Virus record (IMG/VR): IMGVR_UViG_3300033146_000590
Coordinates: 1-37,008 of that record
Source of the DNA: a virus
Reading direction: 5' to 3' (one strand)
Length of the DNA stretch: 37,008 nt
Shown here: positions 1 through 37,008 of the stretch, piece by piece
How the letters are laid out: each line of letters starts with the position of its first letter
Position numbering within the stretch: position 1 is the stretch's first letter
Notes under the pieces: model-generated
Told to the model about the DNA's origin: nothing
The model's database searches: none
Seen by the model: only the letters and a program-made list of their open reading frames with translations
Made by a program: the position numbers and the translations under genes

Positions 1-658
1 TACCAGTAACAGGACGCCAAGCAATTAAGCTACGAGCAACATAAGTATGTTGCATTTCAGATACAATATCATCAATAGATACACCATATCCTTCGTTTAA
101 TAGCTCAACTCCATAGATACGCATTACTGCCATAGCACCATATTCATTGGCTGCAGCAAGAGTAATATCAAATGGAGGAATTTGATCAGAGAACCAAGCT
201 AATTCTGCAGATTGATCATCCCCAACACTATTATCTAGTGAACTCTCATTTATAGTCACACCATCTGCAAAAGTAGTGGATACAGTACTTCCAGCCTGAG
301 TTTGAAGGTCACTTATGTTCATACTACTTGCACTATTTACTGGATTTGCGCCAGATGGTCTAAAGTCATCTTTATCTGCAAGAAATTTATCTGTAGTTGC
401 TGCGTTTTCAGACATATACCCAAGAGTACCAAGCAATGCATGACGATCAAAGATAATGAAGATCAGAGTACCAGCAATGCCACGTTTCCCTCGTGAGAAG
501 GAACGAGGATCTGCAGATCCCATGGTGTACAAGGGAGCTTTCTCTCTAGTAATACTATAAGAAATAGCTTGGATTTCACCAAGTACCTGATTGCCAACAA
601 CAGCTTTGATGTCTACACCAGAAAAACTATTAAATGATTTCATATATTGAGAAGCCAT
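1..658 (-). CDS. Tail-tube-like virion protein, partial (C-terminus beyond left edge)
   Basis: The reading frame is open from an ATG at 656-658 to the left edge, so about 219 residues are visible and the C-terminus is missing. AGGAG lies about six bases upstream, directly after the sheath stop codon. The N-terminal part contains SYSITREKAPLYTMGSADPR followed by SRGKRGIAGTLIFIIFDRHA, a pattern I associate with structural proteins of large myoviruses. Being directly downstream of the tail sheath is the usual place for the tail tube protein. The middle is rich in Ser, Thr, Asn and Asp and looks like a surface insertion; the visible end returns to a hydrophobic, beta-rich stretch (IPPFDITLAA, MAVMRIYGVE). 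The tube assignment rests mainly on gene order, so another baseplate or tail structural protein is possible. Confidence 0.6.
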   Translation of the reverse strand, partial: MASQYMKSFNSFSGVDIKAVVGNQVLGEIQAISYSITREKAPLYTMGSADPRSFSRGKRGIAGTLIFIIFDRHALLGTLGYMSENAATTDKFLADKDDFRPSGANPVNSASSMNISDLQTQAGSTVSTTFADGVTINESSLDNSVGDDQSAELAWFSDQIPPFDITLAAANEYGAMAVMRIYGVELLNEGYGVSIDDIVSEMQHTYVARSLIAWRPVTG

Positions 659-667
659 TTTTTACTC

Positions 668-2602
668 CTATACCGCTGCCAGAGATACGACGATCGAAAT
701 CTGACGCAGCTCCCACGATGGTACCAGTTTTAATTCTAGTGTAGCCTGACCCAGAACACGCTGAGCTGGGGTTATCACCAGCTGATACTCATATTTGCTA
801 ATAATCTTATCCTTCACACCACGACTAAGCTCTTTCTCAATCGCAGTCTCCATGGCGGCTGTCTGAGCACCCGACTGGCCTTCTCCAAGGAATGGCTCGA
901 GACGGGCTCGAAGCCTATTCACCATGGTGTTAACCTGGCGAACACTAGAAAGTCGCTGATAGTCAGAGTCAGGACGAGCAGCAGTTGGAGCATCACTCAC
1001 AACGATACCCTTCTGTTTCTGATGATATGTTACATATCGCTGACCAGCTAGCAAATCCAATTTAGTCTTATTAATTCTAGCTGGAAGCTGCATATTGTTC
1101 ATCACCTTATTGGTAGCCGCACTTGAGGGAGGCAGCATAAGATAGAACCCACCGTAAGATGGAGCACCAGATGCACGATACGCACTAGCACGACTAGCAT
1201 TAGATAATGTAACATAAGTAGCAACAAGACTAATATGTTTGCCAATATCAATGAGATGATCATTCTCATCTTTCTGCTGAGTATCGTCTAGCCAACCAGT
1301 ATCAGTAGCAATAAAGCCACCATGAGCTAAACCATCCAAACCATCTACACTAAATCCTCGAACTGCATTAGTACCAGAACTAACAGTAATACGCCCACTT
1401 GTAAATTTATTTCCAAGTAGACCTTTTCCATTACTACCTGGAGAAACAACAGATTTACCAGTAGTAGGATCAGCAATATAAGTTGGCATTTCTCCAACCC
1501 ACTGAGCCATTTCACGCATAGCGAAAGAAGCTGGAGGAAGAACACCAATTACACCAGTCATGTCTACATTATCACGACTCTGGTTATAACAAAAATTAGC
1601 CAACTGATAAGCAAAATTAACTTCATGGAAATCATCTGCAGTTAGAGTTGTACCATCAATTTTCTTATCTAGTGCAGCAGACCCAATTCCGGCAGCAGTG
1701 TAGATATTAGAGGTAGTAAATGTTGGATTAAGCGGATCAGCAGGAAACCACCACCAAAAGTAATCTACACCTTCAAACTCTTCAGTATGCAAATATCCAA
1801 TAGCGTCATCATCGGCACCAGCCGTAGGGAATGCTGCCAGACTATCTAGATCTAAAGCATCAACCTTAGTTGAATTCAAATCCGCTACATTTAAGTCATC
1901 AAGGTATACATTCATTGGAACAATTACATCCATGACTGCATCTTCAAGCAACTTGTAAGCTACAAATAAAGTTTGGTACATTTCCATGCGAGAAAGATTC
2001 ATACCATCAGTACCGGCAGTGTATGCAACTCCAGTCACACCTGATGTAGCAGCATCAGCATCTTTTAATGTAACCAGAGATCCAGACGAACCAATATCTT
2101 CTTCTGCACCACCAGTTCCTGCAGATCCAGAAACTATAACGTCACCAAGATCTACTCGTTCGTCTGGGTAAGATGGGTTATTATCATAAACCAAAGTATC
2201 ATCTACTACTCGATATACTAACAATCGTGCAGTAGTGTGATCATAAAACAAAGCATAATCAGTACCCGCAGAATCATCTTTGTATACTGTTTCAATAGTG
2301 AAGCCACCACTACCACCATCATTACCAACACCAGTTAATTTAGCAGCTGTAGCACCAATACGATATAACAGAATATTTTCTACTCCTGCTAATGCAGTTT
2401 CGTACATTCCTCGAACCAATGTGCCTTCTTTACCAAAGTAACGCTTGGCATCTGTAGTTCTACGAACATGGTAGAGCCTATCTGAAAATCCCTGACTAGC
2501 AGTACCAAGTACCAGAGTCGAAGAACTTATATTTGCAGGAATAATCATGACGTTACCATCTTGAATGGCTTCAGATATTCCTGGTAAATTTGTATAACCC
2601 AT
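668..2602 (-). CDS. Contractile tail sheath protein
   Basis: This 644-residue protein has the usual layout of phage tail sheath proteins. The N-terminal strand begins MGYTNLPGISEAI, a beta-rich variable part follows (residues about 20-260), and the C-terminal third holds the conserved core. That core runs from a segment around VSPGSNGKGLLGNK (about residues 380-400), through ARINKTKLDLLAGQRYVTYH, to an ending with YQLVITPAQRVLGQATLEL and strands typical of the sheath handshake region. AAGGAGG lies nine bases before the ATG. The ten-base gap to the next gene points to co-translation with the tube-like gene. It is somewhat longer than many sheaths (about 450-650 residues), from an acidic insertion around residues 130-260. 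The presence of this gene defines the phage as having a contractile tail. Confidence 0.88.
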   Translation of the reverse strand: MGYTNLPGISEAIQDGNVMIIPANISSSTLVLGTASQGFSDRLYHVRRTTDAKRYFGKEGTLVRGMYETALAGVENILLYRIGATAAKLTGVGNDGGSGGFTIETVYKDDSAGTDYALFYDHTTARLLVYRVVDDTLVYDNNPSYPDERVDLGDVIVSGSAGTGGAEEDIGSSGSLVTLKDADAATSGVTGVAYTAGTDGMNLSRMEMYQTLFVAYKLLEDAVMDVIVPMNVYLDDLNVADLNSTKVDALDLDSLAAFPTAGADDDAIGYLHTEEFEGVDYFWWWFPADPLNPTFTTSNIYTAAGIGSAALDKKIDGTTLTADDFHEVNFAYQLANFCYNQSRDNVDMTGVIGVLPPASFAMREMAQWVGEMPTYIADPTTGKSVVSPGSNGKGLLGNKFTSGRITVSSGTNAVRGFSVDGLDGLAHGGFIATDTGWLDDTQQKDENDHLIDIGKHISLVATYVTLSNASRASAYRASGAPSYGGFYLMLPPSSAATNKVMNNMQLPARINKTKLDLLAGQRYVTYHQKQKGIVVSDAPTAARPDSDYQRLSSVRQVNTMVNRLRARLEPFLGEGQSGAQTAAMETAIEKELSRGVKDKIISKYEYQLVITPAQRVLGQATLELKLVPSWELRQISIVVSLAAV

Positions 2603-2617
2603 TATTTGGATCCTCCT

Positions 2618-3328
2618 TTATTCTTGTTTAGCTACGAGTTTAATTAAAATTTCTTCCAGAGTTTTTTCTTTAAATACCTTTAATCTCTCTGTACGCACAA
2701 AGAAATCAATAGGTCTGCCATACCATTTATTACTATCTATGTTGACTATCAAATCAGTATTCTGACCTTGATAAATTACACGTGGTACTCCTTGTGCAAC
2801 AAACCACCATGAATAGTCTTCCATTAGATTTTCGAGCCATACGGCTCTCTTGTTAGCAGCCTTATTTGTTCTAGCCCAGCAAGTTAATCTAATTAAATTA
2901 TCGTACCAATACCCAACAACAATTTGACGATAACCAGGCTGTTCAGGATCTATACCACTTTCACGAAAGTGAGGTTTTAAATTACGAACTCCACCTTCAA
3001 ATGGTGATCCTTGAGAGAAACTTCCCGGTTCACGTTTGATTAAACTAAATGTAATTGTCTCTGTTCGTGAGGCGTAATCAGGCTCTTCTTCTGTAAACAG
3101 AATTTTATTTGGTCTATGTACGCCTGCTCTACTTTCATAATCATCTATAGCTCGTCTTAATAAATCGTAAAATTCTAGAAGCGATTTTGCTTGTCCTATA
3201 CTTTTAGACCTTGTAGATTTACTTTCTTGTACAGCTTGGTCAAGCATAAAGTTGAATTGCCGTTCAACCCTTATTCGAATAGTTTCTGCGGCTAGGTTCG
3301 AATTCAATATGTCTTGTAAGTCAGACAT
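2618..3328 (-). CDS. Putative neck or tail-terminator protein
   Basis: This is a 236-residue protein. It starts with an amphipathic helical segment (residues 1-65), followed by a beta-rich half containing GYRQIVVGYWYDNLIRLTCW, a Trp-rich stretch (ENLMEDYSWWF) and VIYQGQNTDLIVNID. Its ATG shares a base with the preceding stop (TAATG), so translation is coupled to the cysteine-cluster gene upstream. Genes just before the sheath in myoviruses commonly encode the tail terminator or head-tail joining proteins, and the mixed fold suits that. No motif decides the exact role. I infer a neck or tail-completion function from position and size only. Confidence 0.45.
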   Translation of the reverse strand: MSDLQDILNSNLAAETIRIRVERQFNFMLDQAVQESKSTRSKSIGQAKSLLEFYDLLRRAIDDYESRAGVHRPNKILFTEEEPDYASRTETITFSLIKREPGSFSQGSPFEGGVRNLKPHFRESGIDPEQPGYRQIVVGYWYDNLIRLTCWARTNKAANKRAVWLENLMEDYSWWFVAQGVPRVIYQGQNTDLIVNIDSNKWYGRPIDFFVRTERLKVFKEKTLEEILIKLVAKQE

Positions 3329-3912
3329 TACTTAACATCCCATGGTCCGTTTAGGAATTTTCTTTCTGTCATATGGCAATCTAGTTTCCAGTATTCTAGT
3401 TTACCATTATCAGATCTTAAATCGAGTGGAGTAGTTATCTTATAAATATATTCTCTTTTATACGGAAGAAGAGGACTACCCGCCCGATTAAGAAATATTT
3501 CTACAATCTTGTCTTCACGAGTAATATCTACTCGTGACCGCATATAGAATATCACGCTTGGTATATTCAACAACCCAGGACCAAAAAGCTTATCTTTATT
3601 AGCTAATCCAACATCGCTATGAATTACTGTTTTGTATCCATCATACATTAACTCATCCCAGATATAACCTTCTCCATGGCACAGAGGGCAAAAATGATCT
3701 ATATCTGGTTCACCTGTTAGTACATCTACACAGGCACAAGGAATTAGATTTCCATTGTCACGACGCATTTTACGTAATACGATTGGTTGCGCTTTAGCCA
3801 CTTCTGGCCATTTACCATCCATCATATTATTAAACTCTTCTCGCATGTCTGGTTCTGTTTGAGAACCTGAGTATGGACCAGAAGAATTACCGCCAGAATA
3901 AAAATTAGCCAT
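3328..3912 (-). CDS. Putative head-tail connector protein with a cysteine cluster
   Basis: A 194-residue protein. The first 25 residues are Gly/Ser/Asn-rich and probably flexible. A cysteine cluster follows, with CACVDV and then CPLCHGEG at about residues 58-81; the C-x-C and C-x2-C-H spacing suggests a bound zinc ion. The rest is beta-rich (VIFYMRSRVDITREDKIVEI, then IYKITTPLDLRSDN), as in small stopper or adaptor proteins. It overlaps the genes on both sides by one base (TAATG), placing it in a three-gene translationally coupled neck group. The zinc site is inferred from spacing and the connector role from context. Confidence 0.45.
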   Translation of the reverse strand: MANFYSGGNSSGPYSGSQTEPDMREEFNNMMDGKWPEVAKAQPIVLRKMRRDNGNLIPCACVDVLTGEPDIDHFCPLCHGEGYIWDELMYDGYKTVIHSDVGLANKDKLFGPGLLNIPSVIFYMRSRVDITREDKIVEIFLNRAGSPLLPYKREYIYKITTPLDLRSDNGKLEYWKLDCHMTERKFLNGPWDVK

Positions 3913-4883
3913 TACCAGTTCTTTTTCCTGTGTGTGCGAAGATAACGTCTAGAGCCAGAAGATCGTACTCTCGTATTAGCAGCAGGTATTCTATTACTAG
4001 TTCCTGATTCCCACATACGAGAAGACTGTATTCTATCTGGGTCTAATTGCCCTTTAATAACCATGCGTGGATTAGCTACGTCACGTGCTAATCCACGAGC
4101 TATTAACTGTGGTTCCCATTTATTGAGACAATCCATTAGATCATCCATTGTTCTATCTAAACCACGTGGATCATATTCTGTATGTAAGTCAGATAATGTC
4201 TTGGCTTTAATAAGATTAGCAGCGACATTATTCAGTAAGGTGTAAGATGTAAGACATGTAACATATTCACGTCGAGCATGTTCGTACAGTGGTGTATTAG
4301 GTCCCTTATTCCAGGTAAGTAAATCAGCCTCAATACTGCCTTCAAGAATTTGTGTCTGAATTACATCATCAAATAAATCTTTGATATATGCTCCAACTTT
4401 AAGTCGTACCTTACGTATATTTGTATATCCAGGATTGATAGTTGTCATAAAACTAAATTCATATGGTTCGAGATAGGTTTCATCGAGAGCCTGGATGCCA
4501 GACGATAAAGCTATTTCAACTACATTGTTTTGTTTCAGTTGAGAAGGTACTTTAGTTATTAATCCTGAAGCAGTAACTTCAAAATCAAATAATCCAGATA
4601 TAGTTTGTACCGTTAGGTCACCTAACCATTCATCGTACCAAATACCATCTGGTCCAGATAAGGGAGGAGTAAAATCATATTCAAATATACCCTCTCCAAT
4701 ATAATGGGGAACACCAGATACGACCATCAAATATGATGGATCTAATATACCTGACACAAAACCATCAGGTTGATATATATTTACATATACACCACTAGCT
4801 TCAGCTGTGTCTCCAATATCATCACGAAATCTAGCTCGTAGATGAATAGTATTTCCAGCGCGTATACCTCTTTCTTTTGCCAT
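3912..4883 (-). CDS. Virion structural protein of the neck region, function unknown
   Basis: A 323-residue protein. Residues 1-115 look like a beta-sandwich (FRDDIGDTAEASGVYVNIY, FEYDFTPPLSGPDGIWYDEW), as in Ig-like appendage domains. Residues 140-285 are mostly helical (VRLKVGAYIKDLFDDVI, YEHARREYVTCLTSYTLLNN). The last 35 residues are strongly basic (RVRSSGSRRYLRTHRKKNW). A beta domain plus a helical bundle and a basic tail would suit a protein linking capsid, neck and DNA, but I recognise no family. GGGAA precedes the ATG. The lone methionine and GTG alternatives downstream have no better ribosome site, so the first ATG is preferred. Confidence 0.45.
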   Translation of the reverse strand: MAKERGIRAGNTIHLRARFRDDIGDTAEASGVYVNIYQPDGFVSGILDPSYLMVVSGVPHYIGEGIFEYDFTPPLSGPDGIWYDEWLGDLTVQTISGLFDFEVTASGLITKVPSQLKQNNVVEIALSSGIQALDETYLEPYEFSFMTTINPGYTNIRKVRLKVGAYIKDLFDDVIQTQILEGSIEADLLTWNKGPNTPLYEHARREYVTCLTSYTLLNNVAANLIKAKTLSDLHTEYDPRGLDRTMDDLMDCLNKWEPQLIARGLARDVANPRMVIKGQLDPDRIQSSRMWESGTSNRIPAANTRVRSSGSRRYLRTHRKKNW

Positions 4884-4891
4884 AGTATTCC

Positions 4892-5383
4892 CTATCTAAT
4901 TCTAACAGTTAATCTGCTATGATCAAAAATAGAAGAAGTAGCATTAGTATCAAACTTCTTATCTATTAGTGAATACAGTTTAACAATAAAATCATTATTA
5001 GAAAGAGAAGTATATGACCAAAATCCAATAGATGGATCTATTAGTTGCTTAACAAATATAGACTTTATCTTCCAGTATATATTATATAGGAGAAAGCAAA
5101 TACCAATAGAAAACATCACCCCGCGTAAAATTTTTTTCTTTTCTTCTAATGTTAGCCCATGTTCAATTCTAAATATTCCAATAGATACTTTATCAGTTGT
5201 GTAATTGTTTAAAAACTGAATAGCATAGGTATTATTTACTATCTTGATAATTAAACCATTCCCTATATACAGATATGCAGATCTCCAAAAACTTACTATA
5301 TTATTATCTAGAAGTCGTCTAGTAGGATCTAGTACGTTTCGAGAAAGAATAATATCTCCTATTTGAAGATCGTTATATATCAT
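4892..5383 (-). CDS. Papain-like (YiiX/NlpC-type) fold protein, probably catalytically degenerate
   Basis: A 163-residue protein. It opens with LQIGDIILSR (residues 6-15) and continues with WRSAYLYIGNGLII (33-46). This matches the opening pattern of the circularly permuted papain-like family (YiiX and relatives: L-x2-GD-I-I-L, then WSHVAIYIG-x-G). The catalytic His of that pattern would align with Ser35. The late Cys that usually sits in a CSE-like motif seems replaced by FWSYTSL (residues 121-127). If the fold assignment holds, this is a pseudo-enzyme or a lipid-binding relative. A hydrophobic helix (SIGICFLLYNIYW, about 92-104) adds possible membrane contact. Its stop overlaps nothing, but its start overlaps the patatin gene stop (TAATG), so the two are coupled. 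The fold is a motif-level guess. Confidence 0.4.
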   Translation of the reverse strand: MIYNDLQIGDIILSRNVLDPTRRLLDNNIVSFWRSAYLYIGNGLIIKIVNNTYAIQFLNNYTTDKVSIGIFRIEHGLTLEEKKKILRGVMFSIGICFLLYNIYWKIKSIFVKQLIDPSIGFWSYTSLSNNDFIVKLYSLIDKKFDTNATSSIFDHSRLTVRIR

Positions 5384-6207
5384 TATGCTAACATATCTGA
5401 CACTAGCTTATATCCATGTGTCATCATAGATTGAATACCTGACTGTTCGAAATTCATAGGATCAATAGTAAAATGATCAGTAGGACGAATTATACGTAAA
5501 TTAACGCCATCACGTTTAGCTAATGCAATATCATTTTCAAATATTTCACGAGCCATAAATCCTAAAACACGTGTTCCAAGTTCTAGTACATTTTTTGGTT
5601 CTGTGTTGTATGGAATAGGAGTTTTATTCTCTGTTAAAATTACATCTATATCTGTTGCTCCACGATCAATAGCAGCTTGAAGTGGAGTAGCATTTATAAC
5701 TCCACCATCAACCCATGATCCACTATTGCCTAATGTTACTGGCGTAAATACTAATGGAAATGCTGCACTAGCAATTATGGCATCTAGAATATATTTAGAT
5801 GCAGTATCAAATATGTGATATTCACCAGTCTTGGTAGACACTGCACCTACAATTAATTCATGATTCATATTTGTAATTTCATGTATATCAACTCGACTTT
5901 TTATAAGATCTGCGAATGGAGCTGAATTAAACAAACTAGGAGCCCACAGTCCATTTATTTTTCCAAATGGGAATCGCCTCTTATAGATTTTGCTAGTACG
6001 TAGTTCGTTCCATAAATCAGTTAATTTAATAGTTCCAGCCCGAAACATATCATCATGGAACATAGCTAGAAATGAAGCATTTACTGCGCCTACAGAAACA
6101 CCACAGAAAAGGTCATACTCTGGTGTTTCATATTCGGCTAAAGCCTGCAGAGCACCTACTTGAAATGCACCACGACTACCGCCACCACTAAGAACTAGAG
6201 CTTTCAT
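5383..6207 (-). CDS. Patatin-like phospholipase
   Basis: A 274-residue protein with all the marks of a bacterial patatin-family acyl hydrolase. The oxyanion-hole loop is SGGGSRGAFQVG (residues 7-18), the nucleophile elbow is GVSVG with Ser38, and the catalytic Asp is in DGG (Asp167-Gly168-Gly169). The Ser-Asp dyad would hydrolyse acyl esters of phospholipids. Length is typical of stand-alone bacterial patatins. It lies inside the tail structural region between fibre genes and neck genes, and its stop overlaps the start of the papain-like gene. Its own start overlaps the end of a 47-codon gene. Patatins are known in some phages, but the role here is unclear: membrane attack during entry or lysis is an inference. 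GAAAGG precedes the ATG at a short distance. Confidence 0.85.
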   Translation of the reverse strand: MKALVLSGGGSRGAFQVGALQALAEYETPEYDLFCGVSVGAVNASFLAMFHDDMFRAGTIKLTDLWNELRTSKIYKRRFPFGKINGLWAPSLFNSAPFADLIKSRVDIHEITNMNHELIVGAVSTKTGEYHIFDTASKYILDAIIASAAFPLVFTPVTLGNSGSWVDGGVINATPLQAAIDRGATDIDVILTENKTPIPYNTEPKNVLELGTRVLGFMAREIFENDIALAKRDGVNLRIIRPTDHFTIDPMNFEQSGIQSMMTHGYKLVSDMLA

Positions 6208-6331
6208 TTGCCTTTCTCTCTTCGTTCTTTTTAAAAATTAATTTTTTAACTTCACTTTTAGATATTTTATCAAATAATTTTATTTTGATAGATGGAGATA
6301 CTTGTTCTCCATTAATAATTACAGTTGACAT
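6188..6331 (-). CDS. Small charged protein, 47 residues
   Basis: A short gene in the apparent gap between the patatin gene and its upstream neighbour. ATG at 6329-6331 is preceded by GGAG five bases away, overlapping the stop of the upstream gene. The frame runs 47 codons to a TAG at 6188-6190, overlapping the patatin start by 20 bases. The product begins MSTVIINGEQVSPSIKIKL, continues with a Lys-rich helix-like part (FDKISKSEVKKLIFKK) and ends in Ser residues. No signal peptide or membrane segment is seen and I recognise no family. Tight packing on both sides and a good ribosome site support it as real. Confidence 0.6.
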   Translation of the reverse strand: MSTVIINGEQVSPSIKIKLFDKISKSEVKKLIFKKNEERKANESSSS

Positions 6332-6333
6332 AA

Positions 6334-7020
6334 TTACTCCGCAAACCAGAAATATGTAACACCAAAATGAACAGACACATCAGTTGTTGTATGCACTTTA
6401 GTACGTAAATAGAGGCCAGGATAAACAAGAGCAGAGTCGGGGGTGTTTAAATAAACAGTTACATGCGATTCTGGATTAAAGTATATGGTTTCTGCAAATT
6501 TAAATAGCTCAAGAATATCTACCCCTGGAGTTAATCCATATATATCGAACAGACCTAAAACATTGTCTTTATCTACAATAGACGATTCTAAATAATCTCC
6601 ATAAGCTCCTCCGTGATTCCAATATTGACCACCATTCATGTATGATTGACGTTCTATTTTGTAATCTGTCATTGTGTCAGTATCTACCCCAGAAGCAGTA
6701 ATATAGAAGCCTTTAAAACCAGCATCTTCGGGATATGTTCCATATGTAACAGATGTAATTAATGCACCATTGGATGTTTTTAAATCTTCTGGTATTAATT
6801 CGGTACCATCATGATTTGCAATTAGATACGTTAAATAATCATGCTCGACATCCGGAAGTGCATTAAAGAATACTAGATTAATAGCGCCATCTAATTCTGC
6901 ACTAGACAGTAATTCTATATGAATTTTTGCAGAATTTAATATATCTTCCTCTAAATGAGATTGGTTCCATGTATTATTTAATGTATCTGTTATTAAATAT
7001 GTATAAGTTGTTTCAGACAT
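6334..7020 (-). CDS. Appendage/fibre-associated protein, function unknown
   Basis: I place the start at the ATG at 7018-7020 (MSETTYTYLIT), giving 228 residues. The frame remains open further upstream, but AGGAA lies a few bases before this ATG and the upstream gene stops at 7029, so the longer version would overlap it for no reason. The protein is acidic and beta-rich, with aromatic segments (YLTYLIANHDGTELI, GFKGFYITASGVD, LYLRTKVHTTTDVSVHFGVTY). It follows a C1q-like gene and a long fibre gene, so a role as a distal fibre, chaperone or baseplate appendage is likely. No catalytic motif is visible. Confidence 0.5.
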   Translation of the reverse strand: MSETTYTYLITDTLNNTWNQSHLEEDILNSAKIHIELLSSAELDGAINLVFFNALPDVEHDYLTYLIANHDGTELIPEDLKTSNGALITSVTYGTYPEDAGFKGFYITASGVDTDTMTDYKIERQSYMNGGQYWNHGGAYGDYLESSIVDKDNVLGLFDIYGLTPGVDILELFKFAETIYFNPESHVTVYLNTPDSALVYPGLYLRTKVHTTTDVSVHFGVTYFWFAE

Positions 7021-7028
7021 AAATATTC

Positions 7029-7823
7029 CTATTGTGTATACCATGCACATGATAAAGAAGTGGCATCTTCTTCTGTTACATGTGTTCCAGATCCAGAATG
7101 TACCCATGCTACGATTTGAATCTTGTCACCTGGCATAACCTCTAAAGTACTACTGCAATTAATAGATCCATAGTTGCCACTATTGCTATCACGTATATAG
7201 CACATACCTTTACTACCCCATACACTTTCATATGATGACTCGTTTCTTTGTACTTGTATACAGCCCATAACAATAGCTCTGTTCCAACCAGATGTTTTGC
7301 GTATTCCTATCTGGGCTGACAATTGAAGTGTTCCTTTTTTTAATATAGTTAACTCAGAATCTGAAAATCTAAATATAGCAGTATTACTATTAAGGTATTC
7401 ATCATTCATTTCTATCTTATGGTAAGAATGTTTTTTTAGAATTTGGCCACCTTGAGATTCATTACTCATAAATACTGCTGCAGGTGTAATTAGTGTATTA
7501 AGATTAGATTCTTTTACTAGATTATCTAATGGAGTAATAGATAGAGCAGATACGCTTGCACTCTCTTGTGGAGATAAAGCATGTGCAGGAAGAATCCCGC
7601 CTGAAAAAATTTGTAATTCACCAGTTGTGGCTATGGTTAAGTTAACTGTTAATTTATTAAGTGGATCATCGTGATCAATAACAATGTTATCAATTAGATT
7701 ATTGTGTATTTCTCCATTAACAACTAATTGTACTCCAACATAGGTATTGGCATTATGATTTACAACAATATTTTGTGTGTTGAAAAAATTCTGACTTAAT
7801 ACTTTATCCCATACATTAGCCAT
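7029..7823 (-). CDS. Fibre-like protein with a C1q/TNF-like C-terminal domain (putative)
   Basis: A 264-residue protein. The first 100 residues are beta-rich (NTYVGVQLVVNGEIHNNLID, then LTVNLTIATTGELQIFSGG). Residues 130-264 read like a jelly roll of the C1q/TNF type: FRFSDSELTILKKGTLQLSA, CIQVQRNESSYESVW, then LEVMPGDKIQIVAWVHSGSG and a final aromatic strand ending CAWYTQ. Domains of this type occur at trimeric fibre tips and bind receptors. GGAG-type signals are present and the gene sits between a long fibre and another appendage gene. The C1q call comes from strand and glycine pattern, not from a profile search. Confidence 0.5.
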   Translation of the reverse strand: MANVWDKVLSQNFFNTQNIVVNHNANTYVGVQLVVNGEIHNNLIDNIVIDHDDPLNKLTVNLTIATTGELQIFSGGILPAHALSPQESASVSALSITPLDNLVKESNLNTLITPAAVFMSNESQGGQILKKHSYHKIEMNDEYLNSNTAIFRFSDSELTILKKGTLQLSAQIGIRKTSGWNRAIVMGCIQVQRNESSYESVWGSKGMCYIRDSNSGNYGSINCSSTLEVMPGDKIQIVAWVHSGSGTHVTEEDATSLSCAWYTQ

Positions 7824-10699
7824 TATAATTTTTCTCCATTAGTCCACATAGTACCTATTAATTCAACAGACCAAATAAAAATATCTTTATTAGCAGATCC
7901 ATCGTCATCATATTCTACTCGAACAAAAGTCATATCACCTTCATAGTAATTGGATATATCAAATTTAGTAGACATAACAGAAATTATCTTATTTATAGTA
8001 GATAAATGAATATCGTGTGTAGACGTTTGTGCTTGTTTGGATGTTAAAGTTTCAGTATTTGCTAGAGTTCGTGCAATTGTATCTATACCTCCAGCTGGAT
8101 CTGCTGCCATTACTCCAGCTATTTCAACAGGTAATGCTGAAATAATCATTCGTCCATCTGAAGAGCTGCCACTGTATATAACAGAGTAATTGACTTGTAT
8201 TTGAAGAGGACAGCTAGTACATATTCCTCTAGGTAAATTCATTTGGAGATAAATAGCGTCTCCATTTCCGTTCATAACCGAATTCTTAACTTTATGGTTC
8301 CAACCAGTTGGAACACCACCGCTACCAACAGATTCGCTATCGTTAGTTACACCACCACTTTCCCCAAATATATTACCTGCAGACAGTAATGTAGTTTTAA
8401 ATTGTGCAAGACCATAAAAGGCCTGTAAGCCGTTTTCTGTGAATCTAGTACGTGATGTACCAAGTTGTAATCTTTCGAAGACTGGAGAGGTTGTGAGGTT
8501 GTCTGTTATACGAAATCTGAGCCAGTATAGACTATTACTTGATATTGTTTTCTTGGTCCAATCAGCTGGAGAAGTATAAAATATATCTTCTTGCTGTCCA
8601 GATCGAATAAATATCTCATTAGCATAACGATGAAGGTGATCAGTACAAACTGCCATTACTGGTAATTCTGTCCAGGAACTTCCATCCCAATATTCTAATG
8701 CAAATGATCGTTTAGTAGATTCAACTGCTGCTATTGTTTGATCTATACGAAGACTTAAAATTTTCAGTACATCAGTAGCATCTTGAGCCTGGGTGCTTAT
8801 TAGAATTGTGTGATTACTAGTTGTACCTTGAAATGAAAATGTAGATCCAGTATCCGAAGCTGCATCATCAGATACGTTAGTTAAATTACCTCCTTCTGAA
8901 GTACTTGTTGCTGTGTTGTCAGTGGTAATAACTAGCATACCTTGTGTATACGGAGCACCTCTACCTATTTCACAGTCACGTCCTTTATCAGGACGACCTA
9001 TACGTAATTTGCTATCAATTTCAATAGATTTAGCTATACGATCTTGAAACAATGATATATCATGATTGTAACCCGCAGGATATACCATACGGGTACCAAT
9101 CATCTTCCCACCTATTACATATACATCCGATAGAAGATCTTGAATATTAAAATGTGTAGTAATAGTTTCATCAAGATTAGGAACAGATATGTCGATACGA
9201 GATGCGTTATTTAATTTAACACCAGTTGTACAATTACGACACATATAATTAACAATATCTAGTACGGCACCGTTATCTAAATCGATACCTGTCGTCATGG
9301 TAGCTTTACTAGTAATACTATTTATATTGCATTTTGTATTACTACCATTCATTTTAAGTAAAGTTGTAATTACAGCCCCAGGAAAAGTATATAGGGATTC
9401 AATTAGAACCTGTGCATTATTTGTTATATTAATAAAAGTAGTTACTGAACCAGATACGCTAAGTCCAAATATTTTTGTAATGGACATGTATCCATTGGAT
9501 ACATTAATGCCAGTCTGTGCATTATAGAGCATTGTGTCGATAAGAAAGAAAGAGGCACCCGCCGTTCCAAAATTAATTAATGCAGCACCAGTAGTTCCAG
9601 TTAAAGTAAATCCAGAAAGAGTATTATTACCTGGAGAAGTGATCAGATTAGATCCTGTGGTACTAGCTATAATTTTTGTTACACTAGTACCACCTGTTGA
9701 TGTAACATTTACCCATTCTTTCATGGTTATAGGAAGTTCAGTGTAGTCCCCTGGATATACCAAGACTGAAAATTTATTAGTCGATGTTGCTGTAGTGATA
9801 CTGTCTATAGCATCTTTAATGGATGTAAATTGACCACCTGACTTAGCAACTGTAACTATATTACTAAATGGATCTAATGATGGTCGTTTGTGCCAATTTG
9901 TTCCATCATAAATCCATTGACTATTATCGTCAGACTGTATTGCTTCATCACCTTCTTGAACGGTAAGTGCTAATCTAGCCGCTGCATCAGCTACTATAAA
10001 TACTTCAGGTAAACTAATAGAAGGAATTTGAGATACAGGGATCTTGCTTCCGCTATCTAAAGTAGCAACACCATTAGCTGCACCTTTCTCGCTAGTCGGA
10101 ATAGCACCTATCTGAGTAGTTGTAATTCCATGTGGATTATCTGTTCTAATATCATGATCACCATCGGTAACAAGGTCTAGCTCAGTTTTGTTCGAGTGCG
10201 AATGCCGTGCTGACGTATTAGCAGAGACATCGGAGTTTGCTGATACTCTAGCATCTGTATAGTACAGATTAGATGTGCCTTCTGTAAGGTCGTCTGTATC
10301 TTTAGAAGAGAAATCGCTATTGAAATCAGTTGAGTCATAATGGTCAAGATCAGTAATCTCACTTTCTGTGTGCGTATGCGAAACGGGTGTTTGTGGATCT
10401 GCAAGAAGACCAGATAGCCCTCCTACATTAATTTCGTCAGTACCTCCATTCTCATGGGAAACATGATGGAGAAGAACGGCTGATTCAACAGCTTCCCAAG
10501 CCGTGTTAGCATCATTCCGACGATAAAATTTATTTTCATCTGTACGCCAGAATACTTCTCCTTCCTCTGGTGTGACAGGAAAAGAACTACCAGAAGGCGC
10601 AATTAAGACTCCATTATTATCACGTTCCCATTGATAAGTTCCATTTATTATTCGTGGGGAACTTTCGTCTATTATTACTTGTACAACACCATATGACAT
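7823..10699 (-). CDS. Long tail fibre / receptor-binding protein with beta-helix region
   Basis: This is a 958-residue protein. An N-terminal attachment part (1-75) is followed by a fibre shaft with His- and Asp-rich repeats: VSHTHTESEITDLDHYDS, then LTEGTSNLYYTDARV and DNPHGITTTQIGAI. This shaft pattern is familiar from T4-type and other phage fibres. Residues about 280-530 look like a right-handed beta-helix (FTSIKDAIDSI, VLVYPGDYTELPI, then many short Asn/Thr/Gly strands), the fold common in receptor-binding and glycan-cleaving tailspikes. No clear catalytic pair is visible. The C-terminal 400 residues are beta-rich with aromatic strands (FALEYWDGSSWTELP, WLRFRITDN) and probably form the receptor-contacting domains. 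It overlaps the next gene by one base. Confidence 0.72.
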   Translation of the reverse strand: MSYGVVQVIIDESSPRIINGTYQWERDNNGVLIAPSGSSFPVTPEEGEVFWRTDENKFYRRNDANTAWEAVESAVLLHHVSHENGGTDEINVGGLSGLLADPQTPVSHTHTESEITDLDHYDSTDFNSDFSSKDTDDLTEGTSNLYYTDARVSANSDVSANTSARHSHSNKTELDLVTDGDHDIRTDNPHGITTTQIGAIPTSEKGAANGVATLDSGSKIPVSQIPSISLPEVFIVADAAARLALTVQEGDEAIQSDDNSQWIYDGTNWHKRPSLDPFSNIVTVAKSGGQFTSIKDAIDSITTATSTNKFSVLVYPGDYTELPITMKEWVNVTSTGGTSVTKIIASTTGSNLITSPGNNTLSGFTLTGTTGAALINFGTAGASFFLIDTMLYNAQTGINVSNGYMSITKIFGLSVSGSVTTFINITNNAQVLIESLYTFPGAVITTLLKMNGSNTKCNINSITSKATMTTGIDLDNGAVLDIVNYMCRNCTTGVKLNNASRIDISVPNLDETITTHFNIQDLLSDVYVIGGKMIGTRMVYPAGYNHDISLFQDRIAKSIEIDSKLRIGRPDKGRDCEIGRGAPYTQGMLVITTDNTATSTSEGGNLTNVSDDAASDTGSTFSFQGTTSNHTILISTQAQDATDVLKILSLRIDQTIAAVESTKRSFALEYWDGSSWTELPVMAVCTDHLHRYANEIFIRSGQQEDIFYTSPADWTKKTISSNSLYWLRFRITDNLTTSPVFERLQLGTSRTRFTENGLQAFYGLAQFKTTLLSAGNIFGESGGVTNDSESVGSGGVPTGWNHKVKNSVMNGNGDAIYLQMNLPRGICTSCPLQIQVNYSVIYSGSSSDGRMIISALPVEIAGVMAADPAGGIDTIARTLANTETLTSKQAQTSTHDIHLSTINKIISVMSTKFDISNYYEGDMTFVRVEYDDDGSANKDIFIWSVELIGTMWTNGEKL

Positions 10700-10700
10700 A

Positions 10701-11630
10701 TTATGTTCTCACACTAGTTATATTGGAAACTCGACGACCACTGTACGAATATGTTAGTGTAAGACGTTCAGCCTCTACACCAGAGTCATCATATTGAATT
10801 ATTGTTTCTGTAGATACTTTACTTATAGCATAAGTATACTGGAATTCTCGTATCTTAATTGTTTTTGTATTATCAGTCCATAAAACTATACTTACTACTC
10901 GTGCTCCGTTGTAAGTATATTCTTGGTAATAATCTTCATCTACCCAGTGAACTAATTGATTTATTACTCTATGTTGAGCTTCTGTTACTCCTCCTCCACT
11001 AATTGCAGCATCTAAATCGTTTAGAACTGTTTGCAAAATAGAAGAAGAAGATTGAGATAGTGAAGTAGGATCTACTCCTACTCGTGTAGCACCAACAGGA
11101 TGATATATTTCAATATTACCACCTGTACTATCTACTATATTTTCAACTACAATTAAATTCTGTTGATCAGAAATAGATTCTATTGTATAACGACCAGCAG
11201 CAGCATTTCCAGATAATACTACTGTATCTCCTATTTCAGCTTGCCAAGTAATCCAACGTGCTTCTACAGAATAAATATTACGTGTAATCGCAGCAGTGCT
11301 ATTTGTAGAGACAGGGAAAACGCCCGCCCAAATATAAATATCTTCTACTGATTTTAATTCATCATGTGATACTGTTCGTACATCTTCATTCAATCCTAAT
11401 TGTTGATGTAATACTTCTGTAGGTTCGTAATCGTCATTGTCAATAAAATTTGTACCATCATCTACTGCAACAGATCCATTTCTAATTGCATCTAATAAAT
11501 CATCTGATTCTTTTATTTCTATTGCTGAAAATTCATCTTCTAGATCTCTGTTTGTAGTCGGGTGAGCTAAATATAGTCCTAGATCACTAATAGATACATC
11601 ACCGCTAACAGTAGATACTCGTAATGCCAT
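10701..11630 (-). CDS. Fibre-associated protein with a shared N-terminal module
   Basis: A 309-residue protein. Its first 60 residues (ISDLGLYLAHPTTN, FSAIEIKESDDLLDAIRNGS) resemble the N-terminus of the neighbouring gene at 11677-12960, sharing the pattern DLG ... F-x-A-x-E-x3-S-x-DL-x2-AI-x2-GSV-x3-DG. The shared part is probably an attachment or assembly module. The rest is beta-rich with a Trp-containing strand region (VEARWITWQAEIGDTVVLSG) and a C-terminus of alternating Tyr/Thr strands (REFQYTYAISKVSTETIIQY). AAGGGA precedes the ATG after a 46-base spacer holding a perfect hairpin. The precise role is unknown. Confidence 0.5.
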   Translation of the reverse strand: MALRVSTVSGDVSISDLGLYLAHPTTNRDLEDEFSAIEIKESDDLLDAIRNGSVAVDDGTNFIDNDDYEPTEVLHQQLGLNEDVRTVSHDELKSVEDIYIWAGVFPVSTNSTAAITRNIYSVEARWITWQAEIGDTVVLSGNAAAGRYTIESISDQQNLIVVENIVDSTGGNIEIYHPVGATRVGVDPTSLSQSSSSILQTVLNDLDAAISGGGVTEAQHRVINQLVHWVDEDYYQEYTYNGARVVSIVLWTDNTKTIKIREFQYTYAISKVSTETIIQYDDSGVEAERLTLTYSYSGRRVSNITSVRT

Positions 11631-11643
11631 AATAATCCCTTGG

Positions 11644-11671
11644 AAGTTAGACTAGCTAACTAGTCTAACTT
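11644..11671 (-). terminator. 12-bp perfect hairpin between two fibre genes (terminator-like or processing site)
   Basis: The spacer between the fibre genes holds a stem AGTTAGACTAG / CTAGTCTAACT (one more A-T pair outside) closed by a four-base loop, centred on 11657-11658. In the minus-strand transcript it lies after the stop codon of the upstream fibre gene and just before the AAGGGA ribosome site of the next. There is no run of U after it, so it is a poor intrinsic terminator. It could instead stabilise mRNA ends or be a cleavage site. Confidence 0.4.
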
Positions 11672-11676
11672 AAACT

Positions 11677-12960
11677 CTACAATCGCCAAGCTACTTCGAA
11701 ACCTGCGATTGGGTGATGAACATTAGATCCATTACAATATAATTGAATCTCATCACCTTGAGTAACATCTACATTTACATTAGTTGCTTGGCCGCCATCG
11801 GCAGCACTAATGGCTATAGACGCAATTGATGTTCCACTACGTCTAACTTCAAACGTCCAGGTATCAGATGCAGAAGTTTGTGCAAATACACCAACAATAG
11901 TACCATCATTAAGCATACGATACCCTGTTTTAGATGAAGCAATTCCATCTTCAAGACGTAGATATATATCACTGACTCTACGACGATTGCGTCCACCTTT
12001 GTAAGTCGTACGTTCTACAGATAGCCATTTGCTACGAGAATTATCGTAGACATAAAGAACGCCACCCGAAAAAACAATTTCACCATCGTCTGGACTAGCA
12101 GGTGCAGATGCTGATACAGGTAGAATAAGATTACCACTAGTGAAATCAAATTCTCCAGTAATAGCATTACGTGCCTTATTACCAGCTAATAGAGCATACT
12201 GTGCATGATCGTCATCACCTAACCCAGATAGCCCACCATGATCAGTAATTATTCCAGAAGCTGGAGCCAGCGCAAACCATTGTGTTCCGTCATGTGCATA
12301 TAAGACATCATCATCTATATCCCAAGCAATAGAACCTTCTGTAGCAGAGGGAAATGAAGTTGGAACATCATTAGCTTGAGGAAGAACAAAGTCGGTACCA
12401 CCAGACAAGTCGATAGCACCTGTCATGGCATTACGTGTTTTATCTCCTGAACCTAAAATATACTGAGTATGATCATCATCACCAAGACCTGATAATCCAC
12501 CATGATCGGTAACAATACCTGAAGCAGCAGCAATAAGAGTCCATTGCGTGCCATCCCAAACATATAATTCATCATCATCATTATCCCAATATAATTCACC
12601 TTCGTCACCATTAGTTGGCAATGTAGCAGAATTGGGTAATGTAAATCTACCAATTGTTAAATCTATATAATCATCAGCTAAATCTTCTGTAAGAGTAACA
12701 TCAGCTATAAAACTTGATGCTACCTCAATAGCCGACCCATCTTTAGACCACTCAACGCTTCCACCAGTAATCGCGGTATGCAAATCAACAGAATCTCGTA
12801 ATTCTCGTGCAGTAAATTGACCATTTCCAGCATCTGGATCGCCATCATCTCCTGCTAGTAGCTCTGTCCATGTAGCACTTGTAGCAATGGTTATACCAAG
12901 ATCAGCAAGTTCTACATCAGGATCTGTTCCTGCATTCCCCGTTCTTATAAATATAGACAT
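11677..12960 (-). CDS. Modular tail fibre protein with GGLSGLGDDDH repeats
   Basis: A 427-residue protein. The N-terminal module (residues about 15-95) is shared with the gene at 10701-11630. Then come two repeats of a unit with LYVWDGTQWTLIAAASGI and DHGGLSGLGDDDHTQY (about 125-170 and 215-255), plus a third, shorter LYVYDNSRSKW strand. This glycine/aspartate unit is common in phage fibres. The C-terminal 130 residues (SDIYLRLEDG, TGYRMLNDGTIVGVFAQT, VNVDVTQGDEIQLYCNGSN, FEVAWRL) match the neighbouring gene at 12975-13478 strand for strand. The C-terminal domain is probably the receptor-binding tip. A GGAGGTATT signal lies before the ATG. Confidence 0.65.
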   Translation of the reverse strand: MSIFIRTGNAGTDPDVELADLGITIATSATWTELLAGDDGDPDAGNGQFTARELRDSVDLHTAITGGSVEWSKDGSAIEVASSFIADVTLTEDLADDYIDLTIGRFTLPNSATLPTNGDEGELYWDNDDDELYVWDGTQWTLIAAASGIVTDHGGLSGLGDDDHTQYILGSGDKTRNAMTGAIDLSGGTDFVLPQANDVPTSFPSATEGSIAWDIDDDVLYAHDGTQWFALAPASGIITDHGGLSGLGDDDHAQYALLAGNKARNAITGEFDFTSGNLILPVSASAPASPDDGEIVFSGGVLYVYDNSRSKWLSVERTTYKGGRNRRRVSDIYLRLEDGIASSKTGYRMLNDGTIVGVFAQTSASDTWTFEVRRSGTSIASIAISAADGGQATNVNVDVTQGDEIQLYCNGSNVHHPIAGFEVAWRL

Positions 12961-12974
12961 AAGAATACCTCCCT

Positions 12975-13478
12975 TTAAAGATTATTATTTCTCCATGCTA
13001 TCTCAATCTCGACAAAAGGGTCACGTATTCCAAATACGGCTGTTGTCTCTGCAAACAACTGAAGTCGATCTCCTTCGTCTATATCTACATTAACTGTCGT
13101 AACATGACGCCCATTAGTGGCATTCATAACCAAAGATGCAACATTGGTCACATTACCATTACGTCTTACTCGTAAAGTCCATGTTTCAGGATTGCGAGTT
13201 TGCGCCGCAATAGCTACAATAGTTCCACTACGAAACAATCTGTATCCAGTTAGATTACTTGTTTGCCTATCTGCGATACGTAAATAAGAGTTTTTAGCTC
13301 TACCAGATCGTCCCGCTGTAGCAAATAAGCGATCGGTACTTAACCATTTGTCTCGCTCATGATCATACACCCAAAGACGTCCACCATCAACTTGGATATC
13401 TGGCTGAGAATTATCTCTAATACCTAGTATCTCGTGTTCGATAATATGTTTTCTTATGTTTGCGCCACAAGTAGACAT
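12975..13478 (-). CDS. Short fibre/receptor-binding protein, paralogue of the neighbouring fibre tip
   Basis: A 167-residue protein that is mostly one domain. From residue 30 on it parallels the C-terminus of the adjacent fibre: LWVYDHERDKWLSTDRL, NSYLRIADRQTSNLTGYRLF, SGTIVAIAAQTRNPETWTL, VNVDIDEGDRLQLFAETT, VEIEIAWRNN. The two proteins differ widely in sequence but keep the strand order and key aromatic and acidic positions, so this is an old duplication. The first 29 residues (MSTCGANIRKHIIEHEILG) are unrelated and could be the attachment segment. Start and preceding stop are closely coupled. Confidence 0.55.
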   Translation of the reverse strand: MSTCGANIRKHIIEHEILGIRDNSQPDIQVDGGRLWVYDHERDKWLSTDRLFATAGRSGRAKNSYLRIADRQTSNLTGYRLFRSGTIVAIAAQTRNPETWTLRVRRNGNVTNVASLVMNATNGRHVTTVNVDIDEGDRLQLFAETTAVFGIRDPFVEIEIAWRNNNL

Positions 13479-13825
13479 TAGATTACGTCTCCAACAGTAG
13501 GCAGATATTCAAATGAAATAATTACATCATTAGTATTTTCATCATTTTTCCAAGTACCAGTTAAGTATTTACCATCGTCAATTGTTATGCTTGAATAATC
13601 TCCGAATATTTGTATTGTAGCTATAACTCTACTAGTTGTATCCATATGAAATAATTCACGTTGATGATGCGGTACGGCTGATTGATGAAAAATTCCTAAT
13701 TTATGAATTCGCTGCGTATCCGCAACTATAGCAACATCATCTATAGCTAAAATAGCACCATTTAAATTCTTATAGATACGACATAGTTTACCTATCTGTC
13801 GCGACGTAGATGACCCTATTGCCAT
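13478..13825 (-). CDS. Small virion-associated protein, function unknown
   Basis: A 115-residue protein lying between fibre-type genes. It is beta-rich, with IAIVADTQRI-like and IIISFEYLP-like strands (AILAIDDVAIVADTQRIHKL, GDYSSITIDDGKYLTGTW, DVIISFEYLPTVGDVI). There is no signal peptide, membrane segment or catalytic motif. AGGAAAT lies before the ATG, and its stop is four or so bases from the next start. The size and strand pattern would suit a small baseplate or fibre-assembly component, but I do not recognise it. Confidence 0.4.
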   Translation of the reverse strand: MAIGSSTSRQIGKLCRIYKNLNGAILAIDDVAIVADTQRIHKLGIFHQSAVPHHQRELFHMDTTSRVIATIQIFGDYSSITIDDGKYLTGTWKNDENTNDVIISFEYLPTVGDVI

Positions 13826-13833
13826 ATTATTTC

Positions 13834-14580
13834 CTATATTTTTATGCGGAGAATTTTACCTATAACTTCTAGGGTTTTAACAACAGTGCCGACAGCACTA
13901 GGAGAAACGTTTGGGTGATCTGTAGCCACACTTGTAGAAATAATAACAGAATCATCTGTAATACTAGCCGGATCTAATTCTTTATTAAATTCTATATCAA
14001 TTTCAGTTAACGTAGTTAACTGTTCAATAGCATGATCTGTAGGTGTAGTACTAACAACAAGTAGAGGACCTTGTGATGTAATATAATCAGTTACATGTGG
14101 TGCTACTGATAAAACAGATGTAGAGATTGTAGAAGGTATTTCCTCTATACTGCCTGTACCAGTTTCAAAATTCCAACTAATATACCCTGAAACTAAGTTA
14201 CCTAAAGCATCTAATGGATCTGAAACATTTACAATGTATTGGATAGTTGGATATAAGGGTTGGTCTGGAGTAAATGATAATGTAGTTCCTACACCAGAAA
14301 CTACATTAACATCTACGATACCTTGAAGAATACCTTGATATCCGGGTGATCTTAAGAAATTGTCCAAATCAGCTTGTGATACATTTGCAGGATTAGCTAA
14401 CATTGCCAATCCTGGACCAATATATTGATCTGTGTCTGGACCCTCAATAAAGAAACTTTCTTCTAAACTAACTGGATCCATCTCTATATTAAACTCAATA
14501 GTTATTACGCTATTGAGAGGAATAGACACACCAGAAACTGGCGGGAAATGATCAACTACAGTATCTATTAAATTAGCCAC
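13834..14580 (-). CDS. Ig-like (Big_5-type) domain protein, baseplate or appendage
   Basis: A 248-residue protein with two copies of a bacterial Ig-like unit. The first has VDHFPPVSGVSIPLNSVITI, then IEFNIEMDPVSLEESFFIEG and LSFTPDQPLYPTIQYIVNVS ending in ISWNFETG. The second begins TTPTDHAIEQLTTLTEIDIE and has FNKELDPASITDDSVIIS. The pattern (P-x-D/V-G..I, I-x-x-x-F-x-x-x-M/L-D-x-x-S, then SF-x-P, L-x3-x-Y-x-V) is that of Big_5/SbsA-type Ig domains found on surface and appendage proteins. The start is GTG, with GAGG about nine bases upstream, and overlaps the preceding gene by eight bases. The role is probably structural decoration of fibre or baseplate. Confidence 0.55.
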   Translation of the reverse strand: MANLIDTVVDHFPPVSGVSIPLNSVITIEFNIEMDPVSLEESFFIEGPDTDQYIGPGLAMLANPANVSQADLDNFLRSPGYQGILQGIVDVNVVSGVGTTLSFTPDQPLYPTIQYIVNVSDPLDALGNLVSGYISWNFETGTGSIEEIPSTISTSVLSVAPHVTDYITSQGPLLVVSTTPTDHAIEQLTTLTEIDIEFNKELDPASITDDSVIISTSVATDHPNVSPSAVGTVVKTLEVIGKILRIKI

Positions 14581-15202
14581 TAGTCAGATCCTCTTCAGAT
14601 GGAATTAAAAATGTTTCTTCGACTACATTTGATTCTACTACATCGGACACATTAGTCGAGGTGACGGCATTAGGATCATAGACCATATTGGAAATATCAT
14701 TCCCAGCTAATTTATCAGACACTTCTTTAGAATATGTAGTGATAGCTTTCTCTAGTGTTTTAATTAAACCTTTACGCTTTTTACCACTTTTTTCTAAATC
14801 AGTTAATTGACGAAGAGTCATTAAATCCATTGTAGGAATTTCTTTTTTGATACTAGCCCAATGTTTTTTAAGATACTTTTTTAATTCAATCTCTTGAATT
14901 TTACGTTTCTGTTTTGTTATTTCTGTAAATGACTGAGCTAAAACTGGAACAGTAGTTGTAGGAGTTGTTTGTATTACATGTCCCAATAATTCTAAATATT
15001 TATCAGCGTCTTTGATAAGTAAATTACCACAATTATAATTATAAAGTAATTGCCTCTTCTCTTGAGTGCCAATTGAATCTAAATCTATATTTTTTGGTCC
15101 TGGGTCATCTATAGTTAGCATTATAGGATAAGTACCATCTTGTCCTAAATCACCAATAAACAACATGGAAGTACGACTAGTATCACTTAATGTAATTTGC
15201 AT
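14573..15202 (-). CDS. Capsid-proximal protein of unknown function
   Basis: A 209-residue protein. The N-terminal third has beta segments (MQITLSDTSRTSMLFIGDLG, DGTYPIMLTIDD) and the middle is a Lys-rich helical region (EITKQKRKIQEIELKKYLKK, LRQLTDLEKSGKKRKGLIKT) that may form a coiled coil. The C-terminus is acidic. Its ATG is only ten bases beyond a strong intrinsic terminator, so it probably depends on read-through from the capsid gene. GAGG is the ribosome site. An N-terminal fold plus charged helices would suit a head-tail completion or assembly factor, but this is a guess. Confidence 0.4.
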   Translation of the reverse strand: MQITLSDTSRTSMLFIGDLGQDGTYPIMLTIDDPGPKNIDLDSIGTQEKRQLLYNYNCGNLLIKDADKYLELLGHVIQTTPTTTVPVLAQSFTEITKQKRKIQEIELKKYLKKHWASIKKEIPTMDLMTLRQLTDLEKSGKKRKGLIKTLEKAITTYSKEVSDKLAGNDISNMVYDPNAVTSTNVSDVVESNVVEETFLIPSEEDLTSG

Positions 15203-15212
15203 ATTAACCTCA

Positions 15213-15242
15213 TAAAAAAATAGGGAGCCGAAGCTCCCTATT
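15213..15242 (-). terminator. Intrinsic terminator with UUCG tetraloop after the major capsid gene
   Basis: On the minus strand the stem AATAGGGAGC / GCTCCCTATT closes the stable tetraloop TTCG and is followed by a run of T. The plus-strand positions are 15219-15228, 15229-15232 and 15233-15242, with the A tract at 15214-15220. It lies 24 bases after the capsid stop. No promoter is obvious in the ten bases before the next start, so partial read-through is expected. Confidence 0.88.
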
Positions 15243-15266
15243 TATAACCTATTTAACAACTAAATG

Positions 15267-16499
15267 CTATGATAACACATTACTAGTTGGTGGGATAGGG
15301 GCGATGTTACCTGCAACATCAATATTGGCCTGTGCTGGTAGCACGATCTCATTAGGCACAACATGTACATTTTTCAATGTAGCAATAGCCTTTCCTTCAT
15401 TCAGGATACCAATACCATAACGTTCACGCATCTTGATTTTCATAATATCAACCTTTGGATCATTCCACTCTTCAGTAGTAACATCCTCATCGACAATAAG
15501 AACACCAAGTTCGGCAGCATCAAACATATAAATATCCGTAAGACGCCGACGTGGATCATAAGGTACAAAGGGGCTAACAATAATCCGAAACGGAATATTC
15601 ATATAACTTGGCAGAATCGGACCCGAATTAAGGGTTTGTGGATATGCCGAAAGTCCACTTGCAGCTTCACCAGAAGCAGAGCCAGGTGGAGTAATAGTCT
15701 GTCCGCCAGACACACCAAGTCCACCAGTAGAACTACCATCCCAAGGAGCACGACCTGCCGGATTACCAGTATGAGTCGCAAAGAAAGCACCGCCACCTGA
15801 AGCCAACACAAAGTGGCGCAGAGTAGCATCTTTCATGAACATAACCCATGTCAATGGATGAACCAACAATGTATTAGGTGTAAACCCTTGAGTAATAACT
15901 TGTGCATATGCATCAAAGATATCATCCATGGTCACTGAACCATTACCACTACCACTCAAGTCACGACCAGTTGTAACACCCTTATACGAACTAGTCGGAT
16001 GAAGGTTATCAAAAACTGGAACGCCCATGCTACGAATAAAGTCAAAAATCTTGACTTCTTTATGACGAGCAAGTGCTCGACCAGCAGCACGTAAATGCAT
16101 ACCAATAATGTCAAACTGTGAGTACCGAATCATTTCTTCAGTAATTTTAACAGCAATACCAGACTTACCGATACTTGCTGTTACGGTAGCTCCACCAGTC
16201 TGCAAACTGCGCTCAGGATATTCCATGCCTTCAGCGATATCAGCAGCTACTAGAGCACCAACTGCAGGAAAGGTAATAGTATGACCATACGAATAATTGA
16301 TTCGTTGCAACAAACTAGTACCAATCAGGAGAGGCTCTATTGCTTCCTTGACGATATTACTGATAACCTTTGGCATCAACACAGAAGCATTAGGAACAGA
16401 TAGAGCATCTTCCATTCTGAACTGTGTTTCACCTTCTACTTTGCCATTAGATTTCCATAGAACTTCTAATTGACTAGCATCTTTAATTTCAAACTTCAT
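15267..16499 (-). CDS. Major capsid protein (HK97-like fold)
   Basis: A 410-residue protein with the composition and layout of an HK97-fold major capsid protein. A short N-terminal part is followed by the E-loop region (VSNIVKEAIEPLLIGTSLLQ, GHTITFPAVGALVAADIAEG, then SIGKSGIAVKITEEMIRYSQ) and a P-domain spine helix (IGMHLRAAGRALARHKEV). A-domain segments follow (FTPNTLLVHPLTWVMFMKDA, FRIIVSPFVPYDPRRRLTDI, AAELGVLIVDEDVTTEEWND). The final part, MRERYGIGILNEGKAIATLK, is a familiar capsid ending. A Gly/Ser/Pro-rich insertion at about 235-285 is probably surface-exposed. AGGAGG lies before the ATG, and the terminator just after the gene suits high expression. Confidence 0.85.
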   Translation of the reverse strand: MKFEIKDASQLEVLWKSNGKVEGETQFRMEDALSVPNASVLMPKVISNIVKEAIEPLLIGTSLLQRINYSYGHTITFPAVGALVAADIAEGMEYPERSLQTGGATVTASIGKSGIAVKITEEMIRYSQFDIIGMHLRAAGRALARHKEVKIFDFIRSMGVPVFDNLHPTSSYKGVTTGRDLSGSGNGSVTMDDIFDAYAQVITQGFTPNTLLVHPLTWVMFMKDATLRHFVLASGGGAFFATHTGNPAGRAPWDGSSTGGLGVSGGQTITPPGSASGEAASGLSAYPQTLNSGPILPSYMNIPFRIIVSPFVPYDPRRRLTDIYMFDAAELGVLIVDEDVTTEEWNDPKVDIMKIKMRERYGIGILNEGKAIATLKNVHVVPNEIVLPAQANIDVAGNIAPIPPTSNVLS

Positions 16500-16514
16500 T
16501 CTATTACCTCCTGA

Positions 16515-17726
16515 TTACCTAGAAATTAGGTTAATCCTAACAACTAGATTTGATGCACCAGCGTAATGAACCTTGTCAGAAACTCCACCAGTAGCACTAC
16601 CAGGCATCTGATCCATTTGACCAGCATAACCAGGAAGTGATCCAGATGCGTCAGTGCTAAGAGAAGGATAAGCTGTGCGAACGCGATCTAAAGCATCTTT
16701 ACTCCAGATGTCTTCTACTTCAATAACTTGACCAACGATATCTTTGAAATCTTCAGTCGTGGCAACAACATAATTTGAATCTGCATTACATTTGACGAAA
16801 TCACCACCCTTCAGATCACCAAGAGCCGAAGCAAACTTCGATACATGAGAACCTGTTGGAGATGATCCGTAATGAAAGAATGCAACTTCATAATCAGTAG
16901 CACCGATATCAGCAGCCGAATATACATATACATCACCTGTAACTCTATCTACGAACCAGTCACCAGCAGATGCAATATCAGATGCAGAATCTTTTTCAAC
17001 TACAAATTTGGCCGCAACATCACCAGGAGCACCTGCACCTTCACTAAATGTGATAGGAGTTCGCATAGTATTCCTAGCAACAGGAAGCAATCCGGTAAAA
17101 GTACCAGTTAAATGCGAAACATTACTAACACGTGCAGACTGTGTAAGTGCTACAGGCGTAGTTTCCTCAGCAGGTACTAAAGGCAATTCAAGAACATAGT
17201 CACACAGAATAGCTGTGCGATGCTGAAGCTGATAATTGTGACGACGTAACCCAGAAGGATTGAAACCATCATCATACTCACTAGCATCTCCAGCCCACTG
17301 CCAATAAGCATATGGAGCAACACCAACATGAGATGAAACTGCCATAGCAACTCCGCTTCCCATGAAACTACTTACTGCGGCAACATTAAATGTACCTACA
17401 GCTGTAGCCAATAGAGGTGATCCTGTACGAACATCCATAACACCAGCCTCTACATCAAGAGAAGTGTATGTGATTGTTGCACCAGTAAGTCCATACTGAG
17501 CTGGAACTAGACGGTTATCATTATCGAATGCTAGAATTTTACCTGGCATTACGACAAAATAGTCCTCATAATATTTATCAAAGAATTGAACTGGAAGCCA
17601 TGCTGCTGGTCTAAATTCACCATGAGGGCGAATACCTTCAGAATGTTCTAGTTCGGGAATCATATTACCCACATGATCCCATGTTTTATGTGTTGGGCTG
17701 TATCGTCCCAAACTGTCAAAAGCCAT
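16515..17726 (-). CDS. Capsid-associated structural protein (decoration or minor head protein)
   Basis: A 403-residue protein between the protease-scaffold gene and the major capsid gene. It is Ala/Gly/Ser/Thr-rich and beta-rich with aromatic clusters (HGEFRPAAWLPVQFFDKYYE, PYAYWQWAGDASEYDDGF, DWFVDRVTGDVYVYSAADI). The C-terminus ends KVHYAGASNLVVRINLISR. Proteins in this position are often head decoration or outer capsid proteins that bind the major capsid protein. There is no enzymatic motif. A strong AAGGAGG precedes the ATG by nine bases, suggesting abundant synthesis. The exact function is inferred from position only. Confidence 0.5.
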   Translation of the reverse strand: MAFDSLGRYSPTHKTWDHVGNMIPELEHSEGIRPHGEFRPAAWLPVQFFDKYYEDYFVVMPGKILAFDNDNRLVPAQYGLTGATITYTSLDVEAGVMDVRTGSPLLATAVGTFNVAAVSSFMGSGVAMAVSSHVGVAPYAYWQWAGDASEYDDGFNPSGLRRHNYQLQHRTAILCDYVLELPLVPAEETTPVALTQSARVSNVSHLTGTFTGLLPVARNTMRTPITFSEGAGAPGDVAAKFVVEKDSASDIASAGDWFVDRVTGDVYVYSAADIGATDYEVAFFHYGSSPTGSHVSKFASALGDLKGGDFVKCNADSNYVVATTEDFKDIVGQVIEVEDIWSKDALDRVRTAYPSLSTDASGSLPGYAGQMDQMPGSATGGVSDKVHYAGASNLVVRINLISR

Positions 17727-17739
17727 TTAAACTTCCTCC

Positions 17740-18948
17740 TTATTCTTGGTTATCTTTGGGGAGCTTCCCCTCTTTCTGCATATCACGAATGAATGCAGAA
17801 GCAGCCTTATCACCTTTCATAAACTTAAGATATAAGTGATGTGCTTGGATAGCTTCCAAATCTTGTATAGTTGTTTTCATACTATCTTGAATTACCGTAG
17901 GATCTTCAACAGACCCCTCTGGTTTTCTTGACATTCCGTCATCCAGCTTATCAATGATTTTAACCATGTCAACTTCATTGATAAGTTTTGCGAGTTCTGT
18001 ATCAATAGCATCGTCAGATAGTAATGTAAAATCTTTCTTATCAGCTTTCTTATCTCGTAACATTGTAAGTGTCAATAGTTCTCGTTCCTTGTTGTCACGG
18101 ACAGTCTTTTGTCCATCGATTAGCTTATCTTGTAAAGTCTCTAGGTCATTATATAGAGCATGGTATTCAGAACGAAGAGCCGTTAATTCATCTCGCAAAT
18201 TACCAATAGTCTCTTCATGTGAAACAACTTCATCAATTAGTTTCTGATCAGGCTTTACCGTATCTAATAATTTAATATCAGTCAATGCCTGAATAAATGC
18301 ATCTACACCAACTAGTCCAGCAACACGTTTCAAAATAAGTTGTAAGGACTTTACTTCATTTTCATTTAAAGCTGGATCTAACTTAGCGTTATTTAGAGTA
18401 TAACTATTCTCTTCAAGAACTGAAACGATAAGATGCATAATTTGACTATGTGCAAATGTATCAACAACAGCAGTTGAGTTACATCCAAGAGCTTTGTATT
18501 TTCTATCTAGATTCTTTGTAATATTTGTTTTATCACCCTCGTATTTATCTAGAAGAGAACGAGATGCTATGATGTGAGCACAATTTGTAATAGGAAAAGA
18601 TCTACCCTCGCCGCAAAATGAAGATTGAGGCAAGTTATCAAGTTGCTCATCTGATAATTTAATATCTACTAGATCTTTAATGCCTAACTGCTCAAGAGTA
18701 AATTTACCTTCTTGGAAGCTGTTTTCAATTTCCTGCCAAACTAGAGTATAAAGTTGTTTCTCTTCTTCAAGCGTAAGCTCGGTAGAATTTAAGAGTTTAG
18801 CTACTGGATCTACTTCTTCAGTGGTATCTTCAGTTGTATTTTGTAGATCTGAAGAATCAGTAGTCTGCGTATTGTTTGAACTTGTTTCTGAATCAGAAGT
18901 TGTATCTTCAATAGAATTATCTTCTGTAGTTTTATCAGTTACCTTCAT
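17740..18948 (-). CDS. Nested in-frame scaffold protein (internal start)
   Basis: Met312 of the protease-scaffold protein (ATG at 18946-18948) is preceded by AAGGAG with a six-base spacer, as good as any ribosome site in the window, although it lies inside a long gene. Translation from here would give 402 residues starting MKVTDKTTEDNS: the acidic linker, the C-H cluster and the coiled coil, without the protease. This parallels lambda, where Nu3 scaffold is made from an internal start in the C protease gene. The product is inferred from the sequence signal and from the known lambda arrangement. Confidence 0.65.
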   Translation of the reverse strand: MKVTDKTTEDNSIEDTTSDSETSSNNTQTTDSSDLQNTTEDTTEEVDPVAKLLNSTELTLEEEKQLYTLVWQEIENSFQEGKFTLEQLGIKDLVDIKLSDEQLDNLPQSSFCGEGRSFPITNCAHIIASRSLLDKYEGDKTNITKNLDRKYKALGCNSTAVVDTFAHSQIMHLIVSVLEENSYTLNNAKLDPALNENEVKSLQLILKRVAGLVGVDAFIQALTDIKLLDTVKPDQKLIDEVVSHEETIGNLRDELTALRSEYHALYNDLETLQDKLIDGQKTVRDNKERELLTLTMLRDKKADKKDFTLLSDDAIDTELAKLINEVDMVKIIDKLDDGMSRKPEGSVEDPTVIQDSMKTTIQDLEAIQAHHLYLKFMKGDKAASAFIRDMQKEGKLPKDNQE

Positions 18949-19881
18949 ATTTGTCTCCTTGGAATCCGAAATGTATTGAGGGAAATTAACGCAGACATTA
19001 CACACCTTGCCGTGATTAGTAATCTCAATATTATCTTGAATACCATTATAGTTTAATTGTAAAACCCTACTATGTCTATCAGCAGGAACATTTACTAGAG
19101 AATATTCGTCATATAGTAAATTACCAGCTATAATAAAACATTTTGCTCCATCGTAAACTGCGCCAGGTGAATGGTCACATCTACCTTCTTCAGTCCAATC
19201 TTGTTTACAAATAGAACATACTGCTTTATCGGTAGTTGCACCAACTGAACCTGTAAGATATCGTTTATCTAATAATTTTTGAATTGCATCTAAATCAGTA
19301 ATATTAGCTATTATTTGAATATGTCCTAAACCTTCAAATGTTTCATCTTCTAATAAACTATCATTCAATAATGTACGAACAGTATCTACTTGTAGATCAA
19401 ATGACATTTTGCCATTAACAAAATCTTGAAGTAAAGTATCTGTAATTATTCCTCGTTCTTTCCCTACATGATCTCGTACGACTAGACCTTCAGCTAGTTT
19501 GTATTTATCAGCAATAGATCCAGATGTGTCTATATAGCTAGCAGCAATAACACGTCCAACTGGATCTGCTTCATCGTTATGATGTAGCAAAACTGGTTTG
19601 TCATAATTTGCAGTAAAGGATGTGGCTCCCTTTTTCATACGATCGGGAAGATATAGACCATTATTCCTTGTAATAATTCCAGAGTGAGTAGCTGCTATTC
19701 TAACTTGAAGTCCTTTTGGTTGGTTAGATTCTTGATTGCTAGTAAATCCCATTCCAGAAGAGTGTTCTTCTCCTTGGGGGTCTTGCTTAAATGCTCCAGC
19801 ATAATCATCTTGTATTTTTACAATTTGTGCATCTTCTAATTTAAATGTAACTACATCTGAAATTCGTAAAAAGTTCTTCAT
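17740..19881 (-). CDS. Prohead protease fused to internal scaffold, with zinc-binding insert
   Basis: A 713-residue protein with two halves. Residues 1-275 fit a herpesvirus-assemblin-like (S78-type) prohead protease: YDKPVLLHHND with His100/His101, then TGSVGA with a candidate nucleophile Ser212, and the family ending DEYSLVNVPAD (258-268). A Cys/His insert lies between them (Cys222, Cys225, Cys235, His237), likely a zinc site. After a long acidic linker (312-365), a second cluster follows, FCGEGRSFPITNCAH (Cys423, Cys434, His436), which I have seen in phage protease-scaffold fusions. A long coiled coil (about 553-605) then resembles a scaffold. The protease would cut head proteins and then itself. 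An in-frame internal start yields the scaffold half alone. Assignment of the nucleophile is a motif-based inference. Confidence 0.68.
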   Translation of the reverse strand: MKNFLRISDVVTFKLEDAQIVKIQDDYAGAFKQDPQGEEHSSGMGFTSNQESNQPKGLQVRIAATHSGIITRNNGLYLPDRMKKGATSFTANYDKPVLLHHNDEADPVGRVIAASYIDTSGSIADKYKLAEGLVVRDHVGKERGIITDTLLQDFVNGKMSFDLQVDTVRTLLNDSLLEDETFEGLGHIQIIANITDLDAIQKLLDKRYLTGSVGATTDKAVCSICKQDWTEEGRCDHSPGAVYDGAKCFIIAGNLLYDEYSLVNVPADRHSRVLQLNYNGIQDNIEITNHGKVCNVCVNFPQYISDSKETNMKVTDKTTEDNSIEDTTSDSETSSNNTQTTDSSDLQNTTEDTTEEVDPVAKLLNSTELTLEEEKQLYTLVWQEIENSFQEGKFTLEQLGIKDLVDIKLSDEQLDNLPQSSFCGEGRSFPITNCAHIIASRSLLDKYEGDKTNITKNLDRKYKALGCNSTAVVDTFAHSQIMHLIVSVLEENSYTLNNAKLDPALNENEVKSLQLILKRVAGLVGVDAFIQALTDIKLLDTVKPDQKLIDEVVSHEETIGNLRDELTALRSEYHALYNDLETLQDKLIDGQKTVRDNKERELLTLTMLRDKKADKKDFTLLSDDAIDTELAKLINEVDMVKIIDKLDDGMSRKPEGSVEDPTVIQDSMKTTIQDLEAIQAHHLYLKFMKGDKAASAFIRDMQKEGKLPKDNQE

Positions 19882-19889
19882 AGTATCTC

Positions 19890-22064
19890 CTACTTAGTTA
19901 TAAGTGAACATTCGCACGATGGGTGAAATGGTGGAATGTCATCAAGTGTTACATATTCTGTTGTAACTGAATTTTTTGTATGTGAATTGCAAATTGCACA
20001 TGATGAATCTGCTGTCATTTTACTTGAAATTGACAGCATTCCATTGTCTTTATGCGCAATTGCTCGTCCTAAATTATATGCTTTACGTACTTCTACATCT
20101 TCGATAAATCTAGTTCGATATTTTAAAGACTTAAATACAGCACGTGTGTCAGAAGCTATACTCTGTATCGGATCTGTATTATCTACTTTGCGATTAAGAC
20201 TAATTACAATATCATTGGCTAATTTAGTAACGTAATGATTAGCTCTCTCTTGAAAATGAGCCCTAGCTGTAATAGCACTATTAATAAAATTGGTATTATC
20301 AATAACTTCTACCATATACCCAGAATGAAAAGCTACCATTTGATCTGTCAATAACTCTGTTATTGCTGTATCCATCTGGGTATGAATTAATTGATTTACC
20401 CATGTTTTATCTAATCGTCCAGTTCGAGTTACTCGTTCTATTGCATCATTAGTAAGCTCCGAAAACACTCCTGACAAATATCCATCTTTTCGTTTAGGTT
20501 CGGATGGACGAGTTGCAGTTACAGGAGGAGCAGATATTTCCTTAGCTTTCTGTACTGCTTGCTCTTCATGAGCTTTCTGAGATGCATTTATATCTGCTTC
20601 AGAAGTACTTAGTGTGGCAGTACGAGAAATAGCCTTAGCAAGTGGAGACCATGGTTCATCAAGAGCTTGAATTAATAGTCTAGGCTCTTCAAATAATTTC
20701 CAGAATGTATTATTCCATTCTGGAAAATGTTCTGCTGTATCAGTTTCTGCATCGATATCTTCACGTGTTGGAATCACAATTGGTTCACGACCCATCTCTG
20801 TACGAGCTTCATTAAAAGTTATCGTATTCTTAGAAAATAAATCTGCGTAATGATTATCTTTTTTAATTTGTGCATCGATATCTATTTCTTTAAATTGTAA
20901 TTTACAAATATTTTCTGAATCTAGTACTGAATCTCCAAATGTAGATTCTAGTAACAATTCATTAATAATAAAAAAGTTAAAAAATCCCTCGAATACTTGT
21001 TGGTAATCTTTTACAGCATCAACTAGATTTCTAGACATATTATCTGCTGTTGCACGATTAGCTGTTTCACCTTCGCCAAAGTCTACAGCTGATACTCCAA
21101 GTCCTGAAAAAACTCGTTTCTTAAAATGTGTTAAATATCCTTCGGCTCGAAGAGCGCGACCTTCAGCACCTATAGCAGTAATCTCGTGACGTTCAGGAGT
21201 TACAATACCACCTTCTGTTGGCATAAATTGTATTTCACGTCTAACGATATCTACTTCATGCTCACCAGTTTCTGTGACTGTAGCAGGAATTTCTTTTGTT
21301 CCAACCTTGTATTGGAATAAAGGGAATAGATGTTGGTATACAAGTAGTTCAATATTTTCTTCTATTTTTCTGAGAGCACGAATATCATCCATTACAGGTA
21401 CTGTAATAGGTGTACCAAAAATAAATCCATCTTTTTTATTATATACGAGATGAACGATATCCGCCGGAGAAAAATCTTTATAACTGCCGTCAGGCATCTT
21501 GTGACGCCATTGAACAATCTTGTCACCCTTAAGTTTATACTCCATACTTTCAGCAGGAGCTAAGAAATATCCTGCAACAGGTTTAATACTACCAGCAATA
21601 CCTTTCTGTTTGCGTACTTTACCACCTGATGCTTTAATGTCTCTAACTTTAACAATAAATACATTATGTTTTCTTACTAAAGAAGAGCCCATACCTCGAA
21701 GCAATTCTGCTGTAGATAATTTACTTGCTTGTTCAATTTGGGCTAATCTAGTTTTGATATAAGTAATAGATTTAGGATTAGCCCCTGTAATATTCCAACC
21801 TTCTTTGAACATAAGAGCTACTTTTTTGTTCATAGATTGGCCAACATAAGAATCTGTATCTTCTACTCTACCTATTTCAGCTAGATCATACTCGGAAGGA
21901 GAAAAAGCTCCTCGCCCGAGTGATCGCATACTTTTATACTTAATAGTTGGATCGAGTACAGAACGCATTACAGCTGGCTTCATTACAGATGGGGCTACTG
22001 ACGCAATTTTGGGTACTTTGTCTTTAATGACAGTCTTACCAAATTGTATACCAAAAATTTTCAA
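19890..22064 (-). CDS. Portal protein fused to a MuF-like minor head domain
   Basis: A 724-residue protein. Residues 40-440 match a portal protein: PSEYDLAEIGRVEDTDSYVG, then VRKHNVFIVKVRD, DIVHLVYNKKDGFIFGTPIT and a clip/stem segment (LRKIEENIELLVYQHLFPLF), followed by GLGVSAVDFGEGETANRATA, a familiar portal region. Residues 520-724 are a helical domain ending in Cys689-x2-Cys692 and PPFHPSCEC (His714, Cys717, Cys719), the signature of MuF/minor head proteins. These are often separate genes; here they are one chain. The start is TTG at 22062-22064, with GAGGTG ahead. The MuF part may be ejected with DNA or lie inside the head, by analogy. It is followed by the protease-scaffold gene after eight bases. 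Confidence 0.8.
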   Translation of the reverse strand: MKIFGIQFGKTVIKDKVPKIASVAPSVMKPAVMRSVLDPTIKYKSMRSLGRGAFSPSEYDLAEIGRVEDTDSYVGQSMNKKVALMFKEGWNITGANPKSITYIKTRLAQIEQASKLSTAELLRGMGSSLVRKHNVFIVKVRDIKASGGKVRKQKGIAGSIKPVAGYFLAPAESMEYKLKGDKIVQWRHKMPDGSYKDFSPADIVHLVYNKKDGFIFGTPITVPVMDDIRALRKIEENIELLVYQHLFPLFQYKVGTKEIPATVTETGEHEVDIVRREIQFMPTEGGIVTPERHEITAIGAEGRALRAEGYLTHFKKRVFSGLGVSAVDFGEGETANRATADNMSRNLVDAVKDYQQVFEGFFNFFIINELLLESTFGDSVLDSENICKLQFKEIDIDAQIKKDNHYADLFSKNTITFNEARTEMGREPIVIPTREDIDAETDTAEHFPEWNNTFWKLFEEPRLLIQALDEPWSPLAKAISRTATLSTSEADINASQKAHEEQAVQKAKEISAPPVTATRPSEPKRKDGYLSGVFSELTNDAIERVTRTGRLDKTWVNQLIHTQMDTAITELLTDQMVAFHSGYMVEVIDNTNFINSAITARAHFQERANHYVTKLANDIVISLNRKVDNTDPIQSIASDTRAVFKSLKYRTRFIEDVEVRKAYNLGRAIAHKDNGMLSISSKMTADSSCAICNSHTKNSVTTEYVTLDDIPPFHPSCECSLITK

Positions 22065-22077
22065 CTTAGCACCTCGA

Positions 22078-23838
22078 TTATTTATTAATTTGACCTATAT
22101 GGCCAAGAGTAACATGATCTGCACAGTTGAATACCATATCATTTGAAGTTTCAATTTTGTGTATTGTATCCATGATCTGTGCATCTAGTTCCAGGTCACC
22201 TGTCAATATTATCAGTGAATCCAAATTCTGCACAGTGTCAGCAGTTGTATCTTCTGGATTAGATACAACATTTGATTTTGAAGATGTAAGAGTCGCTACG
22301 CTTTTCTGTATCGCTTGTGATATCATATTATCTCTTTCCCGAATATGTATATTCCCATTTTCATCTTCATACACTTCTGTTGCTGGACTAGTTGGTGGAA
22401 CTGGTATAAAGGGTGTATCAGAACACTCCTTTTTGTGCTGTATGAGATTGATGAGTCCTTCAAGAAACTCAATTATTTTAATAATCTCTAATTTCTTACC
22501 TAGGCTTGCAGATGCTTTTGTATTAGCACCAGTTATAGCTGTAATGAACTTCATTAGTTCACCCATTAGGTCTTCTACAAGAGTTTCAATAACAGATACG
22601 ATTTCTTTAATATATTTAATTATTGTATTCAATAAATCGTGCATTTGTTTTTTGGCAAGACGTAACCCTTCGGTAGCAGAACTGACATATGTATTATTCT
22701 TGGAATGAACTGCAGCTGTCTTTTTTCGACGAGCTTCTGCTAGTTCTTTGGCCATTTGTTTTTTTGCGTCTGGATTTCTAGTTTTATTATAATTATTTTC
22801 TATAGCTTTTATATCAGCATCGGCTTTATCTATTTCCTTCTGTTCGCTAGCGGTATATTGATGAAATGGATTTAGATCCGCCTGTACTCCCCAATCTGTA
22901 GCTGGTATTTCCTCAGACCATAATTTAGTATCAGCGCCAGACGGTAAACTTGCATGTGAAGCATTTTCACCTGCACCTATTGTAAAATTAGCTTGATGTA
23001 CTTGACTACCTTTTATAGTTAATTCACTTGTGACAGGCTCATCTGAATGGGGTCCTATATCAAGAGAAATATCTGGTCCATTAAATAACTCGGCATACTC
23101 AAGTTTGTCCAATTGAGATATTAAAGAATCTATAATACAATCAAGTGGTTTAATTGCTAACATCAAATATTGTTCAATCGTATTCACAACAGATGTTAGA
23201 AATGGCATTAGAAGTGGTCCTATAAACATCATAATAATATCAAAAATACTATTAAGTTCTGCAGCTAAATTAGCTAGAAGGGCCATTAATCCTGCAATCA
23301 TACGAAATATATCTGGAACACAAACAAAATCAAGTAGGTATTTTTCAAGCGCACATACACTAGCTATTCCTGCATCTAAATCAAACAAATCAGATATGTC
23401 ATTTAGCTGTTTCAGCAAATTCATATAATAGGCAATCAGTCGTTCCCAATATTCCTCCATTTGCCTAAATAATTTAGCCATTGCATCTTCCATTACTAAC
23501 GGTCTAAACATGCAAGGAAAACATTCTCTCATCTCTTCGTCAATTCCATTGCTTATATCTTCTAGAATTGAATCAGATTGAGTTCTGTTGGAAGTTGAAT
23601 TGGATTGAGTTTCGCCAGTACTAGCATTTTTATTTGCAAATACATTGTTTTCTTTTTTTCTAAGATATTTGTTTACTTGAATTTGTTTCAAAGTTGCAGA
23701 AGAAGAAATACGCATCCCATTTAAAACAGGTGATAACAGAGCAAATACAGATTCTTTAGTAGGGGAATAATAAGCACCCTGCTCAAACTTTGAAGTTATT
23801 TCATTACAATCCTGTATCTGTATTGTTGGGAAAGCCAT
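22078..23838 (-). CDS. Large hydrophobic virion protein, function unknown
   Basis: A 586-residue protein in the head gene cluster between a small unknown gene and the portal. Residues 150-240 form a long hydrophobic helical region (MIAGLMALLANLAAELNSIF, MMFIGPLLMPFLTSVVNTIE). A charged coiled coil follows at 335-375 (KEIDKADADIKAIENNYNK, KELAEARRKK), then a second hydrophobic helical stretch (LLNTIIKYIKEIVSVIETLV). The C-terminal 90 residues are acidic and polar. It carries scattered Cys (CFPCMF, SVCALEKYLLDFVC). These features could mean a membrane-active ejected protein or a core protein, but no family is recognised. The start shares a base with the stop of the gene at 23838-24656 (TAATG). 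Confidence 0.4.
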   Translation of the reverse strand: MAFPTIQIQDCNEITSKFEQGAYYSPTKESVFALLSPVLNGMRISSSATLKQIQVNKYLRKKENNVFANKNASTGETQSNSTSNRTQSDSILEDISNGIDEEMRECFPCMFRPLVMEDAMAKLFRQMEEYWERLIAYYMNLLKQLNDISDLFDLDAGIASVCALEKYLLDFVCVPDIFRMIAGLMALLANLAAELNSIFDIIMMFIGPLLMPFLTSVVNTIEQYLMLAIKPLDCIIDSLISQLDKLEYAELFNGPDISLDIGPHSDEPVTSELTIKGSQVHQANFTIGAGENASHASLPSGADTKLWSEEIPATDWGVQADLNPFHQYTASEQKEIDKADADIKAIENNYNKTRNPDAKKQMAKELAEARRKKTAAVHSKNNTYVSSATEGLRLAKKQMHDLLNTIIKYIKEIVSVIETLVEDLMGELMKFITAITGANTKASASLGKKLEIIKIIEFLEGLINLIQHKKECSDTPFIPVPPTSPATEVYEDENGNIHIRERDNMISQAIQKSVATLTSSKSNVVSNPEDTTADTVQNLDSLIILTGDLELDAQIMDTIHKIETSNDMVFNCADHVTLGHIGQINK

Positions 23839-24656
23839 TACGATTGTTCCTCTTCAGCTTTTTTCTGACTTTGGGCTTCTGCCAAATTTTTGGGTATTTT
23901 AACTTTATCAGTCATGTATTTAGGAAGTTTTTCTCCTAAAACAGGTGTACCCATATCAATAATATCACCTACCTGGAATCCGTTTGGTAATGGTGCAATT
24001 TCGTCTGGAAGTAACTTGGCTGCAACTGCGACAGGACCTGGTTTGCTAGTCAATGTTTTCTTAATAAAATTTTTCCAGATAAAATTGACAAGAATTCGAA
24101 TTAGAACATCTTGAATTTCTGGTATGTTAACTGGAGGTAACACAGAAAATCTTTGACTCATTTCCGGACGTAATCCTCCAGTATTGGCAAATTCAGTTCC
24201 ATAGCCACCTTTAGCATTAATATTTGCTGCATCTGTACCCTGTTCTTGTCGTGCTTGCTCTAGATCGTCTTGTGTTACGAGAGCTTTATCTGCAGCTGTC
24301 TCACCAATAGCTATTTGTTTATCTTTACAGTCTCTATACTGATCATATGTGATTTGAGACGAATCTTGATCTGGAAACATACGTTTCATAGAAGCTATAG
24401 TAGTAGCATCTACTATAGGATCTAATTTTATAATCATATCCTTTGCTCTAATATCTGCTCTATTTTGAATAGCTGTTGCAAGTATGTTTACAGAATTGGC
24501 TAAATTTTCTACCTGAGTTATCTTATGTTCTATGTCTTTTTCCGTAAGATCGGGAAGTACATTCTTGATAGCTGTTGGTAAAACAAGCGGTTCTATGAAT
24601 TCAATATCAGGTCTAAATTCTAGAATGTTTCTGCTTTCAGAATCTAACTTTGGCAT
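23838..24656 (-). CDS. Virion-cluster protein of unknown function
   Basis: A 272-residue protein. Residues 20-90 are helical and amphipathic (TAIKNVLPDLTEKDIEHKI, NSVNILATAIQNRADIRAKD), followed by an acidic Gln-rich stretch (QEQGTDAANINAKGGYGTEF). A hydrophobic helix lies near 185-205 (IQDVLIRILVNFIWKNFIKK), with a Pro/Gly-rich tail. It is translationally coupled to its downstream neighbour and sits between the terminase and portal. I do not recognise it. GAGG precedes the ATG. Confidence 0.35.
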   Translation of the reverse strand: MPKLDSESRNILEFRPDIEFIEPLVLPTAIKNVLPDLTEKDIEHKITQVENLANSVNILATAIQNRADIRAKDMIIKLDPIVDATTIASMKRMFPDQDSSQITYDQYRDCKDKQIAIGETAADKALVTQDDLEQARQEQGTDAANINAKGGYGTEFANTGGLRPEMSQRFSVLPPVNIPEIQDVLIRILVNFIWKNFIKKTLTSKPGPVAVAAKLLPDEIAPLPNGFQVGDIIDMGTPVLGEKLPKYMTDKVKIPKNLAEAQSQKKAEEEQS

Positions 24657-24659
24657 ATG

Positions 24660-25076
24660 TTATGCCTCAGTCGCTACTATGCGTAGTTGGACGGATTGGT
24701 ATGACTTTACATCTTTCCCTGGGTCTACTTGAATACGTACCCAAAAAGGTAAATAAGTTGTTATATCATTTATGTCACTAAATGAAACAGAACTACCAGC
24801 AGTAATAGTGTCCCATTCGCTTTCGGTTGGTCGAGTACTGCCAACTTTTAATTTCCATGAAAACCCATTGTTACTAACAATATCATCTCCACCATCTATT
24901 GGTTGAAGAGTAATTGCACTATAGGTGTGTCCAGAATCATTATTTCTTATAAAATGTTTTTTCTCAATTATTTGGCCTGTAATGCCATCTAGAGCAATAG
25001 AAAATGGATGCGAAAAACTTGCATCAGATGAGAAAGCTGAGCCAGGGTCTGCTTCTACATATATTGAAAGAGCCAT
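24660..25076 (-). CDS. Small beta-sandwich-like virion protein
   Basis: A 138-residue protein with strands that suggest an Ig-like or carbohydrate-binding-type sandwich: YVEADPGSAFSSDASFSHPF, then HTYSAITLQPIDGGDD, FSWKLKVGSTRPTESEW, and PFWVRIQVDPGKDVKSYQSV ending LRIVATEA. There is no catalytic motif. AGGAGATAT precedes the ATG. It lies directly after the terminase, four bases from the next gene. The role is unknown; an outer capsid decoration is possible. Confidence 0.4.
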   Translation of the reverse strand: MALSIYVEADPGSAFSSDASFSHPFSIALDGITGQIIEKKHFIRNNDSGHTYSAITLQPIDGGDDIVSNNGFSWKLKVGSTRPTESEWDTITAGSSVSFSDINDITTYLPFWVRIQVDPGKDVKSYQSVQLRIVATEA

Positions 25077-25085
25077 AGATATCTC

Positions 25086-27527
25086 CTAAATATTTTTTCT
25101 ACGGGGGCGAGTTTGTTTAAACCCTAACCTACTTCTAGCTCTTTTTTCACGTTCTGCTAAATTAAGAGATCTAGGAGCAGGTCCGTCATGGGAAAAATTT
25201 GGATTATTCCATAATGATAACTGAGTCTCACGCATATGGCTAGCTGGAATACTCTTATTTACAGATATTAAACTGGTTTCAACAATATCATGTGTTCGAT
25301 CAGTAGTAGGTTTAGAAGTAGGTTTTGTTTTGTTACGATAAGGATTATCTATTACTAGATCACCTTCATGAATTATTGGATCTGTTCTCTCACCTATATT
25401 GCCAGAGAATGCCATTTTGACTTCAATTTTGGGTTTACCTAATGGACTTACTTCAAGTGTAAATGCCATTATACTAAGCATAAGTGCATCTAAAGTATGA
25501 TCACCTATTGTGTCTTCTTCAGCTGCGAATATAGGAACACCTGATACACTTCTACGTTTAACTACATAACCTTGTAATTGTCTTTGTAAGACATCATCAA
25601 ACTTTGAGAAATGGATATCACTTGCTTCAAATCTACGAACTGTATTTTCTACTAGGAATGCTTTTCCTGGTTTTTTTGTTATTTGATGCGTAAATAAATC
25701 ATGCGTTTCAACAGACCCGCCGAAAAAATATTTCTTTACAATGTTGCGCAATTTGGAGTCTGGATGTGATGGTCCTTTAGCTGGATCTATCATGGAATCA
25801 TAACCAAACTTACGCAGAACTTCATCTTGTGTTCCGCCATATCCAGCATCAATGTAAATAGCCATTGGGTTCCAAACACGATTTAGATTAGCTATTTTTT
25901 GACAGGCAGCTAATTGTGTCCAATTTTCTCGACTCACAATGTGGCGATCGACTACAATAAATTTTTTAACAGTTGGATTAAATCCTAATACAACAATAGT
26001 GGTTCCAATTGCTGTGTCATTCCAGTCCACCCCAAATGAATATGTCCAGCCTGGATTGGGGGCCATATCTTGGTAACGATAATCCTGCATTGCTGTTTGA
26101 ACATATGAATTTTGGAATACGCCTTCTTCTTGTTCGCCAAATTCTGCCATGACTTCATGCTTGTATGCGATACTAGTCATATTTTCTTGGAAGAACGCTT
26201 CTTGATCTTCTCCCCACATTGGGTTTACTTGTGATGGGAAATGAAATTCTTTCCAAACTTTTGAACTACAAGTATTGAAGAACTTTTCTCGCTTACCAGA
26301 TGGAGTAGAACTCATCCAAATAGATGCTTGAGGATAGTTAGTGATAATAGACCAGGCTGCATCCATGTCTTTAGATGCCAAGTAATCAGCTTCGTCAAAT
26401 ACAAGCATATTTGCATGTTGTCCACGAACTGCTTCGGCATTTCCGCCTGATTTGGTACCTGCCGTAAAACCAGCTACTTTAGAATTGTTATATAATTCTA
26501 TCGTATAGATAGGCGCTTTTACGCTTCTAAATAGTGCATTTTGTGTATTTGGGCTACTTCTAATGAGTTGCATTATTCGTTTAAAAATAAGATCAATTTG
26601 AGATTGATATGGTGTAATTATGACTACATCAAATCCTTCATTAACTGGAACACCTGGCTTGGTGAACATATGGTACAAAATTGAGATAACTAATGATTCG
26701 GTTTTTCCACTATTATGGGTATAGATACCATTAGCAATAAAGTTATGTGTATTTTCTATTTCTATATCATATGTAGTTTCTGTGCCAACTGGTGTAATTG
26801 AACTTACATAATCCCATAATATATTCTTGTTTTCTGAAGTAGCTATTTTGGTTCCTAAGACTAAACCAGTATCTATTGACAACCATTCTGCCTTAATACT
26901 GTTTGTACCAATAGTATTAGAAACATAGAACCGATGATCAGATGTACATTTTATTTCATGACCAAATCTAGTCTTAATAAGGAATACTTCTTTTTGTCCT
27001 GCATTCCAATGTCGAGTAACTCTGGAAGAAACTTGTTGTGACGTCTTCTCGTTAAGAGATATCACTATATCATCTGGTTTAATATCTGATATTGGTTTAT
27101 GCTGACCATTACTAAGAGTAATCTTAGTATCACCAGTCAAACATTGTCGTCCAATTCTAAATACTTTTCTACGAGATGAACATCTCAGCATTGTTGCTTG
27201 GTATGGTCTGTGATATCTAGAATGCCCTAGAATAGGAGTATCAGGATTCTCAGAAACCCATGTTTCATATTCTTCTGGATTTCTGCGTTTCCAGATTTCT
27301 CCGTCAGGATCTAGACAATGCCAATCAAGAGTCTCAGCTGCCCATTTGACGGGATCAAGTATATACGAAGCTGTGTTATCAGTTTCGTCATTAAATAAAT
27401 TAAGATTAGAGTAATCAGTTATGCCCTTGCATTTTATTTTAAATTGCTGACCTGCAACTAAGTTATGTTTTTTCTTGTAATTACGGACACAGGTAAGACA
27501 GGCATGATCACATTTATTTAAATCCAT
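25086..27527 (-). CDS. terL: Terminase large subunit (ATPase-nuclease) interrupted by a mini-intein
   Basis: The 813-residue precursor drops to about 669 residues after splicing. The Walker A motif is GRQ-SGKT, split between Gln128 and Ser273 by the intein. Walker B is LVFDEAD (Asp378, Glu379) and the coupling motif SSTP is at 406-409. The nuclease (RNase H-like) domain starts near 497 with VDWND (Asp501), then YIDAGYGG (Asp560) and DHTLDAL (Asp676, Asp680) as metal ligands. Together these drive DNA translocation into the prohead and cleavage. The N-terminus has Cys6, Cys10, Cys13 and Cys33 in a zinc-ribbon-like spacing, unusual for the family. AAGGTGAT lies before the ATG. There is a 97-base gap upstream, with no clear terminator or promoter. 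Confidence 0.9.
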   Translation of the reverse strand: MDLNKCDHACLTCVRNYKKKHNLVAGQQFKIKCKGITDYSNLNLFNDETDNTASYILDPVKWAAETLDWHCLDPDGEIWKRRNPEEYETWVSENPDTPILGHSRYHRPYQATMLRCSSRRKVFRIGRQCLTGDTKITLSNGQHKPISDIKPDDIVISLNEKTSQQVSSRVTRHWNAGQKEVFLIKTRFGHEIKCTSDHRFYVSNTIGTNSIKAEWLSIDTGLVLGTKIATSENKNILWDYVSSITPVGTETTYDIEIENTHNFIANGIYTHNSGKTESLVISILYHMFTKPGVPVNEGFDVVIITPYQSQIDLIFKRIMQLIRSSPNTQNALFRSVKAPIYTIELYNNSKVAGFTAGTKSGGNAEAVRGQHANMLVFDEADYLASKDMDAAWSIITNYPQASIWMSSTPSGKREKFFNTCSSKVWKEFHFPSQVNPMWGEDQEAFFQENMTSIAYKHEVMAEFGEQEEGVFQNSYVQTAMQDYRYQDMAPNPGWTYSFGVDWNDTAIGTTIVVLGFNPTVKKFIVVDRHIVSRENWTQLAACQKIANLNRVWNPMAIYIDAGYGGTQDEVLRKFGYDSMIDPAKGPSHPDSKLRNIVKKYFFGGSVETHDLFTHQITKKPGKAFLVENTVRRFEASDIHFSKFDDVLQRQLQGYVVKRRSVSGVPIFAAEEDTIGDHTLDALMLSIMAFTLEVSPLGKPKIEVKMAFSGNIGERTDPIIHEGDLVIDNPYRNKTKPTSKPTTDRTHDIVETSLISVNKSIPASHMRETQLSLWNNPNFSHDGPAPRSLNLAEREKRARSRLGFKQTRPRRKNI
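26712..27143 (-). other. Mini-intein inside the terminase Walker A motif
   Basis: Residues 129-272 of the terminase precursor have the intein motif set. Block A is CLTGDTKI (Cys129 as nucleophile), block B is TSDHRF (about 195-200), block F is YDIEIENTHNFIANG, and block G ends IYTHN with Asn272, followed by Ser273 as +1 nucleophile. At 144 residues it is near the minimum for a self-splicing intein. I see no LAGLIDADG or HNH homing endonuclease, so it cannot spread by itself. Excision restores GRQSGKT. Confidence 0.88.
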
Positions 27528-27624
27528 TTATCACCTTATATAAATTTATTAGATATAGAGATTAATAAATAGAGATATGTCTAGGAAAAAACATATATTA
27601 ATCCTCTGTATAATACGTATTTCA
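27528..27624 (-). promoter_or_regulatory. Intergenic spacer upstream of terL; no clear promoter
   Basis: A 97-base AT-rich spacer separates the terminase start from the preceding gene stop. A TATAAT-like string lies at its upstream edge (27624-27629), but it is formed partly by the stop-codon region of the preceding gene and has no matching -35 element. No stable hairpin is visible. Confidence 0.2.
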
Positions 27625-28047
27625 TTATATAGGATTAACAGCTGCATTGGATGCTAATTTGGCTTTTTTTTTAGTAGCAGCTTTGGTAATTCCTTCACCA
27701 AATATATCATCAAATGCTCTAGTTGCATTATGTTTAGTATCTCTCCATCCAACTTTTGCTGCTCTACCAACACCTGCAAGAGTGGAATTAAACATTGACT
27801 TGCCATTTGCATTAATCTTAAGACCTTTAGCAAGACCAACGCCACCATATCGTGCCGCAGCACCTCCACCAAGACCAAGCATGCCACCAACTGCTGCACC
27901 TCGAAATGCTTCCCCTAGCATACTTCTATTATCACTTAATCCACCATATGCTGCACCTAATATGCCGCCAGCTGCTGTACCTTCAAGTCCAGCCAAAAGT
28001 GGTTTAGCTTCTATGCCCCATTTAGCAATTTTTGCCCAATCAACCAT
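27625..28047 (-). CDS. Glycine-zipper protein A (membrane-associated or channel-forming candidate)
   Basis: I place the start at the ATG at 28045-28047 (MVDWAKIAKW) rather than the upstream GTG, because AGGTGA lies about five bases before it; this gives 140 residues. The middle has Gly/Ala zipper helices: GLEGTAAGGILGAAYGGLSD and GAAVGGMLGLGGGAAARYGG (about 23-68), a pattern of helices that pack in membranes or pore assemblies. A basic, polar tail follows. It is a tandem paralogue of the next gene upstream and related to the gene at 29297-30100. A virion-ejected membrane protein is an inference. Confidence 0.55.
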   Translation of the reverse strand: MVDWAKIAKWGIEAKPLLAGLEGTAAGGILGAAYGGLSDNRSMLGEAFRGAAVGGMLGLGGGAAARYGGVGLAKGLKINANGKSMFNSTLAGVGRAAKVGWRDTKHNATRAFDDIFGEGITKAATKKKAKLASNAAVNPI

Positions 28048-28326
28048 TGCTGTCACCTAAATAGGATTCACACCTGAGTTTGAATTCACTGTGTTGTGAG
28101 CTTTAGATGCTTTAGATTTACCTGCAAACCATTTATTTGCACTTGTCCACATATCGTCTAGATCATTTGTTAATGTATCTCCAGCTTTACTTACACCATG
28201 CAGTGCAGCTTCGCCACGTTCCATAGCTCCTGATTTAAATTTACCAAGACCTCGGGTGACACCAACGCCACCATATCGTGCCGCAGCACCTCCACCAAGA
28301 CCAAGCATGCCACCAACTGTTGCACC
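27835..28326. repeat. 66-bp near-identical tract in the two glycine-zipper paralogues
   Basis: Positions 27835-27900 and 28261-28326 agree at 65 of 66 bases (one C/T difference near the end). They code for the same Gly-rich helix in both genes. The surrounding coding sequence is much less similar. The listed range covers both copies. Confidence 0.9.
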
Positions 28327-28470
28327 ATTAAATGCCCCACCTAATACACTTCCGTTATCACTAAATCCGCCGTATACTCCGCCGAATAATCCACCGACTG
28401 CTGCACCGCCAGCTCCAGTCATAAGTGGATTAATTCGTGCAGCCTTTTTTGCTAATTTCATTAAACCCAT
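28057..28470 (-). CDS. Glycine-zipper protein B (tandem paralogue)
   Basis: A 137-residue protein, paralogous to its downstream neighbour. The pair LMTGAGGAAVGGLFGGVYGG and TVGGMLGLGGGAAARYGGVG lines up with the same segments there, with the Asp-Asn/Gly-Ser spacer between them (SDNGSVLGGAF). The C-terminal half is polar and unrelated in detail. GGAGG precedes the ATG. The two genes share a nearly identical 66-base tract although the rest has drifted. Probably membrane-active or part of an internal core; no function is proven. Confidence 0.55.
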   Translation of the reverse strand: MGLMKLAKKAARINPLMTGAGGAAVGGLFGGVYGGFSDNGSVLGGAFNGATVGGMLGLGGGAAARYGGVGVTRGLGKFKSGAMERGEAALHGVSKAGDTLTNDLDDMWTSANKWFAGKSKASKAHNTVNSNSGVNPI

Positions 28471-28482
28471 TTTTTCCTCCGA

Positions 28483-29304
28483 TTATCTATGTAAGAGAAC
28501 AGCTTCATTACCTATTGCCATTCTACCATTTATATGTGAATTGTGTAGAGCCTGTAGGGATCGTTGCCTCATTGTCGAATTCATACCATATGGGTCTACC
28601 AAATTGCCGCCCATTTCTGCATGTGTAAGATTTTTATTATAACTATGTGCAGCTTCTCCATAAGCGTATGTACCAACTGTCGCTGCAGCTGCAAGAGTTA
28701 CTGGAATTGCTATTCCTAAACTAATATCTGCAAGCATGGATTCAGCTATTTTAAATTGTCCCCATCCAATTCCTTCGTCTACTGCGGCTTTTATACCTCC
28801 CCATGCACCTTCATGCCTGGCACCTTCGTATATTGTATGAGCCATTATAGCAGGAGCTACCATACGAGACGCAAACCCAATAGTTTCTGCGGCTCCAAAA
28901 GTAATATGCCCTATTTTACTTGCGGTCTGTTCACCTATTTCTTTAGTTATGGCAGATGTGGCTCCACTACTTAATGATTTCCAAGCAGCTTTTTCTGCTG
29001 TAGCTTCCATGCCATAATTACGCAACCCCATGAAACCTGTATAAGTATGTCGAGCTGGAGCTGCTCTTAAATATGCTTCTTTAGCTATGCTACGTTCACT
29101 ACCAGCATGTTTGATCCAATCAGGGGCAGTAGGCTTGTCAGCAAACTGAAATCCAAATCCTTCAGCAAATCCAGTAGAAAAGTTTCTACCTAATTTTGTT
29201 GATTGAAGATGGCCCCATCCGCGTTCTATATAGTTAGGAGCTTGCTTTACTCCAGACCAAAATTCTTGTCGAATTTTGCCAAATTGTCCTAATTCTTTAT
29301 CCAT
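28483..29304 (-). CDS. Putative internal virion protein, hydrophobic helices
   Basis: A 273-residue protein. The N-terminal 90 residues are polar and helical (FGKIRQEFWSGVKQAPNYIE, GRNFSTGFAEGFGFQFADK). A middle part has Gly/Ala-rich helices (KIGHITFGAAETIGFASRM, VAPAIMAHTIYEGARHEG), and a hydrophobic helix at about 195-225 (MLADISLGIAIPVTLAAAA). The start overlaps the upstream gene by eight bases with GAGG ahead. Together with the glycine-zipper neighbours it may belong to an ejection or core complex. No family is recognised. Confidence 0.42.
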   Translation of the reverse strand: MDKELGQFGKIRQEFWSGVKQAPNYIERGWGHLQSTKLGRNFSTGFAEGFGFQFADKPTAPDWIKHAGSERSIAKEAYLRAAPARHTYTGFMGLRNYGMEATAEKAAWKSLSSGATSAITKEIGEQTASKIGHITFGAAETIGFASRMVAPAIMAHTIYEGARHEGAWGGIKAAVDEGIGWGQFKIAESMLADISLGIAIPVTLAAAATVGTYAYGEAAHSYNKNLTHAEMGGNLVDPYGMNSTMRQRSLQALHNSHINGRMAIGNEAVLLHR

Positions 29305-30100
29305 GTCTACCTCGATGCAATCCCTGTACTAAGTTAGTTGTACTGTTTTGGAGAGCACGATGCATTGGCTTTTGCATTCTTGGATATGATCCTACTTGTC
29401 CTGTAGGCATCATTCCTGATTGAATGGACATGGCAGCAATCTGCTGTTGATCATATTGAGTATTGACAGTTGCACCCGACAATGTTGGAGAAGTAGGTCC
29501 GTGGTTATGCATTATGGTAGATGTGGCAAAATATCCTCCTCCTAATACCCCCATTGTGACATATGGATGCCGAGCTACTGTCTTTGCTCCATGCATAGTT
29601 GATTGCAGAATACCTTTTCCAGCTCCCCATGCTACTCCTGGTGAATAATAAGCAGCACCTTTAGCAGCAGCGACAAGTGGAGACTGACCAAATGCCTTAC
29701 CAGTAATAGCGTCTTTTTTCTTTTGTAGAGCTTTAGACAGAAGTTCGTCTGGGGCTAACTGGCTTTCCGCATGTTTTATTTTATTCCATATTTTTTGGGT
29801 GCCAGTATCAAGTAGAACATTTTTAAGTCCAGCTTCTTCATTGAGACGAAGAATTTCTTTACCTAATTTACCTGTAGCTCCTATTCCACCACCAACTGCT
29901 GCACCTAATAAGGCTCCTTGGCCTATAGATCTTAATATACTAGTGTCACTATTTTTATCGAATCCATCTACTATACCTGCTCCGGCTCCAAACCCAGATC
30001 CAATTATCATCTTACCTGGGATTCCGCTTTTATATACATTGTAAGCAGTATTAGCAGTTGGGACCACCATCCCACGAAAAATTTCTCCTAAGAATCCCAT
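29297..30100 (-). CDS. Glycine-zipper protein C, putative internal virion protein
   Basis: A 267-residue protein. Residues 25-80 (KMIIGSGFGAGAGIVDGFDK, SIGQGALLGAAVGGGIGATG) repeat the two-helix glycine-zipper arrangement of the genes at 27625-28470, with the same intervening polar Asp/Asn/Ser segment. A charged stretch (HAESQLAPDELLSKALQKKK) and a third glycine-rich helix (YVTMGVLGGGYFA, about 177-189) follow, ending in a basic tail. GGAG precedes the ATG. It is the third family member in this cluster, suggesting expansion of a membrane-active module next to the packaging genes. Confidence 0.5.
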   Translation of the reverse strand: MGFLGEIFRGMVVPTANTAYNVYKSGIPGKMIIGSGFGAGAGIVDGFDKNSDTSILRSIGQGALLGAAVGGGIGATGKLGKEILRLNEEAGLKNVLLDTGTQKIWNKIKHAESQLAPDELLSKALQKKKDAITGKAFGQSPLVAAAKGAAYYSPGVAWGAGKGILQSTMHGAKTVARHPYVTMGVLGGGYFATSTIMHNHGPTSPTLSGATVNTQYDQQQIAAMSIQSGMMPTGQVGSYPRMQKPMHRALQNSTTNLVQGLHRGRHG

Positions 30101-30152
30101 TTTGTCTCCAACTTATTAATACAATAATATAGATAGATTATAAGTAATCAAA

Positions 30153-33100
30153 TTATCTAGAACTAGATACTCTACTGTTACGTGATCCACGTCTCGTACT
30201 ACTTGAATTACTTGCCATTTGTTTTACTGTCTTCTTTTGAATTTCGGCTTGTTCCTTTTTTCTGAGCATTGTATATGTCTTACGTTCTGCATAAGGAAGA
30301 GTTGGTATTAACGTATGAGTTCTATCTCCAGCAGCCATTTCACGAGAAAGCCGCCTACGTGTATCAGTACGTGTAAGTTTAGTTTTATTAAGAGCTGCAT
30401 ATTTAAGAGGTGGATTAACTTTTACCTCACTTTTTATATTTGCGAGCAAACGTTTTTCTTGATTCATAATTGAACGTTCAACGACATATTCCATTGTGGG
30501 ATTATCAAGTTCCTTGCGTAATGTTGCTAGTCCCCAGTCGATTAATTTAAATGAATTATCTTTATCACGTAAAACTTGAGACAAATGTAGATCGATATGA
30601 ACAGGAACATTTTCGGTAGCTCCATACATTTTTCTAGCTTGTTCTTTTAGAAAAAACATTGCATCACCAACTTCTCGTTTATTGGTGCGATCAATAGTTC
30701 GTCCAGCCATTTCTTGGAAGAACCCAATTTGTTGTTTATTATTAACTACACCTAGCATCTTAGGTACAGCATCTGGTAGCCAGTTATTGGCCTTCTGCTG
30801 CATTTCTGCTTCATATAACAGTGCATGCTTAGAGCCAAACTGTAAATAAGTGCGACGCATCGCGTCTTGTTGCTCCTTTAGTATACCAACAGTAAATTTG
30901 GGATCTTCATTCATTAATGGAGTCCAACCGCGACCTCCTGGCATAATCAAACTATCAGTATTGAAATTAGTATACAGTTCTGTCAGTGATGCATCATTTT
31001 TAACTGACGTTTTATAAACAGCTTGTTTGCTTGTCTTTAAATTATATGCCGATTCAACTTTACCAAATCCACCTTTTCCTAATTCCTTACCTATTGCGAA
31101 GGTGTCTCCCTCTGTAGTTTTTTGTAAAAATTCTCCTAACTTTACTTTCTTTATAAATTCTTTAGACCCTAATTCAGTTCCAGCTGACTGAATTGCATGC
31201 ATACTATTCTTGAGAACATCAGATCCAAGATATTTTCTTAAAACTTCCATGGCTTGCTTGCTAGATGCCATGTTGCGAGTAGTCTCTGTAAGGTTCTTGA
31301 AAATGTCATATCCAGAACCAAATGGAGTAATATTGTGACGAATATACTGAGCTATACCATCGTGTCGAAGACCTTCAATTGTATTGTATTCATCATTGAA
31401 GCCAGAGAATTTAGATGGACGAGGTAGCTGTTGAGCAAACCTAAGCTGCTGTTTAGTTGTTTGTGTCTTTAAATATTTACTTAACTTTGCGTACTGTTGT
31501 TGAACTAAGCCTAAATTACCACCGTATAAATTTCCTTCTGCAGTGTAAGCTGCCGCTTCTTCTATTATGTTATTTTTATTAGCAAAATATGCGTAAGAGA
31601 ATTTAGGGTTACTTGCTCTAAACTTTTTAGAATATTTTTTTAAAACTTTTTGTAGAACAATAGGGGTAAATTGATGAACTCGTTCATGAAGAATTGTTTC
31701 ACTCAGTTCTGAAGAAGATAAATTGGGATTAAAAAATGTAGCATTTTTCTGTCCCAAATCCTCTAGACTACGTAAGGAACGTCTTACATGTTGAGCTTCT
31801 TCCCAAATACCTTGTTTCCGAAGTATCTTCTTGCTTTGTGTTATTTGTCTATAGTAGGATTTAATTCTGTATGATTGGCCCCATATATTTTTTGTATCTG
31901 TAGCACCAGCTAAGAATTTGAACATCTTATCCGAGATGCCACGAATAGCCCCATTCTCGTCAATCCAAGTTGGGTTCTTACTAAGAATCTTTCTGAGAAC
32001 CCCAGATCCAAATTCAGTCATCTGTTGTCTCATTTGCCAAGCTACTCCATTATGTTGTAATCCTTCATGTTGTGCATAGGCTTGATTAGACTTTGGTATA
32101 TTCTTGTGTTTTCTAGATTGATAATAGAGTGAACGTCCGAACCGCCGAGATAAATTTATTTCATCGGTTGTAAGGTCTCTTTTTTCATCACCAAGAGATT
32201 CAAGGAATGAAGCTTCAGCACCAACTAATAAGTTACTAGCTAATTTATCTATTCTAGTAAATGTATTGTGAGTAGTAGTTCTACCTTTATATACATTAAC
32301 CAATCGTTCAGCTTGATACCTGGCATATTGCCACATGCCACGTTTGTGGCTTCTAGCTTCTTCTTCTGCAATCCTAACATGTCCACGAAGAAGAATATCT
32401 TCATCTGCAGGGCCAAAGGGTAAAGCTGATACGTCTCCTGTTCGTGTTAATTCAAGATTTAGGTTTTTGTCATCCTTGCCAGAAACAATACCTAAATAGC
32501 GACCATAAGTTTTCCTACCAGTAGATACGGTAATTCCAAGATCGCTACCCTGAGCTTCTGCCATTTGCCTCAAAGATTTAGTGGCTTGTTCGCCCCATAC
32601 CTGGTTCTGCCAGATACGTACATTATCTAGTGGGTCGTCTGAGTGTCCTGTTGTTTCAGGAGCATCAATACCAGCTAGACGAACAGCTATCTTACCGTAC
32701 CCAAATAACTCTTTAACTCTAGATACTATATCCTTACGATGAAGAAAAACTGTGTCCGCATCTTCTATTTCAATATTGAATTTAGATGCATCTACTCTTC
32801 GTATCTTGTCATCCTTAGTATTTACACCTTCAATAGTAGATACGGGAATTGAAAGAAAGTCTGATTCACGTAGTTGACCTAACTTAGCTTGAGCAGCATC
32901 TTGTTTTCTTTGTAATTCTGATTCGAATGCTTTTCTAGCTTCACGATCATTTATTACTTTCTTTCTGAAATCTAGAATAGTTGGATTTATCTTTGTCCCT
33001 AGGAGAGATGTAGGAATAGGTCTAGCTTTCTTCTGTTGTCTAGCTACTTTAGTAGTAGATGCCCAAGGTAGTGATCCTGTAGTATGTACTACTGAGCTAT

Positions 33101-35273
33101 TTACTCTACTTGGAGAAGATTTTATAGGACGACGATTGGGCGGCCTCGCAAAAAATTTTTCTGTCGCTACACTAGGATTAAATCCTTTTTCAAAAGTTAC
33201 TTGTGTCGATATTCGTTTCTTAATAGGTGATACGTAACGTCCAACCGCTGTATCAAGATCTACCCGATTAGAAACTGCATAATCTTCTTTATATCTAAGA
33301 GCAGCACCACGATGAGCAAATAATTCATTAGCAACCCATTCGGTAGCCCAATTTGGACCCATTGGAGATGAGGCTAAATTTATTACTTGGGCATAGACCG
33401 GAGCCTTATTGCGAAGCGCCTCTACATCAGGTCCATAATTAGAATATAACCATCCTGGATCTAATTGACGTTCAGCCTCGTGCATGAATAATTGTTTATC
33501 TTCAGGTCTCAGATCATTCTGCCAAATAGAATGTAGCCCTTCGTGTAAGGTCGTCTCTTTGATCCTGCTGGGCGATAGAACAGAATAGGTCCATTCACCT
33601 ATCTCACGTGCTGCACGTGCTCTAGGGACGTACTGGAGCGTGTCTGAGAGTATTGTAATGGGGTCAATGAAGCCACCCACTGACAATGTATTGTTTGAAG
33701 AGTCAAATTGGCCCATATCGCCAATGAATTTTCGTTTATAGAGTTCAACTTGAACTGAATCTCGTTTTTTAGGGTGGTCCCATCTAACCTGAGAATGATA
33801 TGCTTGAACTACTTTCTCCCTACTTATTAATTGTAGAGAGAGACGTTCATTATAAGCTCGTCTTATCTTTCTGAGAAATGACCCATATTCTTTCTCAGTA
33901 ATTACACCATCATCTGTTTGAGTAGATATACCAGCTGATACACGTGGTCCTTGGTATCCAGATCCAAAATCTGTATGCATATGGCGTAGACGACTAGCCG
34001 TACCATCGTGACCCAAACCTTCAATTGTATTGTAATCATCATCATCTCCAGAAATTAGAGATAATGGTTTAACGAGGCTTAGTATTCCAACACCAAGTGC
34101 AAGACCAAGAAGTAGTGTATTGTTCTTCACAAAAGATGCGGTTCTTTCTAATAATTTAGGTGCCTTTTTTAATCCTTTTACTACTTCTTCATCTGCCGCC
34201 TGGAATATTTTTTTCTTTGCTGAATAGACTTCAGTATCTATAATTCCTTCAGCATTTATGTGAGGAATAAACCAAGAGTTATTTACTGTATAGGTTGCCT
34301 CATTGAATTGAGTACTTTCTGAAATATATTCCAGAGGCACTCGATAGGTATCAGCTAAATTAGTTAGTCCCTTCTGAACATTTTTTGTAAATGATTTGTA
34401 ACTGTATTTAGTCTCTATCCTGGCAGCTTCTGCGAGTATGTCTTCTGTAGTATTATCATACATTACACTACTAATAAGCTTATTTTGTAGTGCTAACCTA
34501 TTCCATTCTCTTAATTCTTTTATAGAGAGAGAGTTACGATTAGAGAGAAGATTGTGAATCTCACGCAAGCCGCCGACATCGGCTTCTGACATATGTGCAT
34601 TAGCTAGAGGTTTACCAGTAAGAACTTGATAGACTAGTTCTTGTTTCCAACCAGACATACGAACTGGTCGTGGCCAAGAAGCTAACTTGTGTGCATGATC
34701 AGATAATCCAGATACAGTATTCTTCCCAGTCTCATAGAGTTTCACCCATTTGGATGCCTTAGTGTATCCTAGTGATTGTCTTTTAAGATGAGGATCAATA
34801 ATTCCATATGGGGCTTCTGTGACTACATGTGCAAGACGAAGTGCAGTCTCTTGGCCAAGATCTCTAATCTTTATTTTACTGAGTGCAGATGCTAATTCCT
34901 TATCGAGACCATACTTAGCTGCTCTTTCTTGTAATTTAGGAATATCAAAGCCATGAGGCTTATTAGGTAAATCAAATGCATTATCTACATATCCAGAAAA
35001 CCAACCTATTAGAGTGCTATCTTTATTAGCCTTCAGAACAGAGATGAATTTGTTCAACATCTCTTTTTCTGAAGTGAATTCCTTTCCTTGTTGTGCAAAG
35101 GACTTCTTCAGCGGTTGCCATACTTTTGAATCTGCCCAAACTCCAATAATGCTTCCTTCTGCTGGGTTGGCACCTAGAGTTTGAATTGGCTTATTATCTA
35201 TTCCATATGATATGGATAGAATGGAAGCATTGCTAAAGCCACCCGCCTCGATATCAAAAAATATATTTGCCAC
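30153..35273 (-). CDS. Multi-enzyme polyprotein: exonuclease, two metallopeptidase-like, SNase-like and kinase-like domains
   Basis: A 1706-residue protein with a GTG start (35271-35273) and GGAG overlapping the previous stop. Domains in order: a DEDDh exonuclease with Asp7/Glu9, Asp110 (GFDIPKL) and His227-x4-Asp232; a membrane-like helix (384-408); an HEGLH zinc-peptidase motif (577-581) with possible third ligands Glu645/Glu650; a staphylococcal-nuclease-like domain with Asp840, Arg865, Asp870, Glu873 and Arg925 (YGRYLG); a second HERVH motif (1196-1200) with Glu1238/1239; and a kinase-like domain with GKGGFGKV (about 1399-1406), Lys1421, HID at 1559-1561 (Asn of the loop replaced by Gln1566) and DWG (1579-1581). 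Three copies of a YNTIEGL-x-HDG...FGSG linker separate the modules. Residues 1650-1706 are basic and Ser-rich. It lies between a possible small terminase and glycine-zipper genes. I know of no single described protein with this set; roles of the parts in the cell are inferred. Confidence 0.78.
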   Translation of the reverse strand: MANIFFDIEAGGFSNASILSISYGIDNKPIQTLGANPAEGSIIGVWADSKVWQPLKKSFAQQGKEFTSEKEMLNKFISVLKANKDSTLIGWFSGYVDNAFDLPNKPHGFDIPKLQERAAKYGLDKELASALSKIKIRDLGQETALRLAHVVTEAPYGIIDPHLKRQSLGYTKASKWVKLYETGKNTVSGLSDHAHKLASWPRPVRMSGWKQELVYQVLTGKPLANAHMSEADVGGLREIHNLLSNRNSLSIKELREWNRLALQNKLISSVMYDNTTEDILAEAARIETKYSYKSFTKNVQKGLTNLADTYRVPLEYISESTQFNEATYTVNNSWFIPHINAEGIIDTEVYSAKKKIFQAADEEVVKGLKKAPKLLERTASFVKNNTLLLGLALGVGILSLVKPLSLISGDDDDYNTIEGLGHDGTASRLRHMHTDFGSGYQGPRVSAGISTQTDDGVITEKEYGSFLRKIRRAYNERLSLQLISREKVVQAYHSQVRWDHPKKRDSVQVELYKRKFIGDMGQFDSSNNTLSVGGFIDPITILSDTLQYVPRARAAREIGEWTYSVLSPSRIKETTLHEGLHSIWQNDLRPEDKQLFMHEAERQLDPGWLYSNYGPDVEALRNKAPVYAQVINLASSPMGPNWATEWVANELFAHRGAALRYKEDYAVSNRVDLDTAVGRYVSPIKKRISTQVTFEKGFNPSVATEKFFARPPNRRPIKSSPSRVNSSVVHTTGSLPWASTTKVARQQKKARPIPTSLLGTKINPTILDFRKKVINDREARKAFESELQRKQDAAQAKLGQLRESDFLSIPVSTIEGVNTKDDKIRRVDASKFNIEIEDADTVFLHRKDIVSRVKELFGYGKIAVRLAGIDAPETTGHSDDPLDNVRIWQNQVWGEQATKSLRQMAEAQGSDLGITVSTGRKTYGRYLGIVSGKDDKNLNLELTRTGDVSALPFGPADEDILLRGHVRIAEEEARSHKRGMWQYARYQAERLVNVYKGRTTTHNTFTRIDKLASNLLVGAEASFLESLGDEKRDLTTDEINLSRRFGRSLYYQSRKHKNIPKSNQAYAQHEGLQHNGVAWQMRQQMTEFGSGVLRKILSKNPTWIDENGAIRGISDKMFKFLAGATDTKNIWGQSYRIKSYYRQITQSKKILRKQGIWEEAQHVRRSLRSLEDLGQKNATFFNPNLSSSELSETILHERVHQFTPIVLQKVLKKYSKKFRASNPKFSYAYFANKNNIIEEAAAYTAEGNLYGGNLGLVQQQYAKLSKYLKTQTTKQQLRFAQQLPRPSKFSGFNDEYNTIEGLRHDGIAQYIRHNITPFGSGYDIFKNLTETTRNMASSKQAMEVLRKYLGSDVLKNSMHAIQSAGTELGSKEFIKKVKLGEFLQKTTEGDTFAIGKELGKGGFGKVESAYNLKTSKQAVYKTSVKNDASLTELYTNFNTDSLIMPGGRGWTPLMNEDPKFTVGILKEQQDAMRRTYLQFGSKHALLYEAEMQQKANNWLPDAVPKMLGVVNNKQQIGFFQEMAGRTIDRTNKREVGDAMFFLKEQARKMYGATENVPVHIDLHLSQVLRDKDNSFKLIDWGLATLRKELDNPTMEYVVERSIMNQEKRLLANIKSEVKVNPPLKYAALNKTKLTRTDTRRRLSREMAAGDRTHTLIPTLPYAERKTYTMLRKKEQAEIQKKTVKQMASNSSSTRRGSRNSRVSSSR

Positions 35274-35276
35274 TAG

Positions 35277-36092
35277 TTACTCCAGGGTGTCGTCAAACTC
35301 AGCATCAATTATTGATTGAGGAGATAGGACAGAAGATGTTTCGGCGGTCTCAATCTTTCTAGCGAGACTATCTAATTTAGTACGAAGTGCAGCCTGCTGA
35401 CTACTTGGGTCATCTGTGGGCTTTTGTTTGAGTGCTGCTTCTTTCTTGTATTTTTCTTGTCTGTCACCAACCATTAATTTAACTATCTTGCTCTTCCTGG
35501 CTTGAAGCTTGTCCTTCAGATCCATGAATGGAGATAGAGCCTTTTGGATTATGGGAGCACCCTGTTGGGTTACACCAATAGTTTGATCAGTTACTAATTC
35601 AGCATTATCTGGTAGAGATAGGTTCATATTAATTCTCATTAGAAGAATTTCTATTTCTGCTAGTTCTGAAATGTAACCTACTTCTGTAAAATTATTTGGA
35701 TCTACATCATACTCTTCAAAATATCTCACTATCCATTCTTTGAGTAATTGGGTTTCTATTATGCACTGTTTACCTATTGGATGTTTTCCCATTTTATATA
35801 GGGGACAGCGAGAGCGAAAAGGACAAAGATCCCCGCCGCAAAAAAGTGGAACCATTGCTGTGCTACCGGTTGAGAGTTTGCTCAAATGGTTGTGCAGAGA
35901 TAGGGCTTCCTTCTTTGTTAACTGAATATCTTCGTATTCATCTAGGTTATGGCCAAGAGAACGAAAAAAATTAGATTTAGTTATCTTTCCAGATATAGTA
36001 GTAGCAGTTCCGCCGAGAGAAATCATACCTTTCTCTTCTCTATTCTCTGCTGTAAATACAGATTCATCTTCAACTTCTTCTCGCTTACTCAC
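35277..36092 (-). CDS. Four-cysteine packaging-cluster protein, possible small terminase
   Basis: A 271-residue protein, first gene of the leftward operon. The start is GTG at 36090-36092 with AGGAG six bases upstream. Its clearest part is a cysteine cluster with Cys85, Cys90, Cys96 and Cys110 (FCGGDLCPFRSRCPLYKMG then GKQC), which could bind zinc or an iron-sulfur cluster. The N-terminus is acidic. A helical middle (ETQLLKEWIVRYFEEYDVD, ISELAEIEILLMRINMNL) and a charged C-terminal coiled-coil-like part (LDSLARKIETAETSSV) follow. Small terminase subunits are often encoded near the large subunit, are helical and end acidic, so this is my best guess. No helix-turn-helix is evident. Confidence 0.4.
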   Translation of the reverse strand: MSKREEVEDESVFTAENREEKGMISLGGTATTISGKITKSNFFRSLGHNLDEYEDIQLTKKEALSLHNHLSKLSTGSTAMVPLFCGGDLCPFRSRCPLYKMGKHPIGKQCIIETQLLKEWIVRYFEEYDVDPNNFTEVGYISELAEIEILLMRINMNLSLPDNAELVTDQTIGVTQQGAPIIQKALSPFMDLKDKLQARKSKIVKLMVGDRQEKYKKEAALKQKPTDDPSSQQAALRTKLDSLARKIETAETSSVLSPQSIIDAEFDDTLE

Positions 36093-36177
36093 TTGTTACT
36101 CCTAGTTGGATACTTATCTTAAAGTAAAATGTGTGACGTTATTCCTCAGATAGTATCATTTGAATTAGACCTAGTAA

Positions 36178-36183
36178 ATTATA
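36178..36183 (-). promoter_or_regulatory. Candidate -10 element for the leftward late operon
   Basis: The minus strand reads CTATATAATTTAC here, a perfect TATAAT, about 86 bases before the first GTG start. No good TTGACA is found 16-18 bases upstream, so a phage-specific or activator-dependent promoter is possible. Support is this one motif. Confidence 0.35.
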
Positions 36184-36221
36184 TAGGATGAGAGAAGAGA
36201 GACCACCGCCGCTGAAAAATT

Positions 36222-36365
36222 TAAATCTCGAAAAATTCTTACTAGTGCAATTTTGAGATTATTGCTACTTCGAGACAGAGTGCCGAGGGTGGGTCAAACT
36301 GTCTATAATTTAATGTATTAGAGTAAATCTCGAAAAATTCTTACTAGTGCAATTTTGAGATTATT
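36222..36365. repeat. Two perfect 42-bp direct repeats, 102 bp apart (36222-36263 and 36324-36365)
   Basis: Both copies begin TAAATCTCGAAAAATTC and continue with TTACTAGTGC and AATTTTGAGATTATT, and are identical over all 42 bases. Each copy is itself a near-palindrome: AATCTC..AAAATT pairs with AATTTTGAGATT around a loop. Each is followed, at different distances, by CGAGGGTGGGT (36284-36294 and 36369-36379). They are upstream of the leftward operon, so operator, promoter or origin iteron roles fit; I cannot choose between them. Confidence 0.92.
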
Positions 36366-36397
36366 TTTCGAGGGTGGGTATACATTTATATATGAGT

Positions 36398-36453
36398 GAA
36401 GAGACTCCTTTTCATGCAAGACCCCGGGGTCTTCATATGAAAGTATTCTCTTC
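36398..36453. repeat. 56-bp interrupted palindrome with core AAGACCCCGGGGTCTT
   Basis: The core at 36418-36433 is a perfect 16-base palindrome. Outer arms GAAGAGA (36398-36404) and TCTCTTC (36447-36453) are complementary and symmetric about the core, and TTTTCAT / ATGAAAG adds seven pairs with one wobble. It may extrude as a cruciform, form an RNA hairpin in either direction, or be a dimeric protein site. There is no adjacent T tract of the usual terminator kind. Confidence 0.8.
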
Positions 36454-36499
36454 TCTTGGTAGTGATTCACCACTAACTCTAGTGATGTCGCAGCCATTT

Positions 36500-36555
36500 A
36501 ACTCTAGTGATTAGAGTTTTAATAGTTGTGATTTCTAGTTTGAGACAACTTGTCT
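36500..36555. promoter_or_regulatory. Two dyad symmetric sites, candidate operators
   Basis: AACTCTA-GTGAT-TAGAGTT at 36500-36518 is a perfect seven-base inverted repeat; its left half (AACTCTAGTGAT) also occurs at 36475-36486. AGACAA-C-TTGTCT at 36543-36555 is a second perfect dyad. Short symmetric sites in a divergent regulatory region suit repressor binding, but no regulator gene is in the window. Confidence 0.4.
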
Positions 36556-36677
36556 TGAATTAAACAGGTATTTGTATCTATTTAATTCTTTTCACATATC
36601 TATATCTTCTTTTTTTTATTTATATGTGTGTGTACACATGGATATTACATGGTGTAGTACTCCACTCGTGCTCACAT

Positions 36678-36716
36678 TAGAGCGTTTAAGCTCTATCAAT
36701 GCCGCATTGTGCGGCA
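36678..36716 (+). ncRNA. Two small hairpins before the GC-rich small gene
   Basis: TAGAGC-GTTTAA-GCTCTA at 36678-36695 forms six pairs. TGCCGCA-TTG-TGCGGCA at 36700-36716 forms seven perfect pairs. The second ends just before the AAAGGA ribosome site of the small gene, so it could affect its translation if this region is transcribed rightward. Confidence 0.5.
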
Positions 36717-36729
36717 GAAAGGATTCACC

Positions 36730-36864
36730 ATGGGTGAGTTCTTTGTTGAGATCATCACGGACCGAGAGCGCCTAGTGCGCTCTTCAGTCCGTGTGCCGTC
36801 GGAGGCCCGCGAGGGTCTCCGACGGTTCCTCCTGAAGGACCCGAGGATGCGCGTTCAACCGTAG
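36730..36864 (+). CDS. Small GC-rich gene, 44 residues, with an acidic tail in the -1 frame
   Basis: The ATG at 36730 is preceded by AAAGGA with a six-base gap. The product begins MGEFFVEIITDRERLVRSS and ends DPRMRVQP before TAG at 36862-36864. Third codon positions are about 70 percent GC against a low second position, the usual bias of a GC-rich coding gene and quite unlike the AT-rich late genes. In the -1 frame from the last sense codons, a run of Glu and Val codons continues to a TAG at 36906-36908 (VEEEVEVEEEVFEEA), reading like a natural acidic C-terminus. This suggests a -1 frameshift, a sequencing or mutational indel, or chance. No family is recognised. The gene overlaps two strong RNA hairpins. 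Confidence 0.5.
   Translation: MGEFFVEIITDRERLVRSSVRVPSEAREGLRRFLLKDPRMRVQP
36756..36825 (+). ncRNA. Two strong consecutive hairpins, one capped by a GCGA (GNRA) tetraloop
   Basis: Hairpin one is 36756-36793: CACGGAC pairs with GTCCGTG and, inside a small internal loop, AGAGCGC pairs with GCGCTCT around CTAGT (14 pairs). Hairpin two is 36796-36825: CCGTCGGAGGCCC pairs with GGGTCTCCGACGG (13 pairs, one G-U) around GCGA. Both lie within the small gene, so they may be mRNA structure or part of a structured RNA. Confidence 0.6.
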
Positions 36865-36916
36865 AGGAGGAGGTCGAGGTCGAGGAGGAGGTCTTCGAGG
36901 AGGCATAGTGTCTCAC

Positions 36917-36994
36917 CCCGCAGTAGATGTAGAGGGTCTGCTGCGGGTTAACTACTTCTGTGTACTACCTGTCCTCTACATGGGTAGTACACAG
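36917..36994 (+). ncRNA. Pair of hairpins with complementary loops (candidate kissing interaction)
   Basis: The first stem is CCCGCAG (36917-36923) with CTGCGGG (36941-36947), extended by three pairs, one of them a wobble. The second is CTGTGTACTACC (36958-36969) with GGTAGTACACAG (36983-36994), 12 pairs. The loops contain ATGTAGAGG (36927-36935) and CCTCTACAT (36973-36981), exact reverse complements. If transcribed in either direction, the two loops could pair. It lies after the stop codons of the small gene, near the right edge, and there is no T tract after the second hairpin. Confidence 0.65.
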
Positions 36995-37008
36995 TTACTA
37001 TATGTATG

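What the first reader, a model, noticed from the sequence alone, without database searches (positions are those of the whole stretch)
30153..35273. One protein joining exonuclease, two HExxH, SNase-like and kinase-like domains
Five enzyme-type modules sit in one 1706-residue chain: DEDDh exonuclease (all five residues present), two HExxH zinc-peptidase motifs, an SNase-like domain with its Arg/Asp/Glu set intact, and a kinase-like domain with Gly loop, Lys, HxD and DWG. Seen: the motifs and order. Known: each family alone is common. Inferred: the protein is packaged and delivered into the host, where it could cut DNA and proteins and modify others. I know of no described phage protein with this set.
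Basis: partly seen in the sequence, partly recalled or inferred. Interest (0 to 1): 0.85.

Follow-up and report, generated by a model that had tools for sequence, protein, structure and literature searches.

The report
Modular phage cargo protein with linker tag
A large uncultured phage carries, in a fixed slot beside its DNA-packaging gene, one giant multi-enzyme protein (DNA-cutting, kinase-like and probable peptidase parts) whose parts are separated by the same 36-residue peptide in dozens of related phages; it looks like a set of tools the phage delivers into its host, and the repeated peptide suggests a testable rule for how such sets are built and perhaps cut apart.

Summary
The ORF is real: 1706 aa, intact, on the minus strand (window 30153-35273). 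The DEDDh exonuclease (TREX1-like), SNase and kinase modules are supported by profiles; the first two also by an AlphaFold model. Both HExxH segments keep HExxH plus a distal Glu in relatives, but a zincin fold was not confirmed. The closest known kind is the 'polyvalent protein' (Iyer 2017): injected multi-domain phage proteins. A degenerate DNA scan with it, then module and neighbour scans, gave 39 non-redundant proteins from uncultured phages, with 1-6 copies each in complete ORFs. Copies lie between domains (1 of 98 midpoints inside a domain, 21.8 expected). The gene sits in one slot (p271-POLY-glycine-rich proteins-TerL). A motif-independent scan with p271 found it in 19 of 19 loci. Nothing matched in 50,697 phage records, PLSDB plasmids or 84,980 GTDB genomes. 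Best reading: a virion-delivered polyvalent cargo protein with shuffled modules and a conserved junction tag, probably a processing or docking site. Delivery and cleavage are inferred, not shown. New variant of a known kind.

The parts
30153..35273 (-). whole multi-module ORF, 1706 aa (POLY)
   Evidence: intact; collinear relative of 1784 aa in L057
34533..35264 (-). DEDDh 3'-5' exonuclease module, TREX1-like (aa 4-247)
   Evidence: near-invariant D7 E9 D110 H227 D232 in 11 relatives; profile vs PDB E 8.5e-10 to DEDDh exonucleases; AlphaFold mostly >90, TREX1 by Foldseek
34056..34118 (-). hydrophobic, glycine-containing segment TLLLGLALGVGILSLVKPLSL (aa 386-406), possible membrane helix
   Evidence: hydrophobic segment precedes the first motif copy in 55% of proteins against 3% of random stretches
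33948..34055 (-). junction motif copy 1 (aa 407-442) ISGDDDDYNTIEGLGHDGTASRLRHMHTDFGSGYQG
   Evidence: profile E 3e-18; codons
33186..33926 (-). HExxH module 1 (aa 450-696; H577 E578 H581, distal E650), possible zincin
   Evidence: 3-way alignment; 6 loci by tblastn; HExxH region pLDDT about 80-94; no profile match to known peptidases
32127..32990 (-). SNase module with family-specific extensions (aa 762-1049; Pfam core 864-982)
   Evidence: Pfam E 5.7e-11; invariant D838 D840 R865 D870 E873 R925; Foldseek 2rbm TM 0.81
32001..32099 (-). junction motif copy 2 (aa 1059-1091)
   Evidence: profile E 2e-13
31419..31976 (-). HExxH module 2 (aa 1100-1285; H1196 E1197 H1200, distal E1238), possible zincin
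   Evidence: 6-way alignment with those residues invariant; single-sequence profile matches L121; AlphaFold mean pLDDT 65 and no PDB match
31305..31409 (-). junction motif copy 3 (aa 1289-1323)
   Evidence: profile E 8e-18
30504..31115 (-). kinase-like module (aa 1387-1590; G-loop, K1421, HID 1559-1561, DWG 1579)
   Evidence: Pfam Pkinase E 1.5e-6; profile of 19 relatives vs PDB kinases E 1e-15
35277..36092 (-). p271, conserved Cys-containing protein immediately upstream; marks the slot
   Evidence: 50-65% identity in 7 phages; 19/19 retrieved neighbours carry POLY downstream
29297..30100 (-). gz1, glycine-rich hydrophobic protein just downstream
   Evidence: relatives in the same position
28483..29304 (-). 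gz2, glycine-rich hydrophobic protein downstream
   Evidence: relatives in the same position
25086..27527 (-). terminase large subunit interrupted by an intein; end of the conserved block

Best explanation
It is a phage-type polyvalent (multi-effector) cargo protein of a clade of large uncultured contractile-tailed phages. Shown: one late-region gene in a fixed slot (p271-POLY-gz-TerL) encodes a chain of interchangeable enzyme modules: exonuclease N-terminal when detected, kinase usually last, SNase and HExxH modules variable. The modules are separated by a conserved ~36-residue peptide that is predicted to be unstructured and lies between domains. Inferred: the chain is made with the virion proteins, packaged, and ejected with the DNA; the hydrophobic segment and the adjacent glycine-rich proteins help it cross or sit in the envelope. 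In the new host, or during head maturation, the repeated peptide is recognised by a phage factor (a processing protease or a docking partner) so the modules act as separate tools. The two nucleases would attack host or rival DNA or DNA-based defence intermediates, the kinase would modify host proteins, and the HExxH modules would cleave the chain or host proteins.
For: Module identity. Late/virion gene block conserved across the loci. Motif-independent retrieval by p271 gives POLY in 19/19. Two contigs found only by the exonuclease or HExxH module (L064, L059) also carry the motif. Motif at module boundaries: 1/98 copies inside a domain against 21.8 expected; 21 of 23 module junctions other than HExxH1-SNase (0/4) hold a copy. 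Motif better conserved (mean 51% identity) than exonuclease 30%, SNase 39%, kinase 23%, with varied codons, so selection acts on protein. Motif stretches pLDDT mostly <50. Precedent for injected multi-domain phage proteins with repeated metallopeptidases interspersed between domains: PMC5512222.
Against: No virion proteomics, activity or host data. 17 of 30 complete proteins lack HExxH, so cleavage by a peptidase in the same chain cannot be general; the protease, if any, would act in trans. The zincin fold is unconfirmed. A gene position among virion genes does not prove packaging. SNases usually need calcium (own knowledge), which is scarce in cytoplasm.
Confidence: 0.6

Rival explanations
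1. The motif is a docking or packaging tag, not a cleavage site: each copy binds a head-lumen, portal or scaffold protein, so several copies tether a long flexible cargo chain inside the capsid. The enzymes are still delivered.
For: Multi-copy (1-6 in complete proteins), highly conserved, predicted disordered, between domains; even short proteins (339 aa, L113) carry it.
Against: No partner is known; a tag would not obviously need to sit at nearly every module junction.
Confidence: 0.35
2. An ejection/channel protein whose main role is DNA entry: hydrophobic segments and the neighbouring glycine-rich proteins form a conduit, and the enzyme modules are secondary or process the incoming end.
For: Hydrophobic segment before the first motif; glycine-rich proteins adjacent in most loci.
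Against: Module content varies widely between phages while the slot stays fixed, which fits effectors better than a channel; some proteins consist of little more than motif plus kinase (L113).
Confidence: 0.15
3. Not packaged: a late enzyme made in the infected cell that degrades host DNA and controls host proteins or excludes rival phages.
For: Inference only: nucleases and a kinase could act in situ, and no proteomics exists; the module identities are.
Against: Conserved location between p271 and TerL in the structural/packaging block; published phage polyvalent proteins are typically near virion genes, taken as consistent with inclusion in the virion.
Confidence: 0.2
4. The repeat has no function of its own and is a by-product of recent module duplication and recombination.
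For: Modules are clearly shuffled.
Against: Copies from different phages are about as alike (51%) as copies within one protein (54%) and more alike than the modules; synonymous codons vary.
Confidence: 0.05

Closest known systems
Phage-type polyvalent proteins (Iyer et al. 2017, PMC5512222)
   Same: One long polypeptide combining unrelated enzyme domains, located near late/virion genes; the most common domain there is a zincin-like HExxH metallopeptidase, sometimes in several interspersed copies; kinases occur.
   Different: The main text does not mention SNase or DEDDh and has 'exonuclease' only in its reference list; supplementary lists were not readable. I found no conserved junction peptide in the parts of the paper read or searched. 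The elements there are mostly (pro)phages and plasmids with database genomes; this family is absent from GTDB genomes at the sensitivity used.
Phage P1 DdrB and N4 virion RNA polymerase (as reviewed in PMC5512222)
   Same: Large virion-associated phage proteins with an MPTase domain; DdrB is proteolytically processed before packaging.
   Different: Different catalytic modules; no sequence relation tested; processing of the present protein is unknown.
TREX1/DnaQ-type DEDDh exonucleases and staphylococcal-type nucleases
   Same: Fold and catalytic residues.
   Different: Here they are modules within a phage multi-module chain.
Acinetobacter phage vB_AbaM_ME3, Bacillus phage vB_BauM_KLEB27-3, Moorella phage MTATph1
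   Same: Distantly related terminase and portal; ME3 and KLEB27-3 also a related major capsid protein.
   Different: No match to the modules or motif in the stretches read nor in whole-record tblastn.

Membership tests
Phage-type polyvalent protein | two or more domains with disparate biochemical activities in one polypeptide | tested here: met
   exonuclease, SNase and kinase supported
Phage-type polyvalent protein | encoded in an invasive element near late/virion genes | tested here: met
   slot next to TerL, portal and capsid genes in the loci where flanks are held
Phage-type polyvalent protein | frequent zincin-like MPTase domain | tested here: inconclusive
   HExxH plus distal Glu conserved but fold not confirmed
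Phage-type polyvalent protein | transferred into the host with the DNA | not testable with these tools
   needs virion proteomics and injection assays
Polyvalent-protein kinase group (loss of C-terminal subdomain, intact active site) | active-site residues intact but little conserved sequence after the D[WF]G | tested here: inconclusive
   profile match ends just after DxG; no kinase model was made
DEDDh exonuclease | five catalytic residues and RNase H-like fold | tested here: met
SNase | Pfam SNase above cut-off, catalytic D/D/R/D/E/R, SNase fold | tested here: met
Zincin metallopeptidase | strand-helix core with HExxH helix and Glu helix | tested here: inconclusive
   residues met; no significant fold or profile match

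The most novel reading that the evidence does not exclude
The ~36-residue junction peptide is a dedicated recognition/processing tag of a modular delivery system: any enzyme module placed between tags in this one chain is packaged, ejected and released as a separate effector, and the phages of this clade swap modules in a fixed genomic slot.
Probability: 0.35. Interest if true: 0.85.

Novelty: new variant of a known kind. Interest (0 to 1): 0.62.

Why it matters
Injected multi-effector phage proteins are mostly known from bioinformatics. Here one slot, one conserved junction peptide and swappable modules give a simple way to find such proteins in uncultured phages: the motif alone retrieved most of the family. 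They also give a direct test of how the chain is packaged and divided. If the peptide is a delivery or processing tag, it would define a natural phage-to-bacterium protein delivery system.

Tried and rejected
Close-relative scan with the whole protein and tblastn in cultured phages and plasmids: nothing. Alignments A1 and A3 were too diverse for a locus scan; closer subsets worked. GTDB scan with the motif: none; with SNase: only other SNase genes without the other modules or the motif. A shared C-terminal tail signal between POLY and the glycine-rich proteins looked likely by eye but found no statistical support. A joint HExxH2-plus-kinase model was dropped because MAFFT kept aligning HExxH segments on the kinase. 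The HExxH2 model was poor and matched nothing. HExxH modules 1 and 2 share no more than the HExxH helix. Cleavage of the motif only by a peptidase in the same chain was rejected as a general rule, because 17 of 30 complete proteins lack HExxH. A DNA-level (recombination site) cause for the motif was rejected: synonymous codons vary.

Full report
1. Observation. The ORF at 30153-35273 lies on the minus strand, starts with GTG and is open for 1706 codons. Pfam finds SNase (E 5.7e-11) and, below its cut-off, Pkinase (E 1.5e-6); PHROGs gives DNA polymerase families over residues 13-129, the exonuclease segment.

2. A hidden repeat. The chain contains three copies of a peptide around E-G-L-x-H-x-G-x-A-(x3)-R-(x3)-T-x-F-G-S-G at residues 418, 1070 and 1300. 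They fall between the proposed modules. A degenerate DNA pattern for this peptide was run against 2.9 million viral contigs and retrieved 43 stretches; a looser one retrieved 54. I estimated by hand the chance number for the strict pattern as well below one. In the loci translated, the peptide lies in a large ORF of the same general kind, one per locus. An iterated profile gives 37 non-redundant proteins with 98 copies, 39 proteins after later scans. Consensus: F-S-G-K-D-D-x-Y-N-T-I-E-G-L-R-H-G-G-x-A-x-x-x-R-K-x-x-T-D-F-G-S-G-Y-x-G, with G 100, F 97, G 99 and S 99 percent at the best columns.

3. Modules. Profiles built from the window protein find the modules reshuffled in these proteins. EXO-M-M-ZN1-SNase-M-KIN-KIN in L057 (1784 aa) is close to collinear with the window's EXO-M-ZN1-SNase-M-(HExxH2)-M-KIN. 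Complete proteins range from 339 to 2418 aa. When an exonuclease is detected it is N-terminal, and the kinase is most often the last recognised module. The DEDDh residues D7, E9, D110, H227 and D232 are near-invariant in 11 relatives. SNase D838, D840, R865, D870, E873 and R925 are invariant in 13. Profiles of relatives match solved DEDDh exonucleases (E 8.5e-10) and protein kinases including Rio2 (best E 1e-15).

4. Structure. AlphaFold of residues 1-1100 with 18 sequences gives most blocks >90 over the exonuclease and SNase modules and 80-94 around the first HExxH helix. Values fall below 50 over 318-454 and 1057-1100, where motif copies 1 and 2 lie. Foldseek returns staphylococcal nuclease (TM 0.81) and TREX1. 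The second HExxH segment was modelled poorly (mean pLDDT 65) and matched nothing. Neither HExxH alignment matches a known peptidase by profile, and the two share only the HExxH helix. So 'metallopeptidase' rests on conserved HExxH plus a distal Glu and on precedent, not on a confirmed fold.

5. The peptide marks module borders. One of 98 copy midpoints falls inside a recognised domain, 21.8 expected at random. 21 of 23 recognised module-to-module junctions contain a copy; the exception set apart is the HExxH1-SNase junction (0/4), which behaves as one unit. Between different phages the peptide is 51% identical on average, against 30% (exonuclease), 39% (SNase) and 23% (kinase); copies within a protein are 54% identical. 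Synonymous codons vary at the most conserved residues, so the conservation is of protein. The first copy often follows a hydrophobic segment (above threshold in 55% of first copies, 18% of later copies, 3% of random stretches).

6. Genomic slot. In loci with enough flank the order is p271-POLY-gz1-gz2-gz3-TerL-p586-portal, all on one strand; small differences occur, such as a gz3-like gene before gz2 in L014 and L026, and undetected gz1 or gz3. As a motif-independent test I searched with p271: all 19 loci found (some are near-duplicate contigs) encode a motif-bearing POLY next to it. L064 and L059, found only through the exonuclease or HExxH1 module, also carry the motif.

7. Distribution. No match in 50,697 phage records to the window protein, its long relative or the motif consensus, none in PLSDB plasmids to the window protein, none to the exact motif pattern in 84,980 GTDB genomes. 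An SNase-based genome scan returned only other SNase genes. Terminase, portal and, for two of them, capsid place the phage distantly near Acinetobacter phage ME3, Bacillus phage KLEB27-3 and Moorella phage MTATph1, genomes of 177-235 kb. In the stretches read none has a POLY-like gene.

8. What it is. The closest known kind is the polyvalent protein of Iyer et al. 2017 (PMC5512222): multi-domain phage and plasmid proteins proposed to be injected, typically near late genes in phages, with zincin-like metallopeptidases often interspersed between domains and proposed to release modules, and kinases. The multi-domain and gene-context features are met; delivery and zincin fold are not shown. That paper's main text does not mention SNase or DEDDh, and no paper in the open library prints the tested strings of the peptide. 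Because 17 of 30 complete members have no HExxH, processing, if it happens at the peptide, must generally use a protease in trans; a candidate is ORF 17740-19881, which matches an annotated prohead protease of phage KLEB27-3.

9. Likelihoods (judgement). Virion-delivered polyvalent cargo protein: about 0.6. Peptide as processing or release tag: about 0.35; as docking tag: about 0.35; the rest is undecided.

10. Limits. Host unknown; all relatives are metagenomic contigs and may be fragments; the family was first retrieved by its motif, which is why the motif-independent scans matter; module calls come from profiles seeded on one protein; supplementary files of the 2017 paper were not readable here.

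Noticed in passing
25086-27527: The terminase large subunit carries an intein (Pfam Intein_splicing E 7.2e-18 at residues 136-272).
   Followed up: partly
5383-6207: A patatin-like phospholipase gene (Pfam E 1.3e-29) sits among structural/tail genes.
   Followed up: no
27625-30100: Four glycine-rich, hydrophobic small proteins in tandem between POLY and TerL; relatives of at least one of them lie next to POLY in most loci.
   Followed up: partly
35277-36092: p271, an unknown protein with conserved cysteines (C85, C90, C96, C110), 50-65% identical between phages whose POLY proteins differ widely.
   Followed up: partly
19890-22064: The portal ORF seems fused to a head-morphogenesis (MuF-like) domain at its C-terminus (PHROGs).
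   Followed up: no
30153-30260: Many relatives end in a basic tail with a G-[GR]-x-H-like signature; the window protein ends in a weaker Ser/Arg-rich version. No statistical link to other proteins was found.
   Followed up: partly
L017:5180-9544: A weak DnaJ-like match (E 9e-4, below cut-off) between two motif copies suggests further module types in this family.
   Followed up: no
L012, L028, L042: A different HExxH-containing module (HEDVH/HEDEH with a preceding H-L-H-E stretch) occurs in several relatives and by eye is not related to the window's two.
   Followed up: no

Follow-up and report, generated by a model that had tools for sequence, protein, structure and literature searches.

Two adjacent hairpins with complementary loops in the putative early region of a 0305phi8-36/ME3-like phage

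Close to the right end of a viral contig, two strong hairpins (HP1 and HP2) lie next to each other on the same strand, and the loop of one is complementary to the loop of the other. Do these loops pair, within one RNA or between two, or is the match coincidental? The stretch analysed here (the window) is the entire IMG/VR record of 37,008 bases, probably a genome fragment; its right end lies at 37008, 14 bases from HP2. Our preferred answer, to which we give a probability of roughly 0.4, is that HP1 and HP2 belong to a structured element of an early RNA, that their loops pair, more likely in trans, and that the element acts on the fate of the mRNA.

Structure of the hairpin pair

Folding showed two strong hairpins at 36917-36994, where the original prediction had placed them. 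The lengths given there, 10 and 12 pairs with loops of 11 and 13 nt, did not stand, as the hairpins had been underfolded: the minimum free energy (MFE) structure has stems of 12 and 15 bp, both perfect when G.U pairs are allowed, each closing a loop of 7 nt (Table 1). A nine-base match between the loops (ATGTAGAGG and CCTCTACAT) had also been claimed. It is present in the sequence, but not as loops, since two of its bases belong to each stem, and pairing of all nine would require the opening of two apical pairs in both. The intact loops are complementary from end to end, at seven of seven positions.

The MFE of 36911-36996 is -43.2 kcal/mol (z = -5.8 against dinucleotide shuffles), and the duplex formed by the two loops has a calculated energy of -9.3 kcal/mol for its 7 bp. 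HP1 and HP2 have the features by which kissing hairpins are recognised, namely stable stems and loops that match completely, and a kiss between them is plausible. A small hairpin lies directly 5' of HP1; its loop is of the N-U-R-G-U type found in the early leaders of relatives. The 3' half of this hairpin can pair alternatively with UACUAU 3' of HP2, giving a three-way junction whose pairing probability is 0.3-0.4 in a fold of the element alone. The second copy of the HP1 loop sequence, with which a purine-rich tract begins, might compete for the HP2 loop.

Table 1. Positions of the features discussed, in the window unless a relative (L011, L147) is named.
Feature	Position	Strand	Remarks
Large terminase with intein	25086-27527	-	
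1706-aa protein	30153-35273	-	Staphylococcal-nuclease domain; sub-threshold protein-kinase-like match; adjoins the terminase genes
Small-terminase-like protein (putative)	35277-36092	-	Zinc-type Cys pattern; divergent from the RNA region; reference gene in comparing relatives
Leader element	36370-36431	+	GAGGGT box, AT-rich stretch, hairpin GAGU-GAAGAG-ACUC, then GCAAGACCCCGGGG; HP1/HP2 lie 3' of it
GC-rich, hairpin-packed stretch	36640-37008	+	~60% GC against ~36% around it; contains HP1/HP2; cut by the contig end
Candidate ORF, 44 aa	36730-36864	+	Ribosome-binding-site-like sequence before the start
Second GUAGAGG copy	36861-36867	+	Start of the purine-rich tract
Small hairpin	36900-36914	+	GAGGC-AUAGU-GUCUC
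Candidate GTG-start frame	36908 to contig end	+	Preceded by ribosome-binding-site-like GAGGAGG; runs through both hairpins
HP1	36917-36947	+	12-bp stem (2 G.U), 7-nt loop at 36929-36935; CCCGCAGUAGAU-GUAGAGG-GUCUGCUGCGGG
Linker HP1-HP2	36948-36957	+	10 nt, UUAACUACUU
HP2	36958-36994	+	15-bp stem (2 G.U), 7-nt loop at 36973-36979; CUGUGUACUACCUGU-CCUCUAC-AUGGGUAGUACACAG
Twister-P5 ribozymes (two)	L011 1231-1309, 893-968	-	Rfam covariance model; early-transcript strand
Type II hammerheads (two) and pistol (one)	L147 2909-2982, 2604-2678, 1557-1616	-	Rfam covariance model; early-transcript strand

Chance of the loop match

The alternative that survives best is that HP1 and HP2 are two independent intercistronic hairpins, acting as mRNA stabilisers or processing sites, and that a coincidental loop match was picked by the reader from many features. 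Its chance was estimated with a null model in which the observed loops are randomly re-paired, giving a probability of 0.000215 per pair for at least seven complementary bases. The window contains 14 adjacent pairs whose stems have 9 bp or more, among which HP1/HP2 is the sole 7-base loop match against an expectation of 0.003. The earlier claim that adjacent loops rarely match by chance is thus borne out inside the window, and this figure argues against coincidence, as does the fact that both loops are exactly seven bases long and matched end to end. Over 688 kb, comprising the window and related phages, HP1/HP2 ranks best of 425 adjacent strong-hairpin pairs, and no second strong-stem pair in the set has a 7-base match, which also counts against coincidence. 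A looser scan (8-bp stems with a mismatch, loops of up to 12) gave further matches of 7-8 bases in the window and in relatives, mostly in long loops and on stems weaker than those of HP1/HP2.

On the other side, 0.09 such pairs are expected across all the phage DNA searched, so the look-elsewhere chance is not negligible, and since HP1/HP2 had been singled out by a reader among many features, its corrected significance is good but not overwhelming. The early spacers of relatives contain many hairpins without complementary loops, and the pair is not conserved, both of which would fit a coincidence. We find that the match is probably, not certainly, selected rather than coincidental, and regard two unconnected hairpins as a possibility to be taken seriously, though we doubt it.

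The lack of conservation was seen in several searches. Rfam models, run on the whole window at the gathering threshold and at E values up to 5, gave meaningless weak matches only. The HP1/HP2 region has no DNA similarity to phage records, the exact HP1 pattern was found in no viral contig, and a scan of the relatives for complementary-loop hairpins found HP1/HP2 in none of them. A pattern search of IMG/VR for both loop 9-mers, 24-50 nt apart, returned 13 matches. When these were folded the 9-mers mostly paired together in an ordinary stem and none of the 13 had two complementary-loop hairpins, so this search yielded no homologue of the pair, which is known from a single sequence.

The early region in the window and in related phages

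Judged from its sequence, the contig is that of a large myophage of the 0305phi8-36/ME3 type. The genes read leftward include those for a tail sheath, an intein-bearing large terminase, a protein with a staphylococcal-nuclease (SNase) domain and a small-terminase-like protein, a label taken from position and Cys pattern. The closest named phages, at ~30-35% identity, are Bacillus KLEB27-3, Moorella MTATph1 and Acinetobacter ME3, whose annotation gives it as a relative of Bacillus phage 0305phi8-36. Relatives in IMG/VR have a terminase that is 50-61% identical, and identity in their small-terminase-like protein reaches 57-66%. Searches with exact peptides from the sheath and the 1706-aa protein retrieved no close relatives, and the GTDB genomes searched with a small-terminase alignment gave no match. 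The 1706-aa protein resembles long proteins, or pieces, in relatives. In ME3 (L002) the large terminase and the small-terminase-like gene both appear to bear inteins.

In the relatives, the opposite strand rightward of the small-terminase-like gene carries small genes with strong ribosome-binding sites, many of them preceded by hairpins. A conserved leader element, made up of a GAGGGT box, an AT-rich stretch, a hairpin and a CCCCGGG core, is found at the same place in the window and at least ten relatives (L138, L139, L141-L146, L148 and L149), with a CCCCAGG variant of the core in L157. The sequence of its hairpin varies, and by eye the pairing is kept in most (GAGT/ACTC, AAGGGA/TCCCTT, GTGGGA/TCCCAC, CCAGTA/TACTGG). 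It could be an RNA leader, a promoter element or a packaging site. L101, also found by the leader pattern, belongs to an unrelated phage of high GC content and is a chance match. In the window, a 41-bp direct repeat (AAATCTCGAAAAATTCTTACTAGTGCAATTTTGAGATTATT) occurs twice (36223-36263 and 36325-36365) in the interval that separates the leader element from the small-terminase-like gene, each copy being an imperfect hairpin.

A recurrent hairpin with an N-T-R-G-T pentaloop, usually closed by C-G (CATGGTG), lies ~30-90 bases 5' of early start codons in many early spacers (L011, L012, L021/G006, L017/G003, L019/G005, L040, L146 and L149). Among 5-nt loops in the early spacers of the relatives, ATGGT is the most frequent, and N-T-R-G-T loops are present in the window at 36649, 36772 and 36905. 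The hairpin is possibly a docking or protein-binding motif. In L011 it is also present as an insert within the twister ribozymes. Self-cleaving ribozymes of three classes were identified in L011 and L147 (Table 1); the two hammerheads of L147 flank a 69-codon ORF, and the first ends ~10 nt 5' of a ribosome-binding site. Hammerheads in phage intergenic regions have been described, as have multiple hammerheads lying close together (PMC3088659).

As the early region of the relatives carries ribozymes and pentaloop hairpins, structured RNA is to be expected in the window as well. The 369 nt of its GC-rich stretch fold into seven long hairpins, end to end. The fold energy is -178.8 kcal/mol for the plus strand and -152.3 kcal/mol for the minus strand, a difference of 26 kcal/mol, whereas the shuffle z-scores (-8.3 and -8.4, respectively) do not by themselves discriminate between the strands. 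The plus-strand fold includes 15 G.U pairs, and apical pairs of both HP1 and HP2 are lost when the minus strand is folded. Because the plus strand folds better, and with G.U pairs, the modelling favours a rightward RNA over one transcribed leftward and over a cruciform in the DNA. A sigma-70 promoter scan of the plus strand of this region gave no match. On this analysis rightward transcription and RNA structure at HP1/HP2 are likely, and the pair is probably a real structured RNA element.

HP1 and HP2 might then be part of a self-cleaving ribozyme between early genes, of a new class or decayed from a known one, with a loop contact that stabilises it as in hammerheads. The twister-P5, type II hammerhead and pistol ribozymes of L011 and L147 share the genomic place and transcript strand of the pair, and type II hammerheads commonly have loop-to-strand pseudoknots (PMC3088659); both speak for a ribozyme. 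However, HP1/HP2 have a layout of their own, no catalytic core of a known self-cleaving ribozyme (hammerhead, twister, pistol or others) was recognised in the window by Rfam covariance models at E values up to 5, and inspection by eye found neither a CUGANGA/GAAA hammerhead core nor a twister core near the pair. Furthermore, the geometry disfavours a complete 7-bp kiss in cis (see below). We consider a ribozyme unlikely.

Equally, the stretch might encode small early proteins, the hairpins being by-products of GC-rich codons. Ribosome-binding-site-like sequences precede the starts at 36730 and 36908, small ORFs are found at the corresponding place in the relatives, and a frame shift at ~36860 would append an acidic tail (VEEEVEVEEEVFEEA) to the 44-aa ORF. 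This continuation, in the -1 frame, stops near 36907 and overlaps the GTG at 36908; it may reflect a frameshift, a sequencing slip or chance. Words resembling ribosome-binding sites are, however, produced by the composition of the purine-rich tract itself, and seven long hairpins arranged end to end, with a z of about -8, are unexpected under coding constraint. Neither the relatives nor PHROGs contain a homologue of the small peptides, and the phage collection gave chance-level matches only, so coding is possible but unsupported, and in our judgement improbable. A signal in the DNA itself, of the packaging (cos-type) or protein-bound cruciform kind, would suit the small-terminase-like gene less than 1 kb away and the positional conservation of the CCCCGGG leader element, but is very improbable, as the G.U pairs of the plus strand and the weaker stems of the minus strand fit RNA and not double-stranded DNA.

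Comparison with known RNAs and a possible role

Kissing hairpins with fully complementary loops of 7 nt (or 6-7 nt) on stable stems are known from ColE1 RNAI/RNAII and TAR/TAR*. There the partners are opposite-strand or separate RNAs, whereas HP1 and HP2 are on one strand, 10 nt apart. In the purine riboswitch, two arms of ~7 bp extend from a three-way junction and touch through 7-nt loops, a likeness to the possible three-way junction and the 7-nt loops found here. This family was rejected, as the arms of HP1 and HP2 are 12 and 15 bp, their loops match fully by Watson-Crick pairing and the window has no Rfam match to it.

The original prediction had named, as one example of a kissing-loop RNA, the phi29 pRNA, which likewise has mutually complementary loops able to pair in trans and is encoded near phage packaging genes. 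We find no support for a specific likeness to it, since Rfam gave no packaging-RNA match in the window, and the sheath and large terminase are those of 0305phi8-36/ME3-like myophages and not of the phi29 motor. HP1 and HP2, moreover, are adjacent simple hairpins and unconserved even in the nearest relatives found. ROOL and GOLLD are phage-encoded structured RNAs that assemble via intermolecular kissing loops (PMC12286853), and they resemble HP1/HP2 as structured phage RNAs with kissing loops, the pairing being a predicted one here. The window has no match to the covariance models of either family, what it offers for comparison is two hairpins in ~370 nt, and a tRNA scan of the window and the scanned early regions of the relatives found none, a further difference from ROOL/GOLLD. 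That HP1/HP2 belong to a larger, new trans-assembling early RNA, or to a new ribozyme class with a 7-bp kissing helix, seems to us a long shot.

What we infer for the pair, namely that it is transcribed, that its loops pair, that they do so in trans rather than in cis and that it has a function, would fit together as follows. HP1 and HP2 would form two arms of a structured and largely non-coding part of a rightward early transcript, 3' of the leader element, where they would occupy the place filled in relatives by self-cleaving ribozymes and pentaloop hairpins. Their complementary 7-nt loops would form a loop-loop (kissing) helix. In a crude helical model, the base ends of the fully kissed helix (12 + 7 + 15 bp) are ~87-88 Å apart when collinear and ~65-100 Å apart at a 120 degree bend, and the maximum reach of the 10-nt linker is 66-77 Å. 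A full kiss in cis would thus be strained, and pairing in trans has no such limit. Judged solely from this simple geometry, dimerisation via HP1/HP2, or a partial contact in cis, appears likelier than a full kiss in cis. In a dimer, HP1 of one transcript would pair with HP2 of another, twice. The most likely job of such an element would be in the fate of early mRNA, through stability of the 5' end or spacer, through processing, or by setting how accessible a ribosome-binding site farther downstream is.

If the loops do pair, HP1/HP2 would add to the phage RNAs that have a strong loop-loop contact, and would be amenable to a clean two-mutation test. The firmer lesson concerns the myophages of the 0305phi8-36/ME3 kind, whose terminase-adjacent early region carries several classes of ribozymes as well as pentaloop hairpins between small genes. 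Such early regions lend themselves to asking why structured RNA is placed between the early messages of phages.
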